A stretch of 45,002 nucleotides of DNA from Chloroflexota bacterium (GCA_011322445.1 DRMV01000039.1:1-45002); one strand, 5' to 3'; shown: positions 1 through 45,002, numbered from the stretch's first letter. Made by a program: numbers and translations. The notes: a model not told the origin generated them from the sequence alone.

Positions 1-120
1 CGGCTCAAACGAGCCGGTGCTCGATGGACGCCATACGGGGCTGAAATGACCGCCAAAGCGCGAGCAGCCTGGTTGAGCGATGCTTGGTCTCCCACCACCG
101 GCTGGCCCCTTGCTGCCTGA

Positions 121-143
121 TTCTACAACTTATGAGTGCTCCC
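121..143 (+). repeat. short dispersed intergenic motif, copy 1
   Basis: The motif TTCTACAAC-N3-TGAGTGC followed by (T/C)CC recurs here, at 29912-29934 on the same strand, and at 29641-29664 on the opposite strand with a one-base gap. All three copies lie between genes. The rest of 1-206 shows no gene; only a small inverted repeat (GGCTC/GAGCC, 2-15) is visible. Its function is unknown. Confidence 0.5.
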
Positions 144-182
144 CTCCCATTGTACATCAAACACCGCGCGGGCATCCGATGG

Positions 183-188
183 TAAAAT
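183..188 (+). promoter_or_regulatory. candidate extended -10 for the nucleotidyltransferase gene
   Basis: TGGTAAAAT gives a TGN-TAAAAT extended -10 box 33 bases before the ATG at 222. No good -35 is visible. The call rests on sequence only. Confidence 0.4.
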
Positions 189-221
189 AGCCCCAACCCA
201 CCTTATTTGCAGGGGAGCCTC

Positions 222-1226
222 ATGGACAAAAAACTGACCGTCGTGATTCCCATGGCCGGGCTGGGTACCCGCCTGCGCCCCCACACGTGGAGCAAGCCCA
301 AGCCGCTGGTCAGCGTGGCCGGGAAAGCCGTGTTGGGGCACGTCTTAGACATGTTCGCCGACCTGCCGCCCGAAGAACTGGAACTCGTTTTCATCGTAGG
401 CTACCTCGGCGAACAGGTCACCGCCTACCTGGCCGAACACTACCCCCACCTGAAAGCCCATTTCGTAGAGCAAAAAGAACGCAAAGGGCAATCGCACGCG
501 CTGGCTTTGGCCAGCGACCATCTGGAAGGCCCCGTGCTGATGATCTTCGTCGACACCATCATGGAAGCCAACTTCGGCTTCTTGCGCAACCCGCCCGACG
601 AAGCCATCGCCTGGGTCAAGCCGGTGGAAAACCCGCGCCGCTTCGGCGTGGTGGTGCCCGACGAAAACGGCTATGTGCAGCGCCTGATCGAAAAGCCCGA
701 CGACGACCGCTATAACCTGGCGGTGGTGGGATGTTACTACTTCCCCGAGGGGCGCGACCTGGCCGCCGCGGTCAACGAACAAATCGCCAACGACATCCAG
801 ACCAAAGGCGAATACTACCTTGCCGACGCCATCAACATCATGCTGCAAAAGGGGCTGAAAATGCGCACCATCGAGGTCGGCACCTGGCTGGATGCAGGCA
901 CGCCCGACGCCCTCCTTGCCACCAACCGCTACCTGCTGGAATCGGGGCGTGACAACAGCGCCGAAGCCCTGCGCCCGGGCATCACCATTGTGCCGCCGGT
1001 TTACATCCACCCCGACGCCAAAGTCGAGGCCTCGGTGGTGGGGCCTTATGTTTCCATTGGCAAGGGAAGCCATGTTTCTCGCGCCATTCTCAAAGACGTC
1101 ATTCTCGACGACGGCGCACAGGTAAGCCGCGCCTCGCTGGAAAAATCGCTCATCGGGCGTCACGCCCACGTGGAAGGTCGCCCCCTGCACCTCAACATCG
1201 GCGACCACACACAAATTACGCTATGA
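222..1226 (+). CDS. sugar-phosphate nucleotidyltransferase with C-terminal left-handed beta-helix (long-form RmlA/GlmU-like)
   Basis: Predicted to transfer a nucleotidyl group from an NTP to a sugar 1-phosphate, giving an NDP-sugar for cell-surface glycans. The N-terminus carries the family signature GLGTRLRP (residues 13-20) followed by SKPKPL, then an FVDTIME segment in the usual metal-binding position. Residues from about 245 look like hexapeptide repeats (IHPDAKVEASVVGPYVSIGK), which makes this the long, acyltransferase-like-tail form. The ATG at 222 is preferred over an in-frame TTG at 207 because an AGGGGAG ribosome site (211-217) lies just before it. Length is 334 residues. The stop overlaps the next gene by ATGA, so the two are probably translated together. 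The exact sugar (glucose, mannose or GlcNAc) cannot be read from the sequence. Confidence 0.85.
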   Translation: MDKKLTVVIPMAGLGTRLRPHTWSKPKPLVSVAGKAVLGHVLDMFADLPPEELELVFIVGYLGEQVTAYLAEHYPHLKAHFVEQKERKGQSHALALASDHLEGPVLMIFVDTIMEANFGFLRNPPDEAIAWVKPVENPRRFGVVVPDENGYVQRLIEKPDDDRYNLAVVGCYYFPEGRDLAAAVNEQIANDIQTKGEYYLADAINIMLQKGLKMRTIEVGTWLDAGTPDALLATNRYLLESGRDNSAEALRPGITIVPPVYIHPDAKVEASVVGPYVSIGKGSHVSRAILKDVILDDGAQVSRASLEKSLIGRHAHVEGRPLHLNIGDHTQITL

Positions 1227-1474
1227 ACCCCTCGTCCGCTCCCACCGCCACCGTCTGGTGCCGCTCCGAACGCCACTACGCCGAGCGGCCAGTGGCGTTT
1301 CTGTGGGAAGGCCAGCGGCGGCGTGTGGTGCGCGTCGTCGCCCAATGGCGGGAACCCGCGGGACCGGCTTTCCACGCCCTGGCTGACGATAACTGGCTAT
1401 ACGAATTACACTACGACGAAGCCCATCAGACCTGGACCATCACCCCTCGACTCGCCAACGCTCCAACAACCTGA
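1223..1474 (+). CDS. small hypothetical protein, DUF6504-like
   Basis: An 83-residue protein starting inside the stop of the nucleotidyltransferase gene (ATGA), so probably translationally coupled. The pattern FLWEGQ..RV..V...W.EP, followed by YELHYDE....W.I, resembles the small DUF6504 family known to me mainly from actinobacteria. In that family an RFLWRG-type motif is followed by YEL-type and aromatic motifs. No membrane segment, signal peptide or catalytic motif is visible. Function is unknown and the family match is from memory. Confidence 0.55.
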   Translation: MNPSSAPTATVWCRSERHYAERPVAFLWEGQRRRVVRVVAQWREPAGPAFHALADDNWLYELHYDEAHQTWTITPRLANAPTT

Positions 1475-1513
1475 ACGCCCAATTTTTCCATCCATCCCCC
1501 AGGAGGACCTTCG

Positions 1514-2629
1514 ATGATCATTGGCATTCCCAAGGAAATCAAAGACAACGAATACCGGGTCGCCATGACGCCCGGCGGCGTGCACATGCTGCGCGAGGCC
1601 GGCCACACCGTGCTGGTGGAAACCAACGCCGGCGCGGGCAGCGGCTTCTCCGACGAAGAGTATGCCCGCGCGGGTGCCAAAATTCTGCCCACCGCCGCGG
1701 AGGTGTGGGGGCAGGCCGAAATGATTATGAAAGTCAAAGAGCCTCGCCCGCAGGAATATGGCTTCCTGCGCCCCGGGCTGCTGCTCTTCACCTACCTGCA
1801 CCTGGCGGCCGAGGAAGAACTGACCCGGGAATTGCTGAAACGCGAGGTCATCGGCGTGGCCTACGAAACCGTGGAACTGGACGACGGCCGCCTGCCCCTG
1901 TTGACCCCAATGAGCGAAGTTGCAGGGCGCATGGCCGTGCAGGTGGGTGCCCACTACCTGGAAAAGGCCCACGGCGGGCGCGGCAAACTGCTGGGCGGCG
2001 TGCCCGGCGTGCGCCCTGCCGACGTGGTGGTGATCGGCGGCGGCACCGTCGGCACCAACGCGGCTAAAATGGCGCTGGGCATGGGCGCTCACGTCACCAT
2101 CATCGAGAAGAACATCGACCGCCTGCGCTACCTGGAAGACGTCTTGCACGGCAAACTGACCACTTTAGCCTCTAACCCCCTCAACGTCGCCCACGCCGTC
2201 AGCGTCGCCGATCTGGTCATCGGGGCGGTCCTCATCCACGGCGCCCGCGCCCCCCGCATCGTGACGCGCGAGATGGTTTCCAGCATGAAGCCGGGCAGCG
2301 TGATTGTCGACGTCGCCATCGACCAGGGCGGCTGCGTGGAGACTTCCCACCCCACTACCCACAGCAACCCCACTTATCTGGTGGACGGCGTGGTGCACTA
2401 CGGCGTAACCAACATGCCTGGCGCGGTGCCGCGCACTTCCACCTACGCGCTTTCCAACGCCACCCTGCCCTACGCCCTGCTGCTGGCCAACCTGGGCCTT
2501 GAAGAAGCCGTCCGCCGCAACCGGGCGCTGGCCCGCGGCGTCAACACCTATCAGGGCAAACTCACCTACGCTGCCGTCGCCGAAACTTTCGGGATGGACT
2601 ATACCCCCCTGGAGCAGTTAGTGGCATGA
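1514..2629 (+). CDS. ald: alanine dehydrogenase
   Basis: Catalyses reversible NAD-dependent deamination of L-alanine to pyruvate and ammonia. The 371-residue length is typical. The N-terminus [10 protein letters not shown], Arg15, Lys75 in the MKVKEP motif and His96 in FTYLHLAA match the substrate-binding and catalytic residues of the family. A Rossmann motif, [16 protein letters not shown], lies near residue 172, and the C-terminal [14 protein letters not shown] block is characteristic. A strong AGGAGG ribosome site sits 8 bases before the ATG. The gene overlaps the following aminotransferase gene by ATGA, suggesting a joint role in alanine/pyruvate nitrogen exchange. Confidence 0.95.
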
Positions 2630-3804
2630 ACGGCGAGTTTTCCCCGAAAACCTCCCGCCGGGTCGCCGGGTTGAAACCTTCTGGCCTGCGCAAGTTTTTC
2701 GACATTATCGCTGAAATGCCCGAAGTGGTCTCGTTGGGCATTGGCGAGCCCGATTTCGACACGCCGGAAGTCATCCGGCAGGCAGGCATTCGCGCCCTGC
2801 AAGATGGCTATACGCATTACACCAGCAACGCGGGCATCAGCACCCTGCGGCAGCGGCTGGCCGGGCACCTGGAACGCCGCTACGGCGTGCGTTACGACCC
2901 CAACCGGGAAATCGTGTTCACCGTCGGGGTTTCCGAGGCGCTCTACCTGGCGATGACCGCCCTGCTCGACCCCGGCGATGAAGTGCTGGTGCCGACGCCG
3001 TGCTTCGTTTCCTATCAGCCGGAAGTGGTGCTCGCGGGCGGCGTAGCCGTGGAAGTGCCGCTGCGCGCGGAAGACAACTTCCAGCCCAATGTAGAAATTC
3101 TGGAACGCCACATCACCCCCCGCACCAAAGCCATCCTCATCAACTATCCTCACAATCCCACCGGCGCAGCAGCCGACCGAGAGGCCATGCAAGCCCTGGC
3201 GCGCTTCGCCGCCGAACACGACCTCATCGTGATTTCCGATGAAATCTACGACCGGCTGGTGTACGGCGTCGAGCATGTCTGCTTTCCGGCGCTGGAAGGC
3301 GCGTGGGAGCGCACGATTTTGCTGGGCGGCTTTTCCAAAGACTACGCCATGACCGGCTGGCGCTTAGGTTATGCCGCCGCGCCCGCGGCGCTGCTTCAGC
3401 CCATGCTGCGGGTGCATCAATACACCGTAATGACCGCGCCCACCCCGGCCCAGGTTGCCGCCATCACCGCATTGGAAAAGGCCGACGAAGCCGTCGAGGC
3501 CATGCGGCAGGCTTACGACCGCCGCCGCCGCCTGATCGTGGACGGGCTGCGCAGCATCGGCTTCCCCACCGTGGAGCCGCACGGGGCATTCTACGCCTTC
3601 CCCGACGTGCGCGGCACCGGCATCGACGACGACAGTTTCGCCTGGCGGCTGCTGGAAGAGGAAAAGGTCGCGGTGGTGCCCGGCTCGGCCTTTGGCGAGG
3701 CCGGGGCGGGGTTCATCCGCTGCTCTTACGCTACATCCGAGGCCAATATTGAGGAAGCCCTCACCCGCATTGCCCGCTTCGTGCAGCGGGTGCGAGAGGT
3801 GTGA
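2626..3804 (+). CDS. PLP-dependent class I aminotransferase (aspartate/alanine/aromatic type)
   Basis: A fold-type I aminotransferase of 392 residues, close to the usual length. Visible hallmarks: [10 protein letters not shown] near 38-47, the HNPTG motif with Asn177, SDEIYD with Asp205, and the Schiff-base lysine Lys238 in [13 protein letters not shown]. The C-terminal substrate-binding arginine is probably in FIRCSYA. Substrate cannot be fixed. Because it overlaps the alanine dehydrogenase stop (ATGA), an alanine or branched/aromatic amino acid to 2-oxoglutarate transfer is plausible, with the two glutamate dehydrogenases on the opposite strand regenerating 2-oxoglutarate. Confidence 0.88.
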
Positions 3805-3826
3805 GCAAACCCTGCTACCTGCCCTA

Positions 3827-3862
3827 CAAAAAACGGCCTGACAGGAAAACCCGCCAGGCCGT
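3827..3862 (-). terminator. intrinsic terminator, probably bidirectional
   Basis: ACGGCCTG (3833-3840) pairs with CAGGCCGT (3855-3862). On the minus strand the hairpin is followed by six T residues, so it ends the downstream glutamate dehydrogenase gene. On the plus strand the tail (TGTGGTTTT) is weaker but could also stop the aminotransferase transcript. Confidence 0.75.
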
Positions 3863-3882
3863 TGTGGTTTTAGGAACGGCGG

Positions 3883-5133
3883 TTATACCCAACCGCGCAG
3901 TTTCATCGCCTCGGCCACGCGCGCCACGGCCACCATATAGGCCGCCAGGCGGTTGTGCACGCCTTCTTTCTGCGCCATCTCGTGCACTGCATGGAAGGCC
4001 GCGGTCATCTTCCTGTCCAACCGCTCGTGCACGGTTTCCAGATCCCAGTAATAATCGTAGGCGTTTTGCACCATTTCAAAGTAGGAAACCGTCACGCCGC
4101 CGGCATTGCACAGGAAGTCGGGGATGACAAAAGCGCCCTTCTCGTGCAAAATGCGGTCGGCTTCCGGCGTGGTGGGGCCGTTGGCCAGTTCCACGATGAC
4201 CTTGGCTTTGAGGCGGTCGGCGTTGGCGTCGGTGATCTGGTCTTCCAGCGCCGCGGGCACCAGCACCGGCACGTCCAGTTCCAGCAACTCTTCGTTGGTA
4301 ATGTTGTCCGCGCCGGGGAAGTTGATGACCGAGCCGGTTTCCTTCTTGTGCGCCATCACGGCTTTGTAATCCAGCCCCTTGGGGTTGTAAATACCGCCCT
4401 TGGAGTCGGAAACGGCCACCACTTTGAGGTTGAACATCTCGGTGCCAAGCACGTGGGCGAAGTAACCGGCATTCCCATAGCCCTGGATGGCCGTCGCCGC
4501 GCCGTTCAAATCGAGGCCAAGCACCTTGGCAGCCTCGCGCAGCGTGTACATACCGCCGCGGGCGGTAGCATCGCCACGGCCCTGCGAACCACCCAACGGA
4601 ATGGGCTTACCCGTAATCATGCCGAACTCGTTGTAGCCCTGCATGACCGAGAATTCGTCCATCATCCAGGCCATGATCTGCGGGGTGGTGTAGACGTCGG
4701 GCGCGGGAACATCCTTTTCCAGGCCGATGAGCGCCGTGCCGATGGCGCGGATGTAAGCCCGCGAAAGCCGCTCCAGTTCGGCAGTCGAGAGTTTGTGGGG
4801 GTCGCAGATCACACCACCTTTCGCACCGCCCAGCGGAATATCGACCACCGCGGTTTTCCACGTCATCCACGCGGCCAGGGCGCGCACGGTGTCGATGGTT
4901 TCCTCAGGATGAAAACGAATGCCGCCTTTCGTCGGGCCTCGGGAGTTGTTGTATTGCACCCGGAAGCCGTGAAAAACCTTGAACGAGCCGTCGTCCATGC
5001 GGACGGGGAAGGTGACGTGGATCTCCCGCATCGGCCAACGCAGCATTTCATGCGTGGCCTCATCCAAACCCAGCCGTTCAGCGGCCTCATCCAATTGCGC
5101 TTGGGCAATCTTAAACGGGTTGTGCTTTGACAT
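3883..5133 (-). CDS. gdhA: glutamate dehydrogenase, copy 1 (downstream paralogue)
   Basis: Interconverts glutamate and 2-oxoglutarate plus ammonia with NAD(P). From the ATG at 5133 (RBS AAGGAGG 8 bases before) the protein has 416 residues, typical of the hexameric family. Active-site lysines are all present: Lys69 in TKGGIRFHP, Lys93 in TWKTA and Lys105 in GGAKGG, with Asp146 in PAPD. A nucleotide-binding segment ([11 protein letters not shown]) follows. The open frame continues 24 codons upstream, but that part lies in the intergenic hairpin region and has no ribosome site. It lies 85 bases downstream of a close paralogue and is separated from it by a strong terminator. Cofactor preference cannot be read. 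Confidence 0.93.
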
Positions 5134-5178
5134 GGTTTCCTCCTTACGAGTCAAGCGAGTCAAACGGACAAAGGTGTG

Positions 5179-5211
5179 AAAAACAAACGCCGCTTGCACA
5201 AGCAAGCGGCG
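5179..5211 (-). terminator. intrinsic terminator between the two glutamate dehydrogenase genes
   Basis: A perfect 10-bp stem, CGCCGCTTGC (5188-5197) with GCAAGCGGCG (5202-5211) and a 4-base loop, is followed on the minus strand by TTTGTTTTT. It sits just after the stop of copy 2, so copy 1 probably needs its own promoter or receives only read-through. Confidence 0.85.
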
Positions 5212-5218
5212 TCACAAC

Positions 5219-6505
5219 CTAAATCCAGCCCCGCAATTCCATGGCCTTGACCACCCGGCCAATGGCCACCATGTAAGCCGCGTCGCGGGTGTACACCTCC
5301 TCATCCAGCGCCATTTGGAGGACACCGTTGAAGGCCTGGCTCATCTTTTTGTCCAGGCGCTCCAGCACTTCCTCCCGTGTCCAGTAAAAGTTCATGTCGT
5401 TTTGCACGCTTTCGAAGTAAGACACGGTCACACCGCCGGAATTGCAGAGGAAATCGGGGATGACGAAGATATCGCGTTCCTGCAGCACGGCATCGGCCTC
5501 AGGTGTGGTGGGGCCGTTCGCGCCTTCTGCCAGGATCTTGACCTTGTCGCTAATCAAGTTCACCGTTTCGCCGGTAATCTGGCCTTCCAGGGCCGCAGGG
5601 ATGAGGACGTCCACATCCTTGGCCAGCCAGGCCATCTCGTCTTCCACCACATAGCCCGCTTCTTGGGCCTTTTTCTTGTCAATCGTGCCGTATTGGTCGG
5701 TAATGCTCTTGAGGAAATGGGGGTCAATGCCGCCGGGGTGGCTGAGGGTGTAAGGCTTTTTGTCTTCGCGGTCCCAGTAAGAAACGCAGGCAACCTTACC
5801 GCCCAGGATTTCAATAAAGCCAATGGCCGCATTCTGAGCCACATTCCCGAAGCCCTGAATGGCCGCCGTGCTCTTGGAAGGATCCATACCGAGGTGCTTC
5901 ATGGCTTCCCGAATATGGTACACCACGCCGAAGCCGGTGGCTTCAGCGCGCCCCAGCGAACCGCCACCGCCCACCGGCTTGCCTGTAATCACGCCCGGCG
6001 TGTATTCGCCCACGAGTTTGGAATACTCGTCCATCATCCAGCCCATCATCTGGGGGTTGGTGCCGACATCGGGGGCGGGCACGTCGATGCGGGGGCCAAT
6101 ATTGCGCCAGATCTGGTCAATCCAGCCCCGGCAAAGGCGTTCCAGTTCGCCACGGGAAAGCGTGGCCGGGTCCACCGCCACACCGCCCTTTGCCCCGCCC
6201 AAGGGAATATCGGCCACGGCGGTTTTCCACGTCATCCACATGGAAAGCGCCCGCACGGTGTCGATTGTTTCCTTGGGGTGAAAGCGGATGCCACCTTTTG
6301 CCGGGCCGCGGGCGTCGTTGTGCTGCACCCGGTAGCCCAAAAATGTCCTGATGTGGCCGTTATCCAACCGCACGGGAATCTGGAAATGGAATTCCCGCAT
6401 GGGCTGACGCAGCATCTGAGCCACATCTTCGTTCAACCCCAAGAGATCGGCCACATGGTCGAATTGCTCTTGAGCCATCTTGAAAGCGTTCACCGATTCA
6501 GTCAT
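5219..6505 (-). CDS. glutamate dehydrogenase, copy 2 (upstream paralogue)
   Basis: A second 428-residue member of the Glu/Leu/Phe/Val dehydrogenase family. Catalytic residues match copy 1: Lys70 (AKGGIRFHP), Lys94 (TWKTA), Lys106 (GGAKGG) and Asp146 (PAPD). A Rossmann segment IQGFGNVAQNAA follows. Compared with copy 1 it has extra residues after the nucleotide fold (the YWDREDKKPY region). The start at 6505 is chosen because MTESVNAFKMA aligns with the start of copy 1. The long in-frame extension upstream runs through a terminator-like hairpin and has no family similarity. An RBS-like GGAG lies about 11 bases upstream. The pair could form homo- or hetero-hexamers. Confidence 0.9.
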   Translation of the reverse strand: MTESVNAFKMAQEQFDHVADLLGLNEDVAQMLRQPMREFHFQIPVRLDNGHIRTFLGYRVQHNDARGPAKGGIRFHPKETIDTVRALSMWMTWKTAVADIPLGGAKGGVAVDPATLSRGELERLCRGWIDQIWRNIGPRIDVPAPDVGTNPQMMGWMMDEYSKLVGEYTPGVITGKPVGGGGSLGRAEATGFGVVYHIREAMKHLGMDPSKSTAAIQGFGNVAQNAAIGFIEILGGKVACVSYWDREDKKPYTLSHPGGIDPHFLKSITDQYGTIDKKKAQEAGYVVEDEMAWLAKDVDVLIPAALEGQITGETVNLISDKVKILAEGANGPTTPEADAVLQERDIFVIPDFLCNSGGVTVSYFESVQNDMNFYWTREEVLERLDKKMSQAFNGVLQMALDEEVYTRDAAYMVAIGRVVKAMELRGWI

Positions 6506-6524
6506 GACAAAAGTCGCTCCATTC

Positions 6525-6562
6525 TGAAAAAGATAAACGGGCACCCATCGGGATGGTGCCCG
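6525..6562 (-). terminator. terminator-like hairpin between gatB and glutamate dehydrogenase copy 2
   Basis: CGGGCACC pairs with GGTGCCCG (6538-6562). On the minus strand the stem is followed by the T-rich tail TTTATCTTTTT. It lies 110 bases after the gatB stop and 20-60 bases before the dehydrogenase start, so it may end gatB transcription or act in the dehydrogenase leader. Confidence 0.6.
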
Positions 6563-6672
6563 CTCTTGCTCACTTATGGGGAAAAGGCGCGCCAACGAGG
6601 TGTCTTCATCACCATAGATGCCTTGAACGTGGAGGTTATGCTCTCGCCTACGGTTTAAGATTACCCCAAACT

Positions 6673-8151
6673 TCAACCTTCGTCAAGAAGGTTACGGCGT
6701 TCTTGCAAATTTCTCATCAACACTTGCCGCACCACCTGCGGATTGGCCTGCCCCCGCGCCAACCGCATGACCTGCCCAAAGAGGAAGTTTGCCACGCCTT
6801 CTTTGCCGTTGAGGTAGGTTTGCAGTTCGGCCGGGTGCTCAGCAAGCACCTGCTCAACCCAGGTCTGGATGGCCGCTTCGTCGGAAACCTGCCGCAGCCC
6901 TCGCGCGGCAATGATGGCTTCCGCACTTTGACCGCTCTGGAACATCTCGGCCAGCACGCTCTTTGCCGTGTTGTTGTTGATTTCGCCCGCGGCAATGCGC
7001 TGCAAAAGGTCGGCCAGCGCCTGGGGAGGCACTTTGACCGCCTCAATGCCCACCCCCGCCTGGTTCATCAACCCAAAGAGTTCGCCAGTGACCCAATTGG
7101 CAACGGTTTGCGGGGAAACCCGCTCGCCCGCGGCGCGCACGGCTTCCTCAAAGTAATCGGCTACCGCGCGCTCCGCGGTAAGCACATCCGCACTGTAAGC
7201 GTTCAAGCCATAGGCTTCCTGGAAACGATGGTAGCGGGCGTGGGGCAGTTCGGGCAATTCCGCGCGGAGAGCGTCCACCCATTCCGGCGCGACTTCCAGA
7301 GGGGGCAGGTCGGGTTCCGGGAAGTAGCGGTAATCGTGGGCTTCCTCTTTACTGCGCTGGGGCACGGTCACGCCGCGGGCTTCATCCCATCCCATCGTCT
7401 GCTGCACCACCGGCTCACCGCGCTTCAGCAGTTCGCTCTGCCGGGCAATTTCTTGCGTGACAGCCTGTTCCAACACCCGAAAACTGTTCAGGTTTTTGAT
7501 TTCGGTGCGGGTGTTGAGCACGTCGGTGCCCTTCCAGCGCACCGAAACGTTGGCCTCGAAGCGAATGACGCCTTTTTCCATGTCGCCGCTGTTGACGCCC
7601 AGGTAACGCAGCACCTGCCGCAGCGCCATGGCGTAGGCTTTGGCTTCTTCCACCGAGCGCATATCCGGCTCAGAGACGATTTCCAGCAACGGCACGCCGG
7701 CACGGTTGAGGTCCACCAGCGAGCATTCTTCGCCGCCCTCGGTGCGGACGTGGGTTAGTTTGCCGGTGTCTTCTTCCAGATGCACCCGTCGGACGCGAAT
7801 TTGCCGCTCGCCCGCAGAGGTGCGAATGGTGAGCATGCCGTGTTCGGCCAGTGGGAGTTCGTATTGCGAAATCTGATAACCTTTGGGCAGGTCGGGATAG
7901 AAGTAATTTTTGCGCGCAAAAACGCTCACCGTGTTGATGGTGCAACCCAACGCCAAAGCCACCTTGACACCTTTGGCCACAGCCTCTTTGTTAACCACCG
8001 GCAGCGCCCCGGGCATAGCCGCGCACACCGGGCAAACTGCCGTGTTCGGTTCGGCAGTGGTGGCATCGACCACCGGGCAGGCACAAAACATTTTCGAGCG
8101 GGTATTCAGTTCAGCATGGACTTCCAGGCCAATGACAGGTTCGATTTCCAT
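6673..8151 (-). CDS. gatB: Asp-tRNA(Asn)/Glu-tRNA(Gln) amidotransferase subunit B
   Basis: GatB is the kinase/tRNA-binding subunit of the GatCAB complex that amidates Glu-tRNA(Gln) or Asp-tRNA(Asn). The 492-residue length is standard. The N-terminal [20 protein letters not shown] motif is the family signature, and the NTAVCPVC pair supplies further zinc-type cysteines. The [12 protein letters not shown] motif and an alpha-helical YqeY-like C-terminal tail (from about residue 340) follow. The start at 8151 has GAGG seven bases upstream. No gatA or gatC is adjacent, so the complex is encoded at separate loci. Confidence 0.96.
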
Positions 8152-8173
8152 AAAGTTGCCTCATTGCAAAATA

Positions 8174-9811
8174 TCAATGTGCGGGGGCGTAGACCGCCAA
8201 ATTATCAAAGCGCACATCGGTGCCACCGTTATCATAGGTACCAACAGCAAGGGCAATATCTCCGTGGGTGTAGGCCGCATCGCGCACCGCGCCAATCAAC
8301 TTGCCGTTGACGTACAAGGCCAGCATATCGCCCACGCATTCTGCCCGCAAGTGATTGGTCACATTGCCCTCGCGAATGGCATCGCTGAAAAGCCACTCGC
8401 CATCGCCCAGCAACATTTTCTCGTCATCAGGCTCCCAGCGGAAGATCTGGTAATAGCCATCGGCGCCAATGGCAAACTGGTAAGCGTGGTCCTTATCCTG
8501 GTAACGGCAGAGCACACCAAAATCACTGGTATCGTCACCACTCACTTTGGTCATATCAACCTCAATGATGACGTCCTGGAAATCCTCGCCGGCATACGCC
8601 CAGGTTTCCCAATTGGGGGCCTTGACGTCAATGCGGTATTTGCCGTTGTGGTAGCCCACCTCGGAATCCTTGGAAGAGGAAATCGGCCAACCACTGTCGG
8701 GGTCGCTGAAATCGTCTTGCAGCAGCACCTCACCGGTCGGCCAGGGCGTTACCACCACAGGCAACGGTGCGGGGGTCGGCGTTTCTTCAATTTCAACCGC
8801 CACCTCACCCCGCAAGGCTGCCGCGATGAGCGGTTTGGCAAGGTTAATCGGACGCAGGGCATTGATAAAGCCGCCCGTGGGCACGCAATCGTCGTTCTCG
8901 TCGATCACGCCATCGCCGTTAGTATCGGCCAAATAACGGCAGTCCACCACCTCGCTATCCTCCGAACCCGAGCCTAACTGGGTAGGGATAGCCACCAATT
9001 CGCCCGCGGCGTTGACCGCCATGCCCCCACTGTTGCCACCAGCAATAGCCGCTGAAGTCTTGATGAATGCGCGCCGCCCATAAGGCTTTTCCGCCGTAAA
9101 GCCACTCACCTCGCCGCGGGTGAGGGTAATGGTGTTCCCGCCAATGCCGGGGTACCCCAAAATCACGATAGGCTCACCCAGGTGCAGTTTGGAAGAATCG
9201 CCCAGGCGGGCATAAGGCAGGTTGAGGGTGTTAGCATCCACCGGGTTGCCGTCCAGGTCGGTCGTGATGCGCAGCACAGCAAGATCCAGTTTCGGGTCAG
9301 CCTGCACCACCCTGGCATAGTATTTGGGCACGGGTGGCTGGTCTTCCGCCTCGGTGATCAGAATTTCCAGCGCGGCGACCGATTCTCCCTTTTCGGGCAA
9401 AGCCACATGGGCGTTCGTCAGAATGAAGCCGCGCGGATCCACAATGGTGCCTGAGCCGCTCCACACTGGGCGCAGGTTGCCCCCCTCAGTTTCAACCTCG
9501 GCCACAATTTGCACCACCGCACGGTAAGGGATTTTATCGGCCAGCGGCGTAATCGCCGGGGTAAAAGCCGCCACAGGTTGGGCAGGCGTGGCCGTGAAAG
9601 GGGTCGAAGTGGCCTGCGGCACAGCAGGCACCGGGGAAGCCGTGCCCGCCTCGGGCGTCAAAGTGGGGATGACCGCCGCCGGCGTGCTCAGCCCACTGCC
9701 TCCACTTTCCTCGGTAAGCCAACCAATCACCGCCAGGCCGCCTATTCCTGCAACCGCGCACAGGAACCCGACTACCAGGACGATTCCGCAGCCAATCCAT
9801 ACTTTTTTCAT
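8174..9811 (-). CDS. membrane-anchored trypsin-like serine protease with Ca-loop-like insert and C-terminal beta-sandwich domain
   Basis: 545 residues from ATG 9811. Order of parts: an N-terminal hydrophobic anchor (about 4-31), a Ser/Thr/Pro/Ala-rich linker (40-90), a trypsin-like domain (about 95-330), a second Pro-rich linker (PTPAPLP), and a roughly 180-residue C-terminal domain starting DDFSDPDSGW, rich in beta-strand patterns typical of LamG/DUF1080-like sugar-binding sandwiches. The catalytic triad is readable: His135 in LTNAHV, Asp176 in KLDLAVL, Ser261 in GGNSGG. Between Ser261 and the end of the protease domain lies DTNGDGVIDENDD (296-308), an EF-hand/dockerin-like loop bracketed by Cys291 and Cys309. 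Probably acts outside the membrane. HtrA-like by its triad, but no PDZ domain is visible. Confidence 0.85.
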   Translation of the reverse strand: MKKVWIGCGIVLVVGFLCAVAGIGGLAVIGWLTEESGGSGLSTPAAVIPTLTPEAGTASPVPAVPQATSTPFTATPAQPVAAFTPAITPLADKIPYRAVVQIVAEVETEGGNLRPVWSGSGTIVDPRGFILTNAHVALPEKGESVAALEILITEAEDQPPVPKYYARVVQADPKLDLAVLRITTDLDGNPVDANTLNLPYARLGDSSKLHLGEPIVILGYPGIGGNTITLTRGEVSGFTAEKPYGRRAFIKTSAAIAGGNSGGMAVNAAGELVAIPTQLGSGSEDSEVVDCRYLADTNGDGVIDENDDCVPTGGFINALRPINLAKPLIAAALRGEVAVEIEETPTPAPLPVVVTPWPTGEVLLQDDFSDPDSGWPISSSKDSEVGYHNGKYRIDVKAPNWETWAYAGEDFQDVIIEVDMTKVSGDDTSDFGVLCRYQDKDHAYQFAIGADGYYQIFRWEPDDEKMLLGDGEWLFSDAIREGNVTNHLRAECVGDMLALYVNGKLIGAVRDAAYTHGDIALAVGTYDNGGTDVRFDNLAVYAPAH

Positions 9812-9872
9812 TGCGCCTTCGCTCCCAATGCAAACGGCCACCTGCATGGCCTCCGGCGAATTTCTTCCCTTG

Positions 9873-9878
9873 ATTATA
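9873..9878 (-). promoter_or_regulatory. candidate -10 box for the protease gene
   Basis: TATAAT on the minus strand, about 62 bases before the protease ATG. No clear -35 is present. Confidence 0.4.
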
Positions 9879-9933
9879 CCGCGCCCCCTCCCAGGGCCTG
9901 GTGTCTATCCGGGAAATCACTCGGGGCAGGTTC

Positions 9934-10557
9934 TTACAGCCACTTCACCACAATGTCGCCAATGACGTTCGCGGCTTCATCACCACGGTCGGCCGCGTTG
10001 GAAAGGTGGCGGTAGATTTCCCGCAGTTTGAGGATGTTCATGACGTCGTCCAGCGTCTGCGGGGCGGCAAACAGGTGCGCCAGCGCTTCGCGATACACCT
10101 TCTCGACCCGATTTTCCAGCGCCTTGGCCCGCACGGCGTGCTCATTGGCTACATTCGGGTGGCTTCCCAGCCGCTCTACACCGCGATAGACCTCGGCAGC
10201 CGCGTCGTGCAGCAACGAAACCATGCGGCTGATGTATTGGTTGGGTTTTACCTCGAAAATCTCCATCTCGTCCACCGTGGTGTAGGCGTAATCCAGCATA
10301 TCGTCAATGGTGAGCGAAAGGGCGAAAATATCCTCGCGGTCAAACGGCGTCACAAAAGTGCGGTTGAGTTCATCAATCAAAATGCGGCGGGCTTCGTCCG
10401 CTTCCTTTTCAATCTCGCGCAGGCGGCGCGCGACGGCCTCGGAAGGCTTCTCGACGTACTCCTGCAACACATGAAAGCCTTCCAGTGTCAATTCGGCCTG
10501 CTGCATCAGCAGTACCACAAACCGATTTGGCTTCTTACCTCGTCGAAACAAACCCAT
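9934..10557 (-). CDS. DUF47 / PhoU-like protein
   Basis: A 207-residue all-helical cytoplasmic protein resembling DUF47, a PhoU-related family commonly found with low-affinity phosphate (PiT) transporters. Typical features: short basic N-terminus (MGLFRRGKK), the REIEKEADEARR acidic helix, and DREDIFALSLTIDDMLDYAY, the most conserved family motif with probable metal-binding acidic residues. The ATG at 10557 shares one base with the tilS stop (TAATG) and is preceded by AGGAGG inside tilS, so translation is coupled to tilS. No phosphate transporter gene is next to it; its partner may be elsewhere. Confidence 0.8.
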   Translation of the reverse strand: MGLFRRGKKPNRFVVLLMQQAELTLEGFHVLQEYVEKPSEAVARRLREIEKEADEARRILIDELNRTFVTPFDREDIFALSLTIDDMLDYAYTTVDEMEIFEVKPNQYISRMVSLLHDAAAEVYRGVERLGSHPNVANEHAVRAKALENRVEKVYREALAHLFAAPQTLDDVMNILKLREIYRHLSNAADRGDEAANVIGDIVVKWL

Positions 10558-11975
10558 TATGCATTCCTCCTCAAAGAAAGACTCACGGCAGCGGTCGTTG
10601 CCGCCGTAATGCGAGCAGGGTGAGCCACCGCGAGCAACGGCACCCACACCACCTCTTCACCGGAAACCACCAGGGGCCAGCGCGCCCGCAGCCGCGGCGG
10701 GATTTTGGCGTTCACCATCAGGTCGGCGATTTTCTGCCGCCGGCCGCCCATACCCAGGGGAGCCAGTGTGTCGCCCGGGCGACGGGGGCGCACCACCAGG
10801 GGGAAGGCCAGCGCCGCGGCATCCAGCCATGCCGTCGCGGGCTCGCTGCGGGGGTCCGCCGGGGGAAGGGTAAGGGCCGAGGCCACAAGCGCCCACCCTG
10901 CCGCGAGGGGCACCGAGCCGCTAGGCTCCAGGGGGAAAGCCCGCGCCGCCGACAATTGCGGCCAGGCCTCAGCAGGCAACACCGCACCCTTCCGCGCCAC
11001 CCACAAAGTTTCCGGCTCGACCCACAGGGACAACCCACCAAACCAATCACGCGCACCGCCGCCGGGGCGCGTGGCCGCGCGGCGGGCGGCTTCCACCTCC
11101 TCAAAGCCGACTTCCGGCACTTCCAACCGTGCCGCCGCCCAACGCAACCAGCGGCGTTGCAAAGCCAACGGAGCGGCCAAAAACGCCCGACGCCGCCATC
11201 CTACAAAGCCCGGGCCTTGCGCCGCCAACACCTCCGTCAAGCGACGGCGGGCTTCCGCAGCCAGGAAATCCTCCTCCGCCGCGGCCACGGCTGCCAGCCG
11301 CCCCAAGGCAGCATCCAGCGCCGGGTTTTCCACCCGCAGCCGGGGAAGAATATCCAGGCGCAGGCGGTTACGGAAAAAGTCCCGCTGCCAGTTCGAGGCA
11401 TCCCACCGCAGGGGCAGCCCGTAACGCCGCGCGTAGGCGATCGTCGCTGCGCGGCGCACGGCCAGCAACGGCCGCGCCAGCGGGATTTCGGCATCCCAGC
11501 GGGGGAAACGGCGGCACGGCCGCAGCCCCGCCAACCCCGTCAAACCGCTGCCACGCAAGAGGTGCATCAGCACCGTCTCGCTCTGGTCATCGGCGGTATG
11601 CCCCACCGCCACAGCAACAGCATGTTGGTCGCGCGCCACGCTAAACAGGAAGCGATAGCGCGCCTCCCGTGCCGCGGCCTCCACCGGCTGACGCTCGGCC
11701 ATCGCCTGCGCAGCCACGTCGGCGCGCCTCATCACCCAGGGAACGCCCAATTTCCGGGCCACGGCCTCCACCGCCGCGGCGTCGGCATCGGCGGCTTCCC
11801 GCAAGCCGTGGTGCAAATGGGCTGCCGTGACCTTATAGCCCAGGGCATGCAGCGCATGAAGCAGCGCCAGGCTATCGGGGCCACCCGACACCCCCACCAC
11901 CAGCCGCGCCCCCGCTTCCAGCCCACAGGCCGAGGCCAGGGTATCTCGCACGGCTGTTTGCAGTTCGTCGGGCAT
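10557..11975 (-). CDS. tilS: tRNA(Ile)-lysidine synthase
   Basis: TilS converts cytidine 34 of tRNA(Ile2) to lysidine using ATP and lysine, changing decoding from AUG to AUA. The PP-loop SGGPDS (residues 30-35) is intact, followed by AHLHHGLR and later GHTADDQSET, both family signatures. The protein has 472 residues and ends with a TilS C-terminal-like domain (RPRRPGDTLAPLGM..RQKIADLM). The reading frame is very Ala/Arg-rich, in line with high GC. It lies downstream of a promoter-like sequence and a terminator-like hairpin and is coupled to the DUF47 gene. Confidence 0.94.
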   Translation of the reverse strand: MPDELQTAVRDTLASACGLEAGARLVVGVSGGPDSLALLHALHALGYKVTAAHLHHGLREAADADAAAVEAVARKLGVPWVMRRADVAAQAMAERQPVEAAAREARYRFLFSVARDQHAVAVAVGHTADDQSETVLMHLLRGSGLTGLAGLRPCRRFPRWDAEIPLARPLLAVRRAATIAYARRYGLPLRWDASNWQRDFFRNRLRLDILPRLRVENPALDAALGRLAAVAAAEEDFLAAEARRRLTEVLAAQGPGFVGWRRRAFLAAPLALQRRWLRWAAARLEVPEVGFEEVEAARRAATRPGGGARDWFGGLSLWVEPETLWVARKGAVLPAEAWPQLSAARAFPLEPSGSVPLAAGWALVASALTLPPADPRSEPATAWLDAAALAFPLVVRPRRPGDTLAPLGMGGRRQKIADLMVNAKIPPRLRARWPLVVSGEEVVWVPLLAVAHPARITAATTAAVSLSLRRNA

Positions 11976-11990
11976 GGAGCACCTGCCTGG

Positions 11991-12037
11991 TTAAAAAACA
12001 CCCTGCCGCCCTCACCGTGGCTTCCCGTCAGGGCGGC
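11991..12037 (-). terminator. terminator-like hairpin in front of tilS
   Basis: On the minus strand GCCGCCCT pairs with AGGGCGGC (12005-12012 with 12030-12037), and the stem is followed by AGGGTGTTTTTT. It lies between the deoxynucleoside kinase stop and the tilS start. It may end the kinase transcript or, because a -10-like TATAAT lies upstream of it, act as an attenuator in the tilS leader. Confidence 0.6.
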
Positions 12038-12079
12038 TCAAGACAACATCATGGGCGCACGCTACGCCAACATGTGCAG

Positions 12080-12085
12080 ATTATA
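12080..12085 (-). promoter_or_regulatory. candidate -10 box for tilS
   Basis: TATAAT on the minus strand (GGGTTATAATC), about 105 bases before the tilS ATG and 13 bases after the kinase stop. The -35 is weak. Confidence 0.4.
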
Positions 12086-12097
12086 ACCCAAGTCCCC

Positions 12098-12739
12098 CTA
12101 CGGCCACACCACCTCTTCCTTTCCCGCCAGTTTCTCTTGAATTTTGCTCACGATGAGGTCCAGGTGTGGCGGATGTGCGACGTAATCCAAATCGTCAGCA
12201 GGCACGGTCAACACGGGGCAAAGGGTAAAGTTTTGCAGCCATTCTTCGTACAGGCGGTTGAGTTGCGCCAGATATTCCGCCGAAATGCCGCGCTCGTAGT
12301 CGCGGCCCCGGCGGGCAATGCGCGCTCGCAGGGTGGGCACCGAGGCCCGCAAATACACCACCAGGTCAGGCGGCGGCAGGAACGTCACCAGGGCATCGTA
12401 CAAACCCCGGTAGGTTTGCCAATCGCGCTCGGCCATGTGCCCTTGCAAATAAAGGTTGCGAGCAAAAATTTCAGCATCTTCGTACACGCTGCGGTCTTGC
12501 ACCACCGAAGTGGGGTGCAGCATCAAGCGGTGATGAATGCGCAGCCGATGAGAAAGGAAAAACACCTGCGAATGGAAAGCCCAGGCCCGCATGTCGCGAT
12601 AAAAATCGGGCAAATAAGGGTTTTCGGCTTCCGGCTCGTAAAACGGCGCCCACCCCAATCGCTCGCTCAACAAGTGAACCAGGGTTGACTTACCCACGCC
12701 AATGTTTCCGGCCACGGCAATGAATCGCTTTTGTTGCAT
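12098..12739 (-). CDS. deoxynucleoside kinase (deoxyguanosine/deoxyadenosine kinase type)
   Basis: A 213-residue kinase of the dNK/dGK family that phosphorylates deoxynucleosides for salvage. The P-loop is GNIGVGKS (11-18). A conserved glutamate follows in FYEPEAENPYL, the catalytic-helix motif QDRSVYEDAEIF contains DRS at 82-84, and the lid-type arginines RARIARRGRDYE are present. The start codon directly abuts the stop of the preceding inositol-phosphatase gene (TAA then ATG), so they form an operon. The exact base preference (purine or pyrimidine) is not determinable. Confidence 0.88.
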   Translation of the reverse strand: MQQKRFIAVAGNIGVGKSTLVHLLSERLGWAPFYEPEAENPYLPDFYRDMRAWAFHSQVFFLSHRLRIHHRLMLHPTSVVQDRSVYEDAEIFARNLYLQGHMAERDWQTYRGLYDALVTFLPPPDLVVYLRASVPTLRARIARRGRDYERGISAEYLAQLNRLYEEWLQNFTLCPVLTVPADDLDYVAHPPHLDLIVSKIQEKLAGKEEVVWP

Positions 12740-13519
12740 TTACGCCTCCCCGTGCAACACCTTCAGCATTTCCGCGTGCAGCGCCGCGTTGGCAGCGACG
12801 ATCGACTGCGGCGGCGAAAGGTAATCTCCACCGCCTTGCAGATTGGTCACCAGCGCGCCAGCCTCGGCTGCAATCAGCCCCCCCGCCGCCACATCCCACG
12901 GCTTGAGGCGGATTTCCCAATAGCCGTCGAAGCGCCCGGCGGCCACATAACACAGGTCCAACGCCGCCGAACCCAGCCGCCGCACACCGTGGCTGCGGAC
13001 GGCAAAGCGGGCGAAGTTGTCGAGGTTGTTGTCGGGGTTCTCCCAAACGTCGTAAGGGAAGCCCGTGACCAAAAGCGCCTGTGCCAGAGAAGCCGTGGCC
13101 GACACCCGCAGCGGCTGCCCGTTGAGGAAAGCGCCTTTGCCTCGCTCGGCAGCAAAGCACTCGTCGCGCATGGGGTCATACACCACCCCCAGACGCACGC
13201 CGTCGCCCTCGGCGTAAGCAATGGAAACCGAGAAAATGGGCACACCGTGGGCAAAGTTAACCGTGCCGTCAAGGGGATCAACATACCACAGGCGCTCGTC
13301 GCCGCGGTGGGCACCGCTTTCCTCGGCCAGAATGCTGTGGTCGGGCCAACGCTGTTGGATGCTTTCCAGCAAAAAGGCTTCCGAGCGGCGGTCGGTTTCC
13401 GTCACCAGGTCGATGGCATGGCTTTTGCTGTCAATCGTATGGCTTTGGCCATAACCGGCGCGCAAAATCACACCGGCCTGGCGGGCTAAAATTTCCAGGT
13501 CGTCTAAAGTGGGTTGCAT
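12740..13519 (-). CDS. inositol-monophosphatase family phosphatase
   Basis: A Mg-dependent phosphatase fold of 259 residues. Metal-binding motifs are visible: ILAEESG (64-70) and WYVDPLDGTVNFAHG, with DPLDGT at 81-86. The C-terminal WDVAAGGLIAAEAG motif completes the site. Candidate substrates in the family are inositol phosphate, fructose 1,6-bisphosphate, histidinol phosphate and 3'-phosphoadenosine 5'-phosphate, so the substrate is open. The start at 13519 lies just after the response-regulator stop. An earlier in-frame ATG at 13534 would overlap that gene and lacks a purine-rich ribosome site. Confidence 0.87.
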   Translation of the reverse strand: MQPTLDDLEILARQAGVILRAGYGQSHTIDSKSHAIDLVTETDRRSEAFLLESIQQRWPDHSILAEESGAHRGDERLWYVDPLDGTVNFAHGVPIFSVSIAYAEGDGVRLGVVYDPMRDECFAAERGKGAFLNGQPLRVSATASLAQALLVTGFPYDVWENPDNNLDNFARFAVRSHGVRRLGSAALDLCYVAAGRFDGYWEIRLKPWDVAAGGLIAAEAGALVTNLQGGGDYLSPPQSIVAANAALHAEMLKVLHGEA

Positions 13520-13520
13520 C

Positions 13521-14141
13521 TCAATGGCCTGCATCGGGGGGATGAAGAAGGTCGTCGATGGCCGCGAGTTCTTCGCGAATGGTCTGGCGTTCGCGGCGCG
13601 CTTCGGCCAGCATGGCAGCGAAAGAAGGCTTTTGCGCGTCGGGCAACGTGGGAAGCAACCGCTCCAGGCGCGCAATCTGGCGGTCCTTGTAACGCAGTTT
13701 GTTTTCCAGCCGCTCCCGATAGCCGCGATAAAAGGCCGCGTCGTCCAGCGGCGGCCTGGGTTCGGCTTCCTGCTGGTGCAACACCTCGGCCACCGTCAAG
13801 AGGAATTCCTCGGCATCGATGGGCTTTTCCAAAAAGCGCACCGCCCCCAGGCTGAGGGCAAATTCCTTATCTTCGGGGGAAACGTAAGTCGCCGAAACGA
13901 ACACAATGGGCAGCGTGCGGGTGGCGGGGTCGCGGCGCAAGCGCTGAGCCAGGGCAAAGCCATCCAGCCGCGGCATGAGAATATCGGTGACAAGCAAGTC
14001 GGGGTAGCGGGCGGCGATCTTCTGCAACGCCTCTTCGCCATCGGCTGCGGTTTCCACGGTGTAGCCTTTGAATTCCAGCGTCACCCGCAGCAGTTCCCGC
14101 ACGGCCGGCACGTCTTCGACAACCAGAATGGTGTGTGTCAT
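13521..14141 (-). CDS. response regulator receiver protein with C-terminal helical region
   Basis: 206 residues. An N-terminal CheY-like receiver (about 3-120) has the acidic pocket in VVEDV, the phospho-acceptor Asp53 in LLVTDILMP, a Thr/Ser switch in VFVSATY and the conserved lysine in FLEKPID. The C-terminal 80 residues are Arg/Glu/Leu-rich and probably helical or coiled coil (RERLENKLRYKDRQIARLER). No DNA-binding output domain is seen, so signalling is more likely through protein contacts. No histidine kinase gene is adjacent. It heads the leftward IMPase-kinase gene pair and diverges from the L,D-transpeptidase gene. Confidence 0.88.
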   Translation of the reverse strand: MTHTILVVEDVPAVRELLRVTLEFKGYTVETAADGEEALQKIAARYPDLLVTDILMPRLDGFALAQRLRRDPATRTLPIVFVSATYVSPEDKEFALSLGAVRFLEKPIDAEEFLLTVAEVLHQQEAEPRPPLDDAAFYRGYRERLENKLRYKDRQIARLERLLPTLPDAQKPSFAAMLAEARRERQTIREELAAIDDLLHPPDAGH

Positions 14142-14190
14142 AGGGCTATTGTAGCCCGAATGCCGCCGCGCGGCAAGGGGCACACGCTGG

Positions 14191-14196
14191 TATAAT
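14191..14196 (+). promoter_or_regulatory. extended -10 promoter element for the L,D-transpeptidase gene
   Basis: TGGTATAATG contains the TGN extension plus a perfect TATAAT, 30 bases before the GTG start. A matching -35 is not obvious, as is usual for extended -10 promoters. Confidence 0.6.
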
Positions 14197-14225
14197 GCCC
14201 CCATGCTACGGCCCGGAGGTGGAAG

Positions 14226-15296
14226 GTGACGCTCTCAAGACGGGATGTATTGAAACTGGCAGCAGCAGGCTTTGGCGCGGGGCTGCTGGTGCCGCGCCTT
14301 CGTCTCAGGCACGCGGCCGAATTCCCCACAAACGTACCCCTGGGGCGCGTGTGCATCGGCGGCAAGGTAGAGGTGAAAGCCCGCCCCAATGCCGACAGCC
14401 CCACGGTGGCTGTGCTTTACGAAGACGCGGTGGTGCCGTGGGAAAAGGAAGTGGTGGGGGTCAACATGCACCGCGTCAACCAGCGCTTCGTGCAGACGCC
14501 CCAGGGCTACATCTGGGAACCCACCCTCCAGCCCGTGTGGAACCACCCCAACAAGCCGCTCAAAACCTTCCCCTACGCCAAAGACGGCATGTGGGTGGAA
14601 GTTACCGTGCCGTATGTGGATATCGTGCTCGCCAACCCACCGGCGCGCTCGCCCTGGCTGAAAGAAACCACCCGCCCGCGGCTCTATTACAGCCAGATCA
14701 TGTGGGTAGACCAGATCAAAGAAGGCCAGGACGGGGCCGTGTGGTATCGCGTCGGCGACCGCTACGGCTCTTACGGCGATATTTTCTGGGCGCGCGCCGA
14801 AGCCTTCCGCCCGATCACCCCTGAAGAAATCACCCCCATCCACCCCGAAGTGGAAGACAAACGCGTGGTCGTGGATGTCAATTACCAGACCATGGCATGC
14901 TACGAAGGGAAAGAAGAGGTTTTCTTTACCCGCGTCTCTACGGGCGCGAAATTCAACGCCGAAGGGAAAGCCGTGGACAAATGGGCCACCCCTGTGGGCA
15001 CTTTCCCCATCTGGCGCAAACTGATTGCCGTGCACATGAGCGGCGGCACCACCGGCGGCGGCTACGACCTCCCCGGCATCGGCTGGACCACGCTCTTCGT
15101 CGGCACGGGCATCTCCATCCACGCGACCTTCTGGCACAACGACTACGGCGTGCCGCGTTCCCACGGCTGCGTGAACGCCCGCCCGGAAGACGCCAAATGG
15201 GTCTTCCGCTGGACGCTGCCCGTGGTGTCCTATGACCCCGGCGATGTCACCGTGCCCATGCCCGGCGGCACGAAAATCACCGTGGTGGAAGGCTGA
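14226..15296 (+). CDS. exported L,D-transpeptidase (YkuD domain)
   Basis: Forms or remodels 3-3 peptidoglycan cross-links, or attaches proteins, outside the cytoplasmic membrane. The N-terminus SRRDVLKLAAAGFGAGL (4-20) is a twin-arginine (Tat) type signal. A region around 38-75 looks like a bacterial SH3-type wall-binding stretch. The C-terminal YkuD domain carries His299 and the catalytic SHGCVN block with Cys315. Start is GTG at 14226 after a GGAGGTGGA ribosome site. 356 residues in total. The gene stands alone between a divergent regulator and a repeat-rich gap. Confidence 0.9.
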   Translation: MTLSRRDVLKLAAAGFGAGLLVPRLRLRHAAEFPTNVPLGRVCIGGKVEVKARPNADSPTVAVLYEDAVVPWEKEVVGVNMHRVNQRFVQTPQGYIWEPTLQPVWNHPNKPLKTFPYAKDGMWVEVTVPYVDIVLANPPARSPWLKETTRPRLYYSQIMWVDQIKEGQDGAVWYRVGDRYGSYGDIFWARAEAFRPITPEEITPIHPEVEDKRVVVDVNYQTMACYEGKEEVFFTRVSTGAKFNAEGKAVDKWATPVGTFPIWRKLIAVHMSGGTTGGGYDLPGIGWTTLFVGTGISIHATFWHNDYGVPRSHGCVNARPEDAKWVFRWTLPVVSYDPGDVTVPMPGGTKITVVEG

Positions 15297-15339
15297 GCGC
15301 GCCTCCGGCCACCCCACACAGCGACACACCCCCAAATGC

Positions 15340-15560
15340 GCGTATCTGTTCAGCCTCAGGAGGAAGAAACCGCAGATTGCGCAGATTGTGCAGAAAAAAC
15401 ATCCACAGAGATTTCACGGATGAGCACAGATTGGGGCTGTGATTGGGCAAAAAACGCTGAAAAGCCCAACGCTCACTTCCGTTTCTTGGCGGCCTTGGCG
15501 TTCTCTTGGCGACCTTGGCGACCTAAAATCCGCGCCATCCGCGGCCTGTTTCTCCAAGGC
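15340..15560 (+). repeat. intergenic simple-repeat debris between the L,D-transpeptidase gene and pyrD
   Basis: The 295-base gap holds no convincing gene. It contains tandem variants of GCAGATTGCGCAGATTGTGC, an ATTTCACGGATGAGCACAG segment, several CTTGGCG copies within about 40 bases, and ATCCGCG/ATCCGCGG. Similar CAGATTACGCAGATT-type sequence occurs at 17742-17756 and near 18080-18105. These look like degenerate dispersed repeats. Confidence 0.5.
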
Positions 15561-15579
15561 TGAACGGTTACCAATGCGC

Positions 15580-15585
15580 TAAAAT
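15580..15585 (+). promoter_or_regulatory. candidate -10 box for pyrD, very close to the start codon
   Basis: TAAAAT ends six bases before the pyrD ATG, which would place the transcription start at or next to the start codon (leaderless or nearly so). No ribosome site is visible ahead of pyrD, which fits. Confidence 0.45.
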
Positions 15586-15591
15586 ATCCCC

Positions 15592-16593
15592 ATGTATGCC
15601 TTGCTGCGCCCGCTGCTGTTCCGGCTGGAGCCGGAACGCGCCCACGCCCTCACCCTGCATCTGCTGCGGCTGGCAGGAAACCTGCCGCCCGCCTGTGCGC
15701 TCATCCGGCGGCTGTGGGGTGCGGGCGAAAAGCCGGTGCGCCTCTGGGGGCTGACCTTCCGCAACCCGGTGGGGCTGGCCGCGGGCTACGACAAAGATGC
15801 CCTCGCCTGGCGCGGTCTGGCCTGCCTCGGCTTCGGCCACATTGAGGTCGGCACGGTCACGCCGCGGCCGCAGCCCGGCAACCCCCGTCCGCGCCTTTTC
15901 CGCCTGCCCGAGCAGCACGCGCTCATCAACCGGATGGGCTTCCCGGGGCGCGGGGCCGAATTCGTCACCCGCCGCCTGCAGGGCAAACGCCCGCCCGGCG
16001 TGGTGCTGGGTGTGAACATCGGCCGCAACAAGGCCACCCCCAACGCCCGCGCCGCCGAGGATTACCGCCTGCTGGTGCGCCGCTTCGCCCCCCTGGCCGA
16101 CTACCTCGCCGTGAACGTCAGTTCCCCCAACACCGAAGGGCTGCGGCGGCTGCAGGCCCGCAGCGCGCTGGAAACCCTGCTGCGCGCCCTCCTCGCCGAG
16201 CGGGATGCCGCCCCCGCGCGCCCGCCCCTGCTGGTCAAACTTTCCCCCGACCTGACGCCCGCCGACCTGGACGATGCCCTCGACGCCCTCCTCGCCGCCG
16301 GGGTGGACGGCGTGATTGCCACCAACACCACCACCGGCCGCGAAGGGCTGCCTTCCCGCTGGCAGGAGGAAGCCGGCGGCCTGAGCGGCGCGCCCCTGCG
16401 GGAACGCAGCACCGCCTTCATCCGCGCCATCCACCGCCGCGCGCCCGACCTGCCGATCATCGGCGTGGGCGGCATCATGGCCCCCGCCGACGCCCGCGCC
16501 AAACTGGAAGCCGGGGCATCGCTGGTGCAGGTCTTCACCGGCCTGGTCTATGCCGGGCCTTCTCTGCCCCGCCGCATCGTGGAGGCGCTGTAA
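15592..16593 (+). CDS. pyrD: dihydroorotate dehydrogenase, quinone-dependent (class 2)
   Basis: Oxidises dihydroorotate to orotate in pyrimidine synthesis, passing electrons through FMN to the quinone pool at the membrane. The 333 residues include the class 2-type N-terminal helical extension (residues 1-45). GLAAGYDKDA, INRMGFPGRG and the NVSSPNTEGLR block with the class 2 catalytic serine are present, as is the FMN-phosphate motif GVGGI followed by ASLVQVFTGLVYAGP. No ribosome site is evident. The next gene starts at the base after the stop. Confidence 0.95.
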   Translation: MYALLRPLLFRLEPERAHALTLHLLRLAGNLPPACALIRRLWGAGEKPVRLWGLTFRNPVGLAAGYDKDALAWRGLACLGFGHIEVGTVTPRPQPGNPRPRLFRLPEQHALINRMGFPGRGAEFVTRRLQGKRPPGVVLGVNIGRNKATPNARAAEDYRLLVRRFAPLADYLAVNVSSPNTEGLRRLQARSALETLLRALLAERDAAPARPPLLVKLSPDLTPADLDDALDALLAAGVDGVIATNTTTGREGLPSRWQEEAGGLSGAPLRERSTAFIRAIHRRAPDLPIIGVGGIMAPADARAKLEAGASLVQVFTGLVYAGPSLPRRIVEAL

Positions 16594-17325
16594 ATGCCGC
16601 ACCTCTGTGTGCGCTTCCATGCCGAGTTGCAGGAATTTTTCCCGCCCCAGCGCCGCGGCCGCCCGGTGGAGATGGCCTTCCGCGGCCCGCAAACGGCCAA
16701 GCACCTGCTGGAAGCCGCGGGCGTACCCCATGTGGAAATCGGCGCCGTGCGGCTCGGCGATGCCGCTTTCCCGCTGAACGCGGTGCCGCCCGCGGGCGCC
16801 TGCCTGGAGGTCTTCCCCCGCACCCCGCGGGAACGATGGCCGGCCGACCTGCCTTCCCCGCGCTTCGCACTGGACGGCCACCTCGGGCGATTGGCTTCCT
16901 ACCTGCGGCTGCTCGGCTTCGACACCGCCTACCGCAACGAAGTGGACGATGCCGACCTGGTCGCGCAGGCCGTAGCGGAACGGCGGGTGGTGCTCACCCG
17001 CGACCAGGATTTGCTGAAGCGCAAGGCACTAACCTACGGCTACTGGGTGCGGGCCACCGACCCTCACGCCCAGGCCGCCGAGGTGCTGGAACGCTTTGCC
17101 ATCGCATCGCTGGCGCGGCCGTTCACCCGCTGCCCGCGCTGCAACGGCCTGCTGGCGCCGGTGCCCAAAGCCGAGGTGCTGGCCCAACTGGAGCCGCTCA
17201 CCCGCCGCTACTATGACGAGTTCTACCGCTGCCAGACCTGCAGCCAGGTGTACTGGCGCGGCAGCCATTACGAGCGCATCGCGGCACTGGTGCGCCGCTG
17301 GCTGGCCGACGAGCCTTTGACCTGA
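16594..17325 (+). CDS. ubiquitin-like domain plus Mut7-C RNAse domain protein
   Basis: 243 residues with two parts. Residues 1-80 resemble the ubiquitin-like/ThiS-like Mut7-C N-terminal module (RFHAELQEFF, then LEVFPR). Residues 88-235 resemble Mut7-C, a PIN-like nuclease module with Asp94 (FALDGHLGRLASYLRLLGFDT), acidic residues near 118-119 and Asp137 (LTRDQDLL), ending in a zinc ribbon of Cys180/Cys183 and Cys213/Cys216 (CPRC..CQTC). It is presumed to act on RNA; the biological target is unknown. The start directly follows the pyrD stop. Confidence 0.85.
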   Translation: MPHLCVRFHAELQEFFPPQRRGRPVEMAFRGPQTAKHLLEAAGVPHVEIGAVRLGDAAFPLNAVPPAGACLEVFPRTPRERWPADLPSPRFALDGHLGRLASYLRLLGFDTAYRNEVDDADLVAQAVAERRVVLTRDQDLLKRKALTYGYWVRATDPHAQAAEVLERFAIASLARPFTRCPRCNGLLAPVPKAEVLAQLEPLTRRYYDEFYRCQTCSQVYWRGSHYERIAALVRRWLADEPLT

Positions 17326-17342
17326 ACATTCCGGAGACTGCC

Positions 17343-17735
17343 ATGCGTGCCCAATTAGAAGCCCTGCTGGAATTCCATCGCACGATGGGCGTCTATTTCG
17401 CCGAAAAGCCCACCGCCCACCTGCCGGAAGACGTCGCCGCCGTGCGCCTGGCCCTGCTGGAAGAGGAATTAGAGGAATACCGGCAGGCGCTGGCCGCGGA
17501 GGATCTGGTTGCCGTGGCCGATGCCCTGACCGACCTGCTCTATGTGCTCCTCGGGACGTTCATCAGCCACGGCCTGCAGGATATGGCCGAGGCGCTCTTT
17601 GCCGAAGTGCACCGCAGCAACATGACCAAAATAGGCCCCGATGGGCGGGTGATCTACCGCGAAGACGGCAAGGTGCTCAAGCCGCCGACCTTCGAGCCGC
17701 CCGACCTGCAGCGGGTGCTCCGCGGACACCGGTAA
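17343..17735 (+). CDS. MazG-like / phosphoribosyl-ATP pyrophosphohydrolase-like protein
   Basis: A 130-residue all-alpha NTP pyrophosphatase fold. The metal-binding pattern EEELEEYRQAL (40-50) followed by DLVAVADALTDLLYVL, with Asp60 and Asp64, is the MazG/HisE signature. A substrate-site Asn and Lys lie in HRSNMTKIGPDG. Family roles include hydrolysis of non-canonical nucleotides. It sits 17 bases after the Mut7-C gene with CCGGAGAC before the ATG, forming a three-gene run with pyrD. Which nucleotide it cleaves is unknown. Confidence 0.82.
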   Translation: MRAQLEALLEFHRTMGVYFAEKPTAHLPEDVAAVRLALLEEELEEYRQALAAEDLVAVADALTDLLYVLLGTFISHGLQDMAEALFAEVHRSNMTKIGPDGRVIYREDGKVLKPPTFEPPDLQRVLRGHR

Positions 17736-17741
17736 AAACTA

Positions 17742-18105
17742 CAGATTACGCAGATTGGCGGTAATTACCTGCCCAGATCGCGATGATGGCAACCCTCGGC
17801 ATGTGTTCCCACCGCGTTTTTCTTTGGCACCGCCGCCGCTGCGTCGACCCCACCCCCATCCCCTCCCCGCATGCGGGGAGGGGAGCAAGGGGAGGGGTAT
17901 GGCAAAGGCACAGCGCATCAAGACGCATGGAGGGCACCCCACCGTAGGCAGTTACTTGCAAGCGCTTTTTGGAGTGCGGTGCCTTGGCACCGTTTTGGAA
18001 AGCGGCGACTCGTCGCCGCACTCCAAAGAAAAACTGCCGCCAGAGGCGTTTTGCCACCAGGTAGGTAATTACGATTGGCGCAGATTTTCTCTGGGTAATC
18101 TGCGT
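17742..18105. repeat. composite palindromic repeat region (MITE/REP-like)
   Basis: This 413-base gap (17736-18148) has no convincing gene. It is bounded by related sequences in opposite orientation (around GGTAATTACCTGCC near 17760 and GGTAGGTAATTACG near 18060), together with CAGATTACGCAGATT-type repeats. Inside are a perfect 24-bp palindrome, half-site CCCCTCCCCGCA (17860-17883), and 12-base arms TTTGGAGTGCGG / CCGCACTCCAAA (17968-17979 and 18016-18027) nested in GGCAGTT / AACTGCC. A translation of part of it gives the low-information peptide ESGDSSPHSK, which I recall from many spurious database ORFs. Confidence 0.65.
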
Positions 18106-18148
18106 CATCTGCGGTTATCTCCGCACCGTTGTTTTTCAAGGGAGCCAA

Positions 18149-19960
18149 ATGGGTTTCTTCTCCAACCTCGACCAGGAACGCTACGACCGCCAGTACAGCG
18201 ACCGGGAACTTTTCCGGCGGATGCTGACTTACTTCCGCCCTTACGTCGGGCGGCTGGCGGCTGTGACGGTGGCCGTGGCCGTCATTTCGCTGGCAGGGGC
18301 AGCGCTGCCAATGCTGGTGGCCCGCGCCGTGGACGACCTCAAGACCAGCCTCTCCCTCAACACCGCCGCCCTGCTCACCGGCCTGGTGCTGCTCATCGGC
18401 ATCGTCACCTGGGGCGCGAACTGGGTGCGCCGCCGCCTCACCGTCGCCACCGTGGCCGATATCGTCCTCCAATTGCGGCAAGACGCCTTCCGCGCGGTGG
18501 TGGCCCACGACCTTTCGTTCTTCGACGAGTTTTCCTCGGGGCGGGTGGTTTCCCGCATCACCTCCGACACGCGCGACTTCGGCCAGGTGGTGGTGCTCAT
18601 CACCGACCTGAGTTCGCAGGTGCTGCAATCGCTCATTCTGGCCGTGGTGCTCATCCGCACCGAGTGGCACCTTGCGCTGCTGCTGTTTTCCTTCCTGCCG
18701 GTGCTTTTCGGGGTTGCCTTAGGCTTCCGGCGCTGGGCGCGCAAAGTCACCCGCGAAGGCATGCGGGCCATGGCCAACGTCAACGCGGCCATCAAGGAAA
18801 CCGTGAGCGGCATTGCCGTCGCCAAGAACTTCCGGCAGGAAGCGGGCATCTACGCCGACTTCGACGACGCCAACCGGCAATCCTATCGGGTCAATGTGCG
18901 CCGCGGCTTCGTGCTTTCGTTGGTCTTCCCCACCCTGAACGCTTTGGGCGGCGTGGGCACGGCCATTTTGGTCTATGTCGGCGGCATGAGCGCGGTCAAA
19001 GGCATGGTGACCGCCGGGGCGTGGTATCTTTTTCTCAGCAGCCTGGACCGTTTCTGGTTTCCGGTGCTCAACCTTTCCTCGTTTTGGGCGCAAATTCAGA
19101 GCGGGCTTTCGGCAGCCGAGCGGGTGTTTGCCCTCATCGATGTGGAAGCCGCCGTGCAGCAGGTGGACAGCCGCCCTGTGCCCCGACTGAAAGGCGACAT
19201 CCGTTTCGAGCACGTCTGGTTCCGCTACAGCGAGCAGGAGCAGGTGCTGGCCGACTTCAACCTGCACATCCGCGCCGGAGAAAGCCTGGCGCTGGTCGGC
19301 CATACCGGCGCGGGCAAGACTTCCATTGCCAAACTGATCGCGCGCTTCTACGAATTCCAGCGCGGCCGCATCTTGATCGACGGCCTCGACATCCGCACCC
19401 TCGACCTGGAACAATATCGCCGCCAGTTAGGCATTGTGTCGCAGGTGCCGTTTCTTTTCAGCGGCACGGTGTTGGAAAACATCGTCTATGCCCGCCCGGA
19501 AGCCACCGAAGACGAAGTGCTCGCGCTGGCACGGCAGATTGGCGAGGGCGAGTGGCTGGAAACCCTGCCCGAAGGGCTGGCCACCGAGGTCGGCGAGCGC
19601 GGCGCCCGCCTGAGCATGGGGCAGCGGCAACTGGTGGCGCTGATGCGGGTGCTGGTGCAACGCCCGGCCATCTTCATCCTCGACGAAGCCACGGCCAGCA
19701 TCGACCCCTTCACCGAAGCGCAAATTCAGGAAGCCCTGGATCTGATTCTGCGCGATACGACCAGCATTCTGATTGCCCACCGGCTTTCCACCGTGCGGGC
19801 GGCCGACCGCATCATCGTGTTGCGAGAAGGACAGATTATCGAAGAAGGCAACCACGAAGCGTTGCTGGCCCGCGGCGGGCATTACGCCGAGTTGTATAAC
19901 ACCTACTTCCGCCACCAAAGCCTGGCTTATGTGGAAGCCGCCGGGCAAATGCTGCGGTAA
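18149..19960 (+). CDS. ABC exporter, fused membrane and ATPase domains (MdlB/MsbA-like)
   Basis: 603 residues forming a half-transporter that would act as a dimer in the cytoplasmic membrane. The N-terminal ABC type 1 membrane domain (about 35-310) has predicted helices starting near 37, 73, 155, 180 and 250. The ATPase domain has Walker A GHTGAGKT (about 384-391), a degenerate signature LSMGQRQ instead of LSGGQ, Walker B IFILDEAT and the H-loop IAHRLST. AAGGGAG precedes the ATG. The substrate (lipid, drug or peptide) cannot be inferred. The gene lies downstream of a repeat region and 26 bases before a lipoprotein gene. Confidence 0.92.
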   Translation: MGFFSNLDQERYDRQYSDRELFRRMLTYFRPYVGRLAAVTVAVAVISLAGAALPMLVARAVDDLKTSLSLNTAALLTGLVLLIGIVTWGANWVRRRLTVATVADIVLQLRQDAFRAVVAHDLSFFDEFSSGRVVSRITSDTRDFGQVVVLITDLSSQVLQSLILAVVLIRTEWHLALLLFSFLPVLFGVALGFRRWARKVTREGMRAMANVNAAIKETVSGIAVAKNFRQEAGIYADFDDANRQSYRVNVRRGFVLSLVFPTLNALGGVGTAILVYVGGMSAVKGMVTAGAWYLFLSSLDRFWFPVLNLSSFWAQIQSGLSAAERVFALIDVEAAVQQVDSRPVPRLKGDIRFEHVWFRYSEQEQVLADFNLHIRAGESLALVGHTGAGKTSIAKLIARFYEFQRGRILIDGLDIRTLDLEQYRRQLGIVSQVPFLFSGTVLENIVYARPEATEDEVLALARQIGEGEWLETLPEGLATEVGERGARLSMGQRQLVALMRVLVQRPAIFILDEATASIDPFTEAQIQEALDLILRDTTSILIAHRLSTVRAADRIIVLREGQIIEEGNHEALLARGGHYAELYNTYFRHQSLAYVEAAGQMLR

Positions 19961-19986
19961 CGGCCAAAATCGGGCCGTCGCCCCTG

Positions 19987-20547
19987 ATGAGGTGTCCTGT
20001 GCGTCGTGTGTTTTGGCTCTTCCTGCCCCTCTTCTTGCTGGCCGGCTGTACGCTGGGCCAGCCTTCCGGCGCGGGGGCAGAGACTGCCTTCGTCCCGCCG
20101 GTGGCCTCGCCGATAGCCGGTGCAAAAACGCCGCAGCCCACTTCCACGCCTGCTGCCGTGCGCGCCCCCCAACCCACGACCGCGCCGACCTGCACCAACA
20201 ACCTCGCTTTCGTCGCCGACGAGACCATCCCCGACGGCACAGTCGTGCAGGCAGGCCAGACCATCGACAAACGCTGGCGGGTGCGCAACGCCGGTACCTG
20301 CAACTGGGATGGCCGCTACCGCCTGCGGCACATCGCCGGGCAGGCATTAGGTGCGCCCGAAGAAATGGCGCTTTTCCCGGCTCGGGCAGGCACCGAAGCC
20401 ACCATCCGCATTCTCTTTACCGCACCCCCAAAGGCCGGTCAGTATTTTTCCACCTGGCAGGCGGTCGACCCCCAGGGGCGGCCTTTCGGCGACCCGATTT
20501 ACATGCAAATCGTCGTGACGGAACCCAAAGCAACCCCGACACCGTAG
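19987..20547 (+). CDS. lipoprotein with NBR1-like Ig domain
   Basis: 186 residues. An N-terminal signal with lipobox LLAGC predicts a membrane-anchored lipoprotein. A Pro/Thr/Ala-rich linker (about 45-68) leads into an Ig-like domain (about 70-180) with the pattern FVADETIPDGTVVQAGQTI, then RWRVRNAGTCNWDGRYRL, matching the central domain of NBR1-type proteins often found in Chloroflexota extracellular proteins. An alternative GTG start at 19999 has a better-placed GAGG. Function is probably adhesive or structural at the surface. Nothing catalytic is visible. Confidence 0.82.
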   Translation: MRCPVRRVFWLFLPLFLLAGCTLGQPSGAGAETAFVPPVASPIAGAKTPQPTSTPAAVRAPQPTTAPTCTNNLAFVADETIPDGTVVQAGQTIDKRWRVRNAGTCNWDGRYRLRHIAGQALGAPEEMALFPARAGTEATIRILFTAPPKAGQYFSTWQAVDPQGRPFGDPIYMQIVVTEPKATPTP

Positions 20548-20582
20548 GCAGGCAGCCGATGCCCCCGCGTTCCGGTGTCGGG
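20535..20582 (+). terminator. inverted repeat at the convergent gene ends
   Basis: CCCGACACCG (20535-20544) pairs with CGGTGTCGGG (20573-20582) around a 28-base loop region, between the lipoprotein and the convergent pyrG. It lacks a clear T tract, so the terminator role is uncertain. Confidence 0.4.
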
Positions 20583-20592
20583 TGTTGCGGTG

Positions 20593-22203
20593 TCAGGCGC
20601 GATGCTCGCGGGCGGCTTTCAGGAAAGCCACAAACAGCGGGTGCGGGCGGTTGGGCCGCGAGAGGAATTCCGGGTGGAACTGCGTGCCCAACATGAAAGG
20701 ATGCTCGCGCAGTTCGGCAATTTCTACCAAACGACCGTCGGGGGAAAGGCCGGAAAACACCATGCCCGCGGCGCCTAATTTTTCCCGATAAGCATTGTTG
20801 AATTCAAAACGGTGCCGATGGCGTTCCTGCACTTCAGGCTGCTGATAGGCCGCAGCCGCGTGGGTGCCGGGTTGTACCACGCAGGGGTAAAGCCCCAGCC
20901 GCATGGTGCCGCCCATATCCACAATGCCGCGCTGGTCGGGCATCAGGTCAATGACCGGGTGCGGCGTGCCCGGGTCGAACTCGGTGGAATTGGCGCTTTC
21001 GTCGCCCAGCACATGGCGGGCGAACTCCACCACCATCAGTTGCATCCCCAAACAAAGGCCAAAGTAGGGCACTTTGTGCTCGCGGGCATAGCGGGCCGCG
21101 AGAATTTTGCCCTCGATGCCGCGGTCGCCAAAGCCGCCGGGCACGAGGATGCCGTCGGCCTGCCGCACGGCTTCCCAACCACGCTCTTTTTCCAGGTCAG
21201 CAGAGTGCACCCAGGCGATTTCCACATTCAACCCCAACGCCAGCCCGGCATGGTAGAGGGCTTCCCGCACGCTGAGGTAGGCATCATGGAGTTCCACATA
21301 TTTACCCACGAGGGCAATGTGCACGGTGGGCTTGTCGGTGCGGCGGGCTTCGGCCACCAGGTTTTGCCAGGCTTCCCAGTCAGGCTTTTGGCGGGCTTCT
21401 AACCCCAAACGGCCAAGGACGTAATCAGGCATTCCGCTGGCCTCAACCAGCAGCGGCACTTCGTAGAGCACGTCGGTGGTCACCATTGGCACCACGGCGC
21501 GCGGCTCGACGTCGGTGAAAAGGGAAATCTTGTCGATCACACTTTCGGGCACGGGGTAATCGGAACGCGCCACGATGATGTCGGGCTGAATGCCCAGGGA
21601 ACGCAGTTCCCGCACCGAGTGTTGGGTGGGTTTGGTTTTCAGTTCACCGGTGCTTTTGATGTAGGGCAGCCAGGTGACATGGATGAAAAGGGTGTTTTCC
21701 CGCCCAATGTTGGCGCGCATCTGGCGCAAGGCTTCGATGAACGGCAGCGACTCAATATCGCCCACCGTGCCGCCGACTTCCACAATCACGATTTCCGCGC
21801 CGGTGGTCTGCGCCACCTGTCCAATGCGGCGCTTGATTTCGTTGGTAATGTGGGGAATAACCTGGATCGTGCCGCCGAGGTAGTCGCCGCGGCGTTCCTT
21901 GGCAATCACTTCAGCATAGACCTGGCCGGTGGTGACATTGCTGTAACGGTTGAGGCTGACATCCATGAAGCGTTCATAGTGGCCGAGGTCGAGGTCGGTT
22001 TCAGCGCCGTCGTCCAGCACATACACCTCGCCGTGCTGGTAAGGGCTCATGGTGCCCGGGTCGACGTTGATGTAAGGGTCGAGTTTCTGCGCAGAAACGG
22101 CAAAGCCGCGCTCTTTGAGGGCACGGCCTAAGGCGGCAGCAGTCACGCCTTTCCCGACGGAGCTCAACACACCGCCGGTCACAAAAATGTATTGGGTGGT
22201 CAC
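20593..22203 (-). CDS. pyrG: CTP synthase
   Basis: Makes CTP from UTP, ATP and glutamine. 536 residues in two domains: an N-terminal synthetase domain starting [18 protein letters not shown] with [13 protein letters not shown], and a C-terminal class I glutamine amidotransferase domain with catalytic Cys in [10 protein letters not shown] and a His/Glu pair near the end (GTQFHPEF). The start is placed at GTG 22203, seven bases after AGGAGG. A TTG one codon earlier is also possible. The gene follows the Roadblock gene but a terminator-like hairpin lies between them. Confidence 0.96.
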
Positions 22204-22264
22204 CAAGCAGCCTCCTGAGAGGAATGAACATTCAGCGGCTCAGGCAGCCGCCATACAAAGAAAG

Positions 22265-22304
22265 CGGGAGGGGCCGCAAGAGAAAGGGCTGCGGCGTCCT
22301 CCCG
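22265..22304 (-). terminator. terminator-like hairpin after the Roadblock gene
   Basis: CGGGAGG (22265-22271) pairs with CCTCCCG (22298-22304), with further pairing inside (CCGCA/TGCGG). On the minus strand it is followed by CTTTCTTTG. It lies between the Roadblock stop and pyrG. Confidence 0.6.
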
Positions 22305-22330
22305 ATGAAGTTAAAGCAGAGCAGAAAAGG

Positions 22331-22702
22331 TCAGACCAGTTGCTGCAGGTCTTCCGCCGCGCGCCGCATTTCCAGGAAAATCAGGCCGAGTTTCGATTCC
22401 TTGCGCGCCAGCACGGTAAGTACGGCCTCTTCCCCAACCGAGGTGAGCACCACATAGCCGTTATCGCCCTTGATGTAAACCTGCTCGATGGCGCCGCGGC
22501 CCAGTTCACTGGCAATGCGCTCGCCCAGGCTGAGCATTGCCGCCGACATGGCTGAAACGCGGTCCTCTTCACTTTCGGCTGGCAACGCCGAGGCAATCAC
22601 CAGGCCATCCACAGAAACGACAGCCGACGCTTCGATATCGGGCACCGCGGCCTGCATTGCTCGCAAGCGGGCAACCATTTGCTCTGCGCGTGTTTGTGCC
22701 AT
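22331..22702 (-). CDS. Roadblock/LC7 domain protein (MglB-like)
   Basis: 123 residues making one Roadblock/LC7 domain: IEASAVVSVDGLVIASALP near the N-terminus, then SAAMLSLGERIASELGRGAIEQVYIKG and a C-terminal helix. Such small proteins dimerise and in bacteria often regulate Ras-like GTPases (MglA type) in polarity or motility, or act in signalling. No GTPase gene is next to it here. AAGGAG lies seven bases before the ATG. A TACAAT -10-like box at 22866-22871 (minus strand) would give a leader of about 155 bases that is GC-rich and likely to fold. Confidence 0.85.
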   Translation of the reverse strand: MAQTRAEQMVARLRAMQAAVPDIEASAVVSVDGLVIASALPAESEEDRVSAMSAAMLSLGERIASELGRGAIEQVYIKGDNGYVVLTSVGEEAVLTVLARKESKLGLIFLEMRRAAEDLQQLV

Positions 22703-22910
22703 GTTTTCTCTCCTTTGTTACGGGTGAGAGGTAGCGGTTGTCTCCATACACCAACACCGCCCACCGAGCGCTCTCACGGCCGCTGGGAAAGCCCACAGGC
22801 TTCCCCGCGCAAACCATCCGCGCCCCGGCGGGGCCGGAGGCTTTTTGCGCCCTCCTCGTGGCTATATTGTACCCCAAAAATGCAAATTCGAAAGCCGTTT
22901 CGGGGCGGCT

Positions 22911-23939
22911 CTAATGGGCGCGCTCAAGCAACAGGTGTGCCAACTGGCGCAGGGCTTCACCAGCCGCGCCCTGAGGGGCGGCTTTTTCAAGGGCTTGCAG
23001 CGCCTCACCGGTCAGGCTGGCCGCCGTGGCTTCGGTGTAAGCGCGTGCGCCGTCGGCTTCCAGCGCCGCGGCCAGGGCAGGCACTTCTTCGGGGGCATGG
23101 GGGCTGCCGGCTGCCCATGCACGGGCAAATGCCCCTTGCTGCTCCAGCCCGTAAAGCACCGGCAGGGTTTTCTTGCGTTCCATCAAGTCGCCCGTCACCG
23201 ATTTGCCGGTCAGCGCCGCATCGCCCCAAATGCCCAGATAGTCATCCCACGCCTGGAAGGCCAGCCCCAACATGCGTCCAAATTCGTGATAAGCGCGGCG
23301 CTGCTCGTCGGAAGCACCCGCCAGCAGCGCGCCCAATTCGGTGCAGGCCGAGAGCAGGGCTGCGGTTTTGCCTTCCACCATCTGCCAATATGCCTCGATG
23401 CTCACGGTCGCCCGGTCCTCATACGAAATATCCAGGTGCTGGCCTTTAGTGAGGTGAAGGGCTGTCTGGTGCAAAATGCGGGCAGCCTGCAGGGTGGTTT
23501 CGGCATCAATGGGGGGATGCAATTCCAGCACGGCGATGTTCGCGAGGGTAAAAAGTGCGTCGCCGCTGTTGAGGCCCAGGGGAAGCCCCCAACGCTTCCA
23601 CACGGTGGGGCGGCCGCGGCGGGTATCGCCGTTGTCTTCGATGTCGTCGTGGATGAGCGAGAAGTTGTGCAACAGTTCCACTGCCGCGGCAGCGGGCACC
23701 GCGCGGTGCCACTGGCCGCCAGCCGCCTCAACGGTAAGCAGCAGCAGCAAAGGGCGAATCCGTTTGCCACGCGCCGCCGGCCCCGCACCCTCCCCTTGCC
23801 AACCCAGGTGATAAGCCAGCATTTCGTAGAGGCCATCATCGGCCTGGCAATGGGCGCGTTCCACGATGGCCTCCATCGCTTCTTCTACGGCAGGCAACAT
23901 GCTTTCTTGATAGGCACGCAAGGGCAAGGGCATGGACAT
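22911..23939 (-). CDS. polyprenyl diphosphate synthase (short-chain type)
   Basis: Condenses isopentenyl diphosphate with allylic diphosphates. 342 residues with both aspartate-rich motifs: DDIED (98-102) in LIHDDIEDNGDTRRG, and DDYLG (232-236). Lys59/Arg60 of the GKRIRP motif bind IPP. Phe93 lies five residues before the first motif, which in characterised enzymes of this family limits chain length to about C15-C20. It lies 15 bases downstream of the IPP isomerase gene, forming an isoprenoid operon, with TGGAGAA before the ATG. Confidence 0.9.
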   Translation of the reverse strand: MSMPLPLRAYQESMLPAVEEAMEAIVERAHCQADDGLYEMLAYHLGWQGEGAGPAARGKRIRPLLLLLTVEAAGGQWHRAVPAAAAVELLHNFSLIHDDIEDNGDTRRGRPTVWKRWGLPLGLNSGDALFTLANIAVLELHPPIDAETTLQAARILHQTALHLTKGQHLDISYEDRATVSIEAYWQMVEGKTAALLSACTELGALLAGASDEQRRAYHEFGRMLGLAFQAWDDYLGIWGDAALTGKSVTGDLMERKKTLPVLYGLEQQGAFARAWAAGSPHAPEEVPALAAALEADGARAYTEATAASLTGEALQALEKAAPQGAAGEALRQLAHLLLERAH

Positions 23940-23954
23940 GGTTTCTCCAGAGGG

Positions 23955-24986
23955 TCAGGGCACGCGTTGCAACGGTGTGCGGTGAAGGGCTTCCAGATTG
24001 GCAGCGCCGGCGGCAAACATCGCCACGCGCAGTTCCTGAATGATAAGTTGCAGGGCTTCGGCAGCGGCTTCGGCCGATTCGGTCGCAGCCGCCAGCAGCC
24101 GCCCGGCCATGCCGCCCAAGGTCGCGCCCAGGGCAAGGCTTTTGGCAATATCAATGCCGCTATGCAACCCACCCGAGGCAAACACCGGCAGCCCCGGTGC
24201 CGCACGCCGCACGGCCAGAATGGATTCCGCCGTCGGAATGCCCCAATCGACGAATGCCGCAGCCAGCCGGCGTTGCATGGTCGTCGCTGCCCGGTGCATT
24301 TCGACCTGGCTCCACGAAGTGCCGCCCGCCCCCGCCACGTCGATTGCCGCGACGCCAGCATCGGCCAGCATGCGCGCCGCCTGTTCAGAAATGCCCCACC
24401 CCACTTCCTTGACCACCACGGGCACTTCCAGGGCACGGCACACCTTTTCGATTTTTGCCACCAGCCCCGAAAAACGGGTGTCACCTTCGGGTTGCAAGGC
24501 TTCCTGCAACGGGTTGAGGTGTAAAATGAGAGCGTCGGCCTCAATCATGGCCACCGCACGACGGCAATGCTCCACGGTATAGCCATAATTGAGTTGCACC
24601 GCGCCCAGGTTCGCGAAAAGGAGGATATCGGGGGCTTCCTGCCGCACCTGAAAAGTGGCTGCCAGGGCCGGGTGTTCCAGCGCCGCCCGCTGGGACCCCA
24701 CCCCCAATGCCACGCCGTGCATCTGGGCTGCACGTGCCAGGTTGCGGTTGATGCGCGCCGCCTCGGCCGTGCCGCCGGTCATGGAAGAAATCAACACCGG
24801 CGCTTGCAGCAGCCGCCCAAACAATCTCAGGCGGGTGTCAATGGCTCCCAGATCCAGTTCCGGCAACGCCTGATGGATAAAGCGATACTTCTCCAGCCCG
24901 GTGCTCAAGCCCGAGCGGACGTCTTCTTCCAGATTGATGCGGATGTGGTCGGCTTTACGTTGTCCGATGGGCGTAACTTTTTTCAT
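23955..24986 (-). CDS. fni: type 2 isopentenyl-diphosphate delta-isomerase
   Basis: An FMN- and NADPH-dependent IPP/DMAPP isomerase of 343 residues. Visible family motifs: [14 protein letters not shown] at the N-terminus, [12 protein letters not shown] (the phosphate/FMN loop), [15 protein letters not shown] (IPP-site Gln), [11 protein letters not shown] and the C-terminal [20 protein letters not shown]. The ATG at 24986 is chosen because [14 protein letters not shown] begins the conserved part and a well-spaced promoter lies upstream. It precedes the prenyl synthase gene and diverges from acpP. Confidence 0.94.
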
Positions 24987-25011
24987 GGTGGGGTGTTCCC
25001 TGCTTTGAGTT

Positions 25012-25040
25012 ATCTTACCAGCCCGCCAATGGGTTGTCAA
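25012..25040 (-). promoter_or_regulatory. sigma-70-type promoter of fni-prenyl synthase operon
   Basis: On the minus strand TTGACA (25035-25040), a 17-base spacer and TAAGAT (25012-25017) form a near-consensus promoter ending 25 bases before the fni ATG. Confidence 0.75.
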
Positions 25041-25045
25041 CGGCC

Positions 25046-25074
25046 TTGCGCAGGCCGCCGAGGCGGGTTACAAT
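25046..25074 (+). promoter_or_regulatory. candidate promoter of acpP
   Basis: TTGCGC (25046-25051), a 17-base spacer and TACAAT (25069-25074), 36 bases before the acpP ATG. It is divergent from, and within 6 bases of, the fni promoter. Confidence 0.55.
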
Positions 25075-25110
25075 TAGCAAGGCTTTACCACTTTTCTCAG
25101 GAGGCATAAC

Positions 25111-25350
25111 ATGGCGGACGTGAACGTCTATGAAGAGGTCAAAGAAATCATTGTCGACCTGTTAGGCGTCGACCCCGAGAAAGTCACGATGGACGCGCGT
25201 TTTCGGGAAGATCTGGAAGCCGACTCGCTCGACCTGGTGGAATTGATCATGGCGCTGGAAGACAAGTTCGATGCCGAAATTCCCGATGAGGATGCGCAGA
25301 GCATCACCACGGTGGGCGAAGCGGTGAAATATATCGAAGAGCGCCTGTAA
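25111..25350 (+). CDS. acpP: acyl carrier protein
   Basis: A 79-residue acidic carrier for fatty acid synthesis. Ser39 in the [10 protein letters not shown] motif is the phosphopantetheine attachment site, and the [12 protein letters not shown] and [13 protein letters not shown] segments are standard. CAGGAGG precedes the ATG by eight bases. It has its own promoter and terminator, with no other fatty acid synthesis gene nearby. Confidence 0.95.
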
Positions 25351-25423
25351 TAACGCTTACAGGGCCATCGAAAGTGTCAACCGAACCGGGGCGTCGCGCG
25401 TCGGTTTGTCAACAAACTTCAGG

Positions 25424-25465
25424 CGGGTTTTGACAGAAGCGTTTGCCAAAGCCCGCTTTGTTTTT
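25424..25465 (+). terminator. intrinsic terminator after acpP
   Basis: GCGGGTTT (25424-25431 region) pairs with AAAGCCCGC (25448-25456, one bulged base) and is followed by TTTGTTTTT. A second hairpin with AACCGA/TCGGTT arms precedes it. The terminator overlaps the region just before the lipoprotein gene. Confidence 0.65.
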
Positions 25466-25479
25466 CGCGAGGTGCAAAC

Positions 25480-25908
25480 ATGCGCTGGTGGGTGTGGCTG
25501 GGCATGCTGAGCATGGCGGTAGCAGCCGGTTGCGGGAAGCCGCCGGCCACGGCGTCGCCAGTGCCGGTTGCAGCCACGCCGACGCCTTCCCCGTTGCCTC
25601 CCCCGCCACACCTCGCGGGCGTGCCGGAAGACGTGCCTCTGATGCCGGGGGCTTACGACGTGCAGGTGCAGAAAGCCGGCACGCTGGTGGTGTATCGCGT
25701 CAAGGCACTCTTGGGGGAAGTGCTGGATTATTACCAAGAGGTGCTGCCGCGCTACGGGTGGCAGCAAACCGCCGCCCAAGACACTGTGGTGGGCTACGTG
25801 GCAAAACTGGCACGCGCCAAACCCGCGGGCGACCGGGTGGTGCTCAGCCTGCGCTACGACGTACGAGGGCACTTCGTGACCGTGGCAATTTCGGTTGCCA
25901 GGCCGTGA
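25480..25908 (+). CDS. hypothetical lipoprotein
   Basis: 142 residues. The signal peptide ends in a lipobox-like VAAGC (about residues 14-18), followed by a Pro/Ala/Thr linker (20-43). The C-terminal roughly 90-residue domain begins GVPEDVPLMPGAYDVQV and contains LGEVLDYYQEVLPRYGW, a pattern seen in short extracellular domains of Chloroflexota lipoproteins. I recognise no enzyme motif. GAGGTG lies seven bases before the ATG. It follows acpP but is separated from it by a terminator. Confidence 0.7.
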   Translation: MRWWVWLGMLSMAVAAGCGKPPATASPVPVAATPTPSPLPPPPHLAGVPEDVPLMPGAYDVQVQKAGTLVVYRVKALLGEVLDYYQEVLPRYGWQQTAAQDTVVGYVAKLARAKPAGDRVVLSLRYDVRGHFVTVAISVARP

Positions 25909-25982
25909 ATTCCCCGGCTCACCCAACCCAAGGGTGGCGCGACGCCCTACGAGCGGTCACGTTCCCCAAACCTTTAGAGCGA

Positions 25983-26017
25983 CAAAAACATCCCCTTGCG
26001 GGTCGCAAGGGGATGTT
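25983..26017 (-). terminator. strong intrinsic terminator after sucD
   Basis: A 14-bp perfect stem AACATCCCCTTGCG / CGCAAGGGGATGTT with a 3-base loop (25987-26017), followed on the minus strand by a run of T. It also reads as a hairpin on the plus strand for the convergent lipoprotein gene. Confidence 0.9.
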
Positions 26018-26042
26018 GCATTTCCTGAGCCTGCGCCGGGGG

Positions 26043-26912
26043 TTACAGGCTCTTGAGAATGTGGGCAATCTCTTCGGGGTGCTTGGCAACTTTCACGCCC
26101 GCGGCTTCGAGGGCTTCCACTTTCTCAGCCGCCGTGCCTTCGCCGCCTTCCACAATGGCGCCCGCATGCCCCATGCGCTTGCCCGGAGGCGCCGTCTGCC
26201 CGGCGATGAAGGCCACCACTGGTTTGGTCATGTGATCGGCGATGTATTGCGCGGCCTTCTGCTCGTCGGTGCCGCCAATCTCGCCGATGAGCACCACTTT
26301 CTCGGTCTGCGGGTCTTCTTCAAACATCTTCAGCGTATCGAGGAAACTGGTGCCGTTGACCGGGTCGCCGCCGATGCCCACAGTGGTGCTGGCACCGATG
26401 CCCAACTGCTTCATGGCGTAAAGCACCTCATAGGTCAGCGTGCCCGAGCGAGAAACCACACCCACGTTGCCCGGAATGGCAATGCTACCGGGGATGATGC
26501 CCACTTTGGCTTCACCGGGGGTCAGCAAACCAGGGCAGTTCGGGCCGACCAGGCGCGAGCCTTTCTGGTCAAGGTAAGCCCGCACGCGCATCATATCCTG
26601 CACCGGGATGCCTTCGGTAATGCACACGATGAGTTCCACGCCTGCGTCGGCGGCCTCGAAAATCGCGTCGGCGGCAAAGCGAGCAGGCACGAAAATCACG
26701 CTGGTGTTTGCGCCGGTGGTTTCCACCGCGGCTTTGACGGTGTCGAACACCGGGATCTTGTCATCGAGCACCCATTGGCCGCCCTTGCCAGGGGTCACGC
26801 CGGCGACCACGTTGGTGCCATAGGCCACCATCTGGGTGGTGTGGAACATGCCTTCACGGCCGGTAATGCCCTGCACGACCAGGCGGGTGTCTTTGTTCAC
26901 TAAGATGCTCAT
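26043..26912 (-). CDS. sucD: succinyl-CoA synthetase alpha subunit
   Basis: Part of the alpha/beta ligase linking succinyl-CoA to succinate with NTP formation in the TCA cycle. 289 residues. The CoA-binding motif [11 protein letters not shown] is near residue 16 and the phospho-histidine His249 lies in [17 protein letters not shown] and [12 protein letters not shown] are family blocks. The start overlaps the sucC stop by ATGA, so the subunits are made in a coupled way. Confidence 0.96.
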
Positions 26913-28051
26913 TGGGCACCTCCCTTCGCGGCTGCCACGGCTTTTTGGGCCGCTTCAACCAGGGTGTCAGCGGTAATCATGTTGGCGTTTGCCAACAGGC
27001 GCCGCCCTTCTTCGGCGTTGGTGCCCACAATCCGGGCGACCATCGGGACTTCGGGCTTGACCTCTTCCATCGCGGCCAGAATGCCTTTCGCCACCTCATC
27101 CCCGCGGGTGATGCCGCCGAAGATGTTGATGAGCACAGCCTTGACATTCGGCTCGGAGAGGATGATGCGGAAAGCCGCCGCGACTTTCTCGGCATTCGCA
27201 CCGCCACCAATATCCAGGAAGTTGGCCGGTTCGCCACCATAGAGTTTGATGACGTCCATCGTGGTCATCGCCAGACCCGCGCCGTTGACCATGCAGCCGA
27301 TGTCGCCTTCCAGTTTGATGTAGGAAAGCCCATACTTGCGCGCTTCCACCTCTTCGGGGGCTTCCACATCCAGGTCGCGCATTTCGGCAATGTCGGGGTG
27401 GCGGAAGAGCGCGTTGTCGTCCACAATCATCTTCCCATCCACCGCCAGCACCTTGCCTTCCTCGGTCACAACCAGCGGGTTGATTTCGGCCAGGGTGGCG
27501 TCGCTCTTCTGGTAGGCTTCCCAAAGGCCAAAGCACACCTTGCTGAAATCCTTCCAGTATTCTTTCGGCAGGTCAATGCCCAGGGCCAGGTCGCGCGTCT
27601 GGTAACCGCGCAGCCCCAACAACGGGTCAATGTGAATTTTGATGATCTTCTCGGGGGTCTTGCGGGCAACTTCCTCAATTTCCACACCGCCCTCGGCGGA
27701 AGCCATCATCACCGGCTTGCGGGCTGCCCGGTCGTTGGTGATGCCGAGGTAAATTTCCTTGGCGATGTGGGCGGCCTCGTCCACCAGCACTTTGCGCACC
27801 GGCAGGCCCTTCAATTTCATGGAAAGGATGGCCGTGGCATGGGCTTCGGCTTCTTCAGGGCTGTTGGCGAGTTTGATGCCGCCGGCCTTGCCGCGACCGC
27901 CCACCAGCACCTGCGCCTTAACGACGACGCGGCCACCCAGTTCTGCAGCAATCTCTCGCGCTTCTGCAGCCGTGGCCGCGACGCGCCCCTTCGGAATGGG
28001 GACGCCATACTTCGCAAAAATTTGCTTGGATTGGTACTCGTGTAGTTTCAT
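26909..28051 (-). CDS. sucC: succinyl-CoA synthetase beta subunit
   Basis: 380-residue ATP-grasp subunit that binds nucleotide and pairs with Suc[23 protein letters not shown] is the standard N-terminus (first residues only are needed for recognition). [16 protein letters not shown] is the nucleotide-binding loop, and [11 protein letters not shown] followed by FLDIGGGA forms the phosphate/power-helix region. GGGGAG precedes the ATG. A good extended -10 sits about 55 bases upstream. Confidence 0.96.
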
Positions 28052-28103
28052 AAAAGCTCCCCGGTTTTCGGGCCGTAGCCCAGGGTTGGGTTGGAACAGC
28101 GGT

Positions 28104-28109
28104 ATTATA
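28104..28109 (-). promoter_or_regulatory. extended -10 promoter element for sucCD
   Basis: On the minus strand GTGGTATAATACC contains TGG plus TATAAT. Just upstream lies an AT-rich stretch with ATTAGTGTAATTAGTGT-like repeats (28130-28160), which may be repeat debris. Confidence 0.6.
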
Positions 28110-28151
28110 CCACTGTTTTCGCATTTGGTCGGATTAGTCTTATTAGTGTAA

Positions 28152-28421
28152 TTAGTGTGATGATTGCGGCGGCTGGCTGAGGAAATGCCCTGCCAGGAGG
28201 AAAGCCGCGGCAGCCGCGGTGCCTACCCAGAAATGCAACACCCCCACCAAGTCCCACCGCCACCCCAGGAAGGAAGCCAACAGATGCCCGCTCCAGAAGC
28301 CTACCCACCCCAATGCCAGGTCGGCCAGCAGACGGAAGGGGCCACCGTTTTTCCAAAGGTGAAAGACTGCACCATAAAGCAACGCCAGCAACGTGCCAAA
28401 AAGAAACGCCGGGAAGGTCAT
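28152..28421 (-). CDS. small membrane protein, hypothetical
   Basis: 89 residues from ATG 28421 (GAGGAGAG eight bases upstream). Three hydrophobic segments are visible: about 2-20 ([20 protein letters not shown]), 30-50 ([23 protein letters not shown]) and 58-78 ([23 protein letters not shown]). No catalytic motif is seen. It lies between mnmA and sucC on the same strand. Probably an integral membrane protein of unknown role. Confidence 0.6.
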
Positions 28422-28470
28422 TGTTCTCTCCTCAAACCACGGACGGGGAAGGGCTTGCAAGGCTCTTCAA

Positions 28471-29556
28471 TTACTCACTCTCGGCGGCTCGGATGATGAT
28501 GCCACTGCCCAGGCATTCCTCGCCCACATAAACGGCGGCAGCCTGGCCGGGGGTAATGTCGCGCTGGGGGTGGTCGAAAACCACCCGGAAACGCCCCTCA
28601 GCCTGAGGCGTAACCTGTGCCGGTTGGGGACGAGCGGTCGCTCGAATTTGGACCTGCGCCCGGAAGGTCTTTTGCGGCGGGGGCACAATCCAGTTGGCTT
28701 CGGCGGCTTCAAGAATGCGCTGGCCCCGGGCTTCCCGCGGGCCCACGATGAGGGCATTGCGTGCAGCATCTTTGGCAATCACATAAAGCGGGTGAGGCGC
28801 GGCCAGGCCCAGCCCTTTGCGCTGTCCGATGGTGTAGAAAGCCAGCCCGCGATGGGTGCCCAGTTGCCGACCGGCGGTGTCGTAAATGGGGCCGGGGCGC
28901 TCGACCTCAGGCGCATGCCGTCGCAGGAAGTCGCGATAATCACCCCCTGCCAGAAAGCACAAATCCTGGCTATCGGGGCGGTTCGCCACCGGCAGGTGGA
29001 AGGCGCGCGCCATCTGGCGCACCTTGTCTTTCGTGTAAGCGCCAATGGGCAACAAAGTGTGCCGCAGTTGCGCTTGCGTCAGGCGACTGAGGACATACGA
29101 CTGATCTTTGCCCGCATCCACGCCCCGAAGCAAATGGACGTCACCGGCAGCATCCCGTTCCAGGCGGGCATAATGGCCGGTTGCCATCCAATCGGCCCCC
29201 AGGGCCTGCGCATGCTGCCACAACAAACCCCAACGGATTTCCCGATTGCACACCAGGCAGGGGTTCGGCGTGACGCCGCCGGTATAGCCTTCCAAAAAAT
29301 ATTGCACCACCGTTTCCCGGAAGGCCTGCCGGGCATCGATCAGGTGAAAAGGAATATCCAACTGGCGGGCGATATGGCGGGCCAAATCGGTGGCTTCGAT
29401 AGTACAGCAACGGTTTTCAGCCTCCCGCCCCGGCTCGGTCCACAGCCGCAACATCACGCCAAAAACGCGGTAGCCTTCAGCGCGCAGCAAGGCGGCAGCG
29501 ACGGAACTATCTACGCCGCCGCTCATGGCAACGGCTACAGTCGGTAACGTGGTCAT
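28471..29556 (-). CDS. mnmA: tRNA-specific 2-thiouridylase
   Basis: MnmA installs the 2-thio group on U34 of Lys, Glu and Gln tRNAs using ATP and a persulfide carrier. 361 residues with PP-loop SGGVDSS (about 11-17), the catalytic cysteines in NPCLVCNR and in DLCFLAGG, TGHYAR, and YTIGQRKGLG at the start of the C-terminal domains. The ATG at 29556 is taken as start because the conserved part begins there. No ribosome site is visible. A -10-like box lies only six bases upstream, suggesting a leaderless message. Confidence 0.95.
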   Translation of the reverse strand: MTTLPTVAVAMSGGVDSSVAAALLRAEGYRVFGVMLRLWTEPGREAENRCCTIEATDLARHIARQLDIPFHLIDARQAFRETVVQYFLEGYTGGVTPNPCLVCNREIRWGLLWQHAQALGADWMATGHYARLERDAAGDVHLLRGVDAGKDQSYVLSRLTQAQLRHTLLPIGAYTKDKVRQMARAFHLPVANRPDSQDLCFLAGGDYRDFLRRHAPEVERPGPIYDTAGRQLGTHRGLAFYTIGQRKGLGLAAPHPLYVIAKDAARNALIVGPREARGQRILEAAEANWIVPPPQKTFRAQVQIRATARPQPAQVTPQAEGRFRVVFDHPQRDITPGQAAAVYVGEECLGSGIIIRAAESE

Positions 29557-29562
29557 GCTGAA

Positions 29563-29568
29563 ATTGTA
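29563..29568 (-). promoter_or_regulatory. candidate -10 box for mnmA, abutting the start codon
   Basis: TACAAT on the minus strand with six bases between it and the ATG. It is the same arrangement as pyrD. Confidence 0.45.
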
Positions 29569-29640
29569 ACGTGCTTTCCGCGCAAAAGGCGCATTCCCCG
29601 CAAGAGGCCTTCCCCACCTGCGGGTGTGCTCCCTCACCGC

Positions 29641-29664
29641 GAGGAGCACTCAAATGTTGTGAAA
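29641..29664 (-). repeat. short dispersed intergenic motif, copy 2 (inverted)
   Basis: On the minus strand TTCACAAC-N3-TGAGTGCTCC, matching the copy at 121-143 with one gap. The gap 29557-30010 (454 bases) contains this copy, a nested palindrome and copy 3. I see no gene in it. Confidence 0.45.
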
Positions 29665-29768
29665 AGGTGCTCATGGCTCCAACGGTGAGCATTTCGCCAT
29701 GAATCGCTTGCCTACAGGCTCACCAAGGGAGTACAGCACGACCTACTTTCATAGCAGCTTGTTGGGAA

Positions 29769-29899
29769 ATCTCACCCCTCCCCCCCGCTGAGGCTTGCCC
29801 TGCACTCATGCTTTGGGCAAGCCTCAGCCAGCCCCCTCCCCTCCCTTGAGCAAGGGAGGGGAGGGGGTGACGCCGCAGGCGGCGGGGGTGGGGTGAGAT
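29769..29899. repeat. nested palindromic element upstream of the LysK-like gene
   Basis: Outer arms ATCTCACCCC / GGGGTGAGAT (29769-29778 and 29890-29899) enclose two hairpins: TGAGGCTTGCCC / GGGCAAGCCTCA (29789-29800, 29815-29826), and a perfect 17-bp stem CCCCCTCCCCTCCCTTG with its complement (29832-29848, 29851-29867). The layout is like a MITE or REP-type element. Similar CCCCTCCCC palindromes occur at 17860-17883. Confidence 0.7.
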
Positions 29900-29911
29900 C
29901 CTCTTGGAACT

Positions 29912-29934
29912 TTCTACAACTCGTGAGTGCCCCA
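29912..29934 (+). repeat. short dispersed intergenic motif, copy 3
   Basis: TTCTACAACTCGTGAGTGCCCC, matching copy 1 at 9 plus 7 consecutive bases with a 3-base variable centre. It lies just right of the nested palindrome. Confidence 0.5.
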
Positions 29935-30010
29935 TCACTGCGCAAAAGTGCAACAACCCGCCCATTTTGTGGTATGGTTGAGTATCTCGCGCTTCAAGAA
30001 AGGAGAGAGC

Positions 30011-31096
30011 ATGCTCCCCTACCCCACCGATCTGAAAACCCTCTGGACGCTGGTCAGCCACTATTCCCCCAGCGGGCAGGAAACCGCCGCGGTGGACGCT
30101 TTGCTCACCCGTTTCCAGGAACTTGGCTATACGAAGGCGTTCCGCGACGAAGCAGGCAACGCCATCGGTGTGATAGGCGATGGGCCCCGCCAAATCATCT
30201 TGCTGGGGCATATCGATACCGTGCCCGGCAAAATCCCTGCGCGGGTCGAAACCTTACCCGACGAGGGCGAGGTACTCTTTGGCCGTGGCAGCGTGGACGC
30301 GAAAGGGCCGCTGGCAGCCTTCACCGACGCAGCAGCCGCCGCGGGGCCGCAAGCAGGCTGGCAAATCATCGTCATCGGCGCGGTCGACGAGGAACGGGAG
30401 TCGGTGGGGGCGCGCTTCGTGGCGCAGCAGGCTGACTATCACCCCGAGTACGCCATCATCGGCGAGCCGAGCAGCTGGCAACGGGTGACGTTGGGCTACA
30501 AAGGCAGCGCGCGGGCGGTAGTGCGCTTCGAGCGCCCTTTGAGCCATACCGCTTCCGCGGAAACCAGCGCCCCCGAAATGGCCTGTGCGTGGTGGCAGCG
30601 CCTGAGCGCCGAAGTGACTGCCCGAAACACCGACCGTCCTCGCGCTTTCGACCGCTTGCAGCCTTCGCTGCGAGGGCTGACCTCCGGCGACGATGGCTTC
30701 ACCGAGTGGGCTGAACTGCATCTCGGCTGTCGGTTACCCCCCGACATTGCCCCCCAGGCATGGTATGACCTGCTGACCCGCCTCGACCCGCAGGGGCAAG
30801 TGACGCCGCAAGGGTATGCCATTGCCGCCTACCGGGGCGAGAAACGCACGCCGCTGACGCGGGCCTTCCTGGGGGCCATTCGCGCGGCCGGCGGCAAGCC
30901 CGGCTTCGTAGTCAAAACCGGCACCGCCGACCTGAACATCGTTGCGCCGGTATGGGGCTGCCCGGCCGTGGCCTACGGGCCGGGCGATAGCAGCCTTGAC
31001 CACACACCGCACGAACATCTGCCCCTGGAAGATTACCGCAAAGCCGTGGCCGTGCTCACCGGCGTGCTGACGCGCCTTACATCGCCCGCCTCATGA
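30011..31096 (+). CDS. lysK: M20-family hydrolase, probable [LysW]-lysine/ornithine hydrolase
   Basis: 361-residue di-zinc amidohydrolase. Metal ligands and catalytic residues are seen in GHIDTVPG (His67, Asp69), [10 protein letters not shown] (Asp96) and GAVDEERES (Glu127/Glu128), with the C-terminal [14 protein letters not shown] supplying the last histidine. Sequence style best fits LysK, which releases lysine or ornithine from the amino-carrier protein LysW. Other M20 deacylases remain possible because no lysW, lysX, lysZ or lysY gene is adjacent. AGGAGAG lies six bases before the ATG. The stop overlaps the permease gene by ATGA. Confidence 0.82.
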
Positions 31097-31809
31097 ACAC
31101 CACATTGATCGCCACAGCCATGATTCTGGCGCTGGCCGCCTTTACGCAAAGCCTGACCGGCTTTGGGCTGGCGCTGGTTTCCATGCCCTTGCTGAGCATG
31201 GTTATGAGCCTGCCGCAAGCCACGGCGCTGGTTGCAGTAGTGAGCCTGGGGGTGGAAGTCGTCATCTTGTGGCAGCATCGCGCCCATTTGCGCTGGCAGC
31301 CGGTGCGACGCCTGATTTTGGCTTCGTGGATTGGTGTGCCGCTGGGGGTTGTGCTGCTACGGCAGTTGCCGGAAGCCTGGCTGCTGCACGGCCTGGGGGC
31401 GCTGCTTGCGGCCTATGGCCTGTATGCCCTCAGCGGGAAGCCCCTTCCCAGCCTGCAGCGCGCGGGGTGGGGCTGGGCGGCCGGGTTGGCTGCAGGGGCG
31501 TTGGGCGGCGCTTACAACACCTCAGGGCCGCCGGTCATCCTTTACGGTCACGCGCGCGGTTGGCCGCCCCAGGCTTTCAAAGCCAACCTGCAGGCCTTCT
31601 TCCTCGCGAGCAGCAGCATGGTCTTTGGCGCGCACCTTCTGGCGGGCGATATTGGCGCAGCCACGTGGGCCCAGGCCGCCGCCGCGGTGCCTGCCCTTGC
31701 CCTGGGCCTGTGGGCAGGCCACCGGGCGGCTGCTTTCCTACCGCCGGCACGCTTTCGCAAGGTGGTGTTGGTCGCCCTGGTGCTGCTGGGGCTGAAAATG
31801 TTGTGGTGA
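31093..31809 (+). CDS. TauE/SafE-family membrane permease
   Basis: 238 residues, mostly hydrophobic, with about seven or eight membrane segments. The repeated glycine-rich motifs TGFGLALVSMPLL (near 22-34) and LAAGALGGAYNTSGPPVILYG (near 133-153) are the two inverted halves typical of the TauE/SafE (sulfite/organosulfonate exporter) family. Starts within the stop of the LysK-like gene (ATGA). Substrate unknown; the overlap hints at co-expression but not at a shared substrate. Confidence 0.85.
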   Translation: MNTTLIATAMILALAAFTQSLTGFGLALVSMPLLSMVMSLPQATALVAVVSLGVEVVILWQHRAHLRWQPVRRLILASWIGVPLGVVLLRQLPEAWLLHGLGALLAAYGLYALSGKPLPSLQRAGWGWAAGLAAGALGGAYNTSGPPVILYGHARGWPPQAFKANLQAFFLASSSMVFGAHLLAGDIGAATWAQAAAAVPALALGLWAGHRAAAFLPPARFRKVVLVALVLLGLKMLW

Positions 31810-31813
31810 AAAG

Positions 31814-32248
31814 TTATCCTTCTGCCCGAGTGCCACGGGCAGCCACCAACCGCTGATAGGCCCCCTCCCAGGCGCCTTCCAGTTTCAGGCGTTTGGGCAC
31901 ATTGATATGCCCCACATGCGCAAACACCTGGGCCGCTACCTGCGCGATCTCATCCCAATCCTGTGCCAGCACGGCTTCCTGCATGGCGCGCTGCAACTGC
32001 GCTGCCCAACGCCATTCCATACGAAAGCGGTCGGCCTTCACCCAATAGCCGCGCTTTTCCCACGGAACGGTAGTCTCTTCCACCAGATCGGCCAGTGCGC
32101 CCAGCAACTCGGCGATGAATGCCGCCAAATCGAGGGTGCGGGCATCGGGGCGGGTTTGGGTCATCAATTCCCGCAAAGCCGCCCCTAACATCTGTAACAA
32201 ACGCCGACGGCGCTTGCCCACGCCGTCGGTCTGAATGACGCGACTCAT
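31814..32248 (-). CDS. hypothetical protein, conserved-looking
   Basis: 144 residues from ATG 32248 with AAGGAG seven bases upstream. A basic N-terminus (GKRRRRLLQML) precedes a largely helical protein. The segment LEETTVPWEKRGYWVKADRFRM is not repeated elsewhere in the window and is written here only in part: VPWEKRGYWVKADRFR. The end, HVGHINVPKRLKLEGAWE, may be the conserved core. No known domain or membrane segment is recognised. It converges with the permease gene (4-base gap) and diverges from feo. Confidence 0.65.
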   Translation of the reverse strand: MSRVIQTDGVGKRRRRLLQMLGAALRELMTQTRPDARTLDLAAFIAELLGALADLVEETTVPWEKRGYWVKADRFRMEWRWAAQLQRAMQEAVLAQDWDEIAQVAAQVFAHVGHINVPKRLKLEGAWEGAYQRLVAARGTRAEG

Positions 32249-32278
32249 TGGCGCTCCTTGTGAAGAAATGCAAGCGGA

Positions 32279-32286
32279 ATTATAAT
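32279..32286. promoter_or_regulatory. ATTATAAT element between the hypothetical gene and feo
   Basis: This palindromic octamer gives TATAAT on both strands (minus 32279-32284, plus 32281-32286). The minus-strand reading is a plausible -10 for the 144-residue hypothetical gene, 31 bases before its ATG. To the right is a hairpin CGGGCGG/CCGCCCG (about 32298-32318). Confidence 0.4.
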
Positions 32287-32337
32287 CGGAAAGCCGCGGG
32301 CGGGGAAGCCACCGCCCGTGAATTTTTATGATTATGG

Positions 32338-32343
32338 TATAAT
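32338..32343 (+). promoter_or_regulatory. extended -10 promoter of the feo operon with a possible iron-regulator half-site
   Basis: ATGGTATAAT is a TGN-extended -10. Eleven bases downstream, 32355-32373 reads TTCGGGCTAAGCAACCTAC; its right half (AACCTA) matches a DtxR/IdeR-type half-site and its left half is poor. A CGGGGC/GCCCCG hairpin lies in the leader (about 32376-32395). Confidence 0.5.
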
Positions 32344-32419
32344 TTATTCGCCCATTCGGGCTAAGCAACCTACAGCGGGGCCCGCGCGCCCCGATAAACC
32401 TGTCGTTTCGGAGGACATC

Positions 32420-32692
32420 GTGGCCGCCACGACCACCAGGCAAGTGCCCCTGAGCGCCCTCACGCCGGGCCAAAAAGGCGTGATTACTGCGATTCGCACC
32501 AGCGGGCCACTGCGCCGCCGCCTGCTGGATATGGGACTGGTGCGGGGGGAAATCGTGTATGTGGAACGGGTCGCGCCCCTGGGCGACCCGGTGGAGTATA
32601 CGGTCAAAGGCTCTCACCTCTCGCTCCGGCGGAAAGATGCCGCCGACATCATCGTCGAAATCGCCGAGGCGGAGCGCGCCCATGAGCCCTGA
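32420..32692 (+). CDS. feoA: FeoA-domain protein, first copy
   Basis: A 90-residue SH3-like FeoA protein that supports ferrous iron uptake by FeoB. Typical motifs: LTPGQKGVITAIRTSGPLRRRLLDMGLVRGE and later GDPVEYTVKGSHLSLRRKDA (shown in parts). GTG at 32420 is chosen as start because CGGAGGAC precedes it, and the earlier ATG at 32318 lies upstream of the promoter. The gene overlaps the second feoA by 11 bases. Confidence 0.88.
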   Translation: MAATTTRQVPLSALTPGQKGVITAIRTSGPLRRRLLDMGLVRGEIVYVERVAPLGDPVEYTVKGSHLSLRRKDAADIIVEIAEAERAHEP

Positions 32693-32942
32693 ACCCGTAC
32701 TGCCCCTCACCATGCTGCCACCTGGGCGGCCAGCCCGCATCGTTGAAGTGCGCGCCGGGCGTCACCTGAAAGAGCGCCTCGCCGGGCTGGGGCTGTTGCC
32801 CGGCAACACGGTGCAGGTGTTACGCGATAACGGCGGGCCATTGCTGCTGGCCGTTGGCGAAACGCGCCTCGCTTTGGGGCGCGGCATGGCCCACAAAATT
32901 CTGGTCACCGAAACCGCCCCGCAAGGAGAACCCGCACGATGA
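32682..32942 (+). CDS. feoA: FeoA-domain protein, second copy
   Basis: An 86-residue second FeoA-type protein. [22 protein letters not shown], then [12 protein letters not shown] and [18 protein letters not shown], are the family pattern. It overlaps feoA1 at its start and feoB at its end (ATGA). Having two FeoA proteins before one FeoB is a known arrangement; the two copies differ clearly in sequence and may have separate roles. Confidence 0.85.
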
Positions 32943-35143
32943 CCACCTCTCGCCGCCTGCGGGTTGCCCTTGCAGGCAACCCCAACGCTGGCAAAAGCAC
33001 GGTTTTCAACGCGCTAACCGGCGCGCACCAGCACGTCGGCAACTGGCCGGGCAAAACGGTCGAAAAAAAAGAAGGCTTCTACCGCTATCGTGACCTGGTG
33101 GTGGAAATCGTCGACCTGCCGGGCACTTACAGCCTTTCGGCCTATTCGCCCGAAGAGCGCATTGCTCAAGAGTTCATCACCGAGGAACACCCCGACGTCG
33201 TGGTCAACGTCGTCGACGCCTCGAACCTGGAGCGCAACCTCTACCTCACGGCACAACTGCTGGAAATCGGGGCGCCGATGATCATTGTACTCAACATGGC
33301 CGATGTGGCCGAACAATTGGGCTACAAAATCGACATCGGAAAGTTTGCCCAACTGGTCGGCGTGCCGGTGCTCACCGCAGTGGCGAGCAAGGAAATTGGC
33401 ATCGAGGCGCTGCGCGAACAAATTCACCATGCTGCCGAAGCGCCCGAATTCCACACCCCGCCGCCCGACGTGTTGCAATATGACCACGAACTGGAAAAAG
33501 CCGTGCGCCGTCTCACCGAGGCGCTGGAAACCCTTCCCGACCTGCAAGGCTACCGCCCGCGCTGGCTGGCCGTCAAACTCATCGAAGGCGACGAACAAGC
33601 CCAGCGGGTCGTGCAGAACGCCCCCGGCGGTGACGCCGTGCTGACGTTGCTGCCCAAAGTCATGCACAAACTGCAAAGGGTCTATGGCGAAGACGTAGAC
33701 ATCGCCCTGGCCGATGCCCGCTATGCTTTTGTGCGCGGCCTGGCGCGGCAGGTGCTCACCCTGCCCAAACATCCGCCCCGCACCCTCTCCGACCGTATTG
33801 ACCAAATTGTCACCAATCGCTGGCTGGGCATCCCGCTCTTCCTCTTCTTCATGTACCTGATGTTCAGCCTGGTGCAGAATGTATCGGCGCCTTTCATGGA
33901 TTGGATCGACAGCATCATCAGCGGCCCCATCACCACCTGGACCCTGGCCGGGCTGCTGGCGCTCCACGCTCCCCAGTGGCTGGTCTCGCTCATCGTCGAT
34001 GGCGCCATCGCGGGCGTCGGCAGCGTGCTGACGTTCATTCCCAGCCTGATGGTGATGTTTTTCGCCCTGGCCTTCATGGAAGACAGCGGCTACCTGGCTC
34101 GCGCGGCCTTTGTCATGGATAAGGCCATGGCTTTCCTGGGACTCAACGGGCGGGCTTTCATCCCCATGATTTTGGGCTTCGGCTGCAATGTGCCCGCCGT
34201 GTATGCCACCCGCACCATCGAAAACCGCGCTGCGCGGGTGCTCACTGGGCTGCTAATTCCCTTCATGTCGTGCTCCGCGCGCCTGCCAGTCTATGTGGTC
34301 TTCGGCATGGCCTTTTTCGGCAAAGATGCCGGCCTGGTGGTGTGGAGCCTGTACCTGGTAGGCATCGTAGTGGCAGCCCTGGCAGGCTGGGCACTTTCCC
34401 TGCTGGTGTTCCCCGACGTCCACAAAAGCGTGTTCGTTCTGGAACTTCCCCGCTATCGCCTGCCTACCTGGCAAGGGCTGTGGCTGCACACCTGGGAGCA
34501 CACTTCCGAATTCATCCGCAAAGCGGGCACCGTGATTCTGAGCATTGCCATTCTGCTGTGGTTCCTGCTCAACCTGCCGTGGGGCGTGCAAAACCCAGGC
34601 GACAGTTACTTCGGCAAAGTCAGCCATGCGCTGGCGCCCATTTACGAACCGGCGGGCTTTGGCACCTGGCAGGCCGCGGGGGCGCTGATTTCCGGCTTCG
34701 TGGCAAAAGAAGTGGTCATTTCCACCATGTCGCAAATCTACATCGGCGAGCAAGAGGCCAAGCGCTCCCAAGAGCCGCCTACCCTCCATCCGCTGGAAGA
34801 CGCCAAGACCATCGTGGTCGGCTTTGGGGAAGCCTCGTGGAAAGCCGCCAAAGCCCTGCTCGACAGCCTGACCCCTGGCGTCCACCTCTTCCCGGCAGCG
34901 TCGGGCGATGAAGGCAACCAGACCGAACTCAGCCGTGCGCTACACAAAGCCTTCACGCCCCTGAGCGCCCTGGCCTTCCTCGTCTATGTGCTGCTCTACA
35001 CGCCTTGCATGGCCACGGTGGCAGCCCAAGCGCAGGAATACGGCTGGCAGTGGGCGCTCTTCTCGGTGGGGCTGGGGCTAACCACCGCCTGGCTGCTGGC
35101 AACCGCCGTCTTCCAGGCGGGCCGCTTATTGGGGGTAGGCTGA
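32939..35143 (+). CDS. feoB: ferrous iron transport protein B
   Basis: 734-residue GTP-dependent Fe(II) transporter of the cytoplasmic membrane. The N-terminal G domain has G1 GNPNAGKS (13-20), the switch region [13 protein letters not shown]3 DLPGTYS and G4 NMAD. A helical GDI-like spacer follows (about 175-270). The membrane part starts near residue 295 and contains Gate motifs such as [16 protein letters not shown] and [13 protein letters not shown] with the conserved cysteines. The C-terminal [16 protein letters not shown] is typical. Overlaps feoA2 and touches feoC. Confidence 0.96.
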
Positions 35144-35421
35144 TGCTGTTGCGCCTCTACCGCTTGCTGCAGGAAGCCGAGCGCCAGGGAGACGAGGTTT
35201 CCCTGGCCGGGCTGGCTGCTGCCCTGGGCACCGATACCGACGAAGTGCGCCAGATGTTGGAAGTACTGGCCTGGGAAGGCAAGGTCGAAAAAGTTGCCAG
35301 CACCGGCTGCTCGGTAGAGGGGGAAGGCTGCGCCGCGTGCCCGCTAAACAAAGTTTGCACTCGCGGGGTGAGCCACAAGCAGGAAGGCTACATTCTCAAA
35401 AGCCCTGCCTCCTCGAAATAA
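35143..35421 (+). CDS. feoC: FeoC-like winged-helix protein with Fe-S type cysteines
   Basis: 92 residues. The N-terminal winged-helix-like part (about 3-50: LAAALGTDTDEVRQMLEVL) is followed by four cysteines Cys56, Cys63, Cys66 and Cys72 in the pattern C-x6-C-x2-C-x5-C, similar to the iron-sulfur site of FeoC proteins. The ATG shares one base with the feoB stop (TGATG). Presumed role: sensing iron or oxygen and controlling FeoB stability or feo expression. Confidence 0.82.
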   Translation: MLLRLYRLLQEAERQGDEVSLAGLAAALGTDTDEVRQMLEVLAWEGKVEKVASTGCSVEGEGCAACPLNKVCTRGVSHKQEGYILKSPASSK

Positions 35422-35440
35422 ACCACAATCACACCACCGT

Positions 35441-36121
35441 TTATACCTGCCTCGGCCCGCTATGGGTCGGGGCAGCGCTGTATAGAGGCTCGTAAGTGGG
35501 TTCCGGCGAAGGTGTCGCGCGAGAAGGCACACTCGGTTGCCGTCGGTTAGCCGTCGTGCGGCGGGCTGCCGCCACAGCCGAGCGCGCAGCCACCGACGTC
35601 CGGCGGGGCACACCCACACCCGCCTCATCCCGTTGCGAGAACAACCGCGGCCCGGCGGTAGAAATCGTGCCAATGATCAACACCCGCACCAGCCATACCA
35701 GCACCGCCACGAACACCGGCACCGCTTTGAGCAAAGTTTGCTGGCCCAACACCTCCCGGCCGGCAGAAGAGTGGCTCAAAATGGCGATCGAAACGCCCCA
35801 CCACGTCAGCATGGCATTCATCGTTGCCGCCAAAAGCCAGGCGCCAAAGAGGTACCACACCTCCATCGTGGGAGCATCGGCCTCTTCGGGGGTAAAGAGA
35901 CGGGCAATCCCGGCAAAGTCAATGCCGCAAAAGGCAATCGCGAGAATGGTCGCCCAATGCAAACCGGCAAAGCGCATCTCACCGAGCAGGTCGTGAAGGG
36001 CAAACTCGGTGGTGCTAAAGTTGAACACCTCGAAGAATACCAGGGCCGTCAAAATCAACAAGCCGAACATCTGCCCCCGCCGCAGGGGGAACTGTTGCCA
36101 CGGCAAACGCATCTTCTCCAT
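35441..36121 (-). CDS. multi-pass membrane protein under a LexA-box promoter
   Basis: 226 residues, not recognised. Four hydrophobic segments are visible, roughly 18-36 (MFGLLILTALVFFEVF), 55-72 (ATILAIAFCGIDFAGIA), 88-112 (LFGAWLLAATMNAMLTWWGVSIA) and 134-152 (VFVAVLVWLVRVLIIGT). The last 65 residues are a basic, Ser/Thr/Arg/Pro-rich tail, probably cytoplasmic and disordered. AGGAGG is well placed before the ATG. The promoter has an SOS-like palindrome, which suggests damage-inducible expression. It converges with feoC. Confidence 0.7.
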   Translation of the reverse strand: MEKMRLPWQQFPLRRGQMFGLLILTALVFFEVFNFSTTEFALHDLLGEMRFAGLHWATILAIAFCGIDFAGIARLFTPEEADAPTMEVWYLFGAWLLAATMNAMLTWWGVSIAILSHSSAGREVLGQQTLLKAVPVFVAVLVWLVRVLIIGTISTAGPRLFSQRDEAGVGVPRRTSVAARSAVAAARRTTANRRQPSVPSRATPSPEPTYEPLYSAAPTHSGPRQV

Positions 36122-36165
36122 TTCACCAACCTCCTGGGGGAAAAACGGTGTGGAAAGACGGCTTT

Positions 36166-36194
36166 ATTGTAGAACAGATGTTCTCTTTTGTCAA
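36166..36194 (-). promoter_or_regulatory. consensus promoter overlapped by a LexA (SOS)-type operator
   Basis: On the minus strand TTGACA (36189-36194), 17-base spacer, TACAAT (36166-36171). The palindrome AGAACAGATGTTCT at 36171-36184 (core GAAC-N4-GTTC, 36172-36183) lies in the spacer and touches the -10. GAAC-N4-GTTC is the Gram-positive-type LexA box core. Binding here would block RNA polymerase. Confidence 0.75.
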
Positions 36195-36196
36195 GC

Positions 36197-36229
36197 AAAA
36201 AAAGGACGGACGGCGCGCTGCCGCCCGTC
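36197..36229 (-). terminator. intrinsic terminator of the TPR gene pair
   Basis: GACGGACGGC (36205-36214) pairs with GCCGCCCGTC (36220-36229, one G-T pair) and is followed on the minus strand by seven T. It ends only two bases before the -35 of the next promoter. Confidence 0.85.
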
Positions 36230-36261
36230 AGGGTTTCCTGGCATCTTCAGCCGCAATGTGC

Positions 36262-37692
36262 TCAAGGCTGCGGCGTTGGGGAGGGAGAAGGGGTGGGCGT
36301 CGGGGTGGCCGCCTGCTTCTCGTTTGCCAGGGTGCGGCAAATCTGCCGGTTTTCTCGCACAATGCTGCTCAGCACGGGGTCGGCAGGGTACGTGCGCTCC
36401 ACCTTATCCAACACCGGCAGCGCCTCGTTACAACGATCCAGCGCCGCCAGCACCGAGCCATAACTCACATAGTAAAAGCCCACCGTGCGGTCAGTCAGCG
36501 GCAGCGGCTGCACTGCTGTACCCTTGAGATGGTCGAAGCCCACGAAACGCTTCTGCAGATCTTTGATGATCGCGCCGGTTTCTTCAGCCGTACAGCCCTC
36601 CACTGCACATTTCAATACCGGCACCGCACCCTCGTAATTACGGGCTTTGATGTAAATAATACCCAGTTCCGCGTAGGTATTCGGATTAGTGGGATCCATC
36701 AACAAGGCCCGCTCGGCGTTGCGCGCTGCGATGAAAAACTGCCCCATTTGAGCATAGGTTTTGGCAATAGCGATGTAGGGCGTTGGGTCATTGATTCCCA
36801 ACCGTTGATTGATTTTCGCGGCCTGGTCAAAAAAGTCCAGCGCCTTTTGGTAAAGGGCTTTGCGATAGGCCTCACTGGCTTCCGCTGAACCACCCAGGTG
36901 CCGATAAATCAGCCCCGCCCGCAGGTAGAAAAAGGTGAGGTTGGGCGCTAACTGGATGGCCTTCTCGTATTCCTGAATAGCCTTGTTGTATTGGCCTAAG
37001 GTTTCCAACACCGCGGCATACACCCGGTGGGTATCCAGCAAATCGGGGCCATATTGCACTGCCAGTTCGGCAAAGCGATTGGCCTGAAGCCATTTTTGCT
37101 GGTCCAACAGCACTTCGGCATCATAGGCCAGGGCCAGCGGGTCGTTTTTCGCGAGCACGAGCGCGCGGGCCGCCTCGCTCTCCGCTTCAGCCAGCCAGCG
37201 GTCAGATTCCTCAACCGAGGCCAGGTTCGAAGTAGCCAGCCAGTCCAGGGCAAAAGCGCGCACGGCATGGGCGCGTGGGTCGTCAGGGGCAACTTCCACC
37301 GCCTTGTTCGCGGAAGCCAGGGCTTCTTGCCGCCGCACGAATTTTTGCTCGTCGGTGGGGAGCAAAGCCGAGGAATACACCTGCACGCGCGCCAGTTCTG
37401 CCCACAACTGACCGTTGCGCGGGTCCAGGCGCGTGGCCATCTTGTAAGCCTGAATGGCCGCGTCGAGGTTGCCGGCAATAAACTGAGCATTGCCCTCTTC
37501 CGCCCAAGAAACTGCGCTGCGGGTCGGCGTAGGGGTGGGGGCAAACAAATCAGGCCGTGGCACCCGCCCGGAAAGCAGTCCCCAATCGAGGGCGATGCCC
37601 AGCAAAGCCAACACGAGATAGAGCAGCACCCGCCCGGGGCGGGAATGCGGCTCTTGGTCGGCAAAATGAATGTCGTCGCCGCGAAGTTCCAT
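36262..37692 (-). CDS. membrane-anchored TPR protein, copy 2
   Basis: 476 residues. One membrane anchor at about 21-41 (VLLYLVLALLGIALDWGLL), a TPTPT linker, then roughly eight tetratricopeptide-like repeats (for example AEEGNAQFIAGNLDAAIQAYK, seen in parts) up to about residue 440, and a Pro/Thr/Ser tail (TPTPTPSPSP). Tetratricopeptide proteins are protein-interaction scaffolds, and this one probably faces outside. The N-terminus MELRG matches MELHG of its upstream neighbour, and the two genes are 11 bases apart: tandem paralogues in one operon. Function unknown. Confidence 0.82.
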   Translation of the reverse strand: MELRGDDIHFADQEPHSRPGRVLLYLVLALLGIALDWGLLSGRVPRPDLFAPTPTPTRSAVSWAEEGNAQFIAGNLDAAIQAYKMATRLDPRNGQLWAELARVQVYSSALLPTDEQKFVRRQEALASANKAVEVAPDDPRAHAVRAFALDWLATSNLASVEESDRWLAEAESEAARALVLAKNDPLALAYDAEVLLDQQKWLQANRFAELAVQYGPDLLDTHRVYAAVLETLGQYNKAIQEYEKAIQLAPNLTFFYLRAGLIYRHLGGSAEASEAYRKALYQKALDFFDQAAKINQRLGINDPTPYIAIAKTYAQMGQFFIAARNAERALLMDPTNPNTYAELGIIYIKARNYEGAVPVLKCAVEGCTAEETGAIIKDLQKRFVGFDHLKGTAVQPLPLTDRTVGFYYVSYGSVLAALDRCNEALPVLDKVERTYPADPVLSSIVRENRQICRTLANEKQAATPTPTPSPSPTPQP

Positions 37693-37703
37693 AGCCGGGT
37701 TTC

Positions 37704-38957
37704 CTACGGTGCAGGGGTAGCGGTCGCCGCAGTGCCGGTCCCCGTTGCTGCGGGGGTCGGCGTGGTCGCCGCTTGGGCGCTACACTGGCTGATGCCCTGG
37801 TGCGCGTTGTAAACTGCTGCTTCGTCAGTAGGCACCCCGGCCAAAATAGCCTGGAAAACTGGGAGGGCCTCATCGCAACGGCCAATCTTGACCAGCGCGA
37901 GGCCGTAAACGCTGTAATAGTCAGCCACGCGGCCGTAGTCCAGCGGTAAGCCTTTCACAATTACACCATCTTTCGTCGTGCCGCCTTTGACAGCCAGCGC
38001 CAATTCCTTCACTGCGTCGGTGTATTTGCCATTTTTGTAGAGAATCAGGCCATAGTTCCCGTGCATATAAGGGTTGCCGGGGGCTTCCTCAGCAGCCTTT
38101 GCCGCGTATTGCAGCGCCCGGCCATATTGCCCTTGCAAGGCATAAGTCGTGGCAATGTAGGCATCGGGCATGGGGTCTGCCGGGTTGAGGGCATTGGCAC
38201 GCGAAAACTCGTCAATGGCATCGTTGTAATCTCCCTGGGCACGGTAAAGCAACCCCAGGGTAATGTGCAGGCTGGGGATGTTATCGTTGATTGCCAAAGC
38301 CGCTTTGTACTCTTCCACAGCCCGCTTGTAAAGGCCCTCGGCAAAGAGCACGTAGCCGTAAATCTGGCGCACTTCCAGGTCACTGGGGGCAATAGCCAGC
38401 GCCTTACGAAGCTCCTCATCAGCCTTGGGGTAAAGCTCCTGGTCAGCATAAAGCGCAGCCAGGAAGGCATGAGCCAGGGCGTCGTTGGGGTCAAGTTCCA
38501 GCGCCCGTTGCAGCTCGGTCTGTGCCTCAACATCGTTGCCAAGTTTGTAGAGGGCATAGCCGCGCAGCGCGTGGGCACGGGCATAATCGGGGTTGAGCAA
38601 AAGAGCATTCTCGGCGCTTGTCAGCGCAGCCGCATATTGCCCGGCCAGCAACTGGATGCGCGCCAGAGCAGCGTGCAGGGAAGGCTTATCGGGGTTGTGC
38701 AAAATGGCCTGTTGGTAAGCCTGGATGGCGACTTCCAGTTGCCCTTTGCGGAAAGCCTCCTGGGCCTTGGTGAGATAGGCTTCAGGGTTAATGGTCGGGG
38801 TAGGCGTCGGCACAAAAGGCTTTGGCATTGCCGGCACCACGACCTGATTGACGTAAACCATCACCGCGATCAACAGCAGCAGCACCAGCAAGCGAATGGG
38901 ATTGCTGCGGCGGCGCTGCTTGCGGCGCATACTCCACTTACTTCCATGTAGTTCCAT
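37704..38957 (-). CDS. membrane-anchored TPR protein, copy 1
   Basis: 417 residues from ATG 38957. The basic N-terminus (RRKQRRRSNP) and one membrane segment (21-41) are followed by PTPTPT and about nine TPR units with the usual W/L-G-Y-A-P spacing (for example AQEAFRKGQLEVAIQAYQQA), then a Thr/Ala/Pro tail. This start is chosen by analogy with the MELRG start of copy 2 and GGAG just before it. Upstream ATGs at 38966 and 38969 are possible. Acts presumably as an extracytoplasmic scaffold. Confidence 0.82.
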   Translation of the reverse strand: MELHGSKWSMRRKQRRRSNPIRLLVLLLLIAVMVYVNQVVVPAMPKPFVPTPTPTINPEAYLTKAQEAFRKGQLEVAIQAYQQAILHNPDKPSLHAALARIQLLAGQYAAALTSAENALLLNPDYARAHALRGYALYKLGNDVEAQTELQRALELDPNDALAHAFLAALYADQELYPKADEELRKALAIAPSDLEVRQIYGYVLFAEGLYKRAVEEYKAALAINDNIPSLHITLGLLYRAQGDYNDAIDEFSRANALNPADPMPDAYIATTYALQGQYGRALQYAAKAAEEAPGNPYMHGNYGLILYKNGKYTDAVKELALAVKGGTTKDGVIVKGLPLDYGRVADYYSVYGLALVKIGRCDEALPVFQAILAGVPTDEAAVYNAHQGISQCSAQAATTPTPAATGTGTAATATPAP

Positions 38958-39036
38958 AGGCTCCATCATAACCCGCTTGAGGGTAAGCGTCAAGCAAGGC
39001 AGAATCGCACGAGGCCAGTCCTTATCTGGCTTTAAC

Positions 39037-39064
39037 AAAAAAGCCCCCCGGCAACACCGAGGGG
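39037..39064 (-). terminator. terminator of the interrupted tRNA gene
   Basis: On the minus strand CCCCTCGGTG...CCGGGGGG forms a stem followed by CTTTTTTG, directly after the tRNA 3' end. It fits a tRNA transcribed leftwards and shows which side is original chromosome. Confidence 0.75.
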
Positions 39065-39068
39065 AAGG

Positions 39069-39103
39069 TGACCCATGCAGGACTCGAACCTGCAACCAAG
39101 GGC
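39069..39103 (-). other. tRNA 3' fragment, probable attachment site of the island
   Basis: On the minus strand the T arm GCAGG-TTCGAGT-CCTGC (39077-39093) and acceptor strand ATGGGTC plus A73 (39069-39076) are intact, with a variable-loop-like TGGTT before. No CCA is encoded. Upstream there is no U33, anticodon loop, D arm or GACCCAT partner strand; instead the integrase coding end runs into it, its stop overlapping the fragment. This is what remains when an element integrates into a tRNA gene. Amino acid identity cannot be read from this half. Confidence 0.8.
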
Positions 39104-39951
39104 TATGGTTTTCTAGGGATTATGCTCTCTGATGGAAGGTACTGCTGGAAGTCCTCTATGGTAAGCGCCCGCGTGTAACGCTCTACCATGTCCAGCCCCT
39201 CCCATCCGCCAGCCAGTTGCACAAGGCGCGAGGGCGCGCCGGCGCGAATGGCAAGGGTAGCAAAGGTGCGCCTGAAATCGTGGGGGCTAATCAATCCTAT
39301 CCCCGCCTGTTTGCCCAATTTCCGAAAGATGATTTTCAGGCCGCTGGGGGTAAGCGATGTACCTGGCTTTTTGCCCCCAATAGACACAAAGACCGTTTGT
39401 GTTCCCTCGCTCGCCTCCCGTGCTTCAAGCCAGGCGCGTAACGCTTCTTCTGTTGGCTCCCCAAAAATGCAGGTGCGCCACTTGCCGCCTTTGGCGAGCA
39501 CTGAAAGGCGGCGGGCTTCCAGGTCTAAAAAGCGCATCTCCAACCGGCACACCTCAGACGCCCGCAGGCCGGTGTCCAGTAAGAGCAGGATTAGTGCGCG
39601 GTTGCGCTTTCCAATGGGGGTATCAGGAAGGATTGCCAGCAAACGAGTAATTTGCTCGGGTGTGAGAGTGCGCTGGGGTTTGCCCCGTTCTTTGCGCTGG
39701 AAACGGTATCGCAGGGCAGGGTGCAATTCGCCATGCCGCCAGCGCAGGAAATTCCGCACCGCGATATAGGCCAGCCAGCGCATGTTTTCACCCCAACTTT
39801 CGTGCCCTTCCAGCCACCGCTTGAACTCAATGGCCGTGAGGGTGGACGTGTCGGCGACGTCTTCCAGAAACAGCGTCAGGACGCGGCGGTAACTGGCTTC
39901 AGTGGCTACGCTCCAAGAGTGAGTGGCGAAGAAATCGTCAAGTATCCGCAT
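39103..39951 (-). CDS. tyrosine recombinase / integrase (XerC/D-like)
   Basis: 282 residues from ATG 39951 (AAGGAGG eight bases before). N-terminal SAM-like DNA-binding domain (about 1-85), then the catalytic domain. Active-site residues: Arg130 (TGLRASEV), Lys154/Lys157 (LAKGGKW), His224 and Arg227 (SPHDFRRTFA), Trp250 in place of the second His (LAGGWEG), nucleophile Tyr259 (MVERYTRA). The stop lies in the tRNA fragment. It most likely carried out the insertion and could excise the island. It is compact, like XerC/D and many small-island integrases. Confidence 0.92.
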   Translation of the reverse strand: MRILDDFFATHSWSVATEASYRRVLTLFLEDVADTSTLTAIEFKRWLEGHESWGENMRWLAYIAVRNFLRWRHGELHPALRYRFQRKERGKPQRTLTPEQITRLLAILPDTPIGKRNRALILLLLDTGLRASEVCRLEMRFLDLEARRLSVLAKGGKWRTCIFGEPTEEALRAWLEAREASEGTQTVFVSIGGKKPGTSLTPSGLKIIFRKLGKQAGIGLISPHDFRRTFATLAIRAGAPSRLVQLAGGWEGLDMVERYTRALTIEDFQQYLPSESIIPRKP

Positions 39952-40047
39952 TGGTTTCCTCCTTGCTCTTGGTGGTAATTCCCCCAAACGTACCACCCTT
40001 TTTACAATTGCTTTGTTGACAGGGGAAATCATGTCGCACAATTCGGC

Positions 40048-40053
40048 TATAAT
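40048..40053 (+). promoter_or_regulatory. candidate -10 box of the defence cassette
   Basis: TATAAT 19 bases before the start, followed by AGGAGG at 40061-40066. It lies in the divergent gap with the integrase. A TTGACA at 40016 is 26 bases away, too far to be the matching -35. Confidence 0.5.
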
Positions 40054-40072
40054 AGGAAGCAGGAGGTGAGTC

Positions 40073-41059
40073 ATGTCTAATCCATGCAATGATCAATTTT
40101 CTCTTTCTATCAAGCCACAACTGCTCTCGTGGCTTCAAAAGGCTAAAAGGGCCTCAAAGGGACGTTTCGTAGTTTATTCCGCAGTTTTTGGAGTGTTAGA
40201 AGCAATACGCGAGCACGGTTGGCCAATAGCCCGCTCATACTACGTAAGCAAGGGCAACCAAATCCGGATGAACAAGCACAAATTTGAGAAAGTGCTTACA
40301 CGCGCCCTCGGGCCAAAACGCACTGCCCTTCTAAAAGTACCAAGAGAAGGCGGCAGAACAACACGCAGCACCCCAGCAGTAGCAGATAAATTCGTGGACT
40401 GGCTGAAGTCCGTCTTCCCACCCGAATTAGACAGTGAAACGGCGAAAGATTATGCCGATTGCTTGGAACTTTTTGCTTCAGAAGATTTTGAACAATTCAT
40501 GCTTTCACAGGCGGGCATCTCTGTTCCCAAGCCGTCCCCTCAATTTCCGCTTTCTGAATTTGTGCAAAAAATCATTGAAAAGGCAGGCAACAAGCGAGGG
40601 GCAGTTATTCACCACTTGGTTGGGGCTAAACTCGCTATCAGATTAGGGCAAAGCGACGAGCTGGAGCCGCGCCCCTATACAGCAGCAGACAAGCAAATCG
40701 ACGTGCCCGGAGACTATTGGTACCGCAATACAGCCTTCCACGTCACGGCCGCGCCGTCAGGGGAACTTCTGAAAAAATGCCAGGATAACCTTGCCAAAGG
40801 TTGGAGAGTGTGGATAATTACGCTGCGAGAGGGCGTGGAGACAGCCAGAATATTGGCAAAAGACCTGGACGCGAAATTAGCAAAAAACATACAAGTAGTA
40901 TCCGTGCCAGAGTTTGTAGGGCAGAACCTTGAGGAAATTGGCGCTTTTGCGTCTGACAATATCGCTCAACAAGCAGAAAGATTACTTCAGGAGTACAATG
41001 ATAGAATAGACAAAGCAGAAGACGGCGACCCTACTCTAAAAATAATTTTTGGCTCCTGA
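40073..41059 (+). CDS. DUF4928-like protein, probable restriction endonuclease partner of the methyltransferase
   Basis: 328 residues. Segments such as EGGRTTRST (N-terminal half), KRGAVIHHLVGAKLAIRL, GDYWYRNTAFHVTAAPS and VPEFVGQNLEEIGAF match my memory of DUF4928 proteins, which sit beside C5 methyltransferases. The GD...FHVT region resembles the core of a PD-(D/E)XK nuclease, although a clean E-x-K is not seen. It is the first gene of a four-gene run (23-base gap to the methyltransferase) in AT-rich DNA. Role as the restriction enzyme is inferred from context. Confidence 0.72.
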   Translation: MSNPCNDQFSLSIKPQLLSWLQKAKRASKGRFVVYSAVFGVLEAIREHGWPIARSYYVSKGNQIRMNKHKFEKVLTRALGPKRTALLKVPREGGRTTRSTPAVADKFVDWLKSVFPPELDSETAKDYADCLELFASEDFEQFMLSQAGISVPKPSPQFPLSEFVQKIIEKAGNKRGAVIHHLVGAKLAIRLGQSDELEPRPYTAADKQIDVPGDYWYRNTAFHVTAAPSGELLKKCQDNLAKGWRVWIITLREGVETARILAKDLDAKLAKNIQVVSVPEFVGQNLEEIGAFASDNIAQQAERLLQEYNDRIDKAEDGDPTLKIIFGS

Positions 41060-41082
41060 AACTTGCTTCATGACGAGGCGTT

Positions 41083-42282
41083 ATGAGTATTAGCGCGAAC
41101 GGCATTCAGTTTACAGTAGCAGAATATTTTGCAGGTATTGGGCTGGTGCGCATGGGATTGGAACGTTGCGACGGTCAAGTGGTTTGGGCAAATGACATTT
41201 CTGCTAAAAAGTTTGAAATCTACAAGGCATTCTTTCCCTCCGCAGAGCAAGAATACGTGGTAGAAGACATCTTCAGTATCAACCCTGACAACATTCCAGC
41301 AACTACCCTGGCAACTTGTTCATTCCCTTGCATTAACCTTTCTGTTGCGGGGAAAATGGACGGCATCCACGGGAAACACTCCAGCGCGTTTTGGGGGTTC
41401 GTGCGCGCTATAGAACACCAAAGAGGTAAGGGGGAACATCCTCCCCTAATAATGGTGGAGAACGTTCCTGGCTGGCTATATTCCAACAAAGGGCAAGACT
41501 TTCGCCTAACAGTTCAGGCGCTAAACGATTTGGGCTACGTGTGCGACGTTTTCACAGTAAACGCCCGCAGTTTCGTTCCCCAAAGCAGATTGCGCGTATT
41601 TCTAATCGGGATGCGAAGTGATGTTTTTGGGCAAGCAGACGATGGAGAGGTTTACGCCGCCCACGTACAAAAACGGTCTGCACTTTTAGCGCCCGACAGC
41701 CTGCGGCGCAGCATTGAAACGTGCAAAGATTTAGCCTGGAAATGGTTAGACATCCCCGAACCACCGCCATTGAAGAAAACAGGTTTGGCGAGCATCGTTG
41801 AGGATTTACCGGAAGACCATCCTCTTTGGTGGCCAGAGAAGGAAGTGCAACGGCATTTGGAAATGATGGCAGCAAGCCATCGCGAGCGCGTCAAGGCACT
41901 TATGGAGAAAAATGAAATTTCCTACCGCACCTTTTTCCGCCGAATGCGAAACGGCAAACAGCGCGTTGAAGTGCGGCGCGATGAAATAGCAGGATGCCTG
42001 CGAACCGCTGTGGGCGGAAGCGCCCAACAATTTATCTTACAAGCAGGGAAAGGCCGCATTCGCATGAGACACATGACGCCTCGCGAATACGCTCGTTTAC
42101 AAGGTACACCCGATGCTTTTTTTCTCCCTCCCAACATTGGGCGCGTACAGGCTCTCACCGGATTTGGAGATGCTGTTTGCGTTGACGTCATCGAATGGAT
42201 TGCCTGCAATGTAATTACGCCCCTTGTAAAACAAATGAGCGTTTCGCTGTCTCCAAATTATGCCCGACAACTTGTCTCCTGA
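41083..42282 (+). CDS. DNA (cytosine-5) methyltransferase
   Basis: Transfers methyl from SAM to carbon 5 of cytosine in a target site. 399 residues with motifs in order: I AEYFAGIG (13-20), IV CSFPCINLS with catalytic Cys83, VI VENVPG (125-130), VIII QSRLR (167-171), a target recognition region (about 180-325), IX MTPREYARLQGTP (331-343) and X GFGDAVC (360-366). Overlaps the vsr gene by 23 bases. Together with the DUF4928 gene and vsr this forms a type II-like restriction-modification unit. The target sequence cannot be predicted. Confidence 0.94.
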   Translation: MSISANGIQFTVAEYFAGIGLVRMGLERCDGQVVWANDISAKKFEIYKAFFPSAEQEYVVEDIFSINPDNIPATTLATCSFPCINLSVAGKMDGIHGKHSSAFWGFVRAIEHQRGKGEHPPLIMVENVPGWLYSNKGQDFRLTVQALNDLGYVCDVFTVNARSFVPQSRLRVFLIGMRSDVFGQADDGEVYAAHVQKRSALLAPDSLRRSIETCKDLAWKWLDIPEPPPLKKTGLASIVEDLPEDHPLWWPEKEVQRHLEMMAASHRERVKALMEKNEISYRTFFRRMRNGKQRVEVRRDEIAGCLRTAVGGSAQQFILQAGKGRIRMRHMTPREYARLQGTPDAFFLPPNIGRVQALTGFGDAVCVDVIEWIACNVITPLVKQMSVSLSPNYARQLVS

Positions 42283-42688
42283 AAACCGCCGCAAGGCCAT
42301 GAAAGCCATTAAAAGCAAAGGCACATCGCCAGAGCGCTCTTTGTGGGCGATGCTTGCCGGAATGCGGTTGAAGGGTTGGCGAAAAAACGCCCAAGATCTA
42401 CCGGGAAAGCCCGACGTGGTCTTCGACAAAGAGAAAGTGGCCATCTTCATAGACGGCTGCTTTTGGCACGGCTGCCCTATATGCAACAGGGGCGTTCCAG
42501 AAAACAATCGCGAGTATTGGGTTCGCAAGATTGAGCGGAACCAGCAGCGTGCCAGAGAAGTCACAATGGCGTTGCAAAAAGCGGGGTGGGTTGTGCTGCG
42601 CTTTTGGGAGCACGAAATGCGGCGAGAACGAAATACAATACGAGAAAAGATTAGGCGAGAAATCATTCTGAGAAGAAACGCCCCCTAA
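42260..42688 (+). CDS. vsr: very short patch repair (Vsr) endonuclease
   Basis: Nicks DNA at T:G mismatches produced by deamination of 5-methylcytosine in the site of the linked methyltransferase. 142 residues with the standard N-terminus ENRRKAMKAIKSKGTSPE, Asp52 in GKPDVVF and the FIDGCFWHGC motif (63-72, His70). Cys72, Cys75 and neighbours fit the zinc site. Starts inside the methyltransferase gene, the classic arrangement, which ensures co-expression. Confidence 0.94.
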   Translation: MPDNLSPENRRKAMKAIKSKGTSPERSLWAMLAGMRLKGWRKNAQDLPGKPDVVFDKEKVAIFIDGCFWHGCPICNRGVPENNREYWVRKIERNQQRAREVTMALQKAGWVVLRFWEHEMRRERNTIREKIRREIILRRNAP

Positions 42689-42717
42689 TCCTGCGCCAAA
42701 ATACACTAAAAACTTGG

Positions 42718-43911
42718 ATGGAAAAGCAAATGTACCCCACAATCTCCTCCGTAGTTGAGTTAAAAGCGTTAATTGACAATCAAGTTGAAGAATCAAAATG
42801 GTTGGACTATAAGCGCGAAATACACTTGTCTTCAGATAAGGATAAGAGAGAGTTTCTCAAAGATGTGTCCGCTTTCGCTAACACAGAAGGTGGCTATCTT
42901 GTATATGGCGTGGCAGAACAAGAAGGACGCCCGGCAAATATCATTGGGGTTGAGGGAAATATTGATGAAATCAAATTGAGGATGGAGCAAATCCTCGAAA
43001 CAGGATTAAATCCTCGTTTATACGGACACACCATTACCCCTTACACACTTGAAGGCAAAACGGTATTAGTGATCCATATACCTGTCAGTTGGAACCGTCC
43101 TCACATGGTATTGAAAGATGATTATAGATTTTACGAGCGCACAAATGCGGGGGTAGCACGGATGGACGTAAGCGGTTTGAAAAACGCTTTTTTAGAGGCC
43201 GTCTCTCTCGTAGAGCGCGCCGAGGCGTTCCGTCAACATCGCGCAGAAGCAATCTTACAAAATCCGACCCTAAAACAGAGAGAAACCAACAAAAAGCAAG
43301 GGGTTGTTGTATGGCATTTCCTTCCTTTCCAATCTTTCTCGCCAGGTTTTCAAATAGATTTGAGCAACGACGAGACCTTACAAGGCTTTTACAAGCTAAA
43401 AGATGTTCATAGAGGAAGGTTCAATTTCGAGGGATACCAACGAGGTAACTGGTACGAAGACTCGCTCCTTGAAGAATACTGGCAAGTTTTCAGAGATGGG
43501 AAAATAGAATATGTATCCGCACGAACTATTATGACTGTTCATGACAAGGTTTCCTTGCCATTAGGGCGCATAGACTACCTTACGGCAAACTTCTGGCTCC
43601 CTAATTTATCTTTGCTCCAAAAATTACTACATCTTTCCCCCCCTTATCTCATGGGGCTATCAATACTGAACATACAAGGATTAACTCCCTTTATCAATCC
43701 ATCCAAAACATTTAGTATACCTACACCGATCCCCAACCGCGACCATTTATTTTTCCCTTACCAAGCACTTGAAGACTGGTCACAAGGCTCCTTGTTTGAA
43801 GCATTACACAACCTGCTTGAACAGTTTTGGCAAAGTTTTGGAATCTCCCAAGACTTGTACTTTGAGGATGACGTAACAAAAGCACTGGACACAATCTTCC
43901 TAATGGAATAA
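42718..43911 (+). CDS. Schlafen/AlbA_2-domain protein with unknown C-terminal region
   Basis: 397 residues. N-terminal AlbA_2 (Schlafen-type, ATP-binding or nuclease-like) domain at about 20-165: EESKWLDYKREI (24-35), FLKDVSAFANTEGGYLVYGV (46-65) and FYERTNAGVARM. The remaining 230 residues are rich in aromatics and match nothing I recognise. The acidic/lysine residues Glu24/25, Asp30, Lys32 are in the position of the catalytic set of Schlafen tRNA/DNA nucleases. Start could be 42718 or the ATG at 42730, which has a GGAAAA before it. It follows vsr by 29 bases, which suggests a defence role; this is inference from context. Confidence 0.72.
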   Translation: MEKQMYPTISSVVELKALIDNQVEESKWLDYKREIHLSSDKDKREFLKDVSAFANTEGGYLVYGVAEQEGRPANIIGVEGNIDEIKLRMEQILETGLNPRLYGHTITPYTLEGKTVLVIHIPVSWNRPHMVLKDDYRFYERTNAGVARMDVSGLKNAFLEAVSLVERAEAFRQHRAEAILQNPTLKQRETNKKQGVVVWHFLPFQSFSPGFQIDLSNDETLQGFYKLKDVHRGRFNFEGYQRGNWYEDSLLEEYWQVFRDGKIEYVSARTIMTVHDKVSLPLGRIDYLTANFWLPNLSLLQKLLHLSPPYLMGLSILNIQGLTPFINPSKTFSIPTPIPNRDHLFFPYQALEDWSQGSLFEALHNLLEQFWQSFGISQDLYFEDDVTKALDTIFLME

Positions 43912-43926
43912 GCGAACTCTTCGCTT

Positions 43927-43960
43927 TATAAAAACAGCACGGCGGGTAGCCGTGCTGTTT
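43927..43960. terminator. bidirectional terminator between the AlbA_2 and SWIM genes
   Basis: AAACAGCACGGC (43932-43943) pairs perfectly over 12 bp with GCCGTGCTGTTT (43949-43960), loop GGGTA. On the minus strand it is followed by TTTATAAAG, ending the SWIM gene. The plus-strand tail (GCGTTTGG) is weaker. Confidence 0.8.
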
Positions 43961-43971
43961 GCGTTTGGGGG

Positions 43972-44622
43972 TCAGGCATAGGCAGGGATATTCACGGGCA
44001 AGCGCACAGGATGACGGTGGAAGAAAGCGGCAAGCGCGTCTTCCGTAAGCATCCACGCTGTAGAGGGCAGTCGTGAGACGACCTCCTCCTTGAAAACGCC
44101 CTTCAAATCCTCGGCGGCTTCCTCGTTGCCGAGACAATCCGCCAGGATGGAGAGCGCCAAATCCGCCGGGCCGCTGCCAGCGTAGCCCCACTCGAAGCCT
44201 GTAGGGCTGTGCATCTCCACGTGGCGCAAGAGGAAAGAGTTTCCATCCCGCACCACGTGCACCCGCGGCCCTTCGGCGGTGCGGAAGCCCACATAGGCTA
44301 CGCGAGCAGCAGCCATCGAAGCCATGAGCACATGCTTACAGATATGCCCGTGGCCGTGGCGCTGCCAGTCGGGGCAGGTGCAGACGGGCATTCCTGCCCC
44401 AAAGCGCACTTTGTAGGCCGTGCCGTCGGTTTTTGCCACCTGATAAAGACCAGGCCGCAACTCGCTGACGGTGTACTCGCCCTTTGCCAGCCCTTCCACC
44501 GCGCGCTGGTAGCGCGCGGCAAGGGCGGTTTGCGTGGCGGGTTTCCGCCGGCGCGGGCTTTTGCGTTGCCCGCTGATGGCAGCGCCCAACCTGGCCGCTT
44601 GGGTGCCAGTAAGACCGTACAT
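43972..44622 (-). CDS. SWIM zinc finger plus DUF6166 domain protein
   Basis: 216 residues. Basic N-terminus (QRKSPRRRKPA), a SWIM zinc finger at about 60-100 (Cys81, Cys83, Cys95, His97 in CTCPDW...CKH), then a C-terminal region (about 108-205) with HSPTGFEWGYAGSGPADLAL, LADCLG and FKEEVVSRLP, matching the DUF6166 pattern as I recall it. SWIM fingers bind nucleic acid or proteins. DUF6166 is common on plasmids and integrated elements; its role is not known to me. AGGAGG lies seven bases before the ATG. GC-rich, unlike the cassette to its left. Confidence 0.8.
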   Translation of the reverse strand: MYGLTGTQAARLGAAISGQRKSPRRRKPATQTALAARYQRAVEGLAKGEYTVSELRPGLYQVAKTDGTAYKVRFGAGMPVCTCPDWQRHGHGHICKHVLMASMAAARVAYVGFRTAEGPRVHVVRDGNSFLLRHVEMHSPTGFEWGYAGSGPADLALSILADCLGNEEAAEDLKGVFKEEVVSRLPSTAWMLTEDALAAFFHRHPVRLPVNIPAYA

Positions 44623-44896
44623 GACTCACCTCCTGAAGGACTGCCCCGCCGCACGCGCGGGGCAGATGAATGAGTTTCATTGCCCGGCGTGCGCGGATAC
44701 AGCCACCAGAAGGCGGCCACTATTCGCTTGGTAAGGTGCTGCCTTGCCTGAACAACCCCGCTTCAGGGGCGTGTCGCCACGTCCCCAAAGCGGGAGTGTC
44801 CAGCATCTGGCAGGGGCAGGGCGTGGACACCCTGCACCCCGCCAGTAAGCGTCAAGGGAGAGAGGCGGGTAGCCTCTCTCTTTTGGCACCTTGACG
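44623..44896. other. structured intergenic region between SWIM and ssb
   Basis: 275 bases with no convincing gene. Inverted repeats succeed one another: CCCCGC/GCGGGG (about 44642-44658); CCCGCTT...AAGCGGG enclosing GGGGCGTG/CACGTCCCC (about 44757-44803); GTGTCCA...TGGACAC (about 44806-44829); and, at the end, CGTCAAGG/CCTTGACG (44850-44857, 44889-44896) around the terminator. A 22-codon frame at 44667 with CPAC is too weak to call. Could be a leader, an untranslated RNA or ssb 3' region. Confidence 0.45.
44858..44884 (+). terminator. terminator-like hairpin near the ssb end
   Basis: GAGAGAGGC (44858-44866) pairs with GCCTCTCTC (44872-44880), loop GGGTA, followed on the plus strand by TTTT. 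On the minus strand no T tract follows, but the outer stem CGTCAAGG/CCTTGACG makes it a longer hairpin directly after the ssb stop. Confidence 0.6.
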
Positions 44897-44897
44897 A

Positions 44898-45002
44898 TTA
44901 GAAGGGAATGTCATCGTCAAAGTCAAAGGGCGGTTCGGGCGGCGGCGGGGGAGCGCCGTTGCCCTTACCGTTGTGGCCGTTGCCGTTCACCGTTTCCGGC
45001 TC
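44898..45002 (-). CDS. ssb: single-stranded DNA-binding protein, C-terminal part (cut by window end)
   Basis: Only the last 34 residues are in the window; the 5' end lies beyond 45002. They read as a Gly/Asn/Pro-rich linker (NGNGHNGKGNGAPPPPP) ending in FDFDDDIPF, the acidic SSB tip that binds partner proteins of replication and repair. Stop TAA at 44898-44900. SSB genes are frequent on conjugative and integrative elements, which fits the island, but a chromosomal ssb cannot be excluded. Confidence 0.85.
   Translation of the reverse strand, partial: EPETVNGNGHNGKGNGAPPPPPEPPFDFDDDIPF

What the first reader, a model, noticed from the sequence alone, without database searches (positions are those of the whole stretch)
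40073..43911. Four-gene cassette: DUF4928-like, C5 methyltransferase, Vsr and Schlafen/AlbA_2 protein
The first three genes form a plausible type II restriction-modification-repair unit. The fourth, 29 bases after vsr and on the same strand, brings a Schlafen-type domain. If the fourth gene regularly travels with this unit, it could be a second defence layer (for example triggered when restriction fails) not described for this R-M family.
Basis: partly seen in the sequence, partly recalled or inferred. Interest (0 to 1): 0.7.

Follow-up and report, generated by a model that had tools for sequence, protein, structure and literature searches.

The report
Restriction-modification cassette beside unrelated Schlafen gene
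A laterally acquired island in an Anaerolineae (Chloroflexota) genome carries an ordinary three-gene restriction-modification-repair set next to a separate Schlafen-type, probably RNA-cutting, defence gene; the pairing occurs in none of about 110 related loci, so it looks like shared cargo and not a new two-layer system.

Summary
All four genes are really there: DUF4928 (40073-41059), C5-cytosine methyltransferase (41083-42282), Vsr (42260-42688) and a Schlafen/AlbA_2 protein (42718-43911), all on the + strand. They lie in a low-GC segment beside a tyrosine recombinase and a 36-nt tRNA-Lys(CTT) 3'-end copy, i.e. a tRNA-integrated island.

The first three genes are a recurrent unit. Of 98 DUF4928 loci, 91 have the methyltransferase and 69 have Vsr. 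A model of DUF4928 matches the restriction enzyme EcoT38I along almost its whole length.

The fourth gene is not part of that unit. AlbA_2 lies near DUF4928 only in this window (1 of 98), and in 0 of 15 DUF4928 loci found through close methyltransferase relatives. Full-length relatives of the AlbA_2 protein stand alone, beside integrases or inside prophages, never beside this unit. Its N-terminal half has the fold of Schlafen RNases and acidic residues at the three catalytic positions.

Best reading: two independent defence genes co-resident on one island, perhaps co-transcribed. Another island in the same genome, with an 88%-identical recombinase remnant, carries other defence genes. Bacterial Schlafens as anti-phage genes are already reported. 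New member of known kinds; low interest.

The parts
39067..39102 (-). 36-nt copy of the 3' end of a tRNA-Lys(CTT) gene, probable attachment site at the chromosome/island junction
   Evidence: matches the 3' end of the complete tRNA-Lys(CTT) genes of relatives; no complete tRNA in the window
39103..39951 (-). Xer-like tyrosine recombinase; ORF is open to 40089, start inferred at the ATG at 39951
   Evidence: PF00589 E=2e-34; PHROG integrase; 88%-identical remnant on contig C8
40048..40053 (+). TATAAT box upstream of the cassette; the surrounding 25 nt (40032-40056) recur exactly in the second island
   Evidence: sequence; exact 25-nt repeat at G000:C8:15190-15214. Promoter function inferred
40073..41059 (+). 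DUF4928 protein, probable type II restriction endonuclease of PD-(D/E)XK type
   Evidence: PF16280 E=1.3e-43; PADLOC REase_II E=1.9e-27; model pLDDT 93 matches EcoT38I, Z=12.3 over 264 residues
41083..42282 (+). C5-cytosine DNA methyltransferase
   Evidence: PF00145 E=5e-46; TIGR00675 above cut-off; HhaI methylase E~2e-23
42260..42688 (+). Vsr mismatch endonuclease
   Evidence: TIGR00632 136 bits, above cut-off; PF03852
42718..43911 (+). Schlafen/AlbA_2 protein (397 aa): N-terminal Schlafen core (about residues 12-150) plus a C-terminal region of about 240 aa; co-resident cargo, not a regular member of the unit
   Evidence: PF04326 E=1.3e-20; model pLDDT 82 matches SLFN5/11/12/13/14 and SAMD9 tRNase domain; E25/D30/E67 at catalytic positions
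43932..43960 (+). 12-bp hairpin, terminator-like, just after AlbA_2
   Evidence: fold z=-4.3; 31-nt segment 94% identical beside the integrase of the second island
43972..44622 (-). SWIM zinc-finger / DUF6166 protein, rest of the island
   Evidence: PF19663 E=5e-25, PF04434 E=4e-6
44898..45002 (-). C-terminal end of an SSB-like protein (ends DFDDDIPF), cut by the contig end
   Evidence: open-ended ORF; the acidic tail is the reason for the name, inference

Best explanation
Two independent defence modules lie side by side on one tRNA-Lys-integrated island. Module 1 is a type II R-M set: the methyltransferase marks a DNA site with 5-methylcytosine, the DUF4928 protein (EcoT38I-like PD-(D/E)XK nuclease) cuts unmarked incoming DNA, and Vsr nicks at T:G mismatches left when 5-methylcytosine deaminates. 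Module 2 is a single-gene bacterial Schlafen: a metal-dependent RNase core, probably cutting tRNA or rRNA when infection is sensed by its own C-terminal region, which stops translation. They share the island and perhaps a transcript, but not a mechanism. Shown: gene content, families, folds, rarity of the pairing, island setting. Inferred: nuclease activities, substrate, trigger, co-transcription.
For: R-M-V unit: of 98 DUF4928 loci 91 have the methyltransferase, 69 Vsr, 1 AlbA_2 (the window). Independent Pfam scan of 147 genes downstream of the unit in other loci: no family follows in more than 3, and PF04326 is not among the families with two or more members although the window's own gene (member 1) scores. 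Close methyltransferase relatives (55-62% identity, class Anaerolineae): 15 loci with DUF4928, 0 with AlbA_2. Conversely, full-length relatives of the Schlafen gene have no DUF4928, methyltransferase or Vsr nearby and sit alone, beside integrases (L140; L018) or between prophage structural genes (L185, L187, L196). DUF4928 model = EcoT38I fold. AlbA_2 model = Schlafen core, acidic triad positions kept. Island: low GC, recombinase, tRNA-Lys end. A second island with an 88%-identical recombinase remnant carries type I R-M, PD-Lambda-2 and Dsr1-like genes.
Against: Same strand, 29-nt gap, no terminator between vsr and AlbA_2 and a strong hairpin only after AlbA_2 make one transcription unit likely, so some coupling in this genome cannot be excluded. 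No activity was tested. DUF4928 lacks a canonical E-x-K motif (conserved D206, D214, H223 and K186 instead).
Confidence: 0.82

Rival explanations
1. One reading: the Schlafen RNase is a second layer wired to this R-M unit, firing when restriction fails.
For: Co-directional, 29-nt gap, shared terminator-like hairpin. Schlafen RNases are described as back-up effectors beside BREX (PMC12839542).
Against: 0 of 97 other DUF4928 loci and 0 of 15 close-relative loci have it; its relatives live without the unit; different composition, GC 0.43 against 0.48-0.52. It lacks the histidine-kinase/wHTH partner domains named for BREX Schlafens (only PF04326 found).
Confidence: 0.06
2. The AlbA_2 protein is not an RNase but a DNA- or RNA-binding regulator, for instance of the R-M genes or of the island.
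For: AlbA_2 domains occur in proteins annotated as HTH or ATP-binding proteins; Alba-like folds bind nucleic acid; second and third acidic residues are swapped (E to D, D to E) relative to SLFN13.
Against: Positions 25 and 67 are Glu in all ten aligned relatives, position 30 is always Asp or Glu, with Lys32 invariant; best structural matches include RNase Schlafens and the SAMD9 tRNase domain; the solved bacterial protein CbCash also has Asp at the second position.
Confidence: 0.12
3. The AlbA_2 gene, or the island, is a non-functional remnant.
For: The island is laterally acquired and cut by the contig end; the second island holds recombinase remnants.
Against: All four reading frames are intact and every DUF4928 position invariant among the aligned relatives is kept in the window protein.
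Confidence: 0.05

Closest known systems
DUF4928-family type II R-M units (methyltransferase, DUF4928 nuclease, Vsr), e.g. on Pseudomonas plasmids
   Same: Same three protein families, adjacent and co-directional
   Different: Order here is R-M-Vsr, shared in the set only with one Anaerolineae locus (L145); most loci are M-R-Vsr, 10 have M and Vsr fused. DUF4928 protein is only 25-34% identical to relatives
EcoT38I restriction endonuclease (PDB 7edb, 7e8r)
   Same: Fold along almost the whole length, Z=12.3 and 9.2
   Different: 10% identity; large rmsd (domain shift); recognition site not known here
Bacterial Schlafens (Taboada et al. [quoted passage not shown] CbCash, PDB 9ylu)
   Same: AlbA_2/Schlafen core with the acidic positions
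   Different: The C-terminal region of about 240 aa is conserved only in this subfamily; the preprint is not held in the library, so subfamily identity was not compared
PADLOC candidate PDC-S50
   Same: Residues 14-136 match, E=7e-9
   Different: Only about a third of the 387-aa profile is covered
Schlafen RNases beside BREX (PMC12839542)
   Same: Idea of a Schlafen effector beside another defence system
   Different: Those are fused to a minimal histidine kinase and wHTH and recur in over 1000 taxa; here no such domains and no recurrence

Membership tests
DUF4928 type II R-M-Vsr unit | DUF4928 protein with the family's invariant residues | tested here: met
   PF16280 150 bits against cut-off 25; invariant K186, D206, D214, H223, N239, N285, E288, N309 kept
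DUF4928 type II R-M-Vsr unit | Adjacent C5-cytosine methyltransferase | tested here: met
   TIGR00675 158 bits against cut-off 101
DUF4928 type II R-M-Vsr unit | Vsr nuclease in the unit (usual, not universal) | tested here: met
   TIGR00632 136 bits against cut-off 98
DUF4928 type II R-M-Vsr unit | Site-specific DNA cleavage blocked by the methyltransferase | not testable with these tools
   needs an assay
PD-(D/E)XK restriction endonucleases (EcoT38I-like) | EcoT38I-like fold | tested here: met
   Z=12.3, 264 residues; next unrelated restriction enzyme at 7.4
PD-(D/E)XK restriction endonucleases (EcoT38I-like) | Canonical (D/E)-x-K catalytic motif | tested here: inconclusive
   D214 is invariant, but the aligned strand reads H-V-T; K186 lies elsewhere
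Schlafen family (Schlafen core RNase) | SLFN_AlbA_2 domain above cut-off | tested here: met
   74.5 bits against 25.3
Schlafen family (Schlafen core RNase) | Schlafen core fold | tested here: met
   SLFN14 Z=11.6, SLFN13 Z=10.4, SAMD9 tRNase Z=10.6
Schlafen family (Schlafen core RNase) | Three acidic catalytic residues (E205, E210, D248 in rat SLFN13) | tested here: met
   E25, D30, E67 at the aligned positions, two conservative swaps (residues from PMC5862951)
Schlafen family (Schlafen core RNase) | RNA cleavage | not testable with these tools
   needs an assay
   1 of 98 loci, the window itself; 0 of 15 close-relative loci
BREX-associated Schlafen effector | Fusion to minimal histidine kinase and wHTH, BREX genes nearby | tested here: not met
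   Only PF04326 found in the protein; no BREX genes among the neighbours scanned here
PADLOC PDC-S50 | Match over most of the profile | tested here: inconclusive
   positions 8-127 of 387, E=7e-9

The most novel reading that the evidence does not exclude
In this lineage the Schlafen RNase has been recruited into the R-M operon and acts as a translation-arresting back-up when restriction fails, a coupling not described for DUF4928 systems.
Probability: 0.05. Interest if true: 0.5.

Novelty: new member of a known kind. Interest (0 to 1): 0.2.

Why it matters
Mostly as a caution: adjacency of a defence gene to an R-M set on an island need not mean a joint system, and here the count settles it. 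Small positive results: DUF4928, still a 'domain of unknown function' in Pfam, has a predicted EcoT38I-like restriction-endonuclease fold, and there is a stand-alone Schlafen subfamily with its own conserved C-terminal region, found in chromosomal islands and as a cargo gene in prophages, suited to plating tests.

Tried and rejected
Regular partnership R-M + AlbA_2: rejected by counts. Phage origin of the R-M unit: no DUF4928 in 50,697 phage records, 12 loci in IMG/VR, none with AlbA_2. Another conserved fourth gene in DUF4928 loci: clustering of 817 neighbours found mostly shadow reading frames, one short upstream reading frame in 7 loci and nothing else recurrent. Finding Schlafen relatives with the window protein alone in viral contigs found none; the alignment found 16. 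Complete tRNA in the window: none. CbCash paper: not found in the library. Fold of the AlbA_2 C-terminal region: only middling matches (AdoMetDC-like, Z about 5.5), not interpreted. Contig numbers could not be tied to named contigs, so proximity was judged from the loci themselves.

Full report
Observation. The four genes are present and intact at the stated coordinates. DUF4928 (328 aa), C5 methyltransferase (399 aa), Vsr (142 aa) and AlbA_2 (397 aa) all score above curated family cut-offs. Vsr overlaps the methyltransferase by 23 nt. AlbA_2 begins 29 nt after vsr. DUF4928 has a perfect ribosome-binding sequence and a TATAAT box upstream. No terminator-like site is found on the + strand between vsr and AlbA_2, and a strong hairpin follows AlbA_2. 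One transcript is therefore plausible but not shown.

Setting. The window is one whole contig (45,002 bases) of a 2.6-Mb, 53-contig genome; named relatives among the matches place it with Anaerolineae (inference). GC falls from about 0.60 to 0.43-0.52 across the cassette. To its left is a tyrosine recombinase and then 36 nt identical to the 3' end of tRNA-Lys(CTT), whose full gene exists in relatives but not in the window. This is the usual mark of an element integrated at a tRNA gene. The island is cut by the contig end after a SWIM/DUF6166 gene and the tail of an SSB-like gene.

The R-M-Vsr unit. I gathered 98 DUF4928 loci: 80 from 84,980 genome species, 12 from IMG/VR, 4 plasmids, one relative and the window. 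Profile searches on all reading frames (tallied) found the methyltransferase in 91, Vsr in 69, methyltransferase and Vsr on one reading frame in 10, and AlbA_2 in one, the window. 85 loci had at least 2.5 kb of downstream sequence. By the rule of three, 0 of 97 others gives an upper limit of about 3% for the true frequency (fewer if only the 84 others with enough downstream sequence are counted: about 3.6%). As a positive control the AlbA_2 profile recovered every AlbA_2 locus fetched independently, 16 of 16 in the viral set. A separate Pfam scan of 147 downstream genes agreed: no family follows the unit in more than three cases; the followers include unrelated ATPases and other defence-like genes.

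Close relatives. Because the wide set might miss this lineage, I searched 396 genomes of the same class with the methyltransferase and read 20 neighbourhoods. Fifteen have DUF4928 beside the methyltransferase (one of them, L240, is the same contig as L041 of the wide set). None has AlbA_2. Only 3 of 201 relatives have DUF4928 at all.

The AlbA_2 gene. Full-length relatives (about 30% identity, including the C-terminal 240 aa) occur in other Anaerolineae (L140-L143), a Rubrobacter plasmid (L018) and prophages (L185-L190, L196). None has DUF4928, methyltransferase or Vsr nearby. Several are in mobile settings: L140 is next to an integrase, L018 next to a tyrosine recombinase, L187 and L196 lie between prophage structural genes on the opposite strand. 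This is how single-gene accessory cargo behaves.

Function. A model of the DUF4928 protein from 54 sequences (pLDDT 93) has EcoT38I as best match (Foldseek probability 1.00; Z=12.3 over 264 residues), well above the next group. PADLOC also files it as a type II restriction enzyme. The catalytic strand does not carry a canonical E-x-K, so the exact active site is open. A model of AlbA_2 (pLDDT 82) matches the Schlafen core of SLFN5/11/12/13/14 and the SAMD9 tRNase domain. Aligned to rat SLFN13, whose E205, E210 and D248 are needed for cleavage (PMC5862951), it has E25, D30 and E67. Position 25 and 67 are Glu in all ten relatives and position 30 is Asp or Glu.

Second island. The same genome carries, on contig C8, a remnant of the recombinase (88% identity), an exact copy of the 25 nt around the cassette's TATAAT box and a 94% copy of the terminator hairpin segment, near a type I specificity subunit and methyltransferase, a PD-Lambda-2 pair and a Dsr1-like gene. 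So related islands in this genome hold different defence genes between shared borders. That fits the view that the cassette is a collection of cargo.

Literature. One library paper mentions DUF4928. A 2026 survey of BREX loci reports Schlafen-family RNases as back-up effectors and cites a 2025 preprint on bacterial Schlafens in anti-phage defence (PMC12839542).

Verdict. Observation confirmed. The R-M-repair reading is supported; the claim of a regular second layer is not. New member of known kinds, interest 0.2.

Noticed in passing
G000:C8 about 4000-16600 (locus L167): Second defence island in the same genome: HepT-like/HsdS fusion-like reading frame, HsdM, PD-Lambda-2 pair (HigB toxin plus IrrE peptidase), Dsr1-like protein, its own integrase, and two remnants of the window's recombinase.
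   Followed up: partly
window 40032-40056 and 43932-43962; L167 11191-11215 and 11466-11496: The promoter-like 25 nt and the terminator hairpin that border the cassette recur beside the integrase of the second island, as if cargo were exchanged between shared borders.
   Followed up: partly
L030, L031, L035, L040, L041, L045, L046, L051, L060, L071: Vsr and the C5 methyltransferase fall on a single long reading frame (about 515-580 aa), apparently natural Vsr-methyltransferase fusions, in ten DUF4928 loci.
   Followed up: no
L185, L187, L196: Schlafen/AlbA_2 genes inserted between prophage tail or head genes on the opposite strand, as accessory genes of prophages; L196 has a small lipoprotein-like gene just upstream.
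   Followed up: no
window 42718-43911, residues about 160-397 of the protein: Conserved C-terminal region of about 240 aa with no Pfam match and no clear structural match; probably sensor or second lobe of this Schlafen subfamily.
   Followed up: partly
L227 4971-6125: A close relative of the methyltransferase is split into two reading frames while DUF4928 and Vsr are intact.
   Followed up: no
window 44607-44625 and 40058-40075: The start regions of the SWIM gene and of DUF4928 share CAGGAGGTGAGTCATGT; may be a common leader in this genome or chance plus a strong ribosome-binding site.
   Followed up: no
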